From: Psychrobacter sp. 72-O-c
GTDB taxonomy: Bacteria; Pseudomonadota; Gammaproteobacteria; Pseudomonadales; Moraxellaceae
Direction of reading: 5' to 3'
Assembly: GCF_904846605.1 (NCBI RefSeq)
Contig: NZ_CAJHBI010000011.1
Span: 1 to 64,000 of the forward strand
DNA: 64,000 bases
The translations under genes were made by a program, and so were the position numbers. Below the pieces are notes generated by a model. It did no database searches. It saw nothing but the letters and a program-made list of their open reading frames with translations, and was not told the DNA's origin. Numbering within the stretch: position 1 is the stretch's first letter; every line of letters starts with the position of its first letter. Shown here piece after piece: positions 1-64,000 of the stretch.

Positions 1-103
1 AGTTAGAAAGACTTGTGCTTTTTCTAAGAAACTCGACAATCACTTTAAAACGTTCAATATGCTGTTCTTTTATATCAATTATGGTTATGTCTAATGCCAG
101 CAT
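1..103 (-). CDS. Partial unknown protein, N-terminal 34 codons
   Basis: A reading frame starts with ATG at position 103 on the minus strand and stays open to the window edge, giving 34 residues that begin MLALDITIID. A purine-rich AGGTGG lies about 13 nt before the ATG, which is rather far. The frame follows directly after the broken coding remains at 124-284, so both may belong to one decayed operon. I do not recognise the family from so few residues, and it could be part of a pseudogene. Confidence 0.3.
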   Translation of the reverse strand, partial: MLALDITIIDIKEQHIERFKVIVEFLRKSTSLSN

Positions 104-123
104 ACTTTTTGAAACACCACCTA

Positions 124-284
124 TTATTTAACCAGCGCCAGCAATTCGTCAAGGTCAGAGATTTATTAGAGTTATGACGGGCTGCTCAATATACTTTGAT
201 TCTGATATCGTCCATTTCATCTAAAAACACTTTATCATTAAGTATGTTTGCCCCTATTAGCTTTGGGGTCAAAACTTTTACCAT
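124..284 (-). pseudogene. Frameshifted remnant of a small unknown gene
   Basis: An ATG at 284, preceded by AAAAGGGAC, opens a 32-codon frame beginning MVKVLTPKLIG that stops at 186-188. Reading then continues sensibly only after a shift of frame (IEQPVITLINL) and a second shift (SDLDELLALVK, stop at 124-126). Three short protein-like stretches in three frames in succession suggest one small gene with two indels. I do not recognise the product. Chance cannot be excluded because the pieces are short. Confidence 0.3.
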
Positions 285-327
285 GTCCCTTTTTTAAATT
301 GCTCATTAATCAACCTAAGGATACCTT

Positions 328-1260
328 ATGGCTGTTGCCTCTTCACGCTCTGCATCCATAGGGTTACTCATTGGTTGTATTATTTTCGGTTTAGGCAGTC
401 TGATTGTCGCTCATGTCGATATTGGCGGCTGGGCGATGGCGTTTTGGCGACTCGCTATTTCAGGAGTAATATTCACCGTACTGGCCAAGCTAACGGGCCA
501 GCGACTACCTCGCTCAAGACGTGCTATATTTTATGGCTTATTGTCAGGGGTATTTTTAGGTTTAGATTTAGCATTATGGCACGAAAGTATCTATGCCGTT
601 GGCCCTGGCATCTCGACCTTACTCAACAGCTTGCAGATTTTCTTTTTAGCAGCTATTGGCTTCTTATACTTCAATGAACGTCAATCTATTTTACAGCTGC
701 TTAGCTTGTGTCTGGCCATGCTGGGAGTCGCGATGATTGGCAGCCCTGAGTTTGCACAGAATGCTAACGCCACTTGGGGTTTTGTTACTGGTATTGTTTC
801 AGGTGCAATGCTAGCGGCGTCAATGACTTTTATTCGTAAGACTCACGATACCGAACCGACACCGATATTTGTATTGATGCAGCTGATCAGTATTGGCGGT
901 GTGTTGGCGATGATTTTACCAATGTTGGTCTTTGATATGGGTCATATCCTGCCCAATACCTGGTCTGATATTGGCTGGATCTTGATATATGGTGCGGTCA
1001 TGCAATGCTTGGCGTGGGGGTTGATTGCTTATTCTATCCCGAAGATCTCATTAGCGCTGACGGGTTTGCTATTATTGACCGAGCCAGTTGCCGCTTTAGT
1101 CGTTGACTATAGCTGGCTGGATAAACCTATTAACACCTTACAATGGAGCGGCGCGCTGCTGACTATGTTTGCCATTTATTTAGGCTCTCTCAAGCCCAAG
1201 CCGCGCGCGCTGCGTCGCTATCGGTTTTTTGCGCGATTCTACAAGCGTAAGTACAAGTAA
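328..1260 (+). CDS. EamA-family (DMT superfamily) transporter
   Basis: This 310-residue protein is almost entirely hydrophobic, with about ten predicted membrane helices arranged as two EamA repeats, typical of drug/metabolite exporters of the inner membrane. A short N-terminal tail precedes the first helix (GLLIGCIIFGLGSLIVAHV), the second repeat starts near residue 155 (FVTGIVSGAMLAASMTF), and the C-terminus is strongly basic (KPKPRALRRYRFFARFYKRK), as expected for a cytoplasmic end. The ATG is preceded by AAGGA at good spacing. It stands alone, convergent with the downstream permease gene. Substrate cannot be read from sequence; family members export amino acids, nucleosides or drugs. Confidence 0.85.
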   Translation: MAVASSRSASIGLLIGCIIFGLGSLIVAHVDIGGWAMAFWRLAISGVIFTVLAKLTGQRLPRSRRAIFYGLLSGVFLGLDLALWHESIYAVGPGISTLLNSLQIFFLAAIGFLYFNERQSILQLLSLCLAMLGVAMIGSPEFAQNANATWGFVTGIVSGAMLAASMTFIRKTHDTEPTPIFVLMQLISIGGVLAMILPMLVFDMGHILPNTWSDIGWILIYGAVMQCLAWGLIAYSIPKISLALTGLLLLTEPVAALVVDYSWLDKPINTLQWSGALLTMFAIYLGSLKPKPRALRRYRFFARFYKRKYK

Positions 1261-1280
1261 AATACGAATTATTCGTTTTT

Positions 1281-1311
1281 CACTATTGGCTGAACATGAC
1301 CACCAATAGTG
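1281..1311. terminator. Hairpin between convergent genes, possible terminator
   Basis: CACTATTGG and CCAATAGTG form nine perfect base pairs around a 13-nt loop, between the convergent exporter and permease genes. There is no clear T-run on either side (CATAAAAG on the plus strand), so it is only a possible terminator. Confidence 0.35.
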
Positions 1312-1365
1312 CATAAAAGAATCGTTACAACGTTATATACCTGTTTATTTACCGAGACTAACAAC

Positions 1366-2787
1366 TCAGTCTTTTTGCAGATTGAACAATGCATTAAGCA
1401 CAATCGCGGTTAAGGTAGCGGTACCAATGCCGCCTAAGTCAAAACCTCCTAAATGCAAACTAAAATTACCGGTACCCATGATTACAGTGACAGCGGCAAT
1501 AATTAAATTGCTGTTTTTACTAAAGTCGATGTGACTGTCTATCCATATTTTTAAACCTGCGATAGTAATCAGACCAAATACCACTATTGACGCGCCACCT
1601 AACAATGCCGGTGGAATAGTCTGAATAATCGCGCCAAACTTCGGTGACAATCCTAGCAATATAGCGACCACGCCTGCAATCACAAAGATAGTGGTGCTAT
1701 ACACCTTAGTCACCGCCATCACCCCGATGTTTTCGGCATAAGTGGTCACGCCTGTCCCACCAAAACCGGCTGAAAAAGTCGTTGCCAAGCCATCAGCAAA
1801 GAACGCTCGACCCATATACGGGGTGACGCGGGATTTGGTCATGCCTTCCACCGCTTTAAAGTGACCCAGATTTTCGGCAACCAAGATAAAGGCGACTGGT
1901 GCAATTAAGATAATTGCACTCATCTCAAAGCGCGGCGTATGGATACTGGGCAACCCAAACCACGATGCGGCAGACACACTACTAAAATCAATCGCAATGC
2001 CAAAGCCCATGACATTGGTCATTACAAAGTAAGCAACATACGAGAGTATCAAACCAACCAGTAACAATAAGCGCCGCAGCATGCCACGTGTAAATACCGC
2101 TACGCTACTGATAAGCAATACCGTCAACGCCGCCATCCACGCATCAAACTGATTGGCAGAAACACCTTGAATGGTCACTGGGGCTAAGTTCAGACCAATG
2201 ATCATCACAATCGCACCGGTGACAATAGGCGGCATCAAGCGCTCAATCCAACCCGTACCGGTTTTTATCACCAGCAAGCCGATCAAGGCATAAAGGATAC
2301 CGCAGACCATGATACCGCCCAAAGCGACACTCAAATTATCATTGAATCCTACGCCAGCATAAGCAGTAACCGCGATAACCGGACCGATAAAAGCAAAGCT
2401 TGAACCCAAATAACTGGGCATGCGCCCACCGGTAATCATAAAGAACATCACCGTACAGATACCAGACATTAAAATGGCCAGATTGGGATCAAATCCCATC
2501 AATAATGGTGCTAATACGGTCGCACCAAACATCGCAAAAGTATGTTGAACCCCCAGCAGGATACTTTTTGTAGGTGGTAAATACTCGTTGATACCGACCG
2601 GATTTTGGTCTAAATCACCTTCAAAAGGTCGCCACGTCGGGAACCAACGACCATTTTCGAAGTCTGGATTGTGCGGTAGAGTCATCGCAGCTGAATCAAT
2701 ACCCGCCGCTTCTAATGCTGTGGGAGAATGAGGTTCTGCTTGCGAAGTTTTCTCTGATGAAGAGGAGTGCTCTGAGGGAGATGCCAT
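1366..2787 (-). CDS. uraA: Uracil/xanthine permease, NCS2 family
   Basis: This 473-residue protein belongs to the nucleobase:cation symporter-2 family, which brings uracil or xanthine in with protons. After a hydrophilic N-terminal tail of about 70 residues come the usual 14 membrane spans. Family signatures include PSYLGSSFAFIGP in the third-helix region, the substrate-binding glutamate region VAENLGHFKAVEGMT, and TYAENIGVMAVTKVYST followed by a QTIPPALLGG motif. The E. coli UraA protein is about 429 residues, so the extra length is the N-terminal tail, which is charged and low in complexity. AGGA lies about nine bases before the ATG. It is monocistronic. Uracil is the likelier substrate because the GENIGV-type motif resembles UraA/RutG, but xanthine cannot be excluded. 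Confidence 0.85.
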   Translation of the reverse strand: MASPSEHSSSSEKTSQAEPHSPTALEAAGIDSAAMTLPHNPDFENGRWFPTWRPFEGDLDQNPVGINEYLPPTKSILLGVQHTFAMFGATVLAPLLMGFDPNLAILMSGICTVMFFMITGGRMPSYLGSSFAFIGPVIAVTAYAGVGFNDNLSVALGGIMVCGILYALIGLLVIKTGTGWIERLMPPIVTGAIVMIIGLNLAPVTIQGVSANQFDAWMAALTVLLISSVAVFTRGMLRRLLLLVGLILSYVAYFVMTNVMGFGIAIDFSSVSAASWFGLPSIHTPRFEMSAIILIAPVAFILVAENLGHFKAVEGMTKSRVTPYMGRAFFADGLATTFSAGFGGTGVTTYAENIGVMAVTKVYSTTIFVIAGVVAILLGLSPKFGAIIQTIPPALLGGASIVVFGLITIAGLKIWIDSHIDFSKNSNLIIAAVTVIMGTGNFSLHLGGFDLGGIGTATLTAIVLNALFNLQKD

Positions 2788-3352
2788 GCGCGCTTGTCCT
2801 ATGTGGCCTAAGCTAATAATAACAGGCTAATAATAGCTAAGGAAAATTAAAAAGATAAATAGGGACTATTTTAATTAATGGTGATCATAAACGGGAACGA
2901 TCATATATAGAAACAATAAAAACTAATGCGAATCCATAACACCTTATTAGGCATATCGTGCCAAATAAACCTACTCATCTAACAAAAAAGTAGCAAAGGT
3001 ATAGTTTTTTTATAAAATATCTATATTTCGCTAGATGTATCGGGTTAGATATGTTCTACTAAATTCACCGCTTCGGCTGCTCGCACCCAATACATTCTAC
3101 AGCGACAACCACTTACAGGATGTTACATAAGCGTCGATGCTGAGCATCATAACGGAATTTAATAATAAACAACAGCTATTATTCTCCTGTCATCCGTACT
3201 ATCACGTTTACACACTTCCATAGACTATGCTCCAAACTCACCCATTAGCGGTGCCTATTTTCTATCGCTGCCTGTCACATTTTTGATACAGGTACTTAGT
3301 CTGGGCTGTGTGATAACGCTGACTCTATTTTCACTTTTTTTGGTAATTTATT
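2788..3352. other. Divergent intergenic region, uraA-like / sdaA
   Basis: This 565-base AT-rich stretch separates two divergently transcribed genes and must hold both promoters. I see no gene. GATGCTGAGCATC at about 3136 is a short palindrome of unknown meaning. No recognisable riboswitch or operator was found. Confidence 0.4.
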
Positions 3353-4786
3353 ATGATTAGTGTATTTGACTTATTTAAAATTGGGATTGGCCCATCAAGC
3401 TCACATACTGTAGGCCCGATGGTAGCGGCTAACTTATTTCTAGCCTCACTACTCGAGCAAGCTGAGCTGACCGATGTAAAAGGTATCGAGATTGAATTAT
3501 ATGGCTCCTTAGCTGCAACTGGTAAAGGTCATGCCACCGATACCGCCATATTACTGGGCTTGATTGGGCACGCGCCAAGCACCATTGACACGCGTTTGAC
3601 CAGTCAATATTTGGCGCCTATTTTTTCAGACAAACAATTGATCGTCTCAGGTAGTCATACCATTGACTTTGATACCGAGCGCGATATCCATTGGTATGGG
3701 GATACCGTCCTACCCTACCACCCCAACGCCTTGACCATCCGCGCGCGGTTGGCAGACGATACCCACTATCAGAAAACCTATTACTCAGTCGGTGGCGGCT
3801 TTGTCATTAGTGAAGAAAATGCCAACAATCCGGATGAGGATCACGCTGCGCCAACTATTGACGTTATTCCTTACCCTTTTAATAGTGCCGCAGAATTGCT
3901 TGAACAGTGTCGTGAGCATGATTTAAGTATCAGCGAATTGGTATTGGCGAACGAACTTCATTACCGTGATCAAGAAGAAGTCTTTGCCTACTTAGATGCT
4001 ATTTGGGAATCGATGCAAGATTGCGTGACACGTGGCTGTCAAAATAGTGGCATATTACCCGGCGGTTTGGATGTCAAACGTCGGGCGCAAGCACTACACT
4101 TACAACTGTGCGCTGAAAGGAATCAGCCCATTGCAAAATCCGATAAGCTCGCGGCAATGGACTGGATAGATTTATACGCGCTAGCGGTCAATGAAGAAAA
4201 TGCTAATGGCGGTAATGTCGTAACCGCTCCAACCAATGGCGCTGCGGGTATTATTCCTGCGGTCATGCATTATTACCGCGACTTTTTATCAAGCTACAGC
4301 CAGGATGGCGCGCGTAAGTTTTTGTTGAATGCCACTGCTATCGGTAGCTTAATCAAACAAAATGCTTCAATTTCTGGTGCGGAAGTGGGCTGTCAAGGAG
4401 AAGTCGGTTCTGCCTGCGCAATGGCAGCCTCTGCATTGGCAGAAATCCTAGGCGGCGATCCTGCCAAATGTCTCAATGCTGCTGAGATAGGCATTGAGCA
4501 CAACTTAGGTCTAACTTGTGATCCGGTTGGCGGCTTGGTACAAGTGCCTTGTATCGAACGCAATGCTATGGGCGCGGTAAAAGCCGTCAATGCGGCACGT
4601 CTTGCCTGCCGTGGTAACGGACAACACTTTGTGTCTTTTGATAAAGTCGTTGAGACTATGAAACAAACAGGCGCTGACATGTTAGACAGCTATAAAGAAA
4701 CATCGCGTGGCGGCCTTGCCATTTATGCTGATAACCGCATACCCACTGCAACTCAAGGCGTTAGCGTAAAATACAGCCAGTGTTAA
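3353..4786 (+). CDS. sdaA: L-serine ammonia-lyase (iron-sulfur, single chain)
   Basis: This 477-residue enzyme deaminates L-serine to pyruvate and ammonia in the cytoplasm. The N-terminal beta domain begins with the typical [20 protein letters not shown], and the catalytic alpha domain begins near residue 280 ([19 protein letters not shown]). Cysteines that match the family ligands of the oxygen-labile 4Fe-4S cluster are present in [10 protein letters not shown] and in [11 protein letters not shown] followed by [10 protein letters not shown]. Length and domain order match E. coli SdaA/SdaB (about 455 residues). It stands alone and is followed by a good terminator. No strong ribosome binding site is visible, but the start fits the family alignment exactly. 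Confidence 0.95.
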
Positions 4787-4829
4787 TTATTAACATACAA
4801 CAGTAACCCAAACAAATCGACCTGCATAG

Positions 4830-4863
4830 AAAAGCTTCTAACAAACTAGAGGCTTTTTTTATA
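4830..4863 (+). terminator. Rho-independent terminator of sdaA
   Basis: AAAGCTTCTA pairs with TAGAGGCTTT (ten pairs, one G-T wobble) around ACAAAC and runs into a string of T residues, 45 bases after the sdaA stop. Confidence 0.85.
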
Positions 4864-4920
4864 TTTTTGGTGCTTACCAATTAAACAAGGTGGCAATCAC
4901 TACCATTAATAAACTTATAA

Positions 4921-5319
4921 CTACTCAGCAGTTTTTGAAACCACTTCGTTTAATAACCATACTGGTTTTACCATACCTGAGGCCGTGTCAGCAATGGCTT
5001 CTTGACGCACATCTAAAACATAACGATAGTTTGGCTCATAAGTAAAGCCTTGGATACTACCATTTAGAGTATTATAGTTTTTCTGATAAGTTTGGCGATA
5101 CTGTAAGCATTGAGCTTCAACTTTATTTCCGCTAGTATCCATCATTTCACACAATGCTTTACGCGGAGCAATTTCTACTTCAAAACTTGGAATGTTAACC
5201 ACTTTAACACTGACTGCTTGACCTTCGACGACCATGGCACGTTCGTCGTCTAGACCCATAGTTGAACAACCTGCTAATGCAAAAGTTGATGCCAATGCTG
5301 CAATTGCTAATTTTTTCAT
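4921..5319 (-). CDS. Small lipoprotein, DUF4377-like
   Basis: This 132-residue protein has a lipoprotein signal (MKKLAIAALASTFALAGC) with the lipobox LAGC, so the mature protein should be lipidated at Cys-18 and anchored in the envelope. The mature part carries two further cysteines (ALCEMM and AQCLQYR) and ends with GFTYEPNYRYVLDVRQE, which resembles the DUF4377 pattern seen in envelope proteins near META/HslJ domains. Function is unknown. It is convergent with sdaA and has its own upstream region. The ATG is preceded by GAGGGTAGC. The DUF4377 assignment is from memory of the motif and is moderately sure. Confidence 0.75.
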   Translation of the reverse strand: MKKLAIAALASTFALAGCSTMGLDDERAMVVEGQAVSVKVVNIPSFEVEIAPRKALCEMMDTSGNKVEAQCLQYRQTYQKNYNTLNGSIQGFTYEPNYRYVLDVRQEAIADTASGMVKPVWLLNEVVSKTAE

Positions 5320-5627
5320 TATGCTACCCTCAGTTAATTACCGTTAAATTACTAGCGCCTGTACTCATTTATCAAAGTCGTTTATAAGCTATTTCTTAAA
5401 ATAACTACAAACACTCAAATTCAATCAGGCATTTATGATAGTGCCGTTGAGCTTTAGCTAAAAAAAAGCCAAGTATCATCGGCACCGTTTATTGTTGTAC
5501 TACAGCCAGTATAAGACTTATAAAACCTTAGCCTCTATGACTGCTTTGTAACTTAACGTCAGGTTTTGCAACTGAAGTTAGTCAGCTGTAAAGCTAACTA
5601 TAATTATCAGGCACGAACATTTAGCCA
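5320..5627. other. Intergenic region without a recognised gene
   Basis: Lies downstream of argJ and upstream of the lipoprotein gene, both on the minus strand. An imperfect hairpin AGTTAG/CTAACT with a 12-nt loop (about 5577-5600) sits just after argJ but lacks a T-run. Nothing else is recognised. Confidence 0.35.
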
Positions 5628-6851
5628 TTAGCTACGATAGTCAGCATTAATTTTGACATAATCGTAGGACAAATCACAGGTATAGACAGTATCGCTTGCC
5701 GTGCCACGTGCTAAGTCAATATGAATGGTAATCTCAGGGCGACTCATAACTGCGTTACCGGCGGCTTCAGTATATTCAGTGGCAACACCGCCATTTTGAC
5801 AAATCATTACCTCATCTAATGAGACATCGATTTGCTCAGTGTCGAGGTCTTCAACACCCGCATAACCAACGGCCGCTAATATACGACCCCAATTGGCATC
5901 ACTAGCAAAAAATGCCGTTTTAACCAAAGGTGAGTGTGCCACTGCATAGGCCACATCGCAGCATTCTTGAGTGGTCTTACCGCCAGTAACTTTCACGGTG
6001 ATAAATTTCGTTGCACCTTCCCCATCACGAACGATCAACTGTGCCAAACGCACGAATACTTCTCTCAAAGCATCAAATAAGGGCTGATAATGCGGGTGCG
6101 CGGCACTATCAATCACGTTAGAACTGGCTTTGCCCGTTGCGATCAGCACGCAGCAATCATTGGTCGAAGTATCACCATCAACAGTAATACGATTAAAGGA
6201 TTGCTCATTAATAGCACTGAGCATCTCTTGCAATAAGTCAGCAGCGATGTTGGCATCAGTAGCCACATAACCAAGCATGGTTGCCATATTGGGTCGTATC
6301 ATTCCTGAGCCTTTAGAGATCCCTGTAATATGGTAGTCAGTACTTCCAATATGCAACTGCTGGCTAGCAACTTTGGGCACAGTATCAGTAGTACGAATAC
6401 CATTCGCGGCCGCCAACCAATTATCTGGAGCGAGATGACTCAACGCTGAGTCTAACCCCGCTATCACCGCCTCACTATTTAGTGGCTCACCAATAACGCC
6501 AGTAGAAAACGGCAATACTGTATTAGTCTCTACGTCAGCCTTATCTGCCAAAGCATCACAAATATCTATTGCACGGCGTTTACCATCAGCACCTGTCCCC
6601 GCATTGGCATTACCAGTATTAGTCACCAAATAGCGCGGTGTGGTTAGCGCAAAGTGCTCGCGCAATACCCGCACAGGGGCAGCACAAAAGGCATTTTTAG
6701 TAGTGACAACAGCGGTAGTGGCGCCATCGTTGATTTCGATGACAACCAAATCATCACGGTCTTTATAGCGCACACCAGCCGCAGTGGCACTGAGCTTGAT
6801 ACCGTCAATGGCATAAATAGTATTAGGTACTGCGACATCTCCGACAGCCAT
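5628..6851 (-). CDS. argJ: Glutamate N-acetyltransferase / amino-acid acetyltransferase
   Basis: This 407-residue ArgJ enzyme recycles the acetyl group between N-acetylornithine and glutamate in arginine biosynthesis (cyclic pathway); in many species it also uses acetyl-CoA. The autocleavage region KGSGMIRPNMATML is intact, with the threonine that becomes the nucleophile of the beta chain after self-processing. TVDGDTSTND and the C-terminal YVKINADYRS are also family-typical. Length matches the family (about 400). It lies 64 bases downstream of xthA on the same strand and may be co-transcribed with it. The ATG start gives MAVGDVAVPNTIYAI, agreeing with the usual N-terminus. Confidence 0.95.
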   Translation of the reverse strand: MAVGDVAVPNTIYAIDGIKLSATAAGVRYKDRDDLVVIEINDGATTAVVTTKNAFCAAPVRVLREHFALTTPRYLVTNTGNANAGTGADGKRRAIDICDALADKADVETNTVLPFSTGVIGEPLNSEAVIAGLDSALSHLAPDNWLAAANGIRTTDTVPKVASQQLHIGSTDYHITGISKGSGMIRPNMATMLGYVATDANIAADLLQEMLSAINEQSFNRITVDGDTSTNDCCVLIATGKASSNVIDSAAHPHYQPLFDALREVFVRLAQLIVRDGEGATKFITVKVTGGKTTQECCDVAYAVAHSPLVKTAFFASDANWGRILAAVGYAGVEDLDTEQIDVSLDEVMICQNGGVATEYTEAAGNAVMSRPEITIHIDLARGTASDTVYTCDLSYDYVKINADYRS

Positions 6852-6915
6852 ATTAAAATCCTTATTGATCCGTGTTTAGTTTTATTTATTAAAAATAAAG
6901 TCGTTAATACTATAC

Positions 6916-7734
6916 TTAACTTAAGTCAAACGCTGACCAAATCGGCGCATGATCAGAAGGCTTCTCCATCGCGCGCAGCTCATAGCTGATACCGGCATCA
7001 ATACACTGCTCTTTTAAATCTGGTGTACACAAGATATGATCAATACGCATACCACGCTTGGGGTCGTCATTGAAGCCGCGACTGCGATAATCAAACCAGC
7101 TATATAGCTCGATACTCTCTGGATAATGCAGACGGTAGGTATCCGTCAACTCACGTGACATAAGTGCGTCATACCACTCACGTTCCTCAGGTAAAAAAGA
7201 GGTTTTTCTGTTCTTAAGCCAGCGCTTGGCATTGATCTCGCCGATGCCGATATCGATATCTTCTGGTGCAATATTCATATCACCCATGATAATTAACGAG
7301 CGGCCTTCAGCTTTTAGCGTATCAATGTAAGCTATTAAATCAGCATAGTAAGCACGCTTCATGGGAAATTTAGTTGGATGGTCTTGGCTCTCTCCTTGCG
7401 GAAAATAACCATTGAGCACATCAATTTCACGCCCTTGCAGCTCATAGCGTGCATGAATAAAGCGCTTTTGGGCCTCTTCATCTTCACCAGGAAAGCCTTT
7501 TTGTACGAAGATAGGCGCGACTTTCGATACCAGCGCTACTCCATAATGCGCCTTTTGACCAAAGTACTCGATGTGATAACCTAAGCTTTCAACATTTTCA
7601 AGAGGAAACTGGTCATCGTGAACCTTGGTTTCCTGTAAGCCCATCACATCAGGATCGATGATGTCACGTACCGCCTCAAGCTGATGTTGACGAGCGCGGA
7701 TACCATTGATATTAAAACTGACAAAACGGGTCAT
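6916..7734 (-). CDS. xthA: Exodeoxyribonuclease III
   Basis: This 272-residue enzyme of the exonuclease/endonuclease/phosphatase family repairs abasic sites and 3'-blocked ends. Metal-binding and catalytic motifs are all present: FNINGIRAR near the N-terminus, LQETKV (metal-binding Glu), GDMNIAPEDIDIG (catalytic Asp and Asn), and the C-terminal SDHAPIW (catalytic Asp-His). Length matches E. coli XthA (268). It precedes argJ on the same strand. AGGATAATG-type sequence before the ATG gives a plausible ribosome binding site. Confidence 0.95.
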   Translation of the reverse strand: MTRFVSFNINGIRARQHQLEAVRDIIDPDVMGLQETKVHDDQFPLENVESLGYHIEYFGQKAHYGVALVSKVAPIFVQKGFPGEDEEAQKRFIHARYELQGREIDVLNGYFPQGESQDHPTKFPMKRAYYADLIAYIDTLKAEGRSLIIMGDMNIAPEDIDIGIGEINAKRWLKNRKTSFLPEEREWYDALMSRELTDTYRLHYPESIELYSWFDYRSRGFNDDPKRGMRIDHILCTPDLKEQCIDAGISYELRAMEKPSDHAPIWSAFDLS

Positions 7735-7964
7735 ACATTATCCTATAATAGTTGGTTTAATTTTAATTGTTTTTGACTGAATATTTTAGATTTGATGTTG
7801 TTTAAATCACTATGATAACAGACCTGCATTGGTCTATCTGTTGCGTGTTTTTAACGCTTAGGCTACAGTAGAATACCCCTTTACTATTCATAATTATTAT
7901 TATAATCACAATTTATAATTTATTATTATCACGACAACATGCACTATTTCTATCGAGTAATTTT

Positions 7965-8588
7965 ATGACAACCACTATGAGCAAAACCACCACTGCTGCA
8001 TCGACCGTTAATACGGCGTCCACGCCGCTATTTGCTACCGATTATCATGTCTATATTAACCACACGGACGCCGGTGGTATAGTCTATCATGCCAATCATT
8101 TGGTATTTTTTGAAAACTGTCGCCGAGACTGGTTTAGCAAGATTGGACTAAATAGTTATTTTTTACAAACTGATGATGGTCAGATTCAACACTTTGTAGT
8201 CAGTCAAGCGCAGCTACACTACCGTCAGGCTATATTTTTAGATGAAGTAATCTCGGTGCGTATTGATAAGGTTGAGCTAAAACCTGCTAGTATTATATTC
8301 TATCAAAGCATTCATCGCAGCTTACCAGAAAATGAGCCAGCAGATAAATCTAAGTCTACTAACACTTTATTAAGCAGCACTAAAATCGTTATTGCCTGCG
8401 TCCAAAACCAAATAAAGCCTGACCCCTCACCCCAATCATCGCCACAACCATCAGACCAGCCAGTCAGTCAAGAATCAGTGGCCCCTATGGCTGTTGATAG
8501 TAACCCACTAATACGGCCGATCCGCGTGCCGCAAAAGTTATACGATATGATTCAAAAGGCTATCAAGCATCACTCTGATGAGCAATAA
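7965..8588 (+). CDS. YbgC-like acyl-CoA thioesterase (hotdog fold)
   Basis: This 207-residue protein has the 4-hydroxybenzoyl-CoA thioesterase-type hotdog domain. The active-site stretch HTDAGGIVYHANHLVFFE is nearly canonical, with the catalytic Asp and the YHANY-type helix. Two departures from the roughly 135-residue YbgC family are visible: an N-terminal Thr/Ala-rich extension of about 25 residues and a Ser/Pro/Gln-rich insertion of about 60 residues (around 120-180) before the last strand (RPIRVPQKLYDMI). It is not next to tol-pal genes here; it precedes the fadD array, which would fit acyl-CoA turnover, although the 573-base gap argues against one transcript. Two ATG codons (7965 and 7977) are possible starts. 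Confidence 0.8.
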   Translation: MTTTMSKTTTAASTVNTASTPLFATDYHVYINHTDAGGIVYHANHLVFFENCRRDWFSKIGLNSYFLQTDDGQIQHFVVSQAQLHYRQAIFLDEVISVRIDKVELKPASIIFYQSIHRSLPENEPADKSKSTNTLLSSTKIVIACVQNQIKPDPSPQSSPQPSDQPVSQESVAPMAVDSNPLIRPIRVPQKLYDMIQKAIKHHSDEQ

Positions 8589-9089
8589 CCGCTGCTGATG
8601 AACAGTTATAATTATAATAAGAGTACCAATTCTATGCTCACGTTTGAGAATGTCTGGGTACATATCGTGCGCGCCAAGTAGTAAGTAGCAGTTTGTCTCT
8701 TCTTAGTTGCTATGAACTGTCTTTGTTGCCCATTATATATAAAAATATCTGTCAGCTTTATATATATGTACTGCTCAGTTCTTGCATGCTTATATGCAGT
8801 TCAGTTATAGTTATGCTAATGTATTGCTGAAATATGTCGTTATGTTTTCTTAACTTTCAATTGATAAGTTAATAGGAATCGATAAAAAGTATCAGAACTT
8901 AAACATTCTTTTAATGGTTAAGTTTGTTTTGATGGTTAAATTCGGTTAGTCGCTGAACCTGCTAAATGGTTCTTTCTCTGTAACTAAGCGAAAATAATAT
9001 AATGACAACAATATCTGAATAGTCTGTCAATAAACAAGGACGTTATCGCACTTAGCGGCATTTGCTCGCATCAGCGCTGATTCGTATTA
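8589..9089. other. AT-rich region upstream of fadD copy 1
   Basis: No gene is seen. Parts resemble the regions upstream of the second and third fadD copies (for example around 8815-8875, a stretch with TATTGCTGAAATATGTC also seen in altered form near 13610), supporting duplication of gene plus upstream DNA. Confidence 0.4.
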
Positions 9090-9119
9090 TTGATACGGAC
9101 AGAACTGTTTTCTTATAAC
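9090..9119 (+). promoter_or_regulatory. Predicted sigma70 promoter of fadD copy 1
   Basis: TTGATA (9090-9095) and TATAAC (9114-9119) are separated by 18 bases. The same arrangement occurs at the same distance before the two other fadD copies, which strengthens the call. Confidence 0.6.
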
Positions 9120-9161
9120 GCCTTTCCCGGTATTAATTATTAAACTTTGAGGACGCTGACA

Positions 9162-10853
9162 ATGACAGTGAACAAACCTTGGCTTGCCCAATATCCTGCA
9201 AGTGTGCCTAAAACGATTGATCCTGATAAGTATGGTAGCTTGATGGAGCTGTATGAGGAATGCTTTAATCGCTTCCGTCTGCATCCTATGAGTATCTGTA
9301 TGGGGGTTACCCATACTTATGGCGACGTTGACACAGCATCACTTGCAATTGCAGCATGGCTACAAGCACAAGGACTGCCCAAAGGTAGTATCGTGGCGCT
9401 CATGATGCCAAACGTGCCTCAGTATTTACCGACGATGATTGGTATCCTACGTGCGGGCTATGTCTGCACCCCTATCAACCCACTATATACAGGACGTGAA
9501 CTGCGTCATCAACTGAATGACTCAGGCGCCAAAGTTATATTTATCGTTGATAACTTTGCCCAAGCGCTTGAGCAAGTGGTCGACGAGACTTCTATTCAAC
9601 GTATTGTCCTGTCAAAAATGGGCGATATGATGGGACTAAAAGGCATCTTGGTCAATACCATTATTCGTCAAGTCAAACGCTTAGTACCCAAATACAGTCT
9701 CAATGACCCTAAGCACGAAGTAACCAAATTCCCTGACGTACTGAAAAAAGGTAGAAACCTACCGTTTCAAACACCAGCAATGGCCTTAGAACAAACAGCC
9801 ATTCTACAATATACCGGCGGTACAACAGGGCTTTCGAAAGGAACAATTTTAACCCAGCGTAATATCGTATCCGCCGGCTTACAGTCCGAAGCTTGGTACC
9901 GCCCTGTCACCTCGGAGATCAATGAGGTGTACATCAATATGGTCATGGCTCTGCCGCTCTATCATATTTTTGCCTTTATGCTGAGCTTATTAGGCATGCG
10001 CTCTGGCTATACTTTTATATTGGTACCCAACCCACGCGATATGCCAGGTTTTGTCAAAACCTTATCCAAACAACCCTTCCATATTTTCCCTGCCGTCAAT
10101 ACCTTGTTTAAAGGACTACTTGATAATCCGAACTTTAAATCTCTGGACTTTAAATCGTTACGCATCTCGCAGGCGGGTGGTATGGCAGCAACTGAGCAGA
10201 CGGCAGCACGCTGGTTAGAAGTGACTGGTTGCCCCATGGTTGAAGGTTGGGGTATGACCGAATGTGTGGCCGTAGGTACCTCCAATATCGCTACCGATCG
10301 TAAGTTTAATGGCACAATTGGTCTTCCAGGTCCTGGTGTTGATATCATTGTGGTCAATAATGATAACGAGCGCGTTGGTGTTCATCAAGCTGGCGAGATG
10401 TGTATTAAAGGGCCCAACGTAACTTCCGGTTATTTTAATAGTGATAACAGTGACAGCTTTACTAAAGACGGTTATTTTCGTACCGGTGATATCGTCAGCA
10501 TGGATGAAAAGGGCTACTTTACCTTGCTAGATCGCAAAAAAGATATGGTTTTGGTCTCGGGCTTTAACGTCTTCCCGAACGAGGTTGAATCAGTGATGCT
10601 CGATTGTGAAGGTATTCTTGATTGTGCGGTGATTGGCGTTCCTGATGAGCGTCAAGGTGAAGCGGTCAAAATTTACATTGTGCCCGCAGATAACAATGTC
10701 ACTAAAGAGATAATTAAAGAATTTGCGCTGGACAATTTGACCGGTTATAAATGTCCTCGTCATATCGAATTTGTGAGTGAGCTACCAAAGAGCAATGTCG
10801 GTAAAGTGCTCCGTCAAAAACTACGCGAAAAGCACATAGCTGACCATGGTTAA
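9162..10853 (+). CDS. fadD: Long-chain acyl-CoA synthetase, tandem copy 1
   Basis: This 563-residue ANL-superfamily ligase activates fatty acids to acyl-CoA with ATP via an acyl-adenylate. Motifs seen: ATP/AMP-binding loop YTGGTTGLSKGT, EGWGMTEC, FRTGDI, and the FadD signature ending DRKKDMVLVSGFNVFPNE with the C-terminal catalytic Lys in SNVGKVLRQKLRE. The frame could extend five codons upstream to a TTG, but the ATG at 9162 preceded by GAGGACG and aligned with the other two copies is preferred. It is one of three tandem copies that differ at scattered positions. Substrate choice cannot be read; the adjacent minus-strand cluster suggests unusual (for example hydroxylated) acids as one option. 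Confidence 0.9.
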   Translation: MTVNKPWLAQYPASVPKTIDPDKYGSLMELYEECFNRFRLHPMSICMGVTHTYGDVDTASLAIAAWLQAQGLPKGSIVALMMPNVPQYLPTMIGILRAGYVCTPINPLYTGRELRHQLNDSGAKVIFIVDNFAQALEQVVDETSIQRIVLSKMGDMMGLKGILVNTIIRQVKRLVPKYSLNDPKHEVTKFPDVLKKGRNLPFQTPAMALEQTAILQYTGGTTGLSKGTILTQRNIVSAGLQSEAWYRPVTSEINEVYINMVMALPLYHIFAFMLSLLGMRSGYTFILVPNPRDMPGFVKTLSKQPFHIFPAVNTLFKGLLDNPNFKSLDFKSLRISQAGGMAATEQTAARWLEVTGCPMVEGWGMTECVAVGTSNIATDRKFNGTIGLPGPGVDIIVVNNDNERVGVHQAGEMCIKGPNVTSGYFNSDNSDSFTKDGYFRTGDIVSMDEKGYFTLLDRKKDMVLVSGFNVFPNEVESVMLDCEGILDCAVIGVPDERQGEAVKIYIVPADNNVTKEIIKEFALDNLTGYKCPRHIEFVSELPKSNVGKVLRQKLREKHIADHG

Positions 10854-10940
10854 TTTTTTCGGTATCAACAAGGTAGAACCCGTTGATTGACTTAAATATT
10901 TCATTGATAAGAATAATTTGAAATTGAAAATTGGTAACCG

Positions 10941-10975
10941 AAAAGCCCTTTATGTTTTATAAAGGGCTTTTTTTT
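10941..10975 (+). terminator. Rho-independent terminator of fadD copy 1
   Basis: AAAGCCCTTTAT and ATAAAGGGCTTT pair around a short loop and run into eight T residues, about 90 bases after the stop codon. Confidence 0.9.
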
Positions 10976-11472
10976 GGCTATTATAATGGAGTAAACCCTA
11001 TTGCTGCACTACGCTATTAAATAGTAACCATCTATTCAATCAACTATGTCCTCAATGTGTATGAGTAGCACATTCGGCTGTTTGATAAGCGCTCTATTTA
11101 CTTATCAATAATTATTCAGTAAAATAGCCGCTCATCCTAATATACTGACCGTTGGTCTTATTGTCCTTGCAAAAAATACCAATATATTTATCAATTTTAT
11201 GTGTGTACCATTAAGTTCTTCCAATACAAGACCGAGTTTATTGGTGTTTTACCAAAACATGTCCTTATGTTGGATTATTTCTTAACGAGTTGGGTTTTTA
11301 GTTGAGGATAATCTATAAATTTTGTTTTAGAGTGGCTATATTTTTTGAGTATAAAAAATACTTGTTATCCGTTTAACGTGCTTAGTTGTCATTCCCAATA
11401 GTTAAGCAAAGTTGAATAAATCCCACCATATGTTAGCTGTCAGTTAATAATCAGGATAGCACTCAACAGTAT
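10976..11472. other. Upstream DNA of fadD copy 2
   Basis: About 500 AT-rich bases without a gene. Large parts are recognisably similar to 13420-13870, upstream of copy 3 (for example the CATCAAGTTCTT / CATTAAGTTCTT region and TTTTAGAGTG(G/A)CTAT), so this is duplicated non-coding DNA. Confidence 0.5.
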
Positions 11473-11489
11473 ATTGCTTACGCAGCAAT
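11473..11489. promoter_or_regulatory. Candidate operator upstream of fadD copy 2
   Basis: ATTGCT-TACGC-AGCAAT is an inverted repeat with six-base arms, ending 11 bases before the predicted -35 box. It is conserved, with one spacer change, at 13873-13889 before copy 3. A dimeric repressor or activator site is plausible; the regulator is unknown. Confidence 0.4.
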
Positions 11490-11500
11490 GATTTACGTTG

Positions 11501-11530
11501 TGGACAGGAATGTGACTACTTTCTTATAAC
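11501..11530 (+). promoter_or_regulatory. Predicted promoter of fadD copy 2
   Basis: TGGACA (11501-11506), 18-base spacer, TATAAC (11525-11530); 42 bases before the ATG, in the same place as the promoters of copies 1 and 3. Confidence 0.6.
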
Positions 11531-11572
11531 GCCTTCCCCTATATTACTTATTAAACTTTAAGGACACTGACA

Positions 11573-13264
11573 ATGACAGTGAATAAGCCTTGGCTTGACC
11601 AATATCCTGCAAGTGTACCAAAGACGATCAATCCCGACCAATATGGTAGCTTAGTAGCACTTTTCGATGAATGCTTCAACCGGTTTCGTCAGCATCCTAT
11701 GAGTATTTGTATGGGTGTGACTCATACTTACGACGACATCGATAAGGCCTCGCTCGCCATTGCGGCATGGCTACAAGCGCAGGGACTGCCCAAAGGTAGT
11801 ATCGTGGCGCTCATGATGCCAAACGTACCGCAGTATTTGCCGACTATGATTGGTATTTTGCGCGCAGGATACGTATGCACTCCGATAAATCCATTATATA
11901 CAGGTCGTGAGCTGCGTCATCAGTTAAATGATTCAGGTGCTCAAGTTATTTTTGTGGTTGATAATTTTGCACAGGCTCTTGAGCAAGTGGTTGATGAGAC
12001 CTCTATTGAGCGCATTGTCCTATCAAAAATGGGCGATATGATGGGGTTAAAAGGTATATTAGTTAATACTATTATCCGTCAAGTCAAACGTTTGGTACCC
12101 AAGTACAATCTCAATGACCCTAAGCACGAAGTAACCAAATTCCCCGAAGTCCTTAAACAAGGTAGAAACTTACCTTTTCAAGCGCCAAAGATGGGCTTAG
12201 AACAAATAGCCGTTTTACAATATACCGGTGGTACGACAGGGCTTTCGAAAGGAACCATTTTAACGCAGCGCAATATTACAGCCGCTGCCATGCAGTCTGA
12301 AGCGTGGTTCCGCCCTGTCACCTCAGAGATTAGTGAGGTCTATATCAATATGGTTATGGCCTTGCCGCTGTATCATATTTTTGCCTTTATGCTTAGCTTG
12401 TTAGGCATGCGCTCAGGCCATACTTTTATATTGGTACCAAACCCGCGAGATATACCAGGGTTTATCAAAACCTTATCTAGACAACCCTTCCACATTTTCC
12501 CTGCTGTCAATACGCTATTTAAAGGGCTACTTGATAATCCAAACTTTAAACAGCTTGATTTTAGCTCACTACGTCTCTCTCAGGCGGGCGGTATGGCAGC
12601 GACTGAGCAAACAGCCGCGCTCTGGTTAGAAGTGACTGGTTGTCCCATGATTGAAGGCTGGGGTATGACCGAATGTGTGGCAGTCGGTACCAACAACATT
12701 ATTACTGACCGCAAGTTTAACGGCACTATTGGCATGCCAGTACCTAGCCTCGATACTATCGTCATCGATGATGAGGGTAATCCTGTTGGCCTAAATCAGG
12801 CTGGAGAGATGTGTATTAAAGGGCCTAATGTGACCTCAGGTTACTATAATAAAGACAATATTAATGAGTTTACTAAGGATGGTTACTTTCGTACTGGCGA
12901 TATTGTCAGTATGGATGAAAAAGGCTACGTTACCTTATTAGATCGCAAAAAAGACATGGTTCTGGTCTCAGGCTTTAACGTCTATCCGAATGAGATTGAA
13001 TCGGTAATGATGGGGTGTGATGGTATTATTGACTGTGCGGTGATTGGTATTCCTGATGAACGTCAAGGTGAAGCGGTCAAAATATATGTGGTGCCCGCAG
13101 ACAACAATGTTACTAAAGGTACTATCAGGGAATTCGCACTGGTTAACTTAACGGGATATAAGTGCCCGCGTCATATTGAATTTGTACGTGAGCTACCAAA
13201 ATCTAACGTCGGTAAAATCTTACACCGAAAGCTGCGTGAAAAGCACGTGTCAGATAATTCTTAA
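11573..13264 (+). CDS. fadD: Long-chain acyl-CoA synthetase, tandem copy 2
   Basis: Second of three 563-residue acyl-CoA ligases of the ANL superfamily, with the same cytoplasmic or membrane-peripheral role as copy 1. YTGGTTGLSKGT, EGWGMTEC and DRKKDMVLVSGFNVYPNE are intact. Differences from copy 1 are scattered, and include the C-terminus (SNVGKILHRKLREKH with His where the others have Arg or Arg-Asn) and FNVYPNE in place of FNVFPNE. The ATG follows TTAAGGACACTGACA, a good ribosome binding site. It has its own promoter and terminator, so it can be expressed independently of the other copies. Divergence of the acid-binding pocket between copies is possible but not provable by eye. Confidence 0.9.
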   Translation: MTVNKPWLDQYPASVPKTINPDQYGSLVALFDECFNRFRQHPMSICMGVTHTYDDIDKASLAIAAWLQAQGLPKGSIVALMMPNVPQYLPTMIGILRAGYVCTPINPLYTGRELRHQLNDSGAQVIFVVDNFAQALEQVVDETSIERIVLSKMGDMMGLKGILVNTIIRQVKRLVPKYNLNDPKHEVTKFPEVLKQGRNLPFQAPKMGLEQIAVLQYTGGTTGLSKGTILTQRNITAAAMQSEAWFRPVTSEISEVYINMVMALPLYHIFAFMLSLLGMRSGHTFILVPNPRDIPGFIKTLSRQPFHIFPAVNTLFKGLLDNPNFKQLDFSSLRLSQAGGMAATEQTAALWLEVTGCPMIEGWGMTECVAVGTNNIITDRKFNGTIGMPVPSLDTIVIDDEGNPVGLNQAGEMCIKGPNVTSGYYNKDNINEFTKDGYFRTGDIVSMDEKGYVTLLDRKKDMVLVSGFNVYPNEIESVMMGCDGIIDCAVIGIPDERQGEAVKIYVVPADNNVTKGTIREFALVNLTGYKCPRHIEFVRELPKSNVGKILHRKLREKHVSDNS

Positions 13265-13359
13265 GGAAATGGTACTTAAATAGACGACAGTAGTTGATTA
13301 GTAAGATGACTTACCAGTAATACAGTCTAACAATACAGTATTAATATCACCGTTATAAG

Positions 13360-13392
13360 AAAGCCCTTTATATTTTATAAAGGGCTTTTTTG
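13360..13392 (+). terminator. Rho-independent terminator of fadD copy 2
   Basis: AAAGCCCTTTATA and TATAAAGGGCTTT pair around TTT and run into T residues. Nearly the same hairpin follows copy 1. Confidence 0.9.
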
Positions 13393-13872
13393 TCGATCTC
13401 AGGTAATACACTATCAAATTGTAACTATATCTTTAATCGTTTTGATTGGCCCATTTAGCTGTGTAATAAGCGTTCTACCTACTCATCAGCACTCATTTAT
13501 TAAGATAGCGGTTCATCCTACAACACATATAAATTTATATATCAAATTTATATGCGAACCATCAAGTTCTTTCATCACAAGACCAAGTTTAGTTGTAGTT
13601 GTGTTAGTGTATTGCCAAAATATGTCACTAACTTGTCTAATGTCTTAATGGATAAGATTTTTAATTGAAGACAATTTATAAGTCTTCTTTTAGAGTGACT
13701 ATTTTCTAATTATTTTTTGAATATTAAGGTTACTTAATCGAAGATACTTATTAGCCGTTTAATATACTTAGTTGAGCCTGCCTGATAATTAAACAAAGCA
13801 GTTCAACAAAGTTAAATAAAGCCCGCCATATGTTAGCAGTCAGTTAATAATTAGGATAGCACTCAACAGTAT
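13393..13872. other. Upstream DNA of fadD copy 3
   Basis: No gene is seen in these 480 bases. The stretch is a diverged copy of the DNA upstream of fadD copy 2. Confidence 0.5.
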
Positions 13873-13889
13873 ATTGCTCACGCAGCAAT
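13873..13889. promoter_or_regulatory. Candidate operator upstream of fadD copy 3
   Basis: ATTGCT-CACGC-AGCAAT, the same inverted repeat and the same distance to the -35 box as at copy 2. Confidence 0.4.
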
Positions 13890-13900
13890 GATTTGCGTTG

Positions 13901-13930
13901 TTGACACGGATGTGACTACTTTCTTATAAA
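13901..13930 (+). promoter_or_regulatory. Predicted promoter of fadD copy 3
   Basis: A consensus TTGACA (13901-13906), an 18-base spacer and TATAAA (13925-13930). This is the closest to consensus of the three fadD promoters. Confidence 0.65.
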
Positions 13931-13966
13931 ACTTTAACCTATATTAAATCTCAAAGGACGCTGACT

Positions 13967-15658
13967 ATGCCGTTGAACAAACCTTGGCTTGCCCAATATC
14001 CTACTACTGTACCCAAGACGATCGATCCCGACCAGTATGAAAACCTAATAGAGTTATATGAGGATTGCTTCAATCGCTTTCGTCACCATCCTATAAGTAT
14101 CTGTATGGGAGTTACTCATACTTATGACGACGTTGATAAAGCATCACTTGCGATTGCAGCCTGGCTACAAGCACAAGGACTGCCCAAAGGTAGTATTGTG
14201 GCACTCATGATGCCAAACGTACCGCAGTATTTGCCGACTATGATTGGTATTTTGCGCGCAGGCTATGTTTGTACCCCGATCAACCCACTCTATACAGGAC
14301 GTGAGTTGCGTCATCAGTTAAATGATTCAGGTGCTCAAGTCATTTTCGTGGTTGATAACTTTGCCCAAGCTCTTGAACAAGTCGTTGATGAGACTGCTAT
14401 CAAACGCATTGTCTTGTCAAAAATGGGCGATATGATGGGTTTAAAAGGTATTTTAGTTAATACTATTATCCGTCAAGTCAAACGCTTGGTGCCTAAATAC
14501 AATCTCAATGACCCTAAGCACGAAGTAACCAAATTCCCTGATGTCCTTAAACAAGGTAAAAACTTACCACTTCAAAAAATAAAAACCACCTTAGAACAAA
14601 AAGCCATCTTGCAATATACTGGCGGTACCACAGGGCTATCAAAAGGGGCCGTTTTATCTCAACGTAATGTTGTAGCCGCCGCCTTACAATCTGAAGCCTG
14701 GTACCGCCCTATCACCTCAGAGATTAATGAGGTTTATATCAATATGGTTATGGCCTTGCCGCTGTATCATATTTTTGCTTTCATGCTCAGCCTACTAGGG
14801 ATGCGTTCAGGCTATACCTTTATATTGGTACCTAATCCGCGCGACATGCCAGGGTTTATCAAAACTCTATCAAAACAACCCTTCCATATTTTCCCCGCCG
14901 TCAATACGCTGTTTAAAGGATTGCTGGATCAACCGAACTTTGAACAACTGGATTTCAGCTCATTACGTATTACGCAAGCAGGTGGTATGGCGGCGACTGA
15001 GCAAACAGCTGCACGTTGGTTGGAAATTACTGGTTGCCCTATGATTGAAGGTTGGGGTATGACCGAAGGGGTTGCCGCAGGTACTGCCAATGTCATTACT
15101 GACAGCAAATTTAACGGTACGATTGGCGTACCAGTACCTAGCGTTGACATTATCGTTATTGATGATAATGGTGAGCGTTTGGGGCTACATCAGGCCGGCG
15201 AGATGTGCATCAAAGGGCCAAATGTGACTTCGGGTTACCATAATAAAGACAGTATTGATGAGTTCACCAAAGAAGGTTATTTTCGTACTGGCGATATTAT
15301 TAGCATGGATGAGAAAGGCTACATTACCTTATTAGATCGCAAAAAAGATATGGTTTTGGTCTCGGGCTTTAACGTCTTCCCGAATGAGATTGAATCAGTA
15401 ATGCTAGAGTGTGACGGCATTATTGACTGTGCAGTGATTGGCGTTCTCGACGAACGTCAAGGTGAAGCGGTCAAAATTTATGTCGTGCCCGCAGACAACA
15501 ATGTTACCAAAAACACCATCAAAGAATTTGCACTGGACAACTTAACGGGATATAAATGCCCTCGTCATATCGAATTCGTGAGTGAGCTACCAAAGAGCAA
15601 CGTCGGTAAAGTACTACGTAATAAACTACGTGAAAAACACCTCGCAGACCAGGGTTAA
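13967..15658 (+). CDS. fadD: Long-chain acyl-CoA synthetase, tandem copy 3
   Basis: Third 563-residue acyl-CoA ligase. The catalytic motifs are complete (YTGGTTGLSKGA, FRTGDI, DRKKDMVLVSGFNVFPNE, SNVGKVLRNKLRE). It is the most different copy in the adenylate-binding motif, which reads EGWGMTEGVAAGT where copies 1 and 2 have EGWGMTECVAVGT, and in the linker around residues 200-210 (KIKTTLEQKAI). That could alter substrate or rate. AAAGGACGCTGACT before the ATG is a good ribosome binding site. Its gene converges with the minus-strand dehydrogenase cluster and the two share a palindromic terminator. Confidence 0.9.
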   Translation: MPLNKPWLAQYPTTVPKTIDPDQYENLIELYEDCFNRFRHHPISICMGVTHTYDDVDKASLAIAAWLQAQGLPKGSIVALMMPNVPQYLPTMIGILRAGYVCTPINPLYTGRELRHQLNDSGAQVIFVVDNFAQALEQVVDETAIKRIVLSKMGDMMGLKGILVNTIIRQVKRLVPKYNLNDPKHEVTKFPDVLKQGKNLPLQKIKTTLEQKAILQYTGGTTGLSKGAVLSQRNVVAAALQSEAWYRPITSEINEVYINMVMALPLYHIFAFMLSLLGMRSGYTFILVPNPRDMPGFIKTLSKQPFHIFPAVNTLFKGLLDQPNFEQLDFSSLRITQAGGMAATEQTAARWLEITGCPMIEGWGMTEGVAAGTANVITDSKFNGTIGVPVPSVDIIVIDDNGERLGLHQAGEMCIKGPNVTSGYHNKDSIDEFTKEGYFRTGDIISMDEKGYITLLDRKKDMVLVSGFNVFPNEIESVMLECDGIIDCAVIGVLDERQGEAVKIYVVPADNNVTKNTIKEFALDNLTGYKCPRHIEFVSELPKSNVGKVLRNKLREKHLADQG

Positions 15659-15709
15659 TGTTGTTTAATCAAATGTAGTCTTTTATTGAAAAAATGAATC
15701 GTCAAACAT

Positions 15710-15758
15710 GAACCATAAAAAGCCTTCTACATTAAATGTAGAAGGCTTTTTATGGTTC
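15710..15758. terminator. Bidirectional terminator, perfect 24-bp palindrome
   Basis: Two perfectly complementary arms of 24 bases flank a single central A at 15734. The core is AAAAAGCCTTCTACATT and its complement, so each strand ends in T residues. It lies between the convergent fadD copy 3 and the short-chain dehydrogenase gene. Confidence 0.9.
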
Positions 15759-15810
15759 TAATTTCAAAAATATAAGTTTGGAAATATAATTTAATCAGGA
15801 ATAAATCTGC

Positions 15811-16680
15811 TTAGCTGATTTTATTAACAATATTTAAAGGTAAATGCTTCATCGCTTGACCCACTATGGACCATGGAAGGCTAGGCACGCAAGCCTCTTC
15901 AACACCAGACTCAATCGCCGCAACCATAGCTTTAGTCCCGGTTTGCGCGTCAACCTCAAACGGTAGTTTCTTAGCATTTTCGTTGATTTCGGTACGAATA
16001 TAACCCGGATAAATAGTAGACACCTTAATCGGTAATTTAGTAATTAGCATATCAGCGCGGATACCTTCTGCTAAATGCGCCAAGCCCGCTTTACTCGCCC
16101 CATAAGTGGTCATATGCCCTGCCAGACCGCGCATCGCTGACATGCTTGATATCACTACCAGATGACCACTATTTTGTTCACGGAATATCTTCATTGCCGC
16201 TTCGCACTGCGCTAATGCTGAGATAAAGTTGATCTCAGCGGTACGACGATTGGTCTCAAAGCGTCCTTTACCAATACGTCGGCTTTCACCAACACCAGCG
16301 TTTACTACTACCCGATCGATATGACCAAAGTCAGCTTTGAACGCGTCAAAGACTTTAAATATATCATCATAGTTACTGACGTCCAAAACGCGATGCTCAA
16401 TACGAATCTTAGGATAACGATCCATTAGTTCGGCTTTGAGCTGCTCTAAGCGTTCGGTACGGCGCGCGCAGATAGCTAAGTTGTAGCCTAGTTTGGCAAA
16501 TAGCCGTGCCATTCCTTCCCCTAGACCTGAGCTGGCACCCGTAATCAAAACTGTTTTATCACGTCCGACCTGCTGCTTATTCAAGCCTTTTAAATAACGC
16601 GAAGGCTGAATAGCACTAAATAATTGTTCTTTACTTTGCTTGGCAGCTTGTGTCATTGAACTTATTATTTTACTTTGCAT
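15811..16680 (-). CDS. Short-chain dehydrogenase/reductase
   Basis: This 289-residue SDR has the classical NAD(P)-binding motif TGASSGLG near residue 47, the NAG motif (VVNAGVG), the catalytic Ser in VVISSMSAM, and the Tyr-Lys pair in TTYGASKAGL. An N-terminal extension of about 40 residues (MQSKIISSMTQAAKQSKEQL...) precedes the Rossmann fold. Arg residues after the second strand (CARRTERL) favour NADP. It is the last of four minus-strand genes (dehydrogenase, kinase, phosphatase, SDR). In the P. putida levulinate pathway the SDR LvaD reduces levulinyl-CoA to 4-hydroxyvaleryl-CoA; a comparable ketone/alcohol step is inferred here. The ribosome binding site AAGGGA is well placed. Confidence 0.88.
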   Translation of the reverse strand: MQSKIISSMTQAAKQSKEQLFSAIQPSRYLKGLNKQQVGRDKTVLITGASSGLGEGMARLFAKLGYNLAICARRTERLEQLKAELMDRYPKIRIEHRVLDVSNYDDIFKVFDAFKADFGHIDRVVVNAGVGESRRIGKGRFETNRRTAEINFISALAQCEAAMKIFREQNSGHLVVISSMSAMRGLAGHMTTYGASKAGLAHLAEGIRADMLITKLPIKVSTIYPGYIRTEINENAKKLPFEVDAQTGTKAMVAAIESGVEEACVPSLPWSIVGQAMKHLPLNIVNKIS

Positions 16681-16716
16681 GGGCAGTCCCTTGTATTTCT
16701 ATATTGAAGCAGAGCC

Positions 16717-16747
16717 AAAACGCTATAAACTTTGTTTATAGCGTTTT
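16717..16747 (-). terminator. Hairpin after the histidine phosphatase gene
   Basis: AAAACGCTATAAAC and GTTTATAGCGTTTT form 14 perfect pairs around TTT. It lies about 130 bases beyond the phosphatase stop and 37 bases before the SDR start, so it may separate or attenuate transcription between the two genes. The T-run is only the stem end. Confidence 0.6.
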
Positions 16748-16875
16748 GAAAGTGTTTATAGAGTCTTTTTAAAGCGTCTTGCTAAAAGCAGTCTATTATA
16801 ATGACTATATCTCAATGCATAAGTGGCGGTTATGTATTCAAGTCTGTTATTTGATTATTCAATCTATTTAACAGC

Positions 16876-17628
16876 TTATCGCCATGTCACAAACCGCTTG
16901 CCATCAGCAAATAAATGACTGTATTCGTTTACAGATAACAAGCGCGTACTCTGATCTCGTAAGGTAATAGCAGTAACCCCCGTATTAACCAAACTCTTAT
17001 TAAGCTGATAAGCAACTTGACTGCTTTGTTGTAATAATTGTGCGGTAATAGCCGCTATAACGCCACCTGAAGTAAAAACTAGCACGGTACTATCATGCTC
17101 TAAGTGGCTTAGATTTGCCACTTGTGACCGTACTTGCTCAAGTGCTTGTTGCGCGCGGCTACTAAACTGCGGCCAACTCTCAACATAGTCAGCATCATTG
17201 TCACCGTGATGCCAGCGCTGCATAGCACGGTCAAACAGTTCAGCTAAGCGTGTTTGTGGGGCGTCCGTTTTAGCAAGTTCAGCAGCAATCGCGGCTTGAC
17301 TCGTAAAAGCAGGGTCAGACTTGATAAACACATCTTTGTGATTAAACTCATCAAATACCGGCAGTACATAGCTATCGGGCGTTTCCGTATTTATGATGGA
17401 TGACTTACTGTCAGTAGCTAACGATGGCTGATAAGTTTCCCAAAAATGTCGCGCAGAGTCCTGCTGCCGGACCAAGCTACCAGTAAAAATAGCATCGATT
17501 CGGCGCTGGGTAGACGCATAGTGCTGACCTAGCATACGTGCTTGCGTAACGCCTAACTCTGAAAGTTGATCGTAGTTTTCTTGCCCAAAGGATGCTTGAC
17601 CGTGGCGTGCCAAGAGTATGGTTGTCAT
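16876..17628 (-). CDS. Histidine phosphatase family protein
   Basis: This 250-residue protein belongs to the phosphoglycerate-mutase-like histidine phosphatases. The catalytic loop LARHGQASFG is at the very N-terminus, with the partner residues in a C-terminal VFTSGGVIAAI, where the usual HGG histidine is replaced by SGG, as is common in the SixA/CobC-distant subgroups. The frame continues 29 codons upstream, but the ATG at 17628 is preceded by AAAAAAGGGACCACT and places the RHG motif at the family-normal position, so it was chosen. Gene neighbours are an APH-type kinase and an acyl-CoA dehydrogenase. A role in removing phosphate from a pathway intermediate or dead-end product is inferred, not shown. 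Confidence 0.8.
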   Translation of the reverse strand: MTTILLARHGQASFGQENYDQLSELGVTQARMLGQHYASTQRRIDAIFTGSLVRQQDSARHFWETYQPSLATDSKSSIINTETPDSYVLPVFDEFNHKDVFIKSDPAFTSQAAIAAELAKTDAPQTRLAELFDRAMQRWHHGDNDADYVESWPQFSSRAQQALEQVRSQVANLSHLEHDSTVLVFTSGGVIAAITAQLLQQSSQVAYQLNKSLVNTGVTAITLRDQSTRLLSVNEYSHLFADGKRFVTWR

Positions 17629-17763
17629 AGTGGTCCCTTTTTTAATGTTACCTATATCTTTAATTATTTTGATTATATAATGCCTGTTTATCGTCAGAAG
17701 GCTTTTTATAATCAAAAGACTTATTGTCTAAGCACCCGAACCTTAAATGTTAAGCTACTCAAG

Positions 17764-19074
17764 CTACTTGGGAGCCGCGTCAAAGTAGCCTTTTGGCAAA
17801 ATACCTTTGATCACTGACTGTACAGGGCTTGGTAGCTTCTCAATAGTGGCAGCATCGACACCCATATCTTGCAAGTGTGGCTGCACACGGCTAGTAAACA
17901 GTACTTCTCCTTCATACTTGGCAATCAGTTTGAGGCATTTAGCATGTAAGACGTGGACGATAATCCAAAAGTTCTTAAAGGCGGGATTGGTGGTTTGCTT
18001 ATGATAGTAGCGATAATAAATTTGCTGCACGATACCGGCTAAGCGGAACAAACCAAACACTTCATAAAAAGTCCAGTTGTCTATTTCTAAGCCAGTCTTA
18101 CCAAGGTAGTATTCAACTACTTCATCGCGGGTCATCATACCTTCTAGATGGGTCGGCTGGCGTCGCGACTGTTGCATGATGATATTATCATCCACCTCAA
18201 TCCAATAAGCCAGCGCACTGCCTAAATCCATCAGAGGATCACCTAAAGTCGCCATCTCCCAGTCGAGCACACCAATCACCTTAGTAGGGTTCTGTGCATC
18301 TAAAATGACATTATCAAAACGCCAATCATTATGAATGACGCAGGTTTTACTATCTGCAGGCGTATGCTTGCTGAGCCATTGTCGTACGAGAGCAAAGCTG
18401 GGTACGTTCGGCGTTTTTGCTTTTACATAGCGTTTATTCCAACCACTCACCTGCCGCTCGCAGTAACCATCACCACGACCTAGCTCTACTAAATCAGGAT
18501 GATCCTTATAATCGACTTGATGTAACTCAACTAAGGCATCGATAACATTGGTACATAACTCGCGTGTTTGTGTGGGGTCAAGCTCAATACCTTTGGGCAA
18601 ATTGGCACGTGGAATAATACCTTCCATGCGCTCCATAATGTAAAAGTCTGCACCAATGATCGCTTCATCAGTGCACAGCGCGACCATTTTTGGTACATAG
18701 GGATAGACATCAGTAAGGGATTTTTGCACCGTATGTTCACGAACCATATCATGGGCAGATTTGGCCTTCGTACCTTTTGGTGGACGACGCAATATTAGAT
18801 CTTTATTCTTATATTGTAAGCGATAGGTCCAGTTTGATGCGCCACCTGAGAACTGGGTAACGGTTGGTTCGCCTACAACCTCAATCCCTTGGTCGCGCAA
18901 CCAATTGCTGACAGCTTGAGCATCAAGTTCCTCGCCATCACGAATAGCGCCACCTTTGTCTAGTACTTTTGTATTTACTTCGTCTTGATTGTCAACCTTG
19001 TTATTATTCGTGTCTGTACGACTTTCAGCACTGATATCGTCAGTATTATCTTGAGTATCGTTATTATCTGCCAT
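17764..19074 (-). CDS. APH-fold phosphotransferase, ACAD10/11- and LvaA-like
   Basis: This 436-residue kinase-fold protein starts with an acidic, low-complexity tail of about 50 residues (many Asp and Asn), followed by an aminoglycoside-phosphotransferase domain: FSGGASNWTYRL (nucleotide loop), LILRRPPKGT (ATP Lys-like region), CVIHNDWRFDNVILD (catalytic loop, with Asp) and GVLDWEMATLGDPLMDLG (metal-binding DWE). These are the signatures of the kinase domain of animal ACAD10/ACAD11 and of P. putida LvaA, which phosphorylate 4-hydroxyacyl-CoA. The start at 19074 has AAGGAATGTCAC before the ATG. The acyl-CoA dehydrogenase partner is the next gene upstream. Antibiotic resistance is unlikely given this context. 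Confidence 0.85.
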   Translation of the reverse strand: MADNNDTQDNTDDISAESRTDTNNNKVDNQDEVNTKVLDKGGAIRDGEELDAQAVSNWLRDQGIEVVGEPTVTQFSGGASNWTYRLQYKNKDLILRRPPKGTKAKSAHDMVREHTVQKSLTDVYPYVPKMVALCTDEAIIGADFYIMERMEGIIPRANLPKGIELDPTQTRELCTNVIDALVELHQVDYKDHPDLVELGRGDGYCERQVSGWNKRYVKAKTPNVPSFALVRQWLSKHTPADSKTCVIHNDWRFDNVILDAQNPTKVIGVLDWEMATLGDPLMDLGSALAYWIEVDDNIIMQQSRRQPTHLEGMMTRDEVVEYYLGKTGLEIDNWTFYEVFGLFRLAGIVQQIYYRYYHKQTTNPAFKNFWIIVHVLHAKCLKLIAKYEGEVLFTSRVQPHLQDMGVDAATIEKLPSPVQSVIKGILPKGYFDAAPK

Positions 19075-19258
19075 GTGACATTCCTTATCATTTGGTTGCA
19101 TGTTTGTTTATTTTCTTTTTAGTTAATTTTTGCTTAGGCTATTTAAATAACCCATTAGGGTAAATCCGATTTCAAAATATACAATGCAGCGAATAAAATG
19201 CTACCCGCTGCACATAACTATCTTTTAACACCATTATTTTACAGGTTACGAATTATAA

Positions 19259-20521
19259 TCAAGACTTAGACGGACGACGGAAGCCGTGACGCTTTAGCTC
19301 TAGCTTCGCAATCATCGTTTTGTGTACCTCATCAGGCCCATCCGCTAAACGTAACACCCGTGCCTGCGCAAAAAAGCTTGGCAACATCGTATCTTGGCAG
19401 ACCCCCATGCCGCCATGGATTTGTATCGCCATATCGACCACTTCTTGTAATACCGTAGGTGCGACCACTTTAATCGCTGAGATTTCGGTTAATGCCGCTT
19501 TCGTTCCTTGACTGTCCATTTTTTGGGCGGCATATAAGGTTAATAAACGTGCTTGGTCAATCTTAATACGCGCTTCAGCGATACGTTCCAGATTACCACC
19601 TAATTGTAGTAAAGGTTTGCCAAAGGCAGTACGATTCATACCGCGATGAATGGCAAGCTCAAGTGATTTCTCGGCAGCGCCGACACAGCGCATACAGTGA
19701 TGAATCCGGCCTGGCCCTAGACGGCCTTGAGCAATCTCAAAGCCCATCCCTGCGCCACCAATAAAGCTAGTAACCGGAACTCGTACATCGGCAAAGCTAA
19801 CTTCACCATGACCGTGCGGCGCATCATAATCACCAAATACTTTTAGCATGCGTTCAATATTAACACCGGCTGTCTTAGCAGGTACTAGTACCATAGAGTG
19901 TTGATGATGGCGATCTTTACTGTCATCAGGCGTATAAGCCATCACAATCAGCAAGTTAACTGCCGGATCACCCAGACCGGATGACCACCATTTGCTTCCG
20001 TTAAGGATAATCTCATCGCCTTCAACCATAGCAGTTGCCTGCATATTGGTTGCATCACTTGACGCCACATCAGGCTCAGTCATACAAAATACCGAGCGGG
20101 TCTTACCAGCAAGCAATGGGGATAGCCACTGGTCTTGCTGCTCAGGGCTGCCATAACGCCATAGTAGCTCCATATTGCCGCTATCAGGGGCATTACAGTT
20201 AAAGACATAAGGCGCAAGTAAACTGCGTCCAGTCAGCTCAGCAATAGGCGCGTAGTCCGTAACTGACAATCCAGCACCTAATTCATCATCCGGAAGAAAC
20301 AAGTTCCAAAGCCCAGCCTCACGTGCTTGTTTGCGCAAGGTCTCATACGCTTCTGGCCACTGCCAATTACGCCAATTACCGTCAGGGTTTTGCTCGTGGC
20401 AATCCTTCCAGAATTGTGCTTCTATCGGTTCAATTTGAGTCGCAATAAAGTCTTTGACTTGCTCGTGCATGGCTTGACCATGTGGGGATGCTGTAAACAT
20501 TACTGTAGACGCTGTAGACAT
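19259..20521 (-). CDS. Acyl-CoA dehydrogenase, ACAD10/11- and LvaC-like
   Basis: This 420-residue flavoprotein has the three acyl-CoA dehydrogenase domains: helical N-terminal, beta middle domain (CMTEPDVASSDATNMQ, then NGSKWWSSG), and C-terminal helices (GRIHHCMRCVGAAEKSLELA, QIHGGMGVCQD, RLADGPDEVH). The motifs GNWRNWQWPEAYETLR and KVFGDYDAPHGHGEV resemble the ACAD10/11 and FadE-related subgroup rather than short-chain dehydrogenases. In LvaC and ACAD11 such enzymes act on phosphorylated 4-hydroxyacyl-CoA. The frame extends 38 codons upstream, but the ATG at 20521 follows AAGGAAGAGGAATATAACT, a strong ribosome binding site. It leads the minus-strand cluster and is 185 bases before the kinase. 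Confidence 0.88.
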   Translation of the reverse strand: MSTASTVMFTASPHGQAMHEQVKDFIATQIEPIEAQFWKDCHEQNPDGNWRNWQWPEAYETLRKQAREAGLWNLFLPDDELGAGLSVTDYAPIAELTGRSLLAPYVFNCNAPDSGNMELLWRYGSPEQQDQWLSPLLAGKTRSVFCMTEPDVASSDATNMQATAMVEGDEIILNGSKWWSSGLGDPAVNLLIVMAYTPDDSKDRHHQHSMVLVPAKTAGVNIERMLKVFGDYDAPHGHGEVSFADVRVPVTSFIGGAGMGFEIAQGRLGPGRIHHCMRCVGAAEKSLELAIHRGMNRTAFGKPLLQLGGNLERIAEARIKIDQARLLTLYAAQKMDSQGTKAALTEISAIKVVAPTVLQEVVDMAIQIHGGMGVCQDTMLPSFFAQARVLRLADGPDEVHKTMIAKLELKRHGFRRPSKS

Positions 20522-20771
20522 AGTTATATTCCTCTTCCTTGTTGGATGTTTATGGTTCTTAACTTTACTTTCAATGCACATTAATGACATCACCAATATA
20601 CTAGCCGACGCCAAAGTATATATCATGTTGCTCAATCAGACGTCCTTTTGGTCGGCCGCCAACTTTAATCATAAACAATTCTGGCATCACGATTCCTTCT
20701 GGGCATGCATCGCTCTAATGGTATAAAATCAACACTCACTATTTATAGCATATCCACTATGCTGAAACAGC

Positions 20772-20802
20772 AAAAAGGCGCGACCGGCTAGGCCACACCT
20801 TT
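20772..20802 (-). terminator. Rho-independent terminator of sohB
   Basis: On the minus strand AAAGGTGTGGCC pairs with GGTCGCGCCTTT (12 pairs, some G-T) around TAGCC and continues TT. It lies about 90 bases after the sohB stop codon. Confidence 0.75.
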
Positions 20803-20888
20803 AGAAAATCTAAACAGATTACTTACGATTATCAAATAAATCAATACATGCAACTGTGCTATACAAATAAATCTTAATGGCTTAACTA

Positions 20889-21857
20889 CTATTTCAAAAT
20901 ATTAAAGCGATTATTGAAGTCAAAACGCATTAAAGCATCTGGTAGTTTATCGACCGCCATACTGAGTGTTGCTTCAGCCGCTTGCGACAGTCCTAATTTC
21001 TCTGCCAAGGTTGGTTTCTGGCGTGAATGTAGCGCATAGACCTCATTATTATCCATCAAGTCCAAAAGATAGCTGTCTGAGGTTTGTAAACTATCGACCA
21101 AGTTGAGATGCACGGCATCTTCACCATACCAATGCTCACCGGTCGCGACCTTATCCAAATCAAGCATTGAGCGATAACGGTTGACGAAGTGCTTAAACAG
21201 CTGATGAGTCTGTTCCAGCTCTTCTTGATATTTGGCACGGTCTTCAGCATCATTTTCACCAAATACGGTTACCGTGCGTTTATAGTCGCCAGCAGTAAAC
21301 ATCTCATAATCAACATCATGGTTTTTTAACCATTTATGGAAGTTAGGTAATTGTGATACTACCCCGATGGAACCAATAATTGCAAATGGCGCAGCGACAA
21401 TATTATCCGCCACACAAGCCATCATATAACCGCCACTGGCAGCAACTTTATCCACGCAGACAGTCAGTTTTAGACCCGCGTCTTTAAGACGTACCAATTG
21501 TGCTGCTGCCAGACCATAGCTGTGTACTAGACCGCCGCCTGATTCGAGGCGTACCACAACTTCATCACCTTTGTTGGCAGTGCTTATTAGAGTGCTAATT
21601 TCTTCGCGCAAGTGCTTCACCGCTGTGGCTTTAATATCACCATCAAAATCAAGGACAAAAACCTGCTGGCCTTTATCTTTATTCTTGGCTTTGTCTTTTG
21701 CGGCTTGTTTGTCTTTTTTTGCCATGCTTTTTTTGAGTTTTTTCAGTGCCGCTTTACCTTGGGTAGCTTCCATCAAGTCTTCACGTCGTTGCGCTTGGCT
21801 CTTATTAAGGTGCATAACTTTAAGTTCAACGGGATTTTTAGGCGGATGAAATAGCAT
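20889..21857 (-). CDS. sohB: SohB-like S49 peptidase
   Basis: This 322-residue protein matches SohB, a signal-peptide-peptidase-A-type serine protease. The serine nucleophile lies in DKVAASGGYMMACVAD, the general-base Lys in TAGDYKRTVTVFGEN, and APFAIIGSIGVV and KVATGEHWYGEDA are shared with E. coli SohB almost word for word. Unlike E. coli SohB (349 residues), which begins with a membrane helix, this start gives MLFHPPKNPVELKVMHLN and then a long Lys-rich stretch (residues about 35-65), with no membrane segment. AAAGGA before the ATG supports the start. The protein may therefore be cytoplasmic or peripheral, or the Moraxellaceae form may simply differ. Confidence 0.9.
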   Translation of the reverse strand: MLFHPPKNPVELKVMHLNKSQAQRREDLMEATQGKAALKKLKKSMAKKDKQAAKDKAKNKDKGQQVFVLDFDGDIKATAVKHLREEISTLISTANKGDEVVVRLESGGGLVHSYGLAAAQLVRLKDAGLKLTVCVDKVAASGGYMMACVADNIVAAPFAIIGSIGVVSQLPNFHKWLKNHDVDYEMFTAGDYKRTVTVFGENDAEDRAKYQEELEQTHQLFKHFVNRYRSMLDLDKVATGEHWYGEDAVHLNLVDSLQTSDSYLLDLMDNNEVYALHSRQKPTLAEKLGLSQAAEATLSMAVDKLPDALMRFDFNNRFNILK

Positions 21858-22235
21858 AACTAGAATTCCTTTAATTATTAAAATGATGTCAGTATTTTGC
21901 CAATGGTTTTTGTAGATAGGTTCTTAAACGTCATCTTGATATGCGCGCGATAGCACTATTTTTCAAGCGTGAAGTTAATATTTAACCAATTGCTAACATT
22001 GCCAAATAAATAGCTTACTTACACCTTACTCCTGACATTTTGAATGTGTTGGTATAGTTGTATAACAAAGCCGTTTTAGGCATAATATGCGTTTATACCA
22101 AATTTTCTGCAGCTAACGTGATGAGCATTTGTCTTAATCGCGTTGTTTGCGCTATTTTTGCTAGTGGCTTGAATATCGCAGCGATGGCAGCATTATTGTA
22201 CTTTGAATTGGGCTGATAACTGGATAACAAATATT
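21858..22235. other. Divergent intergenic region, sohB / aspS
   Basis: About 380 AT-rich bases holding the promoters of two divergent genes. No small gene, RNA or T-box-like structure was recognised. Confidence 0.4.
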
Positions 22236-24113
22236 ATGACGAACAGTACTACGACGCAAAGCGAAATGACAACAGAAAGTGGTACGACAACGCACAGCCA
22301 ATATCGAGATGAATATTGTGGAGCCGTAACTGAAAGCTTGCTGGAGCAAACCATTAGTATCGTAGGTTGGGTACATCGTCGCCGCGATCACGGTGGGGTT
22401 ATTTTCTTAGACATGCGTGACCGCGCTGGTATCCTACAGGTGGTCGTTGATCCCGATACGCCAGAAGCCTTTGCTATTGCTGATGCCGTACGTCCTGAAT
22501 ACGTGCTAAAAATTACGGGCCGCGTCCGTAAGCGCTATGAAGGTACTGAAAACAATAATATGACTAGTGGTCAGATTGAGCTATTAGGTAAAGAAATTGA
22601 AGTATTAGCCAAATCTGAGACCCCGCCATTCCCATTGAATGATGAGAATACAACGGTTTCAGAAGAACTGCGCTTAAAGTATCGTTATCTTGATATGCGC
22701 CGCCCGCAGATGCAAGATCGAATGGTTTTTCGTGCCAAAGCCACATCAGCTATTCGCCGTTATTTAGATGATCATGGTTTCTTGGACGTTGAAACCCCTA
22801 TTTTAACCAAAGCCACTCCTGAAGGTGCGCGTGATTATTTGGTGCCTTCGCGTACACGTCCAGGTAGCTTTTTTGCTTTACCGCAGTCGCCACAGTTATT
22901 TAAGCAACTGTTGATGGTGGCAGGTTTTGATCGTTATTATCAAATCGCTAAATGCTTCCGTGACGAAGACTTACGTGCTGATCGTCAGCCTGAATTTACC
23001 CAAGTGGATATTGAGACTTCTTTTCTTAATGAAGAAGAAATCATGAACATCAACGAAGGTCTTATCAAGCACGTATTTAAGACCATGTTGGACGTTGAGT
23101 TTGATCAATTTCCACGTATGACTTACGCAGAAGCGATGCGTGACTATGCTTCAGACAAGCCTGATTTGCGTATTCCGCTCAAGTTGGTTGATGTTGCAGA
23201 CCTTATGCAAAGCGTTGATTTCAAAGTATTTGCAGGCCCTGCTAACGATCCTAAAGGTCGCGTTGCAGCGCTACGTATTCCTAATGGTAGTTCCATTAGC
23301 CGTAAGCAGATCGATGAGTATACTAAGTTTGTCGGTATCTATGGCGCGCGCGGCTTGGCTTATATCAAAGTTAATGATGCCAGTAACATCAATAATGGCG
23401 TGGATAAAGAGTCTGGTCTACAATCACCGATCATCAAAAATATGACTGATGATGTACTTGCCAGCCTAATCGAACGTACTGGTGCACAAGATGGCGACAT
23501 TATCTTCTTTGGTGCGGATAAAGCCAGTGTCGTGAATGACGCAATGGGCGCGCTACGTCAAAAAATCGGCCTTGATCTTGAGATGACTACTTGTCAGTGG
23601 GCGCCACTTTGGGTGACTGACTTCCCAATGTTTGAAGAAACTGATGATGGCAAATGGACCTCAATGCATCATCCATTTACCAAGCCAAAAGGCTCAGTTG
23701 AAGAGTTGAAGACCAATCCTGCAACGGCACTATCTATTGCTTATGATATGGTATTAAACGGTACTGAAATCGGCGGTGGCAGCTTACGTATCAACACCCT
23801 TGAGATGCAACAAGCAGTATTTGAAGCCCTTGGTATTGATGAGGTCGAGGCCGAAGACAAATTCGGATTCTTACTTGATGCTCTAAAATTTGGTGCGCCG
23901 CCGCATGGTGGTTTAGCGTTTGGCTTGGATCGCTTGATTATGCTCATGGTAGACGCAAGTTCTATTCGTGATGTCATTGCCTTTCCAAAAACCAAGACTG
24001 CTGAGTGTCCATTGACCCAAGCGCCTGCTGAAGTGGAAACTAGACAGCTACGCGAGCTAGGTATCCGTCTGCGTGAAAAAGCTCAGCCTGATGCTAACAA
24101 ACCTGCGCAGTAA
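22236..24113 (+). CDS. aspS: Aspartyl-tRNA synthetase
   Basis: This class II synthetase of about 625 residues attaches aspartate to tRNA(Asp). It has the OB-fold anticodon domain ([20 protein letters not shown]), motif 2 region ([20 protein letters not shown]), the bacterial insertion domain in the middle, and motif 3 ([13 protein letters not shown]). The frame can be read from a TTG at 22203; the ATG at 22236 is preferred, with a further ATG at 22266 possible. The conserved region starts only at YRDEYCG, so the Thr/Ser-rich first 30 residues are uncertain. aspS is the left border of the surface-sugar locus, as in the Acinetobacter outer-core locus. Confidence 0.95.
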
Positions 24114-24186
24114 GTGGTCTAATCATGTGCCGATACTTTTTACAACAGGATTTTTTACAATGCAACTTTTTACAATTTGAATTGTC

Positions 24187-25140
24187 GTGAATCCTTTTCA
24201 TATTTTCAAATACGTGCCACTGTCTGTATTGCAGATGCTGGCACGTTTTGTTGCTTGGATAATGATGCGGCTGCCAAACTTAAGTATTGTTCGCACTATT
24301 AAGATTAATATGGCGCTTATCGATCTGCCACTATCTGACCAGCAAAAACAAACTTTGATTAAAGATATTGTCCGTCATCAGTGTCTTAGCAGTGTCGAGT
24401 CCGTTAAAAGCTGGGCGATGTCTCCTGAATGGAGCATTGCCCAAATTTGCGATGTCCATAACAAAGACATTTTTTTAGAAGGCATATCTAATCCTAACGG
24501 CATGCTTGCCATCGTACCGCACTTAGGTACATGGGAGATGATGAACGCATGGCTCAACCAGTTTGGTTCGCCGACTATTATGTATAAGCCAGTTAAGAGC
24601 AATATCACCAATGAATTCATACTACAAGGGCGTGCGCGCCTTAATGCGACCTTAGTACCGACAGATGGTAGTGGGGTCAAGGCAGTATTCAAAACTCTCA
24701 AACAAGGTGGCTTTAGCATCGTACTACCTGACCATGTCCCTGACCCGTCAGGTGGCGTGGTCGTCCCGTTCTTTGGTGTTGAGACCTTAACCAGTACCTT
24801 AGCCTCCAAATTGGCTAGCAAAACCAAATGCGCTTTAGTCGGTATATCTTGTATCCGCCGTAACGATGGACGCGGTTTTGATATATTTTGCTATAAGCTC
24901 GATGACCCAGCGCTGTATAATCGTGATGCCTCTATTGCTTCCCATGCTCTAAACCAAGCGATGCAGCATATGATCGAAGACAAATGCAGTCATTATATGT
25001 GGGGTTACCGACGCTTTAAACGCTTACCCATTTTGGGCAACCCTTACAGTGCTAATGAAACGATATTGGCAGATTTTATTCGTAAGAATCGCTCTGCGCG
25101 TGATGCGAATCATAAATTCAACCGTGACAATATCGATTAG
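24187..25140 (+). CDS. LpxL/LpxM-family lipid A acyltransferase
   Basis: This 317-residue protein belongs to the HtrB/MsbB (LpxL/LpxM) family, which adds secondary acyl chains to lipid A at the inner membrane. The HX4E catalytic motif is in VPHLGTWEMMN, followed by the substrate-binding VPTDGSGVKAVFKTL and a LPDHVPDPSGGVVVPFFG region typical of the family. An N-terminal hydrophobic helix (LSVLQMLARFVAWIMMRL) serves as membrane anchor. A GTG start codon without a good ribosome binding site was used, because no in-frame ATG precedes the anchor. It is the first gene after aspS (73-base gap), consistent with a lipooligosaccharide locus. Which acyl chain it adds is not known. Confidence 0.88.
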   Translation: MNPFHIFKYVPLSVLQMLARFVAWIMMRLPNLSIVRTIKINMALIDLPLSDQQKQTLIKDIVRHQCLSSVESVKSWAMSPEWSIAQICDVHNKDIFLEGISNPNGMLAIVPHLGTWEMMNAWLNQFGSPTIMYKPVKSNITNEFILQGRARLNATLVPTDGSGVKAVFKTLKQGGFSIVLPDHVPDPSGGVVVPFFGVETLTSTLASKLASKTKCALVGISCIRRNDGRGFDIFCYKLDDPALYNRDASIASHALNQAMQHMIEDKCSHYMWGYRRFKRLPILGNPYSANETILADFIRKNRSARDANHKFNRDNID

Positions 25141-25294
25141 TAAAGCAGCGCCTACGATAATAAGCCTTAAACCCTAGCAGTCGATCATATTAGAACGATA
25201 CAGCCACTTTAGCGTTCAGGCGTATAGATAATGCTATCTGTGCTAAGATTGATAGGGATTTTTGGCTTTTAATTCACATTAATACGAGTGCGCT

Positions 25295-26089
25295 ATGGCA
25301 ACTGAAACCTCACTGACTACCCAAACTCAAACAGACACTAATGCCTCTGAACAGCGTTATATTATCTGTATGAAATGGGGTGATAAATATGGTCCTGAAT
25401 ACGTCAACCGCTTGTATAATATGGTCAGTCGCCATTTGACGCTAGACGTCCAGATGATCTGTTTGACTGATGACAGTACCGGCATCGACCCTGCGGTGCA
25501 CTGCTATCCGATACCTGAGCTGAATTTACCATCAGGTTTGCCGGAGCGTGGCTGGAAAAAGCTCACTACTTTTCGCTCTGATTTATACGATCTCAAAGGC
25601 GTAGCACTATTTCTAGATATTGATATCGTTATCGTTGATAATATTGATGCGTTTTTTACCTATGAAGCCGAGCATGATGATAGCGTGATCATCATTCGTG
25701 ACTGGAAAAAACCCTGGCGAATGGTTGGTAACAGCTCTGTTTATCGCTTTAAAGTGGGTATGCATACCTACCCTAACCTACTATCGAACTTTGAGCGTAA
25801 TTTTAAGACTATCAGCCAGCAAGTTCGTCATGAGCAAGCCTACCTATCCAACTACTTACGTGAACACCATCATTTAGAGTATTGGGATAAAACCTGGTGC
25901 GTCAGCTTCAAGTATCAATGCATTGCACCCATTCCTTTTAATTTAGTACGTGCCCCGCATCTGCCTGAGAATGCAAAAATCGTTATTTTTCATGGTGAAA
26001 TTAATCCACCAGAGGCTATCAGTGGTGGTGGCGGTAAATGGTATCGACACGTTAAACCAAGTCCGTGGCTAATGCCGTATTGGCAGTAA
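25295..26089 (+). CDS. Glycosyltransferase-like protein (DXD type), group A
   Basis: This 264-residue protein begins after a Thr-rich tail with YIICMKWGDKYGPEYVNRLY, then carries a DXD motif in LFLDIDIVIVDNIDAFF (near residue 110), which in retaining GT-A enzymes binds nucleotide-sugar and metal. The end is VIFHGEINPPEAISGGGGKWYRH. It is a clear paralogue of the gene at 36174-37010 (IICIKWGTKYG, LFLDLDVIIVD, IIIFPGDLYPTDAISG) and of the remnant at 28453. No membrane segment is seen, so it should act at the cytoplasmic face on a growing sugar chain. The acceptor and donor are unknown. Confidence 0.75.
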   Translation: MATETSLTTQTQTDTNASEQRYIICMKWGDKYGPEYVNRLYNMVSRHLTLDVQMICLTDDSTGIDPAVHCYPIPELNLPSGLPERGWKKLTTFRSDLYDLKGVALFLDIDIVIVDNIDAFFTYEAEHDDSVIIIRDWKKPWRMVGNSSVYRFKVGMHTYPNLLSNFERNFKTISQQVRHEQAYLSNYLREHHHLEYWDKTWCVSFKYQCIAPIPFNLVRAPHLPENAKIVIFHGEINPPEAISGGGGKWYRHVKPSPWLMPYWQ

Positions 26090-26184
26090 ATATTTCTATA
26101 GAGTTACAGCTCTAAGCGCTTATCATTTTTAGTCTATTTAACGAGTCAATATTTGACAAGTCACAATCTATTAGCGTCCTTGCC

Positions 26185-27120
26185 ATGCAAAAAAATCATC
26201 AAACGAAGCAATCAAAAATAACAGTTAAAGTTAAAGGTCAAAAGCAACTAACGGAAAACTATATGGTGCTAAATTTGCGACTGCCTCCTACCGTTGAGTT
26301 TAATATTGAAAACCAGCGGATCAGTATTAAGGCTTTCGACGCTGCTGAGGCAAAGCAAAACCTACATAAGCAAGCTGTAAACATTATCGCCTCCGGCCCT
26401 TCTGTTGCTAACGTGACTTTCTCAGGGCTGCGCGACATCCCCACTATTTTTGTCAACGGTAGCATCAGTCTCACTAAGCAGCACAACTTTACCAAAGTCG
26501 TCGGTTATGTCATTAGCGATGCCCATTTTATCAACCATCAGCCTGAGATTTTACGACAGCATTATACTGGTCAGCCTTTATATGCGACCTTAGCCGTACT
26601 TGAAGCGATGGCAGTAACACATCCTGAGATCATGCGTACTTATAATCATGCCATGCGTGTATTATATCCAGTAGATAGACTCTGGGGGGTCAAATCGAAT
26701 AAGCTGTTATTTAGTAAGTTAACGTTTAAAAAGAAACTACTCAATAAAAAAAGGCCGTTATCTTACTTTATGGATCATCCAAATTTTATTATTGATGGTA
26801 GCTGCAGGTTTGCTAATATTGGCGTCTCTCTTAACATTACTTATGGGTTTGTAGAGGCGGGAACCGTCGTTTATGTGGCAACGCAATTGGCATTCTCACG
26901 TCATGCTTCTGCCATTCATCTGTATGGTATGGATTTGCTCAACAGCAACCAGCCCCGGTTTTATGAAAACGAGGACAATAGCGCCCCAAGCAAACTTGAT
27001 AAAGCAACCAGCGAACGTATTGTACCGTCATTCAACTTATTGGGTAGAGTCTATAAAGAACACGGCGTCTCTATTATTAATCATTCCCCTATCTCCAAAG
27101 CATTGTTCAATAGTCTTTAG
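26185..27120 (+). CDS. GT42- or DUF115-like sugar-locus protein
   Basis: This 311-residue protein has a nucleotide-binding-like NIIASGPSVANVTF around residues 70-85, then TIFVNGSISL and VVGYVISDAHFIN, and later SAIHLYGMDLLNS. This layout (GSGPS, a short hydrophobic strand, then a Y/L-GxD motif) recalls the GT42 sialyltransferase CstII and the DUF115/MptE-like fold. The first 65 residues are basic and unlike either family. It ends 13 bases inside the convergent gene at 27107. Transfer of a sugar, perhaps an acidic one, to the outer core is inferred. The family call is by motif only and could be wrong in detail. Confidence 0.55.
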   Translation: MQKNHQTKQSKITVKVKGQKQLTENYMVLNLRLPPTVEFNIENQRISIKAFDAAEAKQNLHKQAVNIIASGPSVANVTFSGLRDIPTIFVNGSISLTKQHNFTKVVGYVISDAHFINHQPEILRQHYTGQPLYATLAVLEAMAVTHPEIMRTYNHAMRVLYPVDRLWGVKSNKLLFSKLTFKKKLLNKKRPLSYFMDHPNFIIDGSCRFANIGVSLNITYGFVEAGTVVYVATQLAFSRHASAIHLYGMDLLNSNQPRFYENEDNSAPSKLDKATSERIVPSFNLLGRVYKEHGVSIINHSPISKALFNSL

Positions 27121-28303
27121 TGATATCACTCCCTAAATCTAACACCTGACCAAACTCTAAATATTGCCGAGCAATGCAGTTTGGCAACAGCTGTTGATTC
27201 AATGGCACTTTATAATGATTCAGATTCTCTATTGCTTGACTCATGAGCATTGCCAGTCCATCGATATCGCCTACAGGTATTAAGTTGCTCTCCGGCAGTA
27301 GCTCTCTTGGGCCAAACGGACAATCGGTACTGATCACTGGCACATCTAACGCTTGTGCTTCGACGATGACATAGCCAAACCCTTCAAACTTAGACGTGAG
27401 TACCATCAACGCAGCAGTAGCAATTAATGGATAAGGATTGGCCTGAAACCCTAGAAAATGAACACAGTCACCAATACTAAATTGAATAGACAATTGCTTC
27501 ATTTCATCTTCAAGTTTGCCTTTACCCACTAATACCAATGGCAACTTTCGTTCCGTTTTAGCATACGCTTGCAATAAATCTCGATGACCTTTCATCGTAT
27601 CGAATGATCCCACATGAACTATATAGCCCTTGTCAGTCAAACCAAACTGCTCGATGGATAAAGGCTGTGCAGCGGCTTTTCTAATTTCATCAGCATCACA
27701 TGGATTATAGATCGTCGTCGTTCTATTGAGATTAGTACTATTAGCACTATTACCGACAAGCGCTAGCAAGTCCTGATGTGCACCATCACTGACACAACTA
27801 CAAGGATGGGAACCATATACCATTTTTAGGTGGTCGATGACTTGCTTGGGGGCATCTGATAGCAGATCTTGGAATTGTCTGGATAGTGCCGTATGCAATA
27901 CATTCACAATATTTGATAATTGGCTATAAGCCATAATCCAATTAATTTTATAAATATTAGCTAATATCAGATCTGGCATCCCTATATGACTAAGAATATA
28001 ACAATCTATGCGCTTAGCCACTGCCCTATAAGCGCTAGCTTGCTCAGAATCTGGCGCAAATTCTTGCTTAGAGAACGTCTCATAGTATGGAACTACATGA
28101 TACTGAACGCGAGGATCTAGCGGCATTTCTTGAGTGCCTTCTAGACAAAGCACATGAACGCGATAGTCCATTGCCACGTAAGCACGCGCCAACGTGGTTA
28201 CCATACGTTCAGCGCCGCGACCTTCTAGCGCTTTTAATATCATTAGAATAATAGGTTGGTTCATATCAGTCTTAGTACCGTTTTTTTCATGTCGTTGTTT
28301 CAT
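27107..28303 (-). CDS. GT4-family glycosyltransferase (GT-B), copy 1 of three
   Basis: This 398-residue protein has the GT-B fold of family 4: N-terminal loop MILKALEGRGAERMVTTLA, hinge region YIVHVGSFDTMKGHRDLLQA, and the C-terminal nucleotide-sugar site TSKFEGFGYVIVEAQALDVP with the E-x7-E motif, followed by CPFGPRELLPESNLIPVGD. Two shorter relatives lie at 32673 and 34044, which share CPSGPSELLPKSNLM. The start may instead be the ATG 13 codons inside (MNQPIILMIL). It overlaps the end of the preceding convergent gene by 14 bases. No signal peptide or membrane span is seen. Donor sugar unknown. Confidence 0.85.
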   Translation of the reverse strand: MKQRHEKNGTKTDMNQPIILMILKALEGRGAERMVTTLARAYVAMDYRVHVLCLEGTQEMPLDPRVQYHVVPYYETFSKQEFAPDSEQASAYRAVAKRIDCYILSHIGMPDLILANIYKINWIMAYSQLSNIVNVLHTALSRQFQDLLSDAPKQVIDHLKMVYGSHPCSCVSDGAHQDLLALVGNSANSTNLNRTTTIYNPCDADEIRKAAAQPLSIEQFGLTDKGYIVHVGSFDTMKGHRDLLQAYAKTERKLPLVLVGKGKLEDEMKQLSIQFSIGDCVHFLGFQANPYPLIATAALMVLTSKFEGFGYVIVEAQALDVPVISTDCPFGPRELLPESNLIPVGDIDGLAMLMSQAIENLNHYKVPLNQQLLPNCIARQYLEFGQVLDLGSDITKDY

Positions 28304-28364
28304 ATCCGTATAGTTAGTAGGCTGAGTGTGTTTATCACCTAGAAATCAATCCATTAATTGTCAC

Positions 28365-28439
28365 AGCGAGCTTGCCTTATATGATAGTCTCACTTACTTT
28401 CGTATTGGTACCGATGATATAATAAAGTATATGCGTACT
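28365..28439 (+). pseudogene. Remnant of a FRIGTDD-family gene
   Basis: Reading from 28365 gives 25 codons, SELALYDSLTYFRIGTDD followed by IIKYMRT, which align with GDLPLYDGLTYFRIGTDD and SLRNMRR of the intact gene at 31893-32666. No start codon and no further homology follow; the frame runs into the next remnant. It is a deletion scar. Confidence 0.8.
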
Positions 28440-28452
28440 GTATGTAGCAGCC

Positions 28453-28569
28453 AATGCAAAAATTGTTATCTCTCATGGACAAGCCAATCCACCAAATGAC
28501 ATTGGTGGTGATAAGTAACATCAACTCTATCGTTAAGCCAAGCCTGTGGCTAAAAAATTGCTGGTAATA
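28453..28569 (+). pseudogene. Remnant of a group A glycosyltransferase C-terminus
   Basis: The reading NAKIVISHGQANPPNDIGG followed by stop codons and AKPVAKK aligns with NAKIVIFHGEINPPEAISGG and VKPSPW at the end of the intact gene at 25295-26089; nucleotide similarity is also plain (AATGCAAAAAT, CATGG, AATCCACCA). Two in-frame stops show that it is decayed. It is fused directly to the FRIGTDD remnant. Confidence 0.8.
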
Positions 28570-28586
28570 GGATTATAGGATTAGTC

Positions 28587-29588
28587 ATGAAGTATCATGG
28601 TGAGAAAGAATTAGATATTGTAATCGCATGGGTAGATGGTGACAGTCCGACACTCAAACTAAAAAGAGAGCAGTACAAAGAAACAGAAGACGTGGCTTCA
28701 GATGCCATCACTTCAACGCGCTTCGCAAGTAATAATGAAATATATTACAATATTGCTTCCATAATAAAATACGTGCCTTTCTGTCGTTATATATATATCG
28801 TTACTGATCAACAGCAGCCAAAATTTATAGACGAATTTGTCGAACAAAATATTTGTTCAAAAGACAAAATACGCATTATCGACCACAAAGATATATTTGC
28901 TGGGTATGAGCAGTTTTTGCCTACTTTCAATACCCGATCTATTGAAACCATGCTATGGAATATTCCTGAGCTGTCTGATTATTTTATATACATGAATGAT
29001 GACTTCTTTTTTAATCAGCCTGCAACCATCGAAGATTTTATAAAGGATAAAAAGATCATTATCAATGGCCATTGGAGAAAAAGCTCCATTCTACAGGTCA
29101 AACTTAAGTATCGAGAGTCTCTACAAAAGCTATCAGGGAAAAAAGTTCAACCAAAGCATACCGTTGCCCAAATGCTAAGCGCTAAAATTCTCGGTATGAA
29201 TGAGTTTTTCGAAGTTCATCATTATCCACATATCGTAGATAGAGACATTTTAAAAAATCATCTTTTGAACAATCCTCAGTTATTGAGCAAGCAAATTAAG
29301 TATAAGTTTAGAGATGTTGCTCAGGTAAACCCTATCACCTTAATGAATCATCTAAAGATTCAAAAAGATGAAGCTTGTTTGAAGCCTGAGATGCCAGTAA
29401 ATTATCTTAAGAACAAAAGTAAAGTTGATGATTTTATATTAGGCTTGCAACAAGAACCAATCAAATATGGATGTATACAAAGTTTAGATCTCCTTGATTC
29501 GAACTCATATCAAAAAATTAGTAATGCCATGACGCAAAAATTTTCAGCGTATCTACCGTCATCGCTATTATTAAATACAAGTCGATAG
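28587..29588 (+). CDS. Stealth-family sugar-phosphate transferase
   Basis: This 333-residue protein has the conserved regions of the Stealth family: CR1 DIVIAWVDGDSPT at residue 10, CR2 TRFASNNEIYYNIASI with YIYIVTDQQQPKF, CR3 YFIYMNDDFFFNQP, and a C-terminal CR4-like part. These enzymes transfer hexose-1-phosphate (for example GlcNAc-1-P or Man-1-P) to surface glycans in Neisseria and other bacteria. The presence of all regions suggests an active enzyme. GGATTAGTC precedes the ATG. It is followed by ugd, 44 bases away, so the set may be one transcript. A phosphodiester-linked decoration of the outer core is a reasonable inference. Confidence 0.85.
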   Translation: MKYHGEKELDIVIAWVDGDSPTLKLKREQYKETEDVASDAITSTRFASNNEIYYNIASIIKYVPFCRYIYIVTDQQQPKFIDEFVEQNICSKDKIRIIDHKDIFAGYEQFLPTFNTRSIETMLWNIPELSDYFIYMNDDFFFNQPATIEDFIKDKKIIINGHWRKSSILQVKLKYRESLQKLSGKKVQPKHTVAQMLSAKILGMNEFFEVHHYPHIVDRDILKNHLLNNPQLLSKQIKYKFRDVAQVNPITLMNHLKIQKDEACLKPEMPVNYLKNKSKVDDFILGLQQEPIKYGCIQSLDLLDSNSYQKISNAMTQKFSAYLPSSLLLNTSR

Positions 29589-29632
29589 AACCAAACTCAT
29601 AATAACAAACTGAATATAACTTTGGATCTTTT

Positions 29633-30799
29633 ATGAAAATAACAGTAGCAGGCACAGGCTATGTCGGCTTATCAAACGCCATGTTGCTTGCTCAACACCA
29701 TGAAGTCATTGCCGTTGATATTATCCCAGAAAAGATTGAATTGCTAAATGCAAAAAAATCTCCTATTGAAGATAAGGATATTGAAGACTTCTTGTTGAAT
29801 AAAGAACTTAACTTCACAGCAACGCTAGATGCTAAAGCTGCTTATCAAAACGCTGATTTTGTCATTATTGCCACCCCTACCGATTACGATTCAAAAACCA
29901 ATTATTTCAATACTGACAGCGTAGAAAAAGTTATTGAACAGGTTCTCTCAGTGAATCAGAAAGCGGTAATAATTATAAAATCAACGGTACCAGTCGGATA
30001 TACTGCTGAAGTAAGGCAGCGCTATTCAACAGATAATATCATTTTCTCGCCTGAGTTTCTGCGAGAAGGTAAAGCGTTATATGACAATCTTTATCCTTCG
30101 AGGATTATTGTTGGTGAGCAATCTGAGCGAGCTCAATTATTTGCGGACTTATTACTTGAAGGAGCAATAAAGAAGGATGTTCCTCAGCTTTTTACAGATC
30201 CTACTGAAGCAGAAGCCATTAAACTATTCTCAAATACCTATCTAGCGATGCGGGTAGCGTATTTTAATGAGCTAGACACTTATGCGCAGACATTTGGACT
30301 TCAAACCAAGCAAATCATTGAAGGTGTTGGTTTAGATCCTCGTATCGGTACTCATTATAATAACCCATCATTTGGCTATGGGGGTTACTGCTTACCTAAA
30401 GATACCAAACAACTATTAGCGAATTATGATGAGGTGCCTAGTAATCTTATCAGAGCCATTGTTGATTCTAACAGAACCCGTAAAGACTTTATTGCTGATA
30501 AAATTATTGAAAGAAAACCAAAAATAGTGGGCGTACATCGACTGGTGATGAAAAGCGGTTCAGATAACTTCAGAGCCTCTGCTATTCAAGGCATCATGAA
30601 GCGCGTCAAAGCAAAAGGGATTGAGGTGGTGGTCTATGAACCTGCGTTAAAAGAAGATAAGTTCTTTCATTCACGCGTGATTCAAGATTTAGAAGCATTC
30701 AAAGCGATGAGTGATGTTATCGTAGCCAACCGACTGTCTATTGATATACAGGATGTCTCTCATAAAGTATTTACTCGAGACTTATTTGGAAGCGATTAA
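29633..30799 (+). CDS. ugd: UDP-glucose 6-dehydrogenase
   Basis: This 388-residue enzyme oxidises UDP-glucose twice to UDP-glucuronate with NAD. The N-terminal Rossmann motif is [22 protein letters not shown] and [15 protein letters not shown] are family-typical, and the catalytic Cys sits in [17 protein letters not shown]. The size equals that of E. coli Ugd (388). The TAA stop overlaps the next start by one base (TAATG), so translation with the epimerase is coupled. Together the pair would supply UDP-galacturonate for the surface glycan. The ATG follows GGATCTTTT. Confidence 0.95.
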
Positions 30800-31797
30800 T
30801 GAAGATTTTAGTGACAGGCGCAGCGGGTTTTATTAGTTTTCATTTAATTAAAGCATTGTTACATAAAAACTGCTTCATCGTTGGTATTGACAATATTAAC
30901 GATTACTATGATGTAGAGTTGAAAAATGATCGACTAAAAATACTCAGTGATCACTCGACAGAAGATACTTTTAAATTTATTAAGCTGGACCTCGCTAACC
31001 GTGAGGCAATGTCCAATCTCTTTTCTGAATATGAGTTTGATATTGTTGTTAATCTGGGCGCTCAGGCTGGCGTACGTTATTCTATTGAAAATCCCAACGC
31101 CTATATGGACTCAAACATGGTGGGGTTTTTAAACGTTCTTGAAGGGTGCAGGCATACTGACGTCAAGCATTTAGTATATGCCAGCTCTAGTTCTGTATAC
31201 GGAATGAATGTAAAGCAACCTTTTAGCACTGAAGACTGTGTTGATTTTCCTATTAGCTTATATGCGGCTACTAAAAAATCTAATGAATTGATGGCGCATA
31301 GCTATAGCCATTTATACAACATTCCGACTACAGGCTTGCGCTTTTTTACCGTTTATGGTCCTTATGGTCGACCTGATATGGCTTATTTTTCATTCACTGA
31401 AAAGATACTTAAAGGTGAAACGATTGACGTGTTTAATAATGGTGAGATGCAACGTGACTTTACCTACATTGATGATGTTGTAGAAGGTATCGTCCGTATA
31501 ATGGATAAAACACCCTTACCTCAGCAGTCTTTAGTTACTACAGCGACAGCGCCCTATAAAATTTACAATATCGGTAATAACCAGCCGGTGACTTTACGTC
31601 GTTTCATTACCGCAATTGAGAGTGCTTGCGAGAAAAAGGCTGAAGAAAATTTACTACCTATGCAGCCAGGCGATGTACCGATTACTTATGCTGACATAGA
31701 TGAGCTTGTCAAAGACATTGACTTCAAACCCGTGATAACTATAGAAGACGGTATTACAAAATTTGTGAATTGGTATAGAGAGTATTATTTAGTTTAA
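30799..31797 (+). CDS. UDP-glucuronate 4-epimerase
   Basis: This 332-residue extended SDR has a Rossmann motif that reads TGAAGFISFHL, so the third Gly of the usual GxxGxxG is Ser. The Tyr-Lys pair is present in LYAATKKSNELMAHS, with VYASSSSVYG as the catalytic Ser region, FTVYGPYGRPDMA and the end motif TKFVNWYREYY. The length and the wholly family-like C-terminus fit UDP-glucuronate 4-epimerases that make UDP-galacturonate. Ugd directly upstream supplies the substrate and the genes overlap by one base. The Ser in the cofactor loop is unusual and could change NAD affinity. Confidence 0.88.
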   Translation: MKILVTGAAGFISFHLIKALLHKNCFIVGIDNINDYYDVELKNDRLKILSDHSTEDTFKFIKLDLANREAMSNLFSEYEFDIVVNLGAQAGVRYSIENPNAYMDSNMVGFLNVLEGCRHTDVKHLVYASSSSVYGMNVKQPFSTEDCVDFPISLYAATKKSNELMAHSYSHLYNIPTTGLRFFTVYGPYGRPDMAYFSFTEKILKGETIDVFNNGEMQRDFTYIDDVVEGIVRIMDKTPLPQQSLVTTATAPYKIYNIGNNQPVTLRRFITAIESACEKKAEENLLPMQPGDVPITYADIDELVKDIDFKPVITIEDGITKFVNWYREYYLV

Positions 31798-31892
31798 GTA
31801 CGAAATAAGTATATCTAAATATAAGTCTAATGCCTCCGTACCAGATGTCTCAGCCCTAGTATCACTATATTTGCTCAAAGGATTTAAACGAC

Positions 31893-32666
31893 ATGACCAC
31901 ATCTTCGAAGTGGCAACGAAAAATTATTTTAATGTTTAGAAGTGAAAAAAGACTAAATGCAGGTAAGATTGTTGAAACCTACAACGATAAAAGTTTTGAA
32001 GAGATGAAAGCAACAGTAATAACAGAGTCAATGTGTAATCTTGAGACATTAACTGACAAGCGTAAAACCACAGATTTAGAAGGTCATTTAAATAATTTAA
32101 AACACCAAATGATAGGGCTTTCAGAGCTCTACTTTTATCACAATACATTAATTATATTATTACGTCGTAAATATAAAATAGACGAAACATTTGCCGAACT
32201 TGAAAGGCTATGGGCCGCAGAAAGCGATTATTTATTAGAGTATATCTCAATACGGTGGATCGTCTCTGCTTGCGATACGTTTATTGATTATTCAAAAGAT
32301 ATAAAAAGAGCGGCTATTTTGATGAATGTCGTTACGTTGATGAACACTTTAAGAGCCTATGAGACTAAAAAATTCTTACAGCTACCCGCTGAATTTGAGT
32401 CTATGCCATTGAGTGATGATAAAACAGATATACTCTATCGCGGCGACTTACCTTTGTATGACGGGCTTACTTACTTCCGTATTGGCACTGACGATAGCTT
32501 AAGAAACATGCGAAGACGCTATGAGAAATTCTATAAAACCGACAAACTCGCTACCACTATATTGTTATCCGTATTCGAAAGACTACAAAATAATGGCAGC
32601 GCTTTTGCCACTCTACGACAATTACACAGAGACGATTGGTCTAAATGGTGGATAGATGAAAAGTAA
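31893..32666 (+). CDS. Unknown protein, FRIGTDD family
   Basis: This 257-residue protein is not one I recognise. It is soluble, rich in charged residues and appears mostly helical; no signal peptide or long hydrophobic stretch is seen. Residues about 65-105 (HLNNLKHQMIGLSELYFYHNTLIILL) and 112-165 (YISIRWIVSACDTFIDY, MNVVTLMNTLRAYETK) form regular helices. A strictly kept motif TYFRIGTDDSLRNMRRRYE (FRIGTDD at 195-201) is followed by TTILLSVFERLQ and a tail ending DWSKWW. A shortened relative lies at 37046 and a scrap at 28365. The context is the sugar locus after a UDP-sugar pair, so a role in glycan assembly is inferred, perhaps as a helper. GGATTTAAACGAC precedes the ATG. Confidence 0.7.
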   Translation: MTTSSKWQRKIILMFRSEKRLNAGKIVETYNDKSFEEMKATVITESMCNLETLTDKRKTTDLEGHLNNLKHQMIGLSELYFYHNTLIILLRRKYKIDETFAELERLWAAESDYLLEYISIRWIVSACDTFIDYSKDIKRAAILMNVVTLMNTLRAYETKKFLQLPAEFESMPLSDDKTDILYRGDLPLYDGLTYFRIGTDDSLRNMRRRYEKFYKTDKLATTILLSVFERLQNNGSAFATLRQLHRDDWSKWWIDEK

Positions 32667-32672
32667 TTTTTA

Positions 32673-33785
32673 CTAGGCACTAGCTGCGAATGCAATATAT
32701 TTTTTAGCTATACTAACAGGAAGAAGGGCTTCATCGAAAGGCGAATAAAACTGTTGCGGATTTTTCATTGCCTGCCCCATTTTTTTAGCGATAGCGTCGA
32801 TATCACCTATTTGCATCAAATTACTTTTAGGCAGCAGCTCGCTTGGGCCAGACGGACAGTTGGTACTGATAACAGGCGTACCTATAGCTAAAGCTTCTGG
32901 AATAACTAAAGGACACCCTTCCCAGTCAGAGGTCAATACTTTAAATTGGGCATGCTTAATAAAAGGAAAAGGATTTTCTTGAAAACCTAAAAATACTACT
33001 TTATCTTCTAAATTAAGCGCTATAACTAACTGCTCTATGTCTCTTCGGTACTTACCCTTACCCAAAAGCAGTAAAGGCATAGATTGATCAGTTTGAGCAT
33101 AAGCATTCAACAACACATCATGACGCTTCGCTTTTTTAAAACTGCCAACATGAATAATATAATTTTGGTACTCGGGAATAAATGCATCAGCCAGTTTTTT
33201 AATATGGTCTCTATCGATTGGATTGTGAACAGCAGTTGTTGGTGTAATATCACCAAAACTTTTTATAAAATCTTTTTGAACCCCATCACTGACACATAAA
33301 CAAGGATGCTTTGAGTAAATGTTAGCAAAATTCAATTTACTCTGATTATTATCTATATCATGAAACTTATACAATAGCGACAACGTATTATGAATGGTAT
33401 AGATGATGTTTGGCAGGCGACTGTAACTAAATACACTATCTGAGCGATCAAGGTTTGATAAGATAAGATCAGGTTGGCCAATTTTTTTGGTAATGTAATT
33501 ATCTAGCGCACGGGCGAAAAATTTCTCGCGACGATCTAATTCTGGTATGAGCTTATAGTGCTTAAACTTAAGCATATGATAAATTAGATTCGGATTAAGA
33601 TCGTACTCTACCCGAGGTTTAAACCTCAGAATATGTACCTCATAGCCTAATTCATAGAACCCTTGTCCTAAAGTAAGTACAACGCGCTCCGCACCTCCAC
33701 CTTGGAGACAATTAATAACCAGCAGCACTTTTTTCTGATTTTTTTTGACTAGATCTTTTTTAATTTTGATAATATTATTAAACAT
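32673..33785 (-). CDS. GT4-family glycosyltransferase, copy 2 of three
   Basis: This 370-residue GT-B enzyme is a close relative of the next gene upstream on the same strand (34044-35126): both have INCLQGGGAERVVLTLGQGF near the start, IIHVGSFKKAKRHD in the hinge, SDWEGCPLVIPEALAIGTP as the nucleotide-sugar site (E-x7-E), and CPSGPSELLPKSNLMQIG. It seems intact. It sits tail-to-tail with the FRIGTDD gene, whose stop is six bases away. A decayed glycosyltransferase piece lies between this gene and its twin. The sugar donor is not known. A Lys-rich N-terminus (KIKKDLVKKNQKK) may be peripheral to the membrane. Confidence 0.85.
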   Translation of the reverse strand: MFNNIIKIKKDLVKKNQKKVLLVINCLQGGGAERVVLTLGQGFYELGYEVHILRFKPRVEYDLNPNLIYHMLKFKHYKLIPELDRREKFFARALDNYITKKIGQPDLILSNLDRSDSVFSYSRLPNIIYTIHNTLSLLYKFHDIDNNQSKLNFANIYSKHPCLCVSDGVQKDFIKSFGDITPTTAVHNPIDRDHIKKLADAFIPEYQNYIIHVGSFKKAKRHDVLLNAYAQTDQSMPLLLLGKGKYRRDIEQLVIALNLEDKVVFLGFQENPFPFIKHAQFKVLTSDWEGCPLVIPEALAIGTPVISTNCPSGPSELLPKSNLMQIGDIDAIAKKMGQAMKNPQQFYSPFDEALLPVSIAKKYIAFAASA

Positions 33786-33896
33786 TTCTTAGATATTCCT
33801 AAAAATAAAATTTTTAAGCTTAAAGGATATGTGATTTCATTACTTTATATCGCTTATGGTTTTTTTAGGAAGTTGCCGAACGTCTTTAGTTAGCAG

Positions 33897-34022
33897 TTAT
33901 CCATCTTGTAAAGCTACTTCGTAATACCTATTGAATAGACCATTAAGCTCTTGTATTAGATGCGGCGTAATCCTATCATTAAACCAATGTTCAGATCCTT
34001 TTTTTTCGATTTTTATTTTAGT
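33897..34022 (-). pseudogene. C-terminal remnant of a GT8-like gene
   Basis: On the minus strand the sequence reads IEKKGSEHWFNDRITPHL then IQELNGLFNRYYEVALQDG and a stop at 33897. It aligns with SKEGLEHWFDGEIMPHP, RQDLDKLFDHYYNEALASG of the intact gene at 35211-36077. No upstream part survives. With the two GT4 twins this shows that a two-gene unit (GT8-like plus GT4) was duplicated and one copy of the first gene was then lost. Confidence 0.85.
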
Positions 34023-34043
34023 TGTCCACTATAAATATATGAA

Positions 34044-35126
34044 TCAAGAAAAATTTTGAGCAAATTTTAGGTATTTTTTAGCTATATTGACCGGAAGAAG
34101 TGCTTTATTAAACGGGGCATGAAATTGCTGTGGGTTTTTCATCGCCTGGCGCATCTTTTCAGCGATAGCGTCAATATCACCCATCGGCATCAAATTACTC
34201 TTAGGCAGCAACTCGCTTGGGCCAGATGGACAGTTGGTACTGATAACGGGCGTACCCAGTGCTAGAGCCTCGGCAATGACTAGGGCAAACCCTTCCCAAT
34301 CAGAGGTTAACACTTTAAATTGTGCGTGTTTAATATAGGGAAAAGGATTTTCGAGAAAGCCTAAAAACACTACCTTATCTTCTAGCTTTAGCTCTGTAAC
34401 TAACTGTTTTATCTCACTTTTAAGCTTACCTTGACCTAAAAGTAGCAATGGCATAGATCTATCTGTTTGCGCATAAGCTCTTACCAATACGTCATGACGT
34501 TTCGCGTTTTTAAAACTACCAATATGCATTATGTAATTATGATATTTAGGGATAAATGCGTTAGCCTGCTTTTGAATGTCATCTCTATCAATTGGATTGT
34601 AGATGGCTGTCGTTGGTGTAATATTACCAAAACTCTCCACAAAATCTTTTTTAGCACCTTCGCTTACGCATACGCAAGGATGTTTAGCATATATATTTTT
34701 TAATTTTGATTGCAATATGTCAGCATCACTTATTTTATTGAATTTATACAATAGTGATACTGTATTATGAATGACGTAAATAATATTTGATAGTTTACTG
34801 TTACTAAAAATGCTGTCAGCACGATCGAGATTGGACAAGATCATATCAGGCTGACCAATTTTGCTTAAGATGTATTTATCAACGGCACGCGCAAAAATTT
34901 TATCTCGTCTTTCTGACCCCGGTATAAGTTTATAGGGCTTAAACTTGAGCACATGATAGTTAAGATTAGGATTGAGATCATATTGTACTAGCGACTTAAA
35001 CCTTAAAATATGCACCTCATAGCCCAACTCGTAAAACCCTTGTCCTAAAGTAAGTACAACACGCTCTGCACCACCACCTTGTAGGCAATTAATAGCGAGC
35101 ACCACTATTTGAGCATGTTGTTTCAT
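34044..35126 (-). CDS. GT4-family glycosyltransferase, copy 3 of three
   Basis: This 360-residue GT-B enzyme starts MKQHAQIVVLAINCLQGGGAE and has the same motifs as the copy at 32673: IMHIGSFKNAKRHD, SDWEGFALVIAEALALGTP and CPSGPSELLPKSNLMPMG. The twin at 32673 differs at the sugar-site loop (GCPLVIPEALAIG against GFALVIAEALALG), so the two may use different donors or acceptors. Its stop is followed within 25 bases by the remnant of a GT8-like gene, and the intact GT8-like gene lies upstream. No membrane segment is seen. Confidence 0.85.
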   Translation of the reverse strand: MKQHAQIVVLAINCLQGGGAERVVLTLGQGFYELGYEVHILRFKSLVQYDLNPNLNYHVLKFKPYKLIPGSERRDKIFARAVDKYILSKIGQPDMILSNLDRADSIFSNSKLSNIIYVIHNTVSLLYKFNKISDADILQSKLKNIYAKHPCVCVSEGAKKDFVESFGNITPTTAIYNPIDRDDIQKQANAFIPKYHNYIMHIGSFKNAKRHDVLVRAYAQTDRSMPLLLLGQGKLKSEIKQLVTELKLEDKVVFLGFLENPFPYIKHAQFKVLTSDWEGFALVIAEALALGTPVISTNCPSGPSELLPKSNLMPMGDIDAIAEKMRQAMKNPQQFHAPFNKALLPVNIAKKYLKFAQNFS

Positions 35127-35210
35127 AAATGCTGACCTATAGATAAGCTAAGTACTTGTATAGTTAAACACGAAATACTTATATAAATGATTACTGTTGG
35201 AACAAACAGC

Positions 35211-36077
35211 TTAACGTTTGAACAATCTTGAAAACAACGACTTTGAAGATTGTGGTCGCGTGACTTTATTACCAATGTAATGTTGCTGAGTCTTTTTTGG
35301 AAAACTACCAAAGGAATCAGTGCGATAATTGTCTAACTGATAGCCAGAGGCCAGTGCTTCATTATAATAGTGATCAAACAACTTATCCAAGTCCTGTCTT
35401 GGGTGCGGCATTATCTCACCATCGAACCAGTGCTCAAGCCCTTCCTTACTTACTCTTGCTAGCGAATACTTGTGGCTGAACTGTGTGCCCATATCCGAGT
35501 AATGTAATATTTTAATATCTTCTACTGCCAAGCCTTCACCATCAACACAGTTATAGCTATCTTGGTAAGGTTCGATCAATTTTTTATTTTTCTTAAATAG
35601 CTTCATCATGTCTTTATGGCTGTAAGGATTTTCTTTTAGCTGGTTGAGTGACGGAATAACTTTTTTGGCCTTACTACAGTCCCAAACACAAGTACATAGT
35701 CGAGTCATATCAGCATTCGTTTTGGCCGCTACTATAGACTGTTCATCAATAGAATGATGCCATAACTTTGCTAAATCATCTAAAATAACAACATCGGTAT
35801 CCATGTAAATCGCACGCCCTAAGTAGTTGCAGTATTCAGGGATGGCCCAACGAAACCCTGAAAAGGGGGTTGACCATTTACTAGTATCCCAACCTTCACC
35901 TGTCTCTGGGTTTGAGTACCAATAGCTATTAGGGTCACGTGATAGCTGCATCCATACGATTTCAACTGGCGAGCTGGTATGTTTATGAATACTGTAATCT
36001 AATACCATCATTTGTTCTAGATCACAATTATTGGGATCACAACCTACAAAGACTTTAATAATGTCATTCTGCTTCAT
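35211..36077 (-). CDS. GT8-like glycosyltransferase (DXD type)
   Basis: This 288-residue protein begins IKVFVGCDPNNCDLEQMMVLDYSI and has a DXD motif in GRAIYMDTDVVILDDLAKLW (around residue 96), followed by a DGEG motif and HYSDMGTQ, as in GT8/GT32-type retaining transferases. The C-terminal 60 residues are basic (KKTQQHYIG, SSKSLFSRLFKR), a pattern used for peripheral attachment to the inner membrane. It heads a minus-strand pair with the GT4 gene, 84 bases downstream. A second copy of its last third survives as a remnant at 33897. Donor sugar unknown; galactose or glucose is usual for the family. Confidence 0.8.
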   Translation of the reverse strand: MKQNDIIKVFVGCDPNNCDLEQMMVLDYSIHKHTSSPVEIVWMQLSRDPNSYWYSNPETGEGWDTSKWSTPFSGFRWAIPEYCNYLGRAIYMDTDVVILDDLAKLWHHSIDEQSIVAAKTNADMTRLCTCVWDCSKAKKVIPSLNQLKENPYSHKDMMKLFKKNKKLIEPYQDSYNCVDGEGLAVEDIKILHYSDMGTQFSHKYSLARVSKEGLEHWFDGEIMPHPRQDLDKLFDHYYNEALASGYQLDNYRTDSFGSFPKKTQQHYIGNKVTRPQSSKSLFSRLFKR

Positions 36078-36173
36078 ATTCTCGCCTGCTAGCTAGTCAA
36101 TATCGTAAACTTGGTATTCCTAAAACTTTAAACTAAGAATATCTAGTTGCTACTTATTTATCTATATTTATAA

Positions 36174-37010
36174 CTATTCTTTCCAGTATTTCTCTATCCA
36201 ATCTACTGGCAAGATAAAATGACGCAAGTGCCGTAGTGGTTTTTTAAGGTTTTTAGGTTCTTTTATTCTTTTTAAGTGATCTTTTATATTGTTAGCGGCA
36301 TTTGGGTTATATCGTCCACTAATAGCGTCAGTGGGATATAAATCACCAGGAAATATAATGATGCGCGACCCTTTAGGGATTTTTGGCGTTTTAAAGTAAT
36401 TGAGTGGAAATGGCTGACGACACTTACGTCTAAAGTGCGCAACCCAAGCTTTCGGAAATAGCTTTACCCCGCCCGGTGCATTGCGAGTTACGAAGCGTTG
36501 CTCAAAACGGTATTCATCAGCAATACCCTGTGGATCTGCCTTAAATTTTTCTTGTAGCGATATCAGCGAACCTACTTGAAATCTAAAACAGGAAGTCTGA
36601 CCTAAACGCTCTAATGGATTGCTTGGATTATAAGACAAAACAATATCCTCAGGCTTCCCATATTCAAAGAAAGGGTCAAGACTGTCTACAATAATCACAT
36701 CCAAATCTAGGAATAAAACGTTGCCTGTTAGATCGCCCAGCTTTTCGCCCCAAAGTCGTGATTTCGGCCATTTACCCAGTGTGTTGGTTGGCATTGTAAT
36801 GTCTAAAGGGGGCAGTTCTTGACACTCAATCTCTGAACGTACGTCTGTTTTATCATCGGTAAAGCACACAAAACGAAACGGCGGGGTAATGTTGCGAGAA
36901 ACCATACCGTATAGTTTATTGGCATAATCGGCACCATATTTAGTGCCCCATTTGATACAGATAATTTGTTTGATATTTTTATTATTAGTTGCTTTAGAAT
37001 CTATTGGCAT
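36174..37010 (-). CDS. Glycosyltransferase-like protein (DXD type), group A
   Basis: This 278-residue paralogue of the gene at 25295 reads KQIICIKWGTKYGADYANKLY, FLDLDVIIVDSLDPFFEYG (DXD), NPLERLGQTSCFRF and IIIFPGDLYPTDAISGRYN. The C-terminal 30 residues are Lys/Pro-rich (LKRIKEPKNLKKPLRHLRH) before a Trp-rich end. No membrane segment is seen. It is the first gene of the minus-strand group 37010-32673. The upstream DNA holds a duplicated ilvE-type terminator (37058-37106). Function as an outer-core sugar transferase is inferred. Confidence 0.75.
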   Translation of the reverse strand: MPIDSKATNNKNIKQIICIKWGTKYGADYANKLYGMVSRNITPPFRFVCFTDDKTDVRSEIECQELPPLDITMPTNTLGKWPKSRLWGEKLGDLTGNVLFLDLDVIIVDSLDPFFEYGKPEDIVLSYNPSNPLERLGQTSCFRFQVGSLISLQEKFKADPQGIADEYRFEQRFVTRNAPGGVKLFPKAWVAHFRRKCRQPFPLNYFKTPKIPKGSRIIIFPGDLYPTDAISGRYNPNAANNIKDHLKRIKEPKNLKKPLRHLRHFILPVDWIEKYWKE

Positions 37011-37045
37011 TCGAACTGCTCACTTTAATTATGTAGGTAAATAAC

Positions 37046-37558
37046 GTGACAAGTATATTAGCACAAAAAAAGACTGAACGATTATGTTCAGCCTCTTTAG
37101 GCTTTTCAGGAGTTATAGGAATCCGAAACCGAGTATTTATTGAATCACCTATCTTTCTATCTTTGCGTTGGATTATCTCTGGATGTGATGCATTCATAGA
37201 TAATGCTATTTGTACAACCGGTTCTGCAATATTCATGAATGCAACAATACCTATTAATACTTTAAAAACCTACGAAACTCAAGAACTGCTATATCAAGCA
37301 AATGAGTTTAAACTTAACGAACAAAAAGTCGACGCACTGTATAGCAAGCATTTACCAATATATGAAGAACTTACCTACTTTAGAATTGGTACGGATGACA
37401 CCTTAACTAATATGCGCATAAGACATGAAAGCTTTACCGACAGTGATGAGCTTGCAACAACAGCTTTGTTATATGTTTTTAATAGACTTCAGAATATTAA
37501 AAGTACGTTTAATACCATAAAAAAATTACATACTGATGAGAGATCATATTGGTGGTGA
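37046..37558 (+). pseudogene. N-terminally truncated FRIGTDD-family gene
   Basis: From about residue 34 (SPIFLSLRWIISGCDAFID) this 170-codon frame aligns with the C-terminal half of the intact gene at 31893, including TYFRIGTDDTLTNMRIRHE and the end LHTDERSYWW. The first 110-120 residues of the family are absent. The apparent N-terminus (MTSILAQKKTERLCSASLGF) is merely the translation of the duplicated terminator sequence at 37058-37106, so this start is not likely to be real. The fragment may be untranslated, or may make a shortened protein from a later start. Confidence 0.75.
37058..37106. repeat. Duplicated terminator, copy 1
   Basis: About 46 of 49 positions equal 39389-39437, the ilvE terminator. 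It contains the hairpin GACTGAACGATTATGTTCAG with a poly-A on the left, meaning a terminator for minus-strand transcription. It lies at the breakpoint of the truncated FRIGTDD gene. Confidence 0.85.
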
Positions 37559-37700
37559 CTAATTTTTCACTTCATTAAGTATAATATTTATTCTAGACTC
37601 TGAACACACCTTCCCTATATCACTATTGTAGAATATAAATGATTAATAACTTTGAGCTATGTATATACAACACTCAAAACCAATAGGGTATGTCGCATAA
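37559..37700. other. Very AT-rich spacer
   Basis: About 140 bases between two remnants. No gene or RNA is recognised. Confidence 0.4.
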
Positions 37701-38039
37701 TTATTTAACTGGAACAATATTTTAAAAAATAATTCAGCTACTATATATTTTGTGCGAGCTTGGATCAATGAACAATTTTCTACAAATAAAAATTTAGTAG
37801 ATCAAGATAGCTTTGAGCAAGCTATAATCAAGAGAGAAAATATTGTCAAACTTAAATCCCTACCAACAGAATACATTAAAATTTTTGATAATAACTATTA
37901 TGGTGAAATATATATTGAACACTATCAAGCTAGCTGCAGCTAAACTGAGCTTAAGAAACAACGTATTAGACTAAGAAATCGTCTTGTCTTGGGTATAGTT
38001 GTATTTATAGCTGCCGCTATTTATATCAAAATCAGATGA
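37701..38039 (+). pseudogene. Remnant of an unknown gene with C-terminal membrane helix
   Basis: The frame LFNWNNILKNNSATIYFVRAW ... NNYYGEIYIEHYQASCS is open for 80 codons, meets TAA at 37941-37943, and continues in the same frame for another 31 codons, TELKKQRIRLRNRLVLGIVVF then IAAAIYIKIR, to TGA at 38037. The second part is a basic stretch and a clear membrane helix, so the TAA is probably a nonsense mutation in what was one protein. There is no ATG or ribosome binding site at the front (only GTG at 37752), so the 5' part has been lost too. I do not recognise the family. Confidence 0.6.
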
Positions 38040-38078
38040 TTTAAATTATCATTAGGTAGTAGCTATACACTGCATACC

Positions 38079-39062
38079 CTACTTACCTAGATTTAAATTA
38101 ATGAATTGGGCCTTCCAATTATTTATTTGAGTCCATGGAATATTCAGGGAAGGTGCCCAATCTGTGTTTATGAGTTCAATCAACTCTTCAATCGATACTC
38201 GATTTACTACAGGTAAATTAAAATCATTCTTCATTTCAACTGCACGATTATCAATTCCTATTATAATGGCTCTTTTTGATAATTGTAGCGCTCGTATACC
38301 AGCGTGTAGTCTTGTTCCTATATAATCTATATCATTATTTACCAAAATTTCATTAAATGCTATTAAAGTATTGGAAACAAGTTTGATTTGATTATTATGA
38401 CAGCTACTGTCTAAATTTAGCTCTTCAAAATATGCTAAATCTTTTGATCCCTGAGGCCAAAAGTAAATAGTCTCATAGTTTTTAGTCAGACAGTTAATCA
38501 GTGAAATATCTAAATCATAATTTCGACGGTAATCTGTAAGTGTGAAGACTACTGAACTGGCTTTTGTAGTTGGAATACTTGATAGCTTTTCACTTGTTAA
38601 ACTCCATAGTGTTGGGCACCCTGTATTAATAACATTTTTTATCCCACATCTTTTAAGTTTATTCTCAGTATAACTATCCCTTACTGAGTGCAGAATATCT
38701 TTTCGAAGCGCATTTTTATAAAATACCTTAGCTTTCCACTCAGTTTCATCTGTATAATTGTTCCAGCCTACCCCAAATAAAATCGCTGGTTGCATTCTAA
38801 ATGCATCAATAAACCGCAGCGACCATTGATTTTTTCTGGCTTTTATTTTCCAGTAACTTCTTAACAAGTTAGTACCACATACAAATGCTAAATTATTTTC
38901 CCATGCTTTCTTCAAAGTAGACTCAGCTAATGCATAATGTGTTGGATAATGAACAAACTGTTCATACTCAAAAATACTTTTTAGTTCAGCCGTTGCAGAT
39001 TCCATTATTATAGTATCTCCTATATTTAAGGAGCCTACTGAAGTATCATAAATTGTAATCAT
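38079..39062 (-). CDS. Polysaccharide pyruvyl transferase family protein
   Basis: This 327-residue protein fits the polysaccharide pyruvyl transferase family (WcaK/CsaB type), which adds pyruvate ketals to surface sugars from phosphoenolpyruvate. Seen are the N-terminal IYDTSVGSLNIGDTIIM (usually N-x-GD), FVCGTNLLRSYW, AILFGVGWNNYTDE, VRDSYTENKLKRCGI, and a C-terminal YIGTRLHAGIRALQLSKRAIIIG, where R-x-HAG is the best-kept motif. The gene is very AT-rich, more so than its neighbours, which suggests transfer. It is single, between two terminators. Some family members act on other acceptors, so the product is uncertain. Confidence 0.78.
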   Translation of the reverse strand: MITIYDTSVGSLNIGDTIIMESATAELKSIFEYEQFVHYPTHYALAESTLKKAWENNLAFVCGTNLLRSYWKIKARKNQWSLRFIDAFRMQPAILFGVGWNNYTDETEWKAKVFYKNALRKDILHSVRDSYTENKLKRCGIKNVINTGCPTLWSLTSEKLSSIPTTKASSVVFTLTDYRRNYDLDISLINCLTKNYETIYFWPQGSKDLAYFEELNLDSSCHNNQIKLVSNTLIAFNEILVNNDIDYIGTRLHAGIRALQLSKRAIIIGIDNRAVEMKNDFNLPVVNRVSIEELIELINTDWAPSLNIPWTQINNWKAQFINLNLGK

Positions 39063-39345
39063 ATTTAGTAACTTTTTTTATTTATGGTTTTAGTGAAATG
39101 ATCTTTAATATTAGACAAAGATAAATAATAAGTTTCTCTACAATCTTATAAATTATAGCAACCGATTAATTAGAGTTAGTATTTTAATATCAGTTGAGAC
39201 ATCTATATACTACTTAGAACTTCAACTCTAATATTTCACTATAACAAGAATGTCTACAAAATATAATCTTTCAGACCATTTAAATGATTGCAGTCAACCA
39301 ATTCTAGTTATGTCTGTGCAATATTGGGTGTTAGTAGCTCTTCAT
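39063..39345. other. AT-rich spacer before ilvE
   Basis: About 280 bases upstream of the pyruvyl transferase gene (minus strand). It presumably holds the promoter of that gene. Nothing else is recognised. Confidence 0.35.
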
Positions 39346-39388
39346 TTGTCCCGTCCTAAAATGAGTTGACACATTTAGGACAGGACAA
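39346..39388. mobile_element. Inverted repeat like joined insertion-sequence ends
   Basis: TTGTCCCGTCCTAAAATG and CATTTAGGACAGGACAA are inverted copies of each other (one mismatch, one single-base gap) around AGTTGAC-type spacer DNA. This TGTCC(C/T)GTCCTAAA pattern looks like the terminal repeat of an IS3-type element. No transposase lies between the arms, so it may be a solo scar or a miniature element. Confidence 0.4.
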
Positions 39389-39395
39389 TTAGCAC

Positions 39396-39425
39396 AAAAA
39401 AAAGACTGAACGATTATGTTCAGCC
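39396..39425 (-). terminator. Rho-independent terminator of ilvE (copy 2 of repeat)
   Basis: On the minus strand GGCTGAAC pairs with GTTCAGTC around ATAATC and runs into eight T residues, 29 bases after the ilvE stop. The same sequence is present at 37058-37106. Confidence 0.9.
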
Positions 39426-39453
39426 TTTTAAGGCTTTCTAAATAACCCTATTA

Positions 39454-40383
39454 TCAATCAATAAAGCTTAACCAATCCATATATTCTTCATTACGGCCAT
39501 GAACCACATCAAAATATAAGGTTTGTAATTTTTCAGTAATTTCACCGCGGCCACCATTACCAATTTTGCGGTCATCATATTCGCGAATAGGTGTGACTTC
39601 AGCAGCAGTACCCGTCATAAAGATTTCGTCGGCTAGGTAAAACTCATCACGAGTAATACGACGCTCAGTGACTTTGATACCTAAATCAGCGGCAAACTGG
39701 ATGATAGTTCGACGAGTAATACCGTCAAGGGCCCCGCCTGCTAAGTCTGGTGTATGTAACTCGCCATTCTTCACTAGGAATAAGTTTTCACCTGAGCCTT
39801 GGCACACATAGCCTTGTGAATCCATCATGATTGCTTCGTCGTAGCCATTACGAGTCACTTCTCGATTGGCCATTATAGAGACCGGATAGTTGCTCGAGGC
39901 TTTAGCCTTGCACATAGTGACGTTAGGCAAATGATGGGTATATGAGGAAGTTTTTACTCGGATACCGTTTTGGATACCTTCCTCACCAAGATAAGCACCC
40001 CAATGCCAGGCCGCAACCATCGCATTGACACTATTATCATGAGCGGATAGGCCAAGCTTTTCTGCGCCAATCCATATCAGCGGACGAATATAAGCTTCAG
40101 ATAAATTATTCTGCTTAACAACGTCCTTGTGTGCCTGCTCAAGGGTGGCGGCATCAAAAGGCACCTCCATCTGAAAAATAAAGGCGGAACCCAACAAGCG
40201 CTCAACATGATCTGTCAGGCGAAAAATCGCGGTGCGCTTATCAGCGGTTTGATAAGCACGCACGCCTTCAAATACCGCAATGCCATAATGTAAGCTGTGC
40301 GTCAGTACGTGAACTTTGGCATCTGGCTGATTAATCATCGTGCCATTCATCCAAAGCTTGCCGTCTTGTGTTGCCATGTTCAT
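39454..40383 (-). CDS. ilvE: Branched-chain amino acid aminotransferase
   Basis: This 309-residue fold-type IV PLP enzyme moves the amino group between glutamate and the keto acids of leucine, isoleucine and valine. Family motifs include the N-terminal LWMNGTMIN, VHVLTHSLHYGIAVFEGVRAY, the PLP lysine region TMCKAKASSNYPVSIMA, GYDEAIMMDSQGYVCQGSGENLF and EIFMTGTAAEVTPI. The length equals that of E. coli IlvE (309). AAGGAATATCGA precedes the first ATG, which was chosen over an internal ATG two codons later. It is the right border of the surface-sugar locus and follows glnE on the same strand, an order also seen in Pseudomonas. Confidence 0.96.
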   Translation of the reverse strand: MNMATQDGKLWMNGTMINQPDAKVHVLTHSLHYGIAVFEGVRAYQTADKRTAIFRLTDHVERLLGSAFIFQMEVPFDAATLEQAHKDVVKQNNLSEAYIRPLIWIGAEKLGLSAHDNSVNAMVAAWHWGAYLGEEGIQNGIRVKTSSYTHHLPNVTMCKAKASSNYPVSIMANREVTRNGYDEAIMMDSQGYVCQGSGENLFLVKNGELHTPDLAGGALDGITRRTIIQFAADLGIKVTERRITRDEFYLADEIFMTGTAAEVTPIREYDDRKIGNGGRGEITEKLQTLYFDVVHGRNEEYMDWLSFID

Positions 40384-40743
40384 TCGATATTCCTTATGCT
40401 AGAGCTGGCGCCTAACTTTTTTTGTTGAGTAAGTTTTATTAAAATTTTCAATTAACGGATACTACTGCGCCATAGTAACAAGGACTACGACGTTCAGCTG
40501 AACTATTAAAAATATAGCTACTAAATTAGAGAGCCATTAAACAAATAAGCGTTAAATAGTTGGTCGTTAGACGATTAAACATTAACTCAGTAAGAATTAA
40601 TGCCCAAATAATGTCGGTTAAACGGCTCTCTTTCTATTGTATTTTATGATTTGCGAATTATTATAGCACCAGCAGCCGTAGCAAACGAAATATTTTAGCT
40701 CGCTCATAGACGGCTTTTATTTACCGGGGCTTTATTATACAGC
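40384..40743. other. Spacer between glnE and ilvE
   Basis: About 360 AT-rich bases. A long-range inverted repeat AGAGAGCC (40528-40535) / GGCTCTCT (40624-40631) is present, 88 bases apart; its meaning is unknown. No gene was seen. The ilvE promoter is expected here. Confidence 0.35.
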
Positions 40744-43599
40744 TTATTCTTCCTGTGCTGGCTCTACCCCCATAAGACGTTGCCATTGATCTTGCACGAG
40801 CGCTCGCGTCTCTTTCCATAGCGACTCATCAACCAGTAATGACTGCTCGGCCAATGCTAATTGATGGGTTGCCGCACGAATGCGAAGATAAGCATCGGTC
40901 AAGTCCTGACACACTTGTGCCTCCCAGATACCTAACGCAGCCATTTCTTCAAATATACGGACGTTATCACTCCATTTGGTCAAGCTCAGATAGTCATGTG
41001 AATAAGCCAGCACGGCAAACTGAGCCAAAAATTCAATATCAACAATGCCACCCGCATCTTGCTTTAAATGAAACTTACCGGCTTGCTGCTGCCACTGGCT
41101 GGTACCCAGATGTTTTTGCATCTTAATTCGCATGCTGGTCACCTCTGTACGTACCTGCTTTAAGGTGCGCGGCAATGCCAAAACCGTTCGGCGAATATCA
41201 CAAAAACGCACGGTCACACGCTTGTCGCCACAGATTGCTCGCGCCCGTACTAACGCTTGATGCTCCCATGACCAGGCCTTATCAAGCTGATACGTCTCAA
41301 AGGCGTGGCAAGAAACCACCATCATACCCGCATTACCCGAAGGCCGCAGACGCATGTCAACCTCATAAGCACGACCATCACGAGTTTGGGTATTTAGATA
41401 AGTCATGAGCTTCTGAGCGAGGCGCGCCGCAAACTTCATACCACTTACCGACTTCTCACCTGTGGTCATGCCCTGCTCTTTTATTTTATGCAAAAATACC
41501 AAATCTAAATCAGAAGAATATGACAATTCAAGCCCGCCAAGCTTGCCATAACCGATAATGGCAAAGCCGCAATCAGCCTCAGTCACCGGATCGCCATCTT
41601 GACCAATAGGATAGCCGTAACGATTAATTAACTCTGCAAAAGCACGCTCAAGTGCCGCTTCTAACACCACAGCAGCGATATAAGTCAAGGAGTCTGATAC
41701 CTTCATGATAGGTCGCTCAGCGAGCACATCACTGGCTGCTACTGCCAATACTTGGTTCTTTTTAAATAGGCGCAGGACGCTGAGTAGCTCCTCTTCATCA
41801 TCAGGTTCCACACGTAGTAACTGCTGGCGCAAAATATCGCGCAGCTCCGGTTTGTCCGGCAGATGGCGATAGCGCTGCTGTAAAAAATTATCGAGCAGCA
41901 CTGGGTAACGTGCTAATTCTTTGGCAATCCAAGGGCTGGCTGACAGCATCGGAATCAGCTCAACCGTCGCATTAGGATTTTCCGCAATCATCACCAAATA
42001 GATAGAACGGCGACAAATGGCCTCCAGCAGAGCGATCAGACGTGGCAATGCCGTATTAGCAAGTTGCTGTTGTTCTTGATGCGCCAGTAACGCATGCACA
42101 ATAACTGGATAAGCCTCATCTAATCGACTTCTTGCTTCATCACTAAGATTGGCTACCATTTTTGATTGCCAAAATAACTTTAGCTGAGCGCGATTTTGTT
42201 CAGTCAATACCGTGTCAAGCTGGGCAATTTGTTCATCGAGATGAGCCGGCTCAAGGGCAGTATCTTCTTGCGCAGGTATCTGACGTTCGGTCACCATACG
42301 CTCAAACGGCACATTAACGTTGTCCCGATGTTGATTCAGCGTGATCAGTAGCGCCGACCAGCCCTCAAACCCAAGTGTGATGGCAAGATTACGCTGCCAA
42401 TGGCTATCATGTGGCAAGCGCTGGGTCTGTTGATCATTGATGGCCTGAATACCATGTTCCAACCGGCGCAAAAACCGATAAGCCGCTTGTAATTGCTCAT
42501 AAGTCTTAGGCTCTAGGTACTCACGCTCACACAACGCTTGCATGGCTTGCAAGCAAGATTTAACCTGTAGCTGCGGGTGCCGTCCGCCATAGATTAATTG
42601 GAAAGCTTGCACAATAAACTCGATATCACGGATACCGCCAGCCCCAAGCTTGATGTTATCAAGGTCTTCACGCTGCGCGACTTGATTTTGAATCAAGGAT
42701 TTCATCTCACGCAGGGCTGAGAACGCACTATAATCAACATAATAACGAAAGACAAAGGGCTTAATAAGGGCTTGTAGTTGGTCATAAAATGGCGGTGAAA
42801 TCTGCCCAACTACGCGCGCTTTTAACCAAGCAAAGCGCTCCCATGCGCGGCCATGATGGGTAAAGTATTTTTGTAATGCGGACAGATGAATGGCTAAGTC
42901 ACTCCCATCTCCCCATGGACGCAGGCGCATATCTACTCGAAAGACAAAGCCATTGGCCGTATTATTATCAAGCAACTTAATAATGCCTTGACCAAGTCGA
43001 GTCATAAAGCGCTTATTATCAATACAGCGCGTACCTTTTGCCTTGTCGCCATCAGTCTCACCTCGTGCCTGATGCACAAAGATGAGGTCAATATCACTAG
43101 ATAAGTTCAGCTCATGAGCACCAAGCTTACCCATCGCCATAATTACCATATCATCAATTTGCAAGTTGCCTGCATCATTAATAAAGGTCGGCTGCCCATA
43201 TTGGGCAATGAGATGCTGGTAGGTATAATCCTTAGCAAATAGAATACAGCCGTCGGCGAATTCAGATAGCTCATCAGTCAACTGTTCAAGCGCAATCACG
43301 CCCAATGCATCTTGCCAAATCCAGCGCATCATCAATAGCATACGTAAATGCCGCAGCCCACTCATTACATTAACTTCGTCAGCAAGCTCATAGTTATCAT
43401 CTAGGGTATAATCTTGAATAAGATCATCAATTTGCTGACGCGTCAAGGTGTCCTCTAATGGATAGCTACGTAAAAACGTCTGGCACGAGACCGTCCGGGT
43501 CTCCCAAATCTGATACGCAAACTCACTGGCAGTTTGCAGAACTCGTAGCTGTTCTGGTGTGGGTTGGTAACCGGTACCGTTGGGCGTGACAGATAGCAT
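40744..43599 (-). CDS. glnE: Glutamine synthetase adenylyltransferase/deadenylase
   Basis: This two-headed enzyme of about 951 residues adds AMP to glutamine synthetase when nitrogen is plentiful and removes it when nitrogen is short. Both nucleotidyl-transferase domains are present: the N-terminal one has GKLGAHELNLSSDIDLIF, the C-terminal one GKLGGLELSYSSDLDLVF. Each is followed by MRLRP (DMRLRPWGDGSDL and DMRLRPSGNAGMM) and GGIRDIEFIVQ or GGIVDIEFLAQF. Length matches E. coli GlnE (946). The frame extends eight codons upstream to another ATG, but AAGGAG lies 11 bases before the ATG at 43599, which is therefore preferred. It is regulated in E. coli by PII; no glnB gene is nearby. Confidence 0.95.
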   Translation of the reverse strand: MLSVTPNGTGYQPTPEQLRVLQTASEFAYQIWETRTVSCQTFLRSYPLEDTLTRQQIDDLIQDYTLDDNYELADEVNVMSGLRHLRMLLMMRWIWQDALGVIALEQLTDELSEFADGCILFAKDYTYQHLIAQYGQPTFINDAGNLQIDDMVIMAMGKLGAHELNLSSDIDLIFVHQARGETDGDKAKGTRCIDNKRFMTRLGQGIIKLLDNNTANGFVFRVDMRLRPWGDGSDLAIHLSALQKYFTHHGRAWERFAWLKARVVGQISPPFYDQLQALIKPFVFRYYVDYSAFSALREMKSLIQNQVAQREDLDNIKLGAGGIRDIEFIVQAFQLIYGGRHPQLQVKSCLQAMQALCEREYLEPKTYEQLQAAYRFLRRLEHGIQAINDQQTQRLPHDSHWQRNLAITLGFEGWSALLITLNQHRDNVNVPFERMVTERQIPAQEDTALEPAHLDEQIAQLDTVLTEQNRAQLKLFWQSKMVANLSDEARSRLDEAYPVIVHALLAHQEQQQLANTALPRLIALLEAICRRSIYLVMIAENPNATVELIPMLSASPWIAKELARYPVLLDNFLQQRYRHLPDKPELRDILRQQLLRVEPDDEEELLSVLRLFKKNQVLAVAASDVLAERPIMKVSDSLTYIAAVVLEAALERAFAELINRYGYPIGQDGDPVTEADCGFAIIGYGKLGGLELSYSSDLDLVFLHKIKEQGMTTGEKSVSGMKFAARLAQKLMTYLNTQTRDGRAYEVDMRLRPSGNAGMMVVSCHAFETYQLDKAWSWEHQALVRARAICGDKRVTVRFCDIRRTVLALPRTLKQVRTEVTSMRIKMQKHLGTSQWQQQAGKFHLKQDAGGIVDIEFLAQFAVLAYSHDYLSLTKWSDNVRIFEEMAALGIWEAQVCQDLTDAYLRIRAATHQLALAEQSLLVDESLWKETRALVQDQWQRLMGVEPAQEE

Positions 43600-43645
43600 A
43601 TCGACAACAACTCCTTGCAGCATAGAACACTAAGACTACGTGAGT

Positions 43646-43909
43646 CTAGGGAATAAGTTTAACGTTTTTTCTTACGAGATAGTCACTATAAATATAGAAT
43701 ACGGCCAGAACGAACCTAATCAACAACACTGAGTCCGTTCGGCTCAACTTTATGGTAGCATGAAAAACTTTAACGTGAACGATGGCAATAATAAGAAAAA
43801 ATGGAACGCCGAAGCATACTTTGCGCAGTGAGGCGTTGATGATATTATTGTCAATAATAATACGGCAGGTAGGTTTTAATGTCTCAGACCATTTGAAAAC
43901 TTTATACAA
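43646..43909. repeat. Candidate dispersed intergenic repeat
   Basis: This gap (43600-44053) has a region with no neighbour homology. On the minus strand it opens an 87-codon frame (RKVCFGVPFFLIIAIVHVK, RTDSVLLIRFVLAVF) that does not resemble a real gene and lacks a good start, but its composition and length look like the repeated intergenic units common in Psychrobacter. Only a genome-wide search can show repetition. Confidence 0.3.
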
Positions 43910-44053
43910 ATAACCAAAAAGAAGAGAGCCGATTGAGCAATGTTAGAGAAGTGGAAGAAAATCAAAAATAAAATATGAGTGATCTTTAAATTCTCATAAC
44001 CAATAACTATTAACCTTTAATAATAATCATCGTTAACTCACGATACTACGCTT

Positions 44054-44533
44054 ATGAGCATGCTTATGACCACCGCCCCTACGCCACTCCTACTGATAAC
44101 CGCCGACCCCAGCCATCCGCTTGCTTATTTAGCGCTGCGCTATGTTCGTGCCTTTCTTCAGCAAGCAGCATCTACTCATGAGAATAAGGTCAATGACCGT
44201 ACTTATAAGTCTGAAAACCCTGACAGCTTTGAAAACGATAAGCAGCCACTGCACGTCTTTTTTTACGCCGATGCCGCGCATACTGCGAATCGGTTACGCT
44301 GGCAGTCTGCTGATCAAACCAACTTAACACAGGAATGGCAGAATCTCGCTGAGCAATATCAGCTATCGCTACCCGTTTGCGTCAGTACTGCGCTCAGTCG
44401 TGGTATCAGTGATACGGACAATAGCGCGCGTCATCAGCTCAATGGCGAAAATCTGGCAGCTGGGTTTCATTTGGTGGGTTTAAGTGAGCTTGCGATGATA
44501 ATGCAAAGTAACTGCCGCCTGATACAGTTTTGA
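44054..44533 (+). CDS. tusD: Sulfur relay protein TusD (DsrE-like)
   Basis: This 159-residue protein is the DsrE/TusD subunit of the TusBCD complex, which hands persulfide sulfur from TusA to TusE for 2-thiolation of wobble uridine 34 in tRNA. The active Cys is in LPVCVSTALSRGISD, which corresponds to the E. coli TusD cysteine in ICVAAALRRG. Compared with E. coli TusD (128 residues) it has an N-terminal addition and an insertion of about 25 residues (around 35-60, Asn/Lys-rich). It heads the operon tusD-tusC-tusB-tusE. A second in-frame ATG (44066) is possible as start. Confidence 0.9.
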   Translation: MSMLMTTAPTPLLLITADPSHPLAYLALRYVRAFLQQAASTHENKVNDRTYKSENPDSFENDKQPLHVFFYADAAHTANRLRWQSADQTNLTQEWQNLAEQYQLSLPVCVSTALSRGISDTDNSARHQLNGENLAAGFHLVGLSELAMIMQSNCRLIQF

Positions 44534-44556
44534 GACTGCTTAATTAAGGATAAACC

Positions 44557-44880
44557 ATGAAATTACTTATTCAGCTGCGCACGCCTACTGAGATGGCAAG
44601 TTACGAAGGCTGTGCCCTCGCCTTGACACTAGCGACCTTTGGCCATGAGGTGCAGTTGTATTTAGACGCGCCCGTCTTTGGATTATTAATGCAGCCCCAG
44701 TCTCGTTTGCACGGTATGATTCAATCGCTTGAATTGTATGACATACCAGCGGCTTGGCTACCTAGTGATGTGTTTAGCGGTTGGCTCACAGGTATGCTGC
44801 CAAACGACTTGGCCACGCAATTGATGCTCATACCAGAGAGCATCAACTCACAGGACTTTGAACAAATTCTAACCTTCTAA
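44557..44880 (+). CDS. tusC: Sulfur relay protein TusC (DsrF-like)
   Basis: This 107-residue DsrF/TusC protein forms the structural core of the TusBCD heterohexamer. It starts MKLLIQLRTPTEMASYEGCALALTLATFG, which is the usual beginning of the family (S-x-YEG-x-A), and contains QLYLDAPVFGLL. It has no conserved C-terminal cysteine, as is normal for TusC. AAGGATAAACC gives a good ribosome binding site. It lies 23 bases after tusD and 38 before tusB. Confidence 0.88.
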   Translation: MKLLIQLRTPTEMASYEGCALALTLATFGHEVQLYLDAPVFGLLMQPQSRLHGMIQSLELYDIPAAWLPSDVFSGWLTGMLPNDLATQLMLIPESINSQDFEQILTF

Positions 44881-44918
44881 TTTTCATATACTATAGCTAC
44901 TAGCAATCGGACACCGTT

Positions 44919-45278
44919 ATGGCAACCTTATATCAATTACACAGCGCAATGGACACACTTAGTCGCAGCACTGAAGAGATGGCGCTAACATGGCGTGCTG
45001 GCGACAGTATCCTCTTGCTGGGCACAACGGTCGCTTTTATTGAATGGCTAAACGCTTATTTGGATGAGAATGAGATACAAGGTATCATGGGCATCTACGC
45101 GCTTGCCGATGATGTAGCCCAGCTATCGTCCAATACTACTGCTAAGCTAAACCTAAATGCCAAGTTAACCGCCCTGTTAACTGATAGTGAGTGGGTCGAG
45201 ATGACCCAAAATACCAATATTGATGGAACCGATGTTAATGAAGCCAAGTTCGACAAAGTGGTGACGATTGCCTTATGA
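44919..45278 (+). CDS. tusB: Sulfur relay protein TusB (DsrH-like)
   Basis: This 119-residue DsrH/TusB protein begins ATLYQLHSAMDTLSRSTEEM and includes GDSILLLGTTVAFIEWLNAYLD and VKLT-type strands, close to the family in the N-terminal half. The family cysteine of DsrH is not present at the usual place, as in several TusB proteins. Its TGA stop overlaps the ATG of tusE by four bases (ATGA), a sign of translational coupling. Confidence 0.78.
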   Translation: MATLYQLHSAMDTLSRSTEEMALTWRAGDSILLLGTTVAFIEWLNAYLDENEIQGIMGIYALADDVAQLSSNTTAKLNLNAKLTALLTDSEWVEMTQNTNIDGTDVNEAKFDKVVTIAL

Positions 45279-45652
45279 CTGCTATTACTCCGACTTCTAC
45301 TATTCCAGCTGCTATCACTACAACGTCTATTGCGACTGCTAACATGGCATTAGACCAAGACGGTCATTTATGTGACCATACGCTTTGGACTCCTGATATT
45401 GCCCAGCAGCTCGCTGATACGCTGGATGTCAGTTTGAGCGCTGAGCATTTACAGATTTTGCAACAAGTACGCGCCTTTTTTGATAAGTTCAATCACGCCC
45501 CTGCCACTCGCCCGCTGATTAAATGGCTACAACAAACCTTACCGGAGCACGACATCAGCAATCAAAAGCTACAGCAACTGTTTAATACCGGTTTGGTCGC
45601 CCGCCATGTTAATCGCCTCGCTGGACTGCCAAAACCGCCTAATTGTTTATAA
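45275..45652 (+). CDS. tusE: Sulfur carrier TusE (DsrC-like)
   Basis: This 125-residue protein is TusE, the last carrier, which passes the sulfur to MnmA for s2U34 formation. The conserved core DGHLCDHTLWTPDIAQQLA, RAFFDKFNHAPATRPLIKWL and the C-terminal tail GLPKPPNCL contain the penultimate cysteine that carries the persulfide. The first 23 residues are Thr/Ile-rich and extend beyond the family, so the internal ATG at 45344 (MALDQDGHL) may be the true start; the ATGA overlap with tusB favours the first. It closes the operon. Confidence 0.92.
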   Translation: MTAITPTSTIPAAITTTSIATANMALDQDGHLCDHTLWTPDIAQQLADTLDVSLSAEHLQILQQVRAFFDKFNHAPATRPLIKWLQQTLPEHDISNQKLQQLFNTGLVARHVNRLAGLPKPPNCL

Positions 45653-45712
45653 AAGTCTACTTATAAGAATCTAGTTATAAAAAGGTTACTTAAAAAGCTA
45701 CTTATAAAACAG

Positions 45713-46288
45713 CTATTTTGGGTCATAAACCGTAAGGGTTTCATAACCAACACTGCGACCTTCGTCACCACCAAAGTTTTGCTGCCGCCATACCTCATAT
45801 AGACATATCGCCACACTGTTGGATAAGTTTAAACTGCGTGAGTCAGGCAACATAGGCAATCTAAGCCAATGAGCTGCGCCAATATCATCACGAATCTCCT
45901 CTACTAAGCCTGCTGTTTCTGAACCAAATACCAATGCTATGTTAGGTGCTACATCAGAAGTGCTTTTTGAATTGGTTTCTAAGTCAGCACTCGCTTGAGT
46001 CATAAAATTATAATCGTAAAACGATTTGCTAAGCTTAGTAGTCATTGCCGTGATGATACGACAGTCCGCGGTCATTAGCGCCTGTTTGGCAGCCGTCCAG
46101 TTATCATGTACTTGTAGATCCGCGTACTCATGATAATCCAAGCCAGCGCGGCGCAGCTTCTTGTCATCAAGCTCAAACCCTAAAGGCTTCACGACATGCA
46201 GCTGCGCACCACTGTTAGCACACAGACGAATAATGTTTCCAGTATTGCTAGGCATTTTTGGGGCTACCAGCACAATGTGAATGGTCAT
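45713..46288 (-). CDS. trmL: tRNA (cytidine/uridine-34-2'-O)-methyltransferase
   Basis: This 191-residue SPOUT methyltransferase methylates the ribose of position 34 in tRNA(Leu) isoacceptors. The knotted AdoMet site is formed by VLVAPKMPSNTGNIIRLCAN at the N-terminus, ALVFGSETAGLVEEI and the C-terminal RLPMLPDSRSLNLSNSVAIC. An insertion of about 12 residues (LETNSKSTSDVAPN) lies before the second motif; E. coli TrmL has 157 residues. It converges with the tusDCBE operon, and both products act on the wobble base of tRNA. GGAACCATT precedes the ATG. Confidence 0.92.
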   Translation of the reverse strand: MTIHIVLVAPKMPSNTGNIIRLCANSGAQLHVVKPLGFELDDKKLRRAGLDYHEYADLQVHDNWTAAKQALMTADCRIITAMTTKLSKSFYDYNFMTQASADLETNSKSTSDVAPNIALVFGSETAGLVEEIRDDIGAAHWLRLPMLPDSRSLNLSNSVAICLYEVWRQQNFGGDEGRSVGYETLTVYDPK

Positions 46289-46672
46289 AATGGTTCCATA
46301 AATAGGTCAATAGATAACTTAATAATGATTGGTTTGACTATAATTTGCTTACGGCTTAGCAGTCAATATATCTACATATAAGTATTACTGTTTAACAGTG
46401 AAGTAAGTCGTCTTATATTTTAGCGTAATGAAAAGTTACAGTTTACTGTCAATAATTACATTTTGATACTGGGCAACCATTTTAACTTTTATTATTATGA
46501 CCCTGACAGATGACGAAGCAATACCACGACATTAAGATGGCATAGTTAATATGCCTTTATATGAATCAACAGTGTTGCTTTTTTATTCTACATATAATAG
46601 ATGGCGTTACAGCAAATCGCTTAACGTGATTTATTTCACTGGTATGAATGTACCTATTTCGAGGACAGTATT
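46289..46672. other. Intergenic region, trmL / lipoprotein
   Basis: About 380 AT-rich bases, including the promoter of the small lipoprotein gene. TTCGAGGACAGTATT before the ATG at 46673 gives a ribosome binding site. No other feature is recognised. Confidence 0.35.
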
Positions 46673-46813
46673 ATGAAAAAATTAATTATCGCATCTATGA
46701 CTGCAATGTTTGTACTAACTGGTTGTAATACTTTTGCAGGTTTAGGCCAAGACGTATCAAGTGCTGGCGATGCTGTAAGTAATACAGCGACAGACGTAAA
46801 ACAAAAAATCTAA
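46673..46813 (+). CDS. Entericidin-like small lipoprotein
   Basis: A 46-residue protein, MKKLIIASMTAMFVLTGC then NTFAGLGQDVSSAGDAVSN, ending VKQKI. The lipobox LTGC puts the lipid on Cys-18, and the mature 29 residues match the entericidin pattern (CNT-x-G-x-G-x-D-x3-G-x-A). Such proteins are small membrane lipoproteins; in E. coli EcnA/EcnB are an antidote/toxin pair. Here it stands alone with its own terminator, so a general envelope role is just as likely. AGGACAG lies about seven bases before the ATG. Confidence 0.88.
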   Translation: MKKLIIASMTAMFVLTGCNTFAGLGQDVSSAGDAVSNTATDVKQKI

Positions 46814-46840
46814 GTTTTAAGTGCTTAGATTTGGTGTTTA

Positions 46841-46873
46841 AAAGGCTTACTATTTATTTGGTAAGCCTTTTTT
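46841..46873 (+). terminator. Terminator of the entericidin-like gene
   Basis: AAAGGCTTAC and GTAAGCCTTT form ten perfect pairs around TATTTATTTG, followed by T residues. Confidence 0.9.
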
Positions 46874-46940
46874 CTTTCATCCTACTCTAAACCTTGGGTA
46901 GTGGATCACTCATATCTCACAAAATTTTTATCATATAAAA

Positions 46941-48203
46941 TTATAAGAACTCTCGCAATACTTGATTGAGATAACGCCGTCCCAATGCAGTAGGCCGTAG
47001 CATATTTTTACTGTCCATTAGCAAGCCTTGGCTAACCAGTTTAGCTACTTGTTCAGCAATATCACTGTAGTGCAAATTCGTTCGCGCTTCAAACAACGCC
47101 CAAGTGACACCCTCATGCAGACGTAGCGCATTAAGCATGAATTCGCTGACCAACTCATCGTTCGGGATTGCTTGCCAGCCAACCATTTTTGGGGCATCCT
47201 GACAGGAAACATAGTCTTTGGGCATACGTGATTTACTAAAGCGATAAATTCCTACTGTTGTTAAAAGTTCATTGTCTAGTGAGATACTTGATTTCTGTTC
47301 CCCAATACTGACCTTACCGTGAGCGCCAGCACCAATCGCCAGATAGTCACCAAATTGCCAATAATTAATATTATGACGACACGGCATATCTGATGCGCCA
47401 GCCCATGCCGACACCTCATAATTATCATAACCTAAGCTCTGTAATAAAGCCTGTCCCGCCTGCTCAATATCGGCCAAACTGTCTTCGTCCGGTAAAATTG
47501 GCTGATTGCGATAAAATACCGTATTAGGCTCAATGGTCAGCTGATACCAAGATATATGGGTCGCTCCGGCATCATGCGCGATTTGAATATCATATAATGC
47601 CTCGATCATGGTCTGCTGCGGCAAACCGTGCATCAAATCAACATTTACCCGCTCAAAACCAGCAGTGCGAGCTGAGTTAATCGCTGATAGTGCCTGCTTA
47701 GGATCATGGATACGCCCAAGCGTATTAAGCTTATCGGCGTCAAAGCTTTGCACACCAATAGACAAGCGGTTGATACCCACATCTAAATATTCAGAAAATG
47801 GCGCATGCTCTAGCGTACCAGGGTTGGCTTCCATAGTGATTTCAATATCGCTTGCAAAATCAAAACACGCACGCAATCCAGAAAATAAGCGCTGATACTG
47901 AGCAATGGGTAGTAACGACGGCGTACCGCCACCGATAAATATCGAGCTAATCTCTCGCCCTTGAGTCAATGGCTGCTGCATACGCGCATCTAATAACAGC
48001 GCATCTACGTACTCATCATACATTGATAATGATATATCCGTACCCAGCTCGTGCGAGTTAAAATCGCAGTAGGGACATTTTTTTACGCACCACGGAATAT
48101 GTATGTATAGCGCAAGCGGGATACCCTTCGCGTCTATGTTACTCATACTAGAACTATTTAAATTAGAAGCATGCGAAATGCTTTTAGATTTAGATTTGGA
48201 CAT
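46941..48203 (-). CDS. hemW: Heme chaperone HemW, radical SAM
   Basis: This 420-residue protein belongs to the HemW group of radical SAM proteins (formerly annotated as anaerobic coproporphyrinogen III oxidase). The 4Fe-4S motif is C-x3-C-x2-C in HIPWCVKKCPYCDFNSH, and IFIGGGTPSLL, EANPGTLEH, RLSIGVQSFD, NVDLMHGLPQQT and SWYQLTIEPNT are classic. True HemN has an extra Cys after this motif, which is absent here (CPYCDFN), supporting HemW, which binds and delivers heme. A Ser/Lys-rich tail of about 25 residues precedes the core, and the start is uncertain because several in-frame ATG codons exist and no clear ribosome binding site is seen. Confidence 0.9.
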   Translation of the reverse strand: MSKSKSKSISHASNLNSSSMSNIDAKGIPLALYIHIPWCVKKCPYCDFNSHELGTDISLSMYDEYVDALLLDARMQQPLTQGREISSIFIGGGTPSLLPIAQYQRLFSGLRACFDFASDIEITMEANPGTLEHAPFSEYLDVGINRLSIGVQSFDADKLNTLGRIHDPKQALSAINSARTAGFERVNVDLMHGLPQQTMIEALYDIQIAHDAGATHISWYQLTIEPNTVFYRNQPILPDEDSLADIEQAGQALLQSLGYDNYEVSAWAGASDMPCRHNINYWQFGDYLAIGAGAHGKVSIGEQKSSISLDNELLTTVGIYRFSKSRMPKDYVSCQDAPKMVGWQAIPNDELVSEFMLNALRLHEGVTWALFEARTNLHYSDIAEQVAKLVSQGLLMDSKNMLRPTALGRRYLNQVLREFL

Positions 48204-48433
48204 AAATAGACTTATTCATCAATGAGAAGCTGTCATCAACAGCAAAAAGTAACGTTAGGATAACGGCTAAACTGCTTAAAAAAAAGGTTAACTTAAAGAA
48301 AAGCACGTCAATAACAAAACCAGTAACAAACGCTCATGTTAACGGCGTTCTGTTACAGGCAAAATAGCTCACAACTGCTGTTACTGTATAAAATTATAAT
48401 GAATTATTAGCTATAACTAAAAGGATAAAGAAC

Positions 48434-48940
48434 ATGGCCTATTGGCTTATGAAGTCTAATCCCCGTTTTTTTGGGATTGATGACTTACAACGTATGGGTA
48501 CAGAGAGCTGGGATGGCGTGCGTAATTACCGCGCCCGTAACTTTATGCGTGATAATATGAAGGTGGGTGATCAAGTATTTTTTTATCATTCAAGCGCCAA
48601 GCCCTCTGGGGCTGCGGGCATTATGACTATCAGTAAAGCAGGCTACCCCGACCCGACCCAGTTTCATCCTGAACACCGTCATTATGACCCCAAGGCGACA
48701 GAAGAGCAGCCGCGCTGGTATCTGGTAGATGTGGCCTTTGAACAAGCCTTCACCAATACACTGCCACTATCCCAACTTAAATTCTTGCCTGCGCTTGAGG
48801 ACTCTTTATTACTCAGAAAAGGCTGTGAGCAATTAACCGTCATCCCGCTTGAACCTAAGCATTGGCGAACGATTATGGATATGGCAGAAACGCTAGATCT
48901 CTTGCCGGATAGTGAGGACTCCTTATTGCCGTTACTATGA
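48434..48940 (+). CDS. EVE-domain protein
   Basis: This 168-residue protein consists of one EVE domain (PUA-like fold), which binds modified bases of DNA or RNA. The start MAYWLMKSNPRFFGIDDLQ and WDGVRNYRARNFMRDNMKVGD, QVFFYHSSAKPSGAAGI and PRWYLVDVAFE are nearly the family consensus (as in human THYN1). It is conserved and chromosomal, not in a defence island here, so a housekeeping role in RNA or DNA modification recognition is more likely than phage defence. AAAGGATAAAGAAC is a good ribosome binding site. Confidence 0.88.
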   Translation: MAYWLMKSNPRFFGIDDLQRMGTESWDGVRNYRARNFMRDNMKVGDQVFFYHSSAKPSGAAGIMTISKAGYPDPTQFHPEHRHYDPKATEEQPRWYLVDVAFEQAFTNTLPLSQLKFLPALEDSLLLRKGCEQLTVIPLEPKHWRTIMDMAETLDLLPDSEDSLLPLL

Positions 48941-49027
48941 CTCAGGTATACTAATTACTGTTCAATTAATGCCTGCAGAAAACATTGACATCACGGTATA
49001 GCTTCTTTACCATTCTAGTTACTTTTG

Positions 49028-49070
49028 ACCTGTCCATTCATATCTTGAATTGACGGGTTATTTTTATTTT
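49028..49070 (+). terminator. Terminator of the EVE-domain gene
   Basis: ACCTGTC-C-ATTCA pairs with TGAAT-T-GACGGGT (one mismatch, one wobble) around TATCT, followed by TATTTTTATTTT. It lies about 90 bases after the stop. Confidence 0.7.
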
Positions 49071-49111
49071 AGTGTCCGTATTTTTCTGGCTGTATTTTAA
49101 TAACTCTCTAT

Positions 49112-49175
49112 TTCTTATTGTAGTCAGTACATTTTCAAACAGATTCTTATTGTAGTCAGTACATTTTCAAACAGA
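49112..49175. repeat. Perfect tandem 32-bp direct repeat
   Basis: TTCTTATTGTAGTCAGTACA and the following ATTTTCAAACAGA occur twice without a gap (49112-49143 and 49144-49175). The period of 32 bases is close to three helix turns. No function is known. Confidence 0.9.
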
Positions 49176-49183
49176 GACGGTGT

Positions 49184-49251
49184 GGCTGGTAGAAATTTTT
49201 GCAGCCTCTGTCTGGCGAAGCGCACAGCACGCTAGCAAATTCTTACCAGCT
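49184..49251. repeat. Palindromic intergenic repeat (REP-like)
   Basis: GGCTGGTAGAAATTTTTGC and its near-complement GCTAGCAAATTCTTACCAGC flank a GC-richer loop with CTGT/ACAG, giving an imperfect stem of about 20 pairs directly after the 32-bp direct repeat. The composition differs from the surrounding DNA. It looks like a dispersed palindromic repeat, but only this copy is in the window. Confidence 0.5.
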
Positions 49252-49445
49252 GCACGCATTTATCTACGTATCGCTTTTATTTTAGTATTGATTATAACTA
49301 ATCAGCCCGTATTATTGTGTTTAGCATGATTTACCAGAGTATGATTGCCGGCACTATTCCTATCTTACTGTTCCGCTATTGATTTGTTGATGACAGTATT
49401 TATCCATTAACAATAACCACCTTGAATAATGAAAAGTTGCTAACC

Positions 49446-50813
49446 ATGGCTTTGCCGATATCCTTTACAGATTTTAAGAGCTACAGCTTGCGCTTAGGCG
49501 TACTAGCGTTACCTATCTTGATTACCCAGTTTTGCCAAGCAGCATTAGGCGTTGTTGATGCCATTATGGCCGGACAAGTTTCTGCATTAGACTTAGCGGC
49601 TGTCGCAGTTGGCTCTGGTATTTGGCTACCGCTGTTTTTACTGGCAACCGGTATTCTGATTGCGACTACGCCTTTAATTGGGGAAGCAATAGGGAAAAAT
49701 AAGCACGACCAAGTACCTCATATCACCCAGCAGTCATTATGGACCGCAGGGGTAATAGGTATCATTGGCTTTATTATTGTCAACTTAATGCCTAACGTGC
49801 TTGGGATAATGGGGGTTCCTGACAATATCCGCCCCATAGCCTCTCAGTATTTACACGGGGTGTCCTTTGGATTCCCTGCTATGGCCGTGTATGCCGTGCT
49901 ACGCAGTTATTGCGAAGCACTTGGGCGTCCTGAGCCAGTAACTGTTATTAGTATTATTGGACTCCTCGCAGATATTCCATTGAACTATATTTTTATTCAT
50001 GGTTTGTACGGTATGCCTGAGATGGGTGGTGCGGGTTGCGGGGTGGCAACGGCTATCGTGTTGTGGATAAATGTCTTACTATTGGCGGCTTACACCACCT
50101 TTACTAAACGCCAGCAATTTGCCAGTACACGATTTTTTTATAGCTTCACTAAACCCAACCGCGAGCAAATCACAAAACTACTTAAGCTGGGAATACCGAT
50201 CGGTGTTTCTATCTTTTTTGAGGCCAGTTTATTTAGCTTAGGGGCACTGGTGATCAGTCCGTTAGGCGAATTGGCAACAGCATCGCATCAAGTGGCACTG
50301 GCCGTGACTTCGCAGCTGTTTATGATACCTATCTCGGTAGCAATGGCCCTGACCATTATGGTTTCCAATCGTTTTGGCCAAAAAAACCTCGTTGCCCTAC
50401 ACAATGTACAAACCACTGGGCTTATCTGGACGATACTTATCGCTATTGTTTGTATGCTGGGGATTTGGCTGTTCAGACCACAACTGGCGGCTGCTTTCAC
50501 TGATAACCCAGAAGTACGCGCACAAGCCATGCACCTATTGATTTTTGCGCTTGCCTATCAATTATTTGATGGCTGGCAGGTCAATATTGCCGGTATATTA
50601 CGCGGTATGCAGGACACTACCGTGCCAATGTGGGTGACGCTATTTTGTTATTGGATCGTCGCCTTACCGCTTGGTATTTACTTAGTGCGCTTTACGGATA
50701 CTGGGGCACAAGGGTTTTGGATGGCGTTAATTACCGGCTTATTTTTATCTTCTATTCTACTCACGCTGCGTCTGCGTTATCAACAGAAACGCTTGAGAGC
50801 GATGTGGGCTTAG
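49446..50813 (+). CDS. MATE family efflux transporter (NorM-like)
   Basis: This 455-residue protein has two MatE repeats of six membrane helices, an inner-membrane exporter that uses Na+ or H+ to expel cationic drugs. Seen are ILITQFCQAALGVVDAIMAGQ in helix 1-2 and PLFLLATGILIATTPLIGE, plus the second repeat GIPIGVSIFFEASLFSLGALV and GILRGMQDTTVPMWV. The frame can start at a TTG at 49422, but the ATG at 49446 gives the usual N-terminus. Typical E. coli NorM/MdtK has 457 residues. The ribosome binding site is weak. The substrate is not known. Confidence 0.9.
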   Translation: MALPISFTDFKSYSLRLGVLALPILITQFCQAALGVVDAIMAGQVSALDLAAVAVGSGIWLPLFLLATGILIATTPLIGEAIGKNKHDQVPHITQQSLWTAGVIGIIGFIIVNLMPNVLGIMGVPDNIRPIASQYLHGVSFGFPAMAVYAVLRSYCEALGRPEPVTVISIIGLLADIPLNYIFIHGLYGMPEMGGAGCGVATAIVLWINVLLLAAYTTFTKRQQFASTRFFYSFTKPNREQITKLLKLGIPIGVSIFFEASLFSLGALVISPLGELATASHQVALAVTSQLFMIPISVAMALTIMVSNRFGQKNLVALHNVQTTGLIWTILIAIVCMLGIWLFRPQLAAAFTDNPEVRAQAMHLLIFALAYQLFDGWQVNIAGILRGMQDTTVPMWVTLFCYWIVALPLGIYLVRFTDTGAQGFWMALITGLFLSSILLTLRLRYQQKRLRAMWA

Positions 50814-51173
50814 CTCAATCAACCATGCGTTTTTACATAAACTATGTTACTAAGCTATAGTGTGTGTGCTGCCCATAACTGTCATCTAAATTTTTTCCCT
50901 CAGCATTTTTCAAATAGTTGTCTTATTTTTCTATCAAACTTTTCTATCGTAGCGTCTAGTAACCATTACTAGCGCTACCTAGCCACATAGACTATGATGA
51001 ATGATTGGGTATTTCTTACCGATGAGTATGTTCACGTCAAAATATGTAAAATTTCCAGTTAACAACTGTACATTGATTGCTCATTGCGCTGAATATAGGT
51101 ATCATTAGCAATTAATTAGACAATATTTTGTTACACTATTACTTGAATTCTAGTACAAGGCCTCATTAAAATT
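50814..51173. other. Upstream region of accBC
   Basis: About 360 AT-rich bases without a gene. The accB promoter must lie here. No clear operator or RNA structure was recognised. Confidence 0.35.
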
Positions 51174-51602
51174 ATGGATATTGAAAAAATACGCACCTTA
51201 ATCGCCCTCATGGAAGAAAACGAACTGGTCAATCTAGAAGTCAGTTCAGACGATGAGCATATTAGTCTTACTCGTCATTACGATGCCCCTGTCCCAACGA
51301 TGATGGCTGCTCCTACTGCTGTCGGTGTGCCTGTCGCTACTGAAGCCAAAGAAAACACAAAAGCGGGTAGCGTTGAGACCTCACCAATGGTGGGTGTATT
51401 TTATTCCGCGCCTAGCCCTAACGATCCCCCATTTGTAAAAATCGGACAAAAAGTACAAGCTGGTGATACGCTGGGTATTATCGAAGCGATGAAAATTATG
51501 AATCCGCTTGAAGCCACTCAAAGCGGTGTCGTTGACGAAATCTTAGTGGACAACTCTGAGGTCGTACAGTTTGGCCAGCCCGTCATACGCTATAAAGCTT
51601 AA
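51174..51602 (+). CDS. accB: Biotin carboxyl carrier protein of acetyl-CoA carboxylase
   Basis: This 142-residue BCCP carries the biotin that moves carboxyl groups in fatty acid synthesis. The biotinylated lysine sits in [12 protein letters not shown], the strict consensus. The N-terminal part ([18 protein letters not shown]) is the domain that holds the complex together, joined by an Ala/Pro-rich linker (about residues 38-70). The length is slightly below E. coli AccB (156). It is followed after 80 bases by accC in an operon. Confidence 0.95.
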
Positions 51603-51682
51603 CGGTATCTGCCACACTTTACTTTGTTGTGATTGATTATAAAAATTTAATCAATCAACACCGCTTTGACAAGGATGACCCC

Positions 51683-53029
51683 ATGATAAAAAAACTGCTC
51701 ATCGCCAATCGAGGTGAGATTGCTCTACGTATTGTCCGCGCTTGTAAAGCGCTTGGTATCGAGACTGTCGGTGTCTACTCTACTGCCGACGAGAACCTAA
51801 TGCACCTGCGCTTCGTTGATGAAGCCATTTGTATCGGTAAGCCCAACGCCAATCAGAGTTATCTAAATATTAATACTATCTTAACCGCTGCTGAAATCTC
51901 TGGCGCTGATGCTATCCATCCTGGTTACGGCTTTTTAGCTGAAAATGCTGAATTCGCTGAGCGCGTTGAGGAAGCAGGGTTAACTTTCGTCGGTCCTAAC
52001 GCGGATCATATTCGTTTAATGGGTAATAAAGTCTCTGCTATTAACGCCATGAAAAAAGCAGGCGTTCCCACCGTACCGGGTTCCGTTGGTGCAGTAAACC
52101 TACATAATGCTGAAGAACAAGCGCGCAATATCGGCTTTCCGCTGATAATTAAAGCCGCATCTGGTGGTGGTGGCCGCGGTATGCGTGTCGTCGAACGTTT
52201 CGAAGAAGTTATCGGCCAAGTACAAGCCGCTAAGCAAGAAGCTGAGCTATGGTTTGGTGATGATACCGTTTATATGGAACGCTATTTACAGAACCCACGC
52301 CATGTTGAAGTTCAAGTACTGGGTGATGGTAATGGTAATGCCATTCATCTCTATGACCGTGACTGCTCACTACAGCGTCGCCATCAAAAGGTACTAGAAG
52401 AAGCGCCTGCCCCTGACATCCCTGATGATGTACGTCAACCGATCTTGGATGCTTGCGTCAAAGCTTGTGAGCTGGTTAAATATCGCGGTGCGGGTACGTT
52501 CGAATTTTTATTTGAAAATAACGAATTTTTCTTTATTGAGATGAATACCCGTGTTCAGGTTGAGCATCCGGTCACTGAGATGATTACGGGTATTGATGTA
52601 GTGGTTGAGCAGTTAAAAATCGCCGCAGGTTATGGACTATCCTATCGTCAAAGCGAGATTGAAGTTCAAGGTCACGCTATTGAGTGTCGTATCAATGCGG
52701 AAGATGCCGTAACCTTTATGCCCTCACCCGGTACAGTGACACAATTATTTGCACCAAGTGGTGCCGGCGTTCGCTTTGACTCACATCTCTACCCTGGTTA
52801 CGAGATTCCCAGTTATTATGATTCCTTGATTGGTAAGCTTATTTGTCATGGCCAAACACGCCAACAAGCCATTGCAAAAACCTTGCATGCGCTGGACGAG
52901 CTAATCATTGAAGGTATAAAAACTAATATCCCATTGCACCGTGATGTAATTTTAGCCGATGAAAATTTTGCCACTGAGGCACAAAATATCCATTATCTTG
53001 AAAAAGAGCTACTGACTGCTAATAAATAA
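51683..53029 (+). CDS. accC: Biotin carboxylase of acetyl-CoA carboxylase
   Basis: This 448-residue ATP-grasp enzyme carboxylates the biotin on AccB using bicarbonate. [20 protein letters not shown] opens the protein, followed by the ATP-binding [34 protein letters not shown] and the active-site [14 protein letters not shown]. The frame could be extended 18 codons upstream, but AAGGATGACCCC before the ATG at 51683 and the E. coli length of 449 fix the start. It is the second gene of the accBC operon. Confidence 0.97.
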
Positions 53030-53088
53030 AAAGCGGCATCGTAATCTGTATATTGTAATGATGCTCGGTAATTATCAATATCTATATC

Positions 53089-53122
53089 AGAAAACCGTTA
53101 TCAGCAACGATAGCGGTTTTTT
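53089..53122 (+). terminator. Terminator of accBC
   Basis: AAAACCGTTATC pairs with GATAGCGGTTTT (12 pairs, one wobble) around AGCAAC and ends in TT. It lies about 60 bases after accC. Confidence 0.85.
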
Positions 53123-53153
53123 AATGAGATTAGATAAGACAAGCTTTGGTAGG

Positions 53154-53804
53154 CTAAGGTAAAACTCTATGAAAGTTCATATAGCACTTTTTACCATCAG
53201 GATCAGCACACCACTGCATTTTATTACCGTCATGATTTAAAAAGGCAATTAGGGCTTCATCGGTCTGATCAACCTGATTACCTGAACAGTCTTTTTCATT
53301 ATTATCATAAATGGTTTTGATAGCAATAATCGGTAGTCCCTCTTCACGATGGGTTACCAAATAGCGCCCGTAGGTCCATTCTTTACCACTGACCGCCCAC
53401 ATTTCATTGTCCGCACCAAAGTTATATAATTCACGACATTGGTCAGATTTCGCTGATGCATTTATATTTTGACCGGCGTTATTCTCAATATTGGCACTAG
53501 GTTTAATATTGCTAGCTCCAATATTACTGGGTACGACACTAATAATACGTCGTTCACTTTGATCCAGTACCCCATCTTTCTGGCCTGCAATGACTTTAGG
53601 CTCATTACTAGTGGTTGCTCGATCAGCAGGCGCCGCTGTTCGCTTACTTATAGTATCGCTACTGTTTAGGTCTATCTCCCATTGTCCAGCGATGGCAGGG
53701 CTAATGTGCGTGGTAATCGTCGGTTTGCTAATGACTTTACCATTTACTGGCAGTGACGCTAAAATAGCTGCTAATGAAAATGAAGCAATTGAGAGAGGTT
53801 CCAT
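53154..53804 (-). CDS. Uncharacterised, probably exported protein
   Basis: This 216-residue protein starts with a hydrophobic stretch (IASFSLAAILASLP) that could be a signal sequence, though no basic residue precedes it. The middle (residues 60-110) is polar and low in complexity (SNIGASNIKPSANIENNAGQ). The C-terminal half has four to five cysteines (DQCRELYNFG, EKDCSGNQ, MQWCADPDGKKCYMNF), which suggests a disulfide-containing domain outside the cytoplasm. I do not recognise a family. It is convergent with accC. AAAAGGTTAACT before the ATG is a ribosome binding site. Confidence 0.6.
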   Translation of the reverse strand: MEPLSIASFSLAAILASLPVNGKVISKPTITTHISPAIAGQWEIDLNSSDTISKRTAAPADRATTSNEPKVIAGQKDGVLDQSERRIISVVPSNIGASNIKPSANIENNAGQNINASAKSDQCRELYNFGADNEMWAVSGKEWTYGRYLVTHREEGLPIIAIKTIYDNNEKDCSGNQVDQTDEALIAFLNHDGNKMQWCADPDGKKCYMNFHRVLP

Positions 53805-54040
53805 AGTTAACCTTTTTATTTGTAATAATAATTAATATGTACATTAGCGTAAGTCTTAGACACTAAAAACACAAGTAACATTATGCTATAAGTAGCCAGA
53901 AAACAGTTAACACGTCAGCTGATGACGCAGCCATTATTTAATTGTCTTCCTATTCAAAATGACCTGATAGTCTCAATTACTAAATACAGTTACTAAAAAA
54001 CCACCAAAAAAGAAGCTTCGAAAAAATATTAAGAACAAAC
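53805..54040. other. AT-rich spacer
   Basis: Upstream of the exported protein gene. Contains only AT-rich DNA and no recognised gene. Confidence 0.35.
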
Positions 54041-54092
54041 ATTAAAAAATAACGCCATGACTCTGATTTGCTTATCGCAAGGAGACATGGCG
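54041..54092 (-). terminator. Terminator of leuA
   Basis: On the minus strand CGCCATG and CATGGCG form the base of an interrupted hairpin with further pairs (CTC/GAG, TTGC/GCAA); it is followed by TTATTTTTTAATG. It lies about 100 bases after the leuA stop. Confidence 0.75.
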
Positions 54093-54191
54093 CTATGATT
54101 ATTAAATATGCTCAGTTAGTTTTATCAAACTATTTGGCTATCTCATTAACTGGCTTGCTAATTAACTGCTTTATCAACTAGCTATTTTATA

Positions 54192-55976
54192 TTAGGCGGC
54201 CGTTGTACTGGGCGCTTGAGCAAAAGCTGATAACGCTCCTTTTAACATTGCTGATACGGTGCTGCTACAAGTACCGATGCCTGAATATACTTCCCCATCG
54301 ACATTCAGTTGAATGTAGGCCACAGCATTAGCATTGGTCTTATTATCACTATTGCTATCATCATCAATGCCGTTATCACTATTGTGCTGCGGATTGATAG
54401 CGTGCTCAGCATAGTTGATAACATGTAGCGACTTTCCGGTATGCTGCGCTAAGCCATCGATGAAGGATGACAATGGGCCATTACCTGTCCCATCAATGGT
54501 AAGGGTTTCGCCATTCATCTGCACTTGGCCGTTAAAGTAAACCTCGCCACCTTTATTATTGACACTATAATCTAATAACTCAAAACTGCCTTGCTGTAAG
54601 TAAGTATCTTCAAAGGTCTGCAATATTTCATCGTTTTGTAATTCGCGCGCTGCAGTCTCAGCCTGATGCTGTACGACGCGGCTAAAGTCAATTTGCATCC
54701 AACGCGGTAAGTTAAAGCCGTAGTTGCGCTGAAGGATATAAGCGACGCCACCTTTGCCAGACTGGCTATTGATACGTACCACATCTTGATAGCTGCGGCC
54801 AATATGTGCAGGATCGATGGGTAAATAAGCCACGTCCCAGACGTTTTCCGTCTCCTCTTTATTTTTCTCATTGTAATCAAGAGATTTTTTAATAGCGTCT
54901 TGATGTGAGCCACTAAAGGCAGTAAAGACCAGCTCACCAACATAAGGATGGCGTGGATGTAGCGGTAAATTATTACACTCGCTGACCACTTGTACAATTT
55001 CACTCATATTACTAAAATCTAGCTCAGGGTCGATACCTTGACTAAACAAGTTCATCGCCATAACCATGATATCCATATTACCGGTACGCTCACCGTTACC
55101 AAGCAATGTGCCTTCAATACGATCTGCGCCAGCAAGCACACCAAGCTCAGCGGCAGCTACGGCACAGCCACGATCATTATGAGTGTGCAAACTGACCGTC
55201 ACATGTTCACGTTTGGCTAAGTTACGGCAGAAATACTCAACTTGATCGGCGAAGATATTGGGCATAGAGGCTTCAACCGTTGCGGGCAAGTTAAGAATCA
55301 CTTCTTGACCGTTTTGTGGCTGCCAAATTTCACAAACTGCATCACAAACTTCTACCGCATATTCTGTTTCAGTTTGGCTAAAGCTCTCAGGCGAATACTG
55401 GAATACCCATTCTGTTTCAGGATATTTGGCGGCATATTCAACTAACAACTTAGCACCGGTAATGGCAATCTCTTTAATCTCAGCTTTATCTTTTCCGTAG
55501 ACTTTTTCACGCTGAATGCGGCAGGTTGAGTTATAAACGTGAACGATGGCACGCTTGGCGCCTTTTAATGATTCAAAGGTATGAGCAATCAAATGCTCAC
55601 GGGCTTGTACCAGAACTTGCAAGGTCACATCTTCAGGTACATGGTTTTCTTCGATCAATTTACGGGCAAAATCAAACTCAACTTGCGCTGCTGATGGAAA
55701 ACCGATCTCAATCTCTTTAAAGCCCACGTCGACCAAAGTCTTAAAAAAGCGCATTTTTTGCTCAATAGTCATCGGATCAATCAGAGCTTGGTTACCATCA
55801 CGCAGATCCACACTGGCCCATATGGGTGATTTCTCAATCGTTTTGCTTGGCCATGTGCGATCTGTCAACGAGGGCGCAAAAGCAAATGGACGGTATTTAC
55901 GAAAATCAAAAGCAGCACTTTTTGGGGCTACTTTAACAGAGGCAGGTTTCGCAGAGTGTGTGGCATTGTCAGACAT
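54192..55976 (-). CDS. leuA: 2-isopropylmalate synthase
   Basis: This 594-residue enzyme condenses acetyl-CoA with 2-ketoisovalerate, the first step of leucine synthesis. It is the long form (LeuA type 2, as in Pseudomonas and Corynebacterium). The catalytic barrel carries SVDLRDGNQALIDPM (metal-binding Asp), HTHNDRGCAVAAAELGVLAGADRIEG (metal histidines) and GNGERTGNMD. The C-terminal part is the leucine-binding regulatory domain (DYSVNNKGGEVYFNGQVQM). An Asp/Asn-rich insertion (NSDNGIDDDSNSDNK) is found near residue 545. AAGGATTGATT precedes the ATG at 55976. It is probably inhibited by leucine. The divergent neighbour is an Lrp-type regulator. Confidence 0.96.
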   Translation of the reverse strand: MSDNATHSAKPASVKVAPKSAAFDFRKYRPFAFAPSLTDRTWPSKTIEKSPIWASVDLRDGNQALIDPMTIEQKMRFFKTLVDVGFKEIEIGFPSAAQVEFDFARKLIEENHVPEDVTLQVLVQAREHLIAHTFESLKGAKRAIVHVYNSTCRIQREKVYGKDKAEIKEIAITGAKLLVEYAAKYPETEWVFQYSPESFSQTETEYAVEVCDAVCEIWQPQNGQEVILNLPATVEASMPNIFADQVEYFCRNLAKREHVTVSLHTHNDRGCAVAAAELGVLAGADRIEGTLLGNGERTGNMDIMVMAMNLFSQGIDPELDFSNMSEIVQVVSECNNLPLHPRHPYVGELVFTAFSGSHQDAIKKSLDYNEKNKEETENVWDVAYLPIDPAHIGRSYQDVVRINSQSGKGGVAYILQRNYGFNLPRWMQIDFSRVVQHQAETAARELQNDEILQTFEDTYLQQGSFELLDYSVNNKGGEVYFNGQVQMNGETLTIDGTGNGPLSSFIDGLAQHTGKSLHVINYAEHAINPQHNSDNGIDDDSNSDNKTNANAVAYIQLNVDGEVYSGIGTCSSTVSAMLKGALSAFAQAPSTTAA

Positions 55977-56210
55977 AATCAATCCTTAGATGAGGTGGCA
56001 ATTTGTATTTTTAACTGGGTAGCTTGTAGTTAACGTAGCTCGTAAATCAGATAGTGTTTATCATACGAAATAATAGAAGTTTATACCATTATAATAACAA
56101 AGTTTATAAAGGGAAAAGCAGCTTTGTTTTGTATATATTATTATTAATTTAGCGATAAAACCTATTTTTATGGTTATAATTAGATTAATCCACTAATTAT
56201 TAAATAAAGT

Positions 56211-56699
56211 ATGCAAAATAGTCATTCTGATAACCTTCCATCCATTGATATCGATGAGATAGATAAGTGCTTGTTGCGCTTATTACAGCTAGAGGCACGC
56301 ATGAGTATTACTGAGCTTGCTGAGCGCGTTAATCTCTCTGCTACGCCCTGCGCGCGCCGGATTAAACGCTTGGAAGAGGCTGGGATTATTACCGGTTATC
56401 ATACTCAAACCGATGCGCAAAAATTGGGCTATCCCTTATCGGTATTTATCGCTATCAGTATGGATCGCCATACCGCCGAACGCTTTGAGCAGTTTGAACG
56501 TAAAGTTCAAAGCTTCGATGAAGTAATCAGTTGTAGCATTGTCACTGGACGCACTGAAGATTATTTGATTAAAGTACGAGTGCGCGATATGGCACATTAT
56601 GAAGAATTTTTATTACACCGGCTTAATCGTATTGAAGGCGTTGCTCAAGTACATACCAGCTTTGAGCTGCGGGAAGTATTTAGCCGTAGCGTGGTTTAG
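56211..56699 (+). CDS. Lrp/AsnC-family transcription regulator
   Basis: This 162-residue protein has the winged-helix N-terminal domain (CLLRLLQLEARMSITELAERV, ATPCARRIKRLEEAGIITGY) and the RAM ligand-binding domain (ISCSIVTGRTEDYLIKVRVRD). It is transcribed away from leuA, 234 bases upstream. Lrp-type proteins often sense leucine or other amino acids, so control of leuA or its own gene is a reasonable guess. Its sequence does not match Lrp itself closely enough to assign; it might instead control an amino acid exporter or catabolic gene. It has no partner gene of the same strand nearby. Confidence 0.88.
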   Translation: MQNSHSDNLPSIDIDEIDKCLLRLLQLEARMSITELAERVNLSATPCARRIKRLEEAGIITGYHTQTDAQKLGYPLSVFIAISMDRHTAERFEQFERKVQSFDEVISCSIVTGRTEDYLIKVRVRDMAHYEEFLLHRLNRIEGVAQVHTSFELREVFSRSVV

Positions 56700-56834
56700 T
56701 TTTATTGTTGTTGAAATATTGAGTAATACAGATGTTTAATATTATATAGTTAATCAAATTTAGAAACAGCGCACAGTGCCACTATATGGTTAAAAACCAA
56801 TTGTTAAAACGATTACTAAATACTGACCTATATT

Positions 56835-58109
56835 CTATGCCGTACCTTGTGGCTGGCGGCGAAAAAATAACAGTAGAACAATTCCGATAAGCAGTCCAAT
56901 ACTAGCGACCAGTAATCCGGCATTAAAATTATCGGTATCGCCTGCCAACGCGACGGTCACTAACGGCCCAATAAACTGCCCTAGCGCATAAGCCAAAGTC
57001 GCCAATCCTATTAGTAAATTAGAGTAATCTGGATTAATATTCTTAATAAGCGTAAGTGTCATTGAGACCATACCGACAAAGGTTAGTCCTAAAATGACCG
57101 CGTTAGCATATAAGCCGAGTGCCCCATCGAACCATAAGGGCAAAAACATCCCCAACGCTTGCAGTAAGGTTAAACCTATTAAGGTTTTTATCTCACCGAT
57201 ACGCTTAGCAAGTGCGCCCCATATTGGATTGGATATCATCGCAAAAATGCCCACAACCAACCAAATCAGCAGTCCGGCATAGGTTTGCGTGGTCAATCGC
57301 TGCGCCGCCATTACCGGTAGAAAAGTCGCTGAGGTAATATAACCAAACCCTGCGAGCACGTAACTTGCTGACAATAATAAAATGGCCTTGGTATGACCAA
57401 TCGACGCTTCATATAACGATCTTTTGAAATTAATATAGGTTTGATGCACTGAGAAGCGCTGGTCTTTATGATGGGAGTCTAAACGCTCAGATGTCGTGTT
57501 AGCTGAAAGGTCTGAATCAGCTGGACGTATGGCATAGAGCAACCACATAACCGGTAGACTAGTGATACCTGCCACCAGCCAAATAATATCAAAATGATAG
57601 CCTAGCGTTAACAGCCACCATGTCAGTATAGCGGAAGCACTAATACCAACCCCAATACCCGCGTAATGTAGCGCTGACAGTACAGAGCGTCGCTCGACAC
57701 TAAAGCGCTGAATGACCAGTGATGAGCTCAAAATCATCGCCACCCCACTTGCTATACCTGACAGCAGACGAATGACATACCACCAGCTCAAAGATAAATT
57801 TGGCACAACTAACAGCATAGTAGTAACTATACTAATGCCGGTCCAAACTATCAGCATCTGCCACGTCAAACGATGCGGCACAAACATCGCAATGAGTGCG
57901 CCAATAAAGTAACCAATGTAATTGACCGAAGCCAGCCATCCGGCAATGGTGGTCGATAGTGGCAGCTGAGTCATAATATCAGGCAGGGTGGCAGTAAATA
58001 AAAAGCGCCCATAGCCCATCACCACCGCCATGCAATATAGTCCTATCGCTGCGATGGCGGTTTCGTTAGTAATGCGGGATATTATACGGTGGCGAGATTC
58101 AGTCATCAT
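56835..58109 (-). CDS. YbfB/YjiJ-family MFS transporter
   Basis: This 424-residue protein has 12 membrane helices and the MFS layout. The start AAIGLYCMAVVMGYGRFLFT ATLP-type sequence (GYGRF) and ASVNYIGYFIGALIAMF are the signature of the YbfB/YjiJ subgroup. A charged loop of about 40 residues (SDLSANTTSERLDSHHKDQR) sits between helices 6 and 7. Members of this group transport small organic compounds, unknown in most cases. It is convergent with the Lrp-type gene and upstream of nothing on its strand, so it is probably expressed alone. Confidence 0.85.
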   Translation of the reverse strand: MMTESRHRIISRITNETAIAAIGLYCMAVVMGYGRFLFTATLPDIMTQLPLSTTIAGWLASVNYIGYFIGALIAMFVPHRLTWQMLIVWTGISIVTTMLLVVPNLSLSWWYVIRLLSGIASGVAMILSSSLVIQRFSVERRSVLSALHYAGIGVGISASAILTWWLLTLGYHFDIIWLVAGITSLPVMWLLYAIRPADSDLSANTTSERLDSHHKDQRFSVHQTYINFKRSLYEASIGHTKAILLLSASYVLAGFGYITSATFLPVMAAQRLTTQTYAGLLIWLVVGIFAMISNPIWGALAKRIGEIKTLIGLTLLQALGMFLPLWFDGALGLYANAVILGLTFVGMVSMTLTLIKNINPDYSNLLIGLATLAYALGQFIGPLVTVALAGDTDNFNAGLLVASIGLLIGIVLLLFFRRQPQGTA

Positions 58110-58220
58110 GACAGAGCCAATTTGTGGCGCTTAGCACACAATCCTTTGTGTTAATATTTTTTAAAAATGGCAGTCAGTGACGGAAATCTACGACGAGAAA
58201 ATAGATAACGTTGCTGAGTA

Positions 58221-59552
58221 TTACGCTATTGATTTTGTGTCCGCTTGCCCTAGCATCGCCACACGCTTATCACTAAACATATCCATATCAGGCGCTAGCG
58301 TACGCATAAACCGATCAAAATATAGCAGCTGCTTGGTCAATAAAGCAAAATCACGCGGAAAGTGTATACCATGACGCTTACCCACATCGACAATCTCGAG
58401 CATCATCTTATTAAGATCATCCGCTTGCTCTTTAGTGTTGAACGGTATGCCGCTAGTAAACGCTTTATCTTCAGCCATAATAGACCGCATCATGCGTTGC
58501 AAATCCTTGGCCAAGGCAACCTCGTCTACCTGGTTACGCATGTTGGTCATTTCCATATCGATCATATGGTGTGCCATCATCTGATAATCGTTATCTTGCA
58601 AAGCCTGCATCATACCCATACAAGCGCGCCAGCTTTCGGCTTTTAATTTACCTACGATACCAAAATCTAAAAAGCCAATCCGGCCGTCAGTTAATAGCAT
58701 CAGGTTGCCGGCATGTAAATCCGCATGGAAGCTATTACACAGCATCAAACTTGCAAACCACGTGTTTAAGGTATCTGCCATCACTTGCGCGGGGTCGTCA
58801 CAATACTGACGCATGGCAGACTCATCGACCATAGAAACCCCATACAATCGACTCATAGTCAATACGCGCCTAGTGGTCAGCTCATCGTGGACTTCAGGCC
58901 CAATAACTCGCGTGTTACCTGATACTGTTAAGAATTGCTGAAAATCACGAATATTTTGTGCCTCAGCGATGAAGTCTGTTTCTGCCAGCATGCGCAGCCG
59001 AATCTCATCGATAATCGGCGCAATACTAGCAAATCTCATGGATGGCATCAGCAGCTCTAGCAGTTTAGTCACCGCATGCAATACACCTAAATCGGTCTGC
59101 ATGATAGTTTCAACACCGGGCTTCTGGACTTTTAATACCACTTCATCACCATTATGTAGACGTGCAGTATGGACTTGCGCAATAGAAGCTGATGCTAGTG
59201 GTTTTTTCTCAATATGAGCGAATTTATCACTTAGCGTATAGCCATCCACTGCCAGCTCAGCCATTAATACCCGCTCGATATAATCATAGGACAATGGGGT
59301 CGTTTGATCTAAAAAATCTTGAAATGCCTCAACATACTCACGTGGAAATAGCGACGGCGTACTGGCAATAAACTGGCCAATTTTTATATAAGTGGTACCC
59401 AGCTGCTCAAAGGTTTCTTTTAGTAGATTAGCGTCAGGCTTCTCACCTTTTGCCACTCGTAACGCAGACAGCCCAGCAATACTAGCCGTTTGACGAACAC
59501 GGTTCATAACATTGAAGGTGTGCTTTAATAAATGAGGACGATGGATTTTCAT
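58221..59552 (-). CDS. ABC1/UbiB-family protein kinase-like
   Basis: This 443-residue protein belongs to the ABC1/ADCK/UbiB family of atypical kinases, which are associated with ubiquinone synthesis. Family motifs: KxGQ motif in YIKIGQFIASTPSLFP, VVLKVQKPG (ATP Lys), HADLHAGNLMLL (catalytic loop) and GFLDFGIVGKL (metal Asp). Compared with E. coli UbiB (546 residues) it lacks the C-terminal membrane helices, so it may be a second, soluble AarF-type protein. The upstream frame opens with TTG; the ATG at 59552 was chosen. No ubiquinone genes are in the neighbourhood. Confidence 0.88.
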   Translation of the reverse strand: MKIHRPHLLKHTFNVMNRVRQTASIAGLSALRVAKGEKPDANLLKETFEQLGTTYIKIGQFIASTPSLFPREYVEAFQDFLDQTTPLSYDYIERVLMAELAVDGYTLSDKFAHIEKKPLASASIAQVHTARLHNGDEVVLKVQKPGVETIMQTDLGVLHAVTKLLELLMPSMRFASIAPIIDEIRLRMLAETDFIAEAQNIRDFQQFLTVSGNTRVIGPEVHDELTTRRVLTMSRLYGVSMVDESAMRQYCDDPAQVMADTLNTWFASLMLCNSFHADLHAGNLMLLTDGRIGFLDFGIVGKLKAESWRACMGMMQALQDNDYQMMAHHMIDMEMTNMRNQVDEVALAKDLQRMMRSIMAEDKAFTSGIPFNTKEQADDLNKMMLEIVDVGKRHGIHFPRDFALLTKQLLYFDRFMRTLAPDMDMFSDKRVAMLGQADTKSIA

Positions 59553-59603
59553 AAAGGACAACTGTTGTCAGTAAACAAAGAATAGTTAAAAATAATTAGC
59601 AAA

Positions 59604-60395
59604 CTAAATAGCACATATAGGACATTGCTTATCTTGCCGATAGCCCATTATTCGCTGCTGCATCAGGCTACCGTCCCATATTAGCAGTTTATTTGTCAGT
59701 GGATTTTTGGTTAATCCTAAATATTGTAAAGCGGCATTGGCCTGCAAGCTGCCCATAATGGCGGTGGTACTGGCCAGCACCCCTGAATTGGCGCAAGTAC
59801 GCTCATCAAACTCTGTATCAGCATTAAGCGCACCAAACACACAATAATAGCAGCCTGTGTTTAACTGAGGCTCAAACAATGCCAATTGACCTTGCATCGC
59901 AATCGCCGAGGCAGACAGTAACGGGATTTGATAGCGTACACTGATACGATTAATGACATCGCGAGTCGCAAAATTATCCGTGCAATCTAAAAGTAAATCT
60001 GGTTTACCGGACGCCATATCCAGTAGCTCATAAGCATTGTCTTGACTTAAACGAGCAACCGTACCACGAGCACTAATCAATGGATTAATTTGTTCTAGCA
60101 TGTGGGCAGCAGTGAGTGCTTTGGGCTTGCCAATATCATCTGGTAGAAACAGCGTCTGCCGCTGCAAGTTACTGGCCTCAATCACATCATCATCAATCAG
60201 ATGCACTTGCCCAAGCCCTGCACGCACAAGTGTTTCGGAGGCTGGACAACCAAGTCCGCCAGCACCAATCATCACCACACGGGCAGACTTTAGCCGTAGC
60301 TGGGCATCAAGATCCCAGCCATCGAGCAATACCTGCCGAGCGTAGCGTAAGAGTTCTTCGTCTGTAAGTACTTCTATCTCTGCTGGATGGGTCAT
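59604..60395 (-). CDS. moeB: MoeB/ThiF-type E1-like adenylyltransferase
   Basis: This 263-residue protein activates the C-terminus of a small sulfur carrier (MoaD or ThiS) by adenylation. Motifs are the nucleotide site GAGGLGCPASETLVRAGLG, DDDVIEASNLQRQTLF (with the Arg finger), DCTDNFATRDVINR, the zinc-binding pairs CYYC and CPIC at the end, and the possible active Cys in ERTCANSG. Size and the ending fit MoeB (molybdopterin) best, though ThiF cannot be ruled out without pathway context. It follows prmC by 63 bases on the same strand, an adjacency of other Moraxellaceae. Confidence 0.9.
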   Translation of the reverse strand: MTHPAEIEVLTDEELLRYARQVLLDGWDLDAQLRLKSARVVMIGAGGLGCPASETLVRAGLGQVHLIDDDVIEASNLQRQTLFLPDDIGKPKALTAAHMLEQINPLISARGTVARLSQDNAYELLDMASGKPDLLLDCTDNFATRDVINRISVRYQIPLLSASAIAMQGQLALFEPQLNTGCYYCVFGALNADTEFDERTCANSGVLASTTAIMGSLQANAALQYLGLTKNPLTNKLLIWDGSLMQQRIMGYRQDKQCPICAI

Positions 60396-60458
60396 ATTTT
60401 TTTACCAAAACTTATCGAGAGCTTATTACTTTGAAGATTAGTACTTTGAAGCTTGTTG

Positions 60459-61391
60459 TTAACAAAGCTGCCCAAGGGTCAAGCGCTCATTACCACCAAA
60501 ATCTTGTATGGTTTGAACTTTATCAAAACCATGATCAGTAAATAACTGACGGACAGCAGCGCCTTGATCAAAGCCGTGTTCAATCGCTAATAGCCCATTA
60601 CTACGTAAATATCGCGGTGCTTGTTCAACAATATGTTCAATATCAGCTAAACCATGATTGAGTGCACTTAAAGCACTAATAGGTTCCGCTTGTAAGCGCT
60701 GCAAATGCTCATCCAACTCATCAATATAGGGTGGATTGGAGACAATCACATCAAATAGCTGGGTAGAATCAGTGGACAAATTGTCATACCAGCTGCTTTG
60801 GACAAATTCAATATTTACAACTTTATTCAATTCGGCATTATGCTTTGCAACTTTAAGAGCTTCTGCTGAAAAATCAGCCGCGACCACTTCCCAGCTATTT
60901 TTTGCAACTTTAGCTTTTGTATTACCAGTGCTACCTTGCGCTAGCTCATGCGCAAGGCTAATCGCAATACAGCCTGAGCCTGTACCCAAATCTAGCAGGC
61001 GTTTATTACTAAAAGTATGCTTAGACACCAGCTCTTCATCTTGCGCCTTTATCCAAAGCAGCACCTGTTCTACCAATATTTCAGTATCCGGTCTGGGTAT
61101 TAAAGTATGCTCATTAACCTTAAAGTCCAATGACCAGAACTCCTGATGATCAGTCAAATACGCTAAAGGAATACCCTGCTTCATCTTAGTCACGCCAGCA
61201 TTAAATTGTTCAAACTCACTATCCGTCAGCTGGTAATTTTCTTCCATAATAAGAAACGCAGATGGCTTAGCTAGCACATAAAGCAGCCAATCCGTTATCC
61301 AAAACTGCGGAATGCCAGCATCGGTAGCCGTATTTGCTACTTGCTGTTTGATTCTCTTTACTGTCATGCCTGGTGTTTTGGCCGCTGTCAT
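60459..61391 (-). CDS. prmC: Release factor glutamine methyltransferase
   Basis: This 310-residue AdoMet-dependent enzyme methylates the GGQ glutamine of release factors RF1/RF2. The PrmC signature NPPY is in VIVSNPPYIDEL, the AdoMet site in LLDLGTGSGCIAISLAHEL, and IPLAYLTDHQEFWSLDFKVN in the N-terminal domain is typical. Length exceeds E. coli PrmC (277) because of an N-terminal extension of about 25 residues and a short Thr/Lys-rich insertion before the VVAADFSAEAL strand. The ATG at 61391 has AAGAG five to six bases upstream and is favoured over a TTG two codons earlier. It is not linked with prfA here. Confidence 0.93.
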   Translation of the reverse strand: MTAAKTPGMTVKRIKQQVANTATDAGIPQFWITDWLLYVLAKPSAFLIMEENYQLTDSEFEQFNAGVTKMKQGIPLAYLTDHQEFWSLDFKVNEHTLIPRPDTEILVEQVLLWIKAQDEELVSKHTFSNKRLLDLGTGSGCIAISLAHELAQGSTGNTKAKVAKNSWEVVAADFSAEALKVAKHNAELNKVVNIEFVQSSWYDNLSTDSTQLFDVIVSNPPYIDELDEHLQRLQAEPISALSALNHGLADIEHIVEQAPRYLRSNGLLAIEHGFDQGAAVRQLFTDHGFDKVQTIQDFGGNERLTLGQLC

Positions 61392-61439
61392 AAACAACTC
61401 TTAGTAGTTATCTGGGTCTTATCCGTTGTAATTCGCACG

Positions 61440-63101
61440 TTACTCTGTAGCACGTGGCGGCTCTTTGGTATTTGATAAATTAGGATTGGCTTTGGTTAAC
61501 TCAACCCCTTTATTGCCACCACTGTCATTGTTGTTGTCGTCACCGCCATAAATATCATCGTTATCGCCAATAACGATATGCTTATCAACATAATAAATCA
61601 GCGCTAGGATTGGAATACCAATCAAAAAGGTAAACATAAAAAAGAACGGATAACTGGTACTGTCAACGATAGTACCCGAATATCCACCCACTACTTTAGG
61701 CAGTAGCGTCATGAGTGATGAAAATATTGAATACTGTACCGCCGTAAAGCGAATCGATGTTAGCGCTGATAAGAAAGCAATAAATACTGCACTGGCAAGA
61801 CCTGCGGCAAGGTTATCAAGAATCACGGCAAAATACATATACGGCAGACTACCGGGATGGTAAGTCAGCAGAATAAAGAGCAGATTAGTCACACAGGCTA
61901 GAATTGCCCCAACCATCATAGCCCGCATAATACGCATTTTTTGGGCCAATAATCCACCTAAAAATCCACCACCGATGGCCATGACCACCCCAACCAGTTT
62001 AACGGCATTGGCAATATCAACTTTAGTGAAATCCATATCTTGATAAAAGACATTGGAGATAACGCCAGCGACAATATCAGAGATACGGTAGAGACCAATC
62101 AGCGCTAATAACAATAAGGCTTTCTTACCATAACGACGGAAGAAATCAGCAATAGGCTCAACCCATGTCGTATTAGCAAACTCTTGCTCTACAAGGTTGG
62201 CTTTTACTAAGCCGTAGCCAACAGCTAAAGCCGCTGCCAAACTCAATACCATCCGTACAATTTCAGTTAGAAAACCCGAAAACACACCTTCTGTCTCAGG
62301 CAGTATTAGCCCCGCATTAGCAAATACTAATACAAAGCCAATGACTGATATGGCAAATACCAGCACCAGCCGGGTGTAGTCTGAAGTCTTACGCTCAACG
62401 ACTACTTGTTGCCTGACAGGCTCATGAATGACTAAAGTGGTAATAACCCCAACGCCCATGACCCCCGCCATAATCCAGTAGGTATTACGCCACGCTTCAT
62501 AACTATAAAAGCTCTCGGTAGAACCAAAGTAATCTGCTAAATATAACGCGCCGGCACCCGCGACAATCATGCCTAGACGATAGCCAGTGACATACATAGC
62601 AGACAATACCGCCTGTAAGCTAGGCGGTGCCAGCTCAATACGGTAAGCATCAATAACGATATCTTGGGTCGCTGATGAAAAGCCTAGCAGTACGGCACCA
62701 ACTGCCATAAGAACCAAACTGCCTTCGTTGGCTGGGTTAACGCTGGCCATGATACAAATCGCTGCAATAATCATCAGCTGCGCAACCAAGATCCAGCTAC
62801 GCCTGCGACCTAATAACTTAGTTAATATTGGCAATGGCACGGCATCAATAAGGGGTGCCCAAATAAACTTGAAGGCATAACCAAGCGCTGCCCAGCTGAA
62901 CATCGTTACCACACTACGGTCAATACCTGCTTCACGTAGCCACAATGACAAACTCGAAAAAATCAGTAAAATAGGAATGCCCGCGACAAAACCTAAAAAC
63001 AGCATGATAATCGAACGCCGATCAAGATAAGCTTGTAAGCTCTCGCTCAATGATTTTTTAGCGATTGGAGGATTGGGTGGTACAGGTTGGACAGCAGACA
63101 T
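61440..63101 (-). CDS. ampG: AmpG-like muropeptide permease
   Basis: This 553-residue MFS protein resembles AmpG, which imports anhydromuropeptides released by cell-wall turnover. The beginning LDRRSIIMLFLGFVAGIPILLIFSSLSLWL and WAPLIDAVPLPILTKLLGRRRSW, and ATQDIVIDAYRIELAPP, are the usual AmpG motifs. About 14 membrane helices are seen, with a long middle loop (about residues 290-330). The C-terminal tail is rich in Asp, Asn and Gly (IYGGDDNNNDSGGN). GGTGAG precedes the ATG. In beta-lactamase-producing relatives it feeds AmpR induction; no such genes are here. Confidence 0.88.
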   Translation of the reverse strand: MSAVQPVPPNPPIAKKSLSESLQAYLDRRSIIMLFLGFVAGIPILLIFSSLSLWLREAGIDRSVVTMFSWAALGYAFKFIWAPLIDAVPLPILTKLLGRRRSWILVAQLMIIAAICIMASVNPANEGSLVLMAVGAVLLGFSSATQDIVIDAYRIELAPPSLQAVLSAMYVTGYRLGMIVAGAGALYLADYFGSTESFYSYEAWRNTYWIMAGVMGVGVITTLVIHEPVRQQVVVERKTSDYTRLVLVFAISVIGFVLVFANAGLILPETEGVFSGFLTEIVRMVLSLAAALAVGYGLVKANLVEQEFANTTWVEPIADFFRRYGKKALLLLALIGLYRISDIVAGVISNVFYQDMDFTKVDIANAVKLVGVVMAIGGGFLGGLLAQKMRIMRAMMVGAILACVTNLLFILLTYHPGSLPYMYFAVILDNLAAGLASAVFIAFLSALTSIRFTAVQYSIFSSLMTLLPKVVGGYSGTIVDSTSYPFFFMFTFLIGIPILALIYYVDKHIVIGDNDDIYGGDDNNNDSGGNKGVELTKANPNLSNTKEPPRATE

Positions 63102-63809
63102 AACGACTCACCAAAATTTTAGACAAAAAATACGACAGCGAGCTATTTTTTATCCAAAAGTTATACCGAATGTTGCTACGACATCAATACAATTGGGATA
63201 AGAAATTGCCTAGCTCTGTATAAAGAAAATGACATTTGCTGCAAAATTGAATTATGGTACTTGAGAACGCTTATCTTGACTAGACATTATGGCGATATTT
63301 TTGCACTAACTGGCTTATAGTGCTCTCTAACCCATCTTATATACCGTAGCCGTAACCCAATGTATCATAAACTTACCGAACTGTTAGGCTGTACCTATCT
63401 ACGCATTACAAGGCTAATCTACAACGTTTATTGTTATTAACACCTGTTACTAGCAATAGCCATGAGTCACTGTTTATTTTTATCAGATAAGCGACATCGT
63501 AGAACCAGCTAGAAACTAAAAACGCTGGATTAAAAGTATTTTTATAAAAGAATGTTCTTATGTAGGAGAATAATCACATTTATAATGTTGCTTACTCTTA
63601 ACAAACACACCTACCATAAAGCAAACCAATCATCATCTATATAGTGATTCATTATTTAAAACGCGTCATCCTTATTTAATAGTTTTTTAAATCACGACTA
63701 ACACTGTATGCTGAGATCATAAACAGTAAAGTTAGCAACAACAGTACTAACCCCTGTTATCAACCCTTTATTATCCTTACTTATATCATCAGCACTTAGG
63801 AGTTATACA
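63102..63809. other. Intergenic region before the right-edge gene
   Basis: Some 700 AT-rich bases separate the AmpG-like gene from the right-edge gene and contain both promoters. GCACTAACTGGCTTATAGTGC at about 63304 is a hairpin (GCACTA/TAGTGC). No gene, RNA or known operator was recognised. Confidence 0.35.
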
Positions 63810-64000
63810 ATGTCCAACTCAACCCCCAATGATTCGACTTTGAATACATCAAACGCTAACCAGCCAGCGTCAGATAGCGGCCGTTGCCCCGTTGACCATG
63901 ATGGCAATCAATCTAACAACAGCAATACTACCTACGATCAAGGCGATGGTCACGGCCCTACGATGCATAGTGAAAACGTCGATAAGTCGCATACCCCGCA
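63810..64000 (+). CDS. katG: Partial protein, probable catalase-peroxidase start
   Basis: An ATG at 63810 preceded by AGGAG opens a frame that continues past the window edge (63 codons visible). The N-terminus is polar (SNSTPNDSTLNTSNANQPAS) and then reads GRCPVDHDGNQSNN. The CP(V/F)-x-H/G pattern near a polar start is characteristic of KatG proteins (E. coli KatG: GKCPFHQGG), which break down hydrogen peroxide. The visible region lies before any conserved heme-binding part, so the call is tentative. The frame contains no stop. Confidence 0.45.
   Translation, partial: MSNSTPNDSTLNTSNANQPASDSGRCPVDHDGNQSNNSNTTYDQGDGHGPTMHSENVDKSHTP

Follow-up and report, generated by a model that had tools for sequence, protein, structure and literature searches.

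What is the role of a protein of no recognisable family that is encoded in a surface-glycan locus of Psychrobacter sp. 72-O-c, and what does its threefold occurrence there signify? The window (the whole stretch of 64,000 nucleotides that was analyzed) holds one intact gene for this protein and two fragments, all carrying the motif FRIGTDD. The original prediction saw in them a module that travels with glycosyltransferases and is under strong constraint at that motif. The intact 257-aa protein and its family are here named FRI. The gene stands among transferase genes (Table 1), between genes that we take to be aspS and ilvE, which is the location of a lipooligosaccharide (LOS) outer-core locus. 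The outer-core locus (OCL) of Acinetobacter baumannii lies between ilvE and aspS (PMC4172580) and, in the accessible portions of the reports, shares with the FRI locus its chromosomal site, variable transferase genes and types made by recombination (PMC4172580, PMC10327509).

Table 1. Genes and gene remnants of the FRI locus, in window coordinates
Feature	Coordinates	Strand	Basis
Presumed aspS, one locus border	22203..24113	+	
Presumed lipid A acyltransferase-like gene	24187..25140	+	
ICMKW-type putative transferase, without Pfam family	25295..26089	+	Pfam search
MptE-like gene	26185..27120	+	PF01973, below cutoff
GT4 glycosyltransferase, orthologues adjoin FRI in c10-type loci	27107..28303	-	Pfam search
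FRI scrap, ca. 35 codons	28356..28460	+	Protein and family profile searches
Broken C-terminal piece of ICMKW-type gene, continuing from scrap	28450..28545	+	Sequence comparison to L049's gene
Stealth-type sugar-phosphate transferase	28587..29588	+	Stealth_CR2
Presumed UDP-sugar dehydrogenase (ugd-like)	29633..30799	+	
Presumed NAD-dependent sugar epimerase, same strand as FRI and 96 bp upstream	30799..31797	+	
Intact FRI-family gene, 257 aa	31893..32666	+	Family profile spans residues 6-253
GT4 glycosyltransferase, convergent, 7 bp past FRI	32673..33785	-	Pfam search
Broken C-terminal piece of GT8-type gene, between two GT4 genes	33858..34013	-	49% over 57 aa, E 1.6e-12
GT4 glycosyltransferase	34044..35126	-	Profile built in this analysis
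GT8 glycosyltransferase	35211..36077	-	Pfam search
Second ICMKW-type putative transferase	36174..37010	-	Pfam search
FRI relic, C-terminal half only (3' copy)	37046..37558	+	Family homology 37157-37555 (ca. residues 118-253)
C-terminal half of a decayed c10 gene (PF03407-type transferase), behind the FRI relic	37654..38033	+	Frame change, internal stop
Polysaccharide pyruvyl transferase	38079..39062	-	Pfam search
Presumed ilvE, other locus border	39454..40383	-	

A family outside the collections searched

That the family is unrecognised was confirmed: FRI had no family match, by profile or by sequence, in Pfam, NCBIfam, PHROGs, PADLOC or the PDB sequences. With Pfam-A the best score of P0001 was 14.4 bits, below the curated cut-off of 26.3, and tallies of 30 and 37 members gave a best E-value of 0.0054, from single members only. 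NCBIfam returned nothing for P0001 and P0002 and at best 0.0026, for one of 37 members; three FRI proteins reached at best 0.03 with PHROGs profiles and gave nothing at 0.01 with PADLOC profiles. Transferase profiles revealed no sequence similarity to any known glycosyltransferase. Matches to TerB_C, YhdB, DUF7179, DUF4181, DUF188, a BK channel, seryl-tRNA(Sec) kinase, DBL1_03 (E 0.0051) and kojibiose hydrolase (E 0.0026, one member) were attributed to chance, because they fell below the cut-off where one exists and were limited to one or a few members. The string FRIGTDD was found in no paper in a literature search confined to articles free of subscription, and the accessible parts of the literature on the Psychrobacter outer-core locus, on Moraxella LOS genes and on fusions of GT25, sulfotransferase or unknown domains (one unrelated paper) contained nothing recognisable as FRI.

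AlphaFold models of FRI (the window protein with L033-L039, nine rows) were a poor guide to whether it has the GT-A or GT-B fold of known glycosyltransferases, with mean pLDDT values of 46.4 and 53.3. Fold searches with the second model, which was itself too poor, stayed at noise level (Foldseek best E 2.1; VIA-align best Z 4.3). As modelled, the fold is probably all-helical.

Origin of the additional copies

Searched against the whole genome, the intact protein matched exactly three sites (E = 1.3e-171, 9.4e-39 and 1.9e-4), and the scrap was also recovered with the family profile (E 9.0e-6 in the genome search and 6.4e-7 in a search of stop-to-stop segments). On these E-values none of the three occurrences is due to chance, and all translate as originally described. 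The extents of the fragments were revised: the 3' copy is 5'-truncated as proposed, with family homology restricted to part of its frame, the initial stretch of 37 codons that starts with the GTG at 37046 being non-family sequence, and the scrap, which is indeed present, is longer than the 25 codons (28365-28439) first assigned to it.

Both fragments descend from a different version of the locus and have decayed into relics. The FRI closest to the 3' copy is of c10 type, that is, from a locus in which FRI is followed by a PF03407-type transferase (one c10 member exceeds the cutoff for PF03407). The 3' copy is 58.8% identical to its nearest relative, from L042, versus 51% to the intact gene of its own locus, and behind it stands a decayed c10 gene (51% over 100 aa to the c10 of L046, E 9.65e-29); these identities and the decayed gene rule out that the three copies arose by recent duplication. 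The scrap is separated by 53 bp from a GT4 gene. Orthologues of this gene (67-76%) immediately precede FRI in the c10-type loci L041, L043 and L070-L073, an arrangement suggesting that the scrap sits at the ancestral FRI site, and the scrap runs on into the ICMKW-type remnant (58.8% over 34 aa to the gene of L049, E 3.9e-7 with a 284-base subject). The 3' copy and the scrap are probably the leftovers of c10-type versions of the locus, one of which was supplanted by the present block of Stealth, presumed ugd and epimerase, and FRI genes.

It is very improbable that either fragment is functional, so that working FRI protein would come from more than the intact gene of the locus. Although the open 170-codon frame at 37046 retains most of the residues conserved in that half of the protein, the N-terminal half is missing and the gene behind is broken; the short scrap runs into another broken gene; and a scan of 48 Psychrobacter locus records, some of which represent the same locus more than once, showed extra pieces in just three, namely the window, L063 and L064. 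Additional copies are not the rule: multiple matches were observed in 7 of the 52 matching Psychrobacter genomes, and in at least two of these they represent one gene in two pieces, the gene being interrupted by contig ends in G074 and its N-terminus detached in G101. Being relics, the extra copies are mute on constraint, and the strong constraint at FRIGTDD that had been deduced from the three occurrences does not follow from them. They also serve as a warning that repeated motifs in outer-core-type loci, which serve as typing targets in Acinetobacter and related bacteria, can be recombination debris.

Glycan partners and distribution

Linkage to glycan genes extends far beyond the window. 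A recognised glycan transferase was fused to FRI or encoded within 400 bp in 105 of the 126 non-redundant loci that lie clear of contig edges; three more had an unrecognised fused domain and 18 had neither. When the two loci at contig edges are included (128 loci), partners were GT25 (42), GT4 (24), c10 (14), GT2_4 as a C-terminal fusion (13) or adjacent gene (9) and N-terminal fusions (6), with none in 18. A same-strand GT25 gene overlapped FRI or lay at most 30 bp away in 38 of the 128, distant lineages included; gaps were taken from the longest open frames, so that overlaps are upper limits. Fusion domains were of the GT2, sulfotransferase and pyruvyltransferase types, with scores above the Pfam cutoff for PS_pyruv_trans (L104), for Sulfotransfer_2 (L105, L106) and, in seven of eight scanned non-redundant C-terminal fusions, for Glyco_tranf_2_4. 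As FRI can be attached to enzymes of different classes and on either side, it does not represent a half that one particular enzyme lacks. GT25, GT4, GT2_4, PF03407 transferases, Sulfotransfer_2 and PS_pyruv_trans are its usual neighbours or fusion partners, but its sequence match to each of them was not above chance. The idea of a module travelling with glycosyltransferases was thus upheld by strong linkage and by fusions, although the linkage is not constant, as the 18 loci show.

Of those partner-less loci, 14 belong to the Rhodobacteraceae-like family f262. The GT2_4 partner of L148 was sought in 11 of these 14 genomes; a fair relative was present only in G1528 (41%) and G1405 (35%), with weaker matches in seven and none in two, a patchy presence indicating that FRI can exist without an L148-type GT2_4 partner. 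The window gene has no GT25 gene beside it; elsewhere in its genome a single weak GT25 match (E 8.8e-7) was detected.

With sampling within Pseudomonadota, FRI was found in 52 of 105 Psychrobacter genomes, in other Moraxellaceae, in other gammaproteobacteria and in Rhodobacterales, where ten records are plasmid-borne. There was no sign of a phage gene: 50,697 phage records gave no match, and four viral-contig scans, three of them sensitive to close relatives only, revealed no relative. The absence of FRI from the other 53 Psychrobacter genomes, and the location of some Rhodobacteraceae-like copies between what are presumably prfC and a DEAD-box helicase gene, would suit a role as passenger or regulator in these loci, without direct involvement in glycan assembly. 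Such a role is improbable in view of the fusion to three kinds of glycan enzymes, the tight GT25 packing in distant lineages and the purifying selection evidenced by dN/dS values of about 0.05-0.06 in two pairs of close congeners.

Conserved core and possible functions

The family shares the core RR...RW...T..D...K..E. Numbered on the window protein, R91 and W122 are invariant in 37 diverse rows, and R92, R121, T129, D132, K154, E157 and R209 are kept in at least 90% of them; the core set (R91, R92, R121, W122, T129, D132, K154 and E157), which the window protein possesses, was derived from the same sequences on which it was tested. Conservation of FRIGTDD is confined to the gammaproteobacterial branch: its mean majority frequency was 0.82 versus 0.58 for all columns in 66 gammaproteobacterial rows, and 0.51 versus 0.56 in 12 rows from outside. 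In gammaproteobacteria, residues 119-132 (the RWIVSACDTFID region) are as conserved as the motif (0.82). An isoprenoid-synthase-like helical site (DxxxD, D128/D132) was considered and dropped because D128 is not kept outside gammaproteobacteria and profiles gave no support.

An unannotated domain beside or fused to several classes of glycan transferase either carries out a catalytic step so far missing or acts as a general helper of surface-glycan synthesis; the fusions and the tight GT25 pairing point to the candidate partner of FRI. We favour, with a probability of about one half, a soluble, helical auxiliary domain of glycan assembly. FRI would work beside a glycosyltransferase or glycan-decorating transferase, possibly in physical partnership, its conserved core (R91/R92, R121-W122, T129, D132, K154, E157) holding the glycan acceptor or the partner enzyme, and in this genome it would serve synthesis of the LOS outer core. 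Its function would be binding rather than catalysis.

A near-invariant charged core is equally suited to a catalytic site, and the partner-less loci, like the window gene with no adjacent GT25, sit less easily with a helper. About one chance in three might be given to FRI itself being an enzyme, a transferase of unrecognised fold that adds or primes one residue on which its partner also acts. The two invariant residues, the seven at 90% or more and the occurrence of FRI without a partner agree with this, and fusions of two catalytic domains are frequent in glycan pathways; however, similarity to transferase profiles is absent, the likeliest catalytic block (D201-L203-N205-M206-R207-R209) has mostly disappeared from the 12 rows outside gammaproteobacteria, and each Pfam-recognised partner is already a complete enzyme class by itself. 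More doubtful is the broader proposal that FRI constitutes a new all-helical class of glycan-active enzymes that, throughout alpha- and gammaproteobacteria, adjoin glycosyltransferases, sulfotransferases and pyruvyl transferases or form part of them.

Apart from Orf1, Orf2 and GtrOC6, to which the reports assign no Pfam family, the OCL proteins described in the accessible portions yielded no match to FRI. Orf1 is set apart by its description: it has 294 aa and finds its first match beyond Acinetobacter in a putative formyl transferase of archaeal origin (PMC4172580, as far as accessible), for which reason it is probably unrelated to FRI. A. baumannii 2898, which we infer to be the ghy/Orf1 gene, encodes a predicted glycosyl hydrolase that resembles FRI in that it belongs to an outer-core locus and its role is unclear; according to the accessible part of its description, it is required for a complete outer core, a precedent for the interest of FRI (PMC10936431).

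Copies of FRI in the window and their origin

The intact FRI gene, the 5'-truncated copy (hereafter 3' copy) and the scrap were all confirmed in the window. When the intact protein was used as query against the whole genome (3.2 Mb, 81 contigs), exactly these three places were matched (E = 1.3e-171, 9.4e-39 and 1.9e-4), in agreement with the one intact and two fragmentary occurrences of the original prediction. More than one match was found in 7 of 52 matching Psychrobacter genomes, some representing a single gene in two pieces; true extra pieces were present in 3 of 48 locus records.

The 3' copy was closest to FRI from c10-type loci, in which FRI is followed by a gene of the PF03407-type transferase cluster c10 (L042, 58.8%; L070, 56.6%), versus 51% for its own intact gene. 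The same two c10-type loci were its nearest rows by path in a 93-row tree; however, the smallest well-supported group containing the 3' copy comprised 15 rows, and because the window's own FRI type is among them, the tree alone is indecisive. The decayed c10 gene behind the 3' copy indicates that a FRI-c10 pair formerly occupied that site. The scrap continues into the broken remnant of an ICMKW gene (a putative transferase type). At a distance of 53 bp from the scrap is a GT4 gene, the orthologues of which (67–76%) are located immediately upstream of FRI in the c10-type loci L041, L043 and L070–L073, and also upstream of Stealth in window-type loci. Its position beside a GT4 gene with FRI-adjoining orthologues therefore identifies the scrap as the older FRI site, after which the Stealth-ugd-epimerase-FRI block now stands. 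The FRI repeats in the window are debris of locus replacement and not, as had been proposed from their number, the sign of a constrained module.

Features of the outer-core locus in the window
Feature	Coordinates	Strand	Remark
Outer-core locus	25200-39100		
ICMKW gene	25295-26089		
FRI scrap	28356-28460		
Intact FRI gene	31893-32666	+	257 residues
Broken GT8-type piece, C-terminal	33858-34013	-	between two GT4 genes
Intact GT8 gene	35211-36077		
ICMKW gene	36174-37010		
FRI 3' copy (relic)	37046-37558		5'-truncated
Decayed c10 gene	37654-38033		after FRI 3' relic
Polysaccharide pyruvyl transferase gene	38079-39062		beside FRI relic

The G+C content of the outer-core locus was 37.0%, versus 42.5% and 43.2% in the flanking stretches, and that of the 3' relic region was 31%.

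Conservation and distribution of the FRI family

FRI had been described as an unrecognised family, and comparisons with Pfam, NCBIfam, PHROGs and PDB sequences indeed gave weak matches only, limited to one or a few members, and PADLOC gave none. Across 37 diverse rows, R91 and W122 (numbering of the intact window protein) were invariant, and R92, W107, R121, T129, D132, K154, E157 and R209 were found in at least 90%. In an alignment of 78 rows, from which 5 short pieces and 4 rows identical to others had been dropped, the constraint ascribed to FRIGTDD held in the 66 gammaproteobacterial rows, with a mean majority frequency of 0.82 versus 0.58 for all columns, but not in the 12 other rows (0.51 versus 0.56). 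As judged from the alignment, the motif is a mark of the gammaproteobacterial branch, not of the whole family. By codon comparison, FRI is under purifying selection between close congeners, with dN/dS values of ~0.06 (L033-L039), ~0.05 (L034-L036), 0.07 (L055-L056) and, based on very few changes, 0.38 (L047-L048); between the window FRI and its nearest relatives, synonymous sites were close to saturation.

In samples that included the window genome and, for order and phylum, further congeners, FRI was found in 52 of 105 genomes of Psychrobacter, 68 of 299 of the taxonomic family (spread over 4 of the 16 genera; the same 52 plus 16 others), 15 of 390 of the order, 4 of 369 of the class and 11 of 398 of the phylum. 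It was also found in 37 of 159 genomes of a Rhodobacteraceae-like family, f262, and in 18 of 83 genomes of the order of genome G778 (in 2 of the 18, nothing but short pieces). Genomes with a match in that order include nine that are single contigs of 1.0–1.2 Mb and look complete, one of them matching by a short piece. Plasmid-borne copies occur in Sulfitobacter and Paracoccus. FRI was packed against GT25 in single-contig genomes of about 1.0–1.5 Mb (L213, L214, L186–L195); these loci suggest that reduced genomes retain FRI.

Neighbours and fusion partners

The FRI locus sits between aspS and ilvE. The same site holds outer-core LOS genes in A. baumannii (PMC4172580, PMC10327509; borders of the outer-core locus in PMC3628348), and A. 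variabilis has seven outer-core locus types in ten genomes, distinct from those of A. baumannii (PMC12904642). For P. arcticus, the chemistry of the LOS core has been described (PMC4515632). Gene 2898 of the A. baumannii ATCC 17978 outer-core locus, whose role is unclear, is required for a complete outer core (PMC10936431); we take it to be ghy/orf1, which, to judge by its description, is unlikely to be related to FRI. Published models assign KdoT and GnaT, which act in the same pathway, to the GT-B enzymes (PMC12856342).

Neighbourhoods were fetched for part of the FRI hits. The window, L033–L079, L103–L126 and L139–L220 yielded 128 non-redundant loci, after exclusion of short or duplicate loci (L080–L102, L127–L138), identical genes and matches below 80 bits; names were given to the neighbours with profiles that we derived from clusters of neighbouring genes, with spot checks in Pfam. 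The nearest partner was GT25 within 400 bp (42 loci), GT4 (24), c10 (14), a C-terminal GT2_4 fusion (13), an adjacent GT2_4 (9) or an N-terminal fusion (6); 18 loci had none and 2 lay at a contig edge. A neighbour or fusion partner was present at 108 of 126 non-edge loci, or 105 without L178, L202 and L203, whose fused part was not recognised. The predicted linkage to glycan loci is thus seen at the 105 loci with a recognised transferase, but it is not constant, 18 of the 126 being partnerless. When the count was restricted to loci with 1.4 kb or more of sequence on each side, 88 of 105 had a transferase-like gene (ICMKW and Stealth counted) within 1.5 kb or a GT2_4-profile fusion. A same-strand GT25 overlapped FRI or lay at most 30 bp off at 38 of 128 loci, the overlaps being upper limits since frames were extended to the first possible start. 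The order ICMKW-FRI-GT25-GT4 was recurrent in Acinetobacter-like loci and several small f155 genomes, and in the first survey of neighbours, 58 loci had ICMKW relatives flanking FRI. The two window ICMKW proteins (ICMKWGDKYG...) represent a second family without Pfam match (E >0.1 only) and contain, by eye, a GT-A-like LDxDxVI.D stretch.

Pfam placed PS_pyruv_trans N-terminal to FRI in a Paracoccus protein, the enzyme class also encoded beside the window relic, and Sulfotransfer_2 in two Sulfitobacter proteins. The scan covered 8 of the 13 C-terminal fusions (all but L156, L158, L159, L160 and L170); Glyco_tranf_2_4 exceeded the cut-off in L143 (a gene also listed as L155), L144, L157, L161, L163, L169 and L172, and fell short of it in L166. 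L202, L203 and L204 (same gene as L178) carry ~250–320 additional N-terminal residues, by eye possibly divergent sulfotransferases, without Pfam confirmation: L203 matched Sulfotransfer_3 (E 0.045), L204 matched Sulfotransfer_2 (E 0.41) less well than an AppA helix bundle (E 0.0053), and L202 gave no Pfam match.

Possible mode of action and partnerless genes

Since FRI is fused at either end to differing enzyme classes, it is not a part that any one of them lacks; it could do the same job for all of them, holding either an acceptor that they share or the partner itself. FRI may instead be a second enzyme, given its near-invariant charged core and the existence of partnerless genes. However, outside gammaproteobacteria the D-L-NMR-R block is weakened and the RR/RW/T..D/E core retained, a pattern that slightly favours binding over catalysis. 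Structure models were helical and of too poor quality for argument.

Fourteen of the 18 partnerless loci belong to f262, several of them between what we take to be prfC and a DEAD-box helicase gene. Among the remaining four, L052, L109 and L110 share their loci with genes for aspS, ICMKW and MptE, whereas sugar-nucleotide genes, by neighbour cluster, are at most four genes away from L142. With the GT2_4 protein of L148 as query, a search was made of 11 genomes from this f262 group of 14 and of two adjacent-partner controls. Both controls matched, one being the query's own genome; relatives were found in G1528 (41%) and G1405 (35%), weaker matches in seven others, and none at 1e-10 in G1415 and G1458. 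The window genome contained a single weak GT25 match (E 8.8e-7), on a different contig from FRI.
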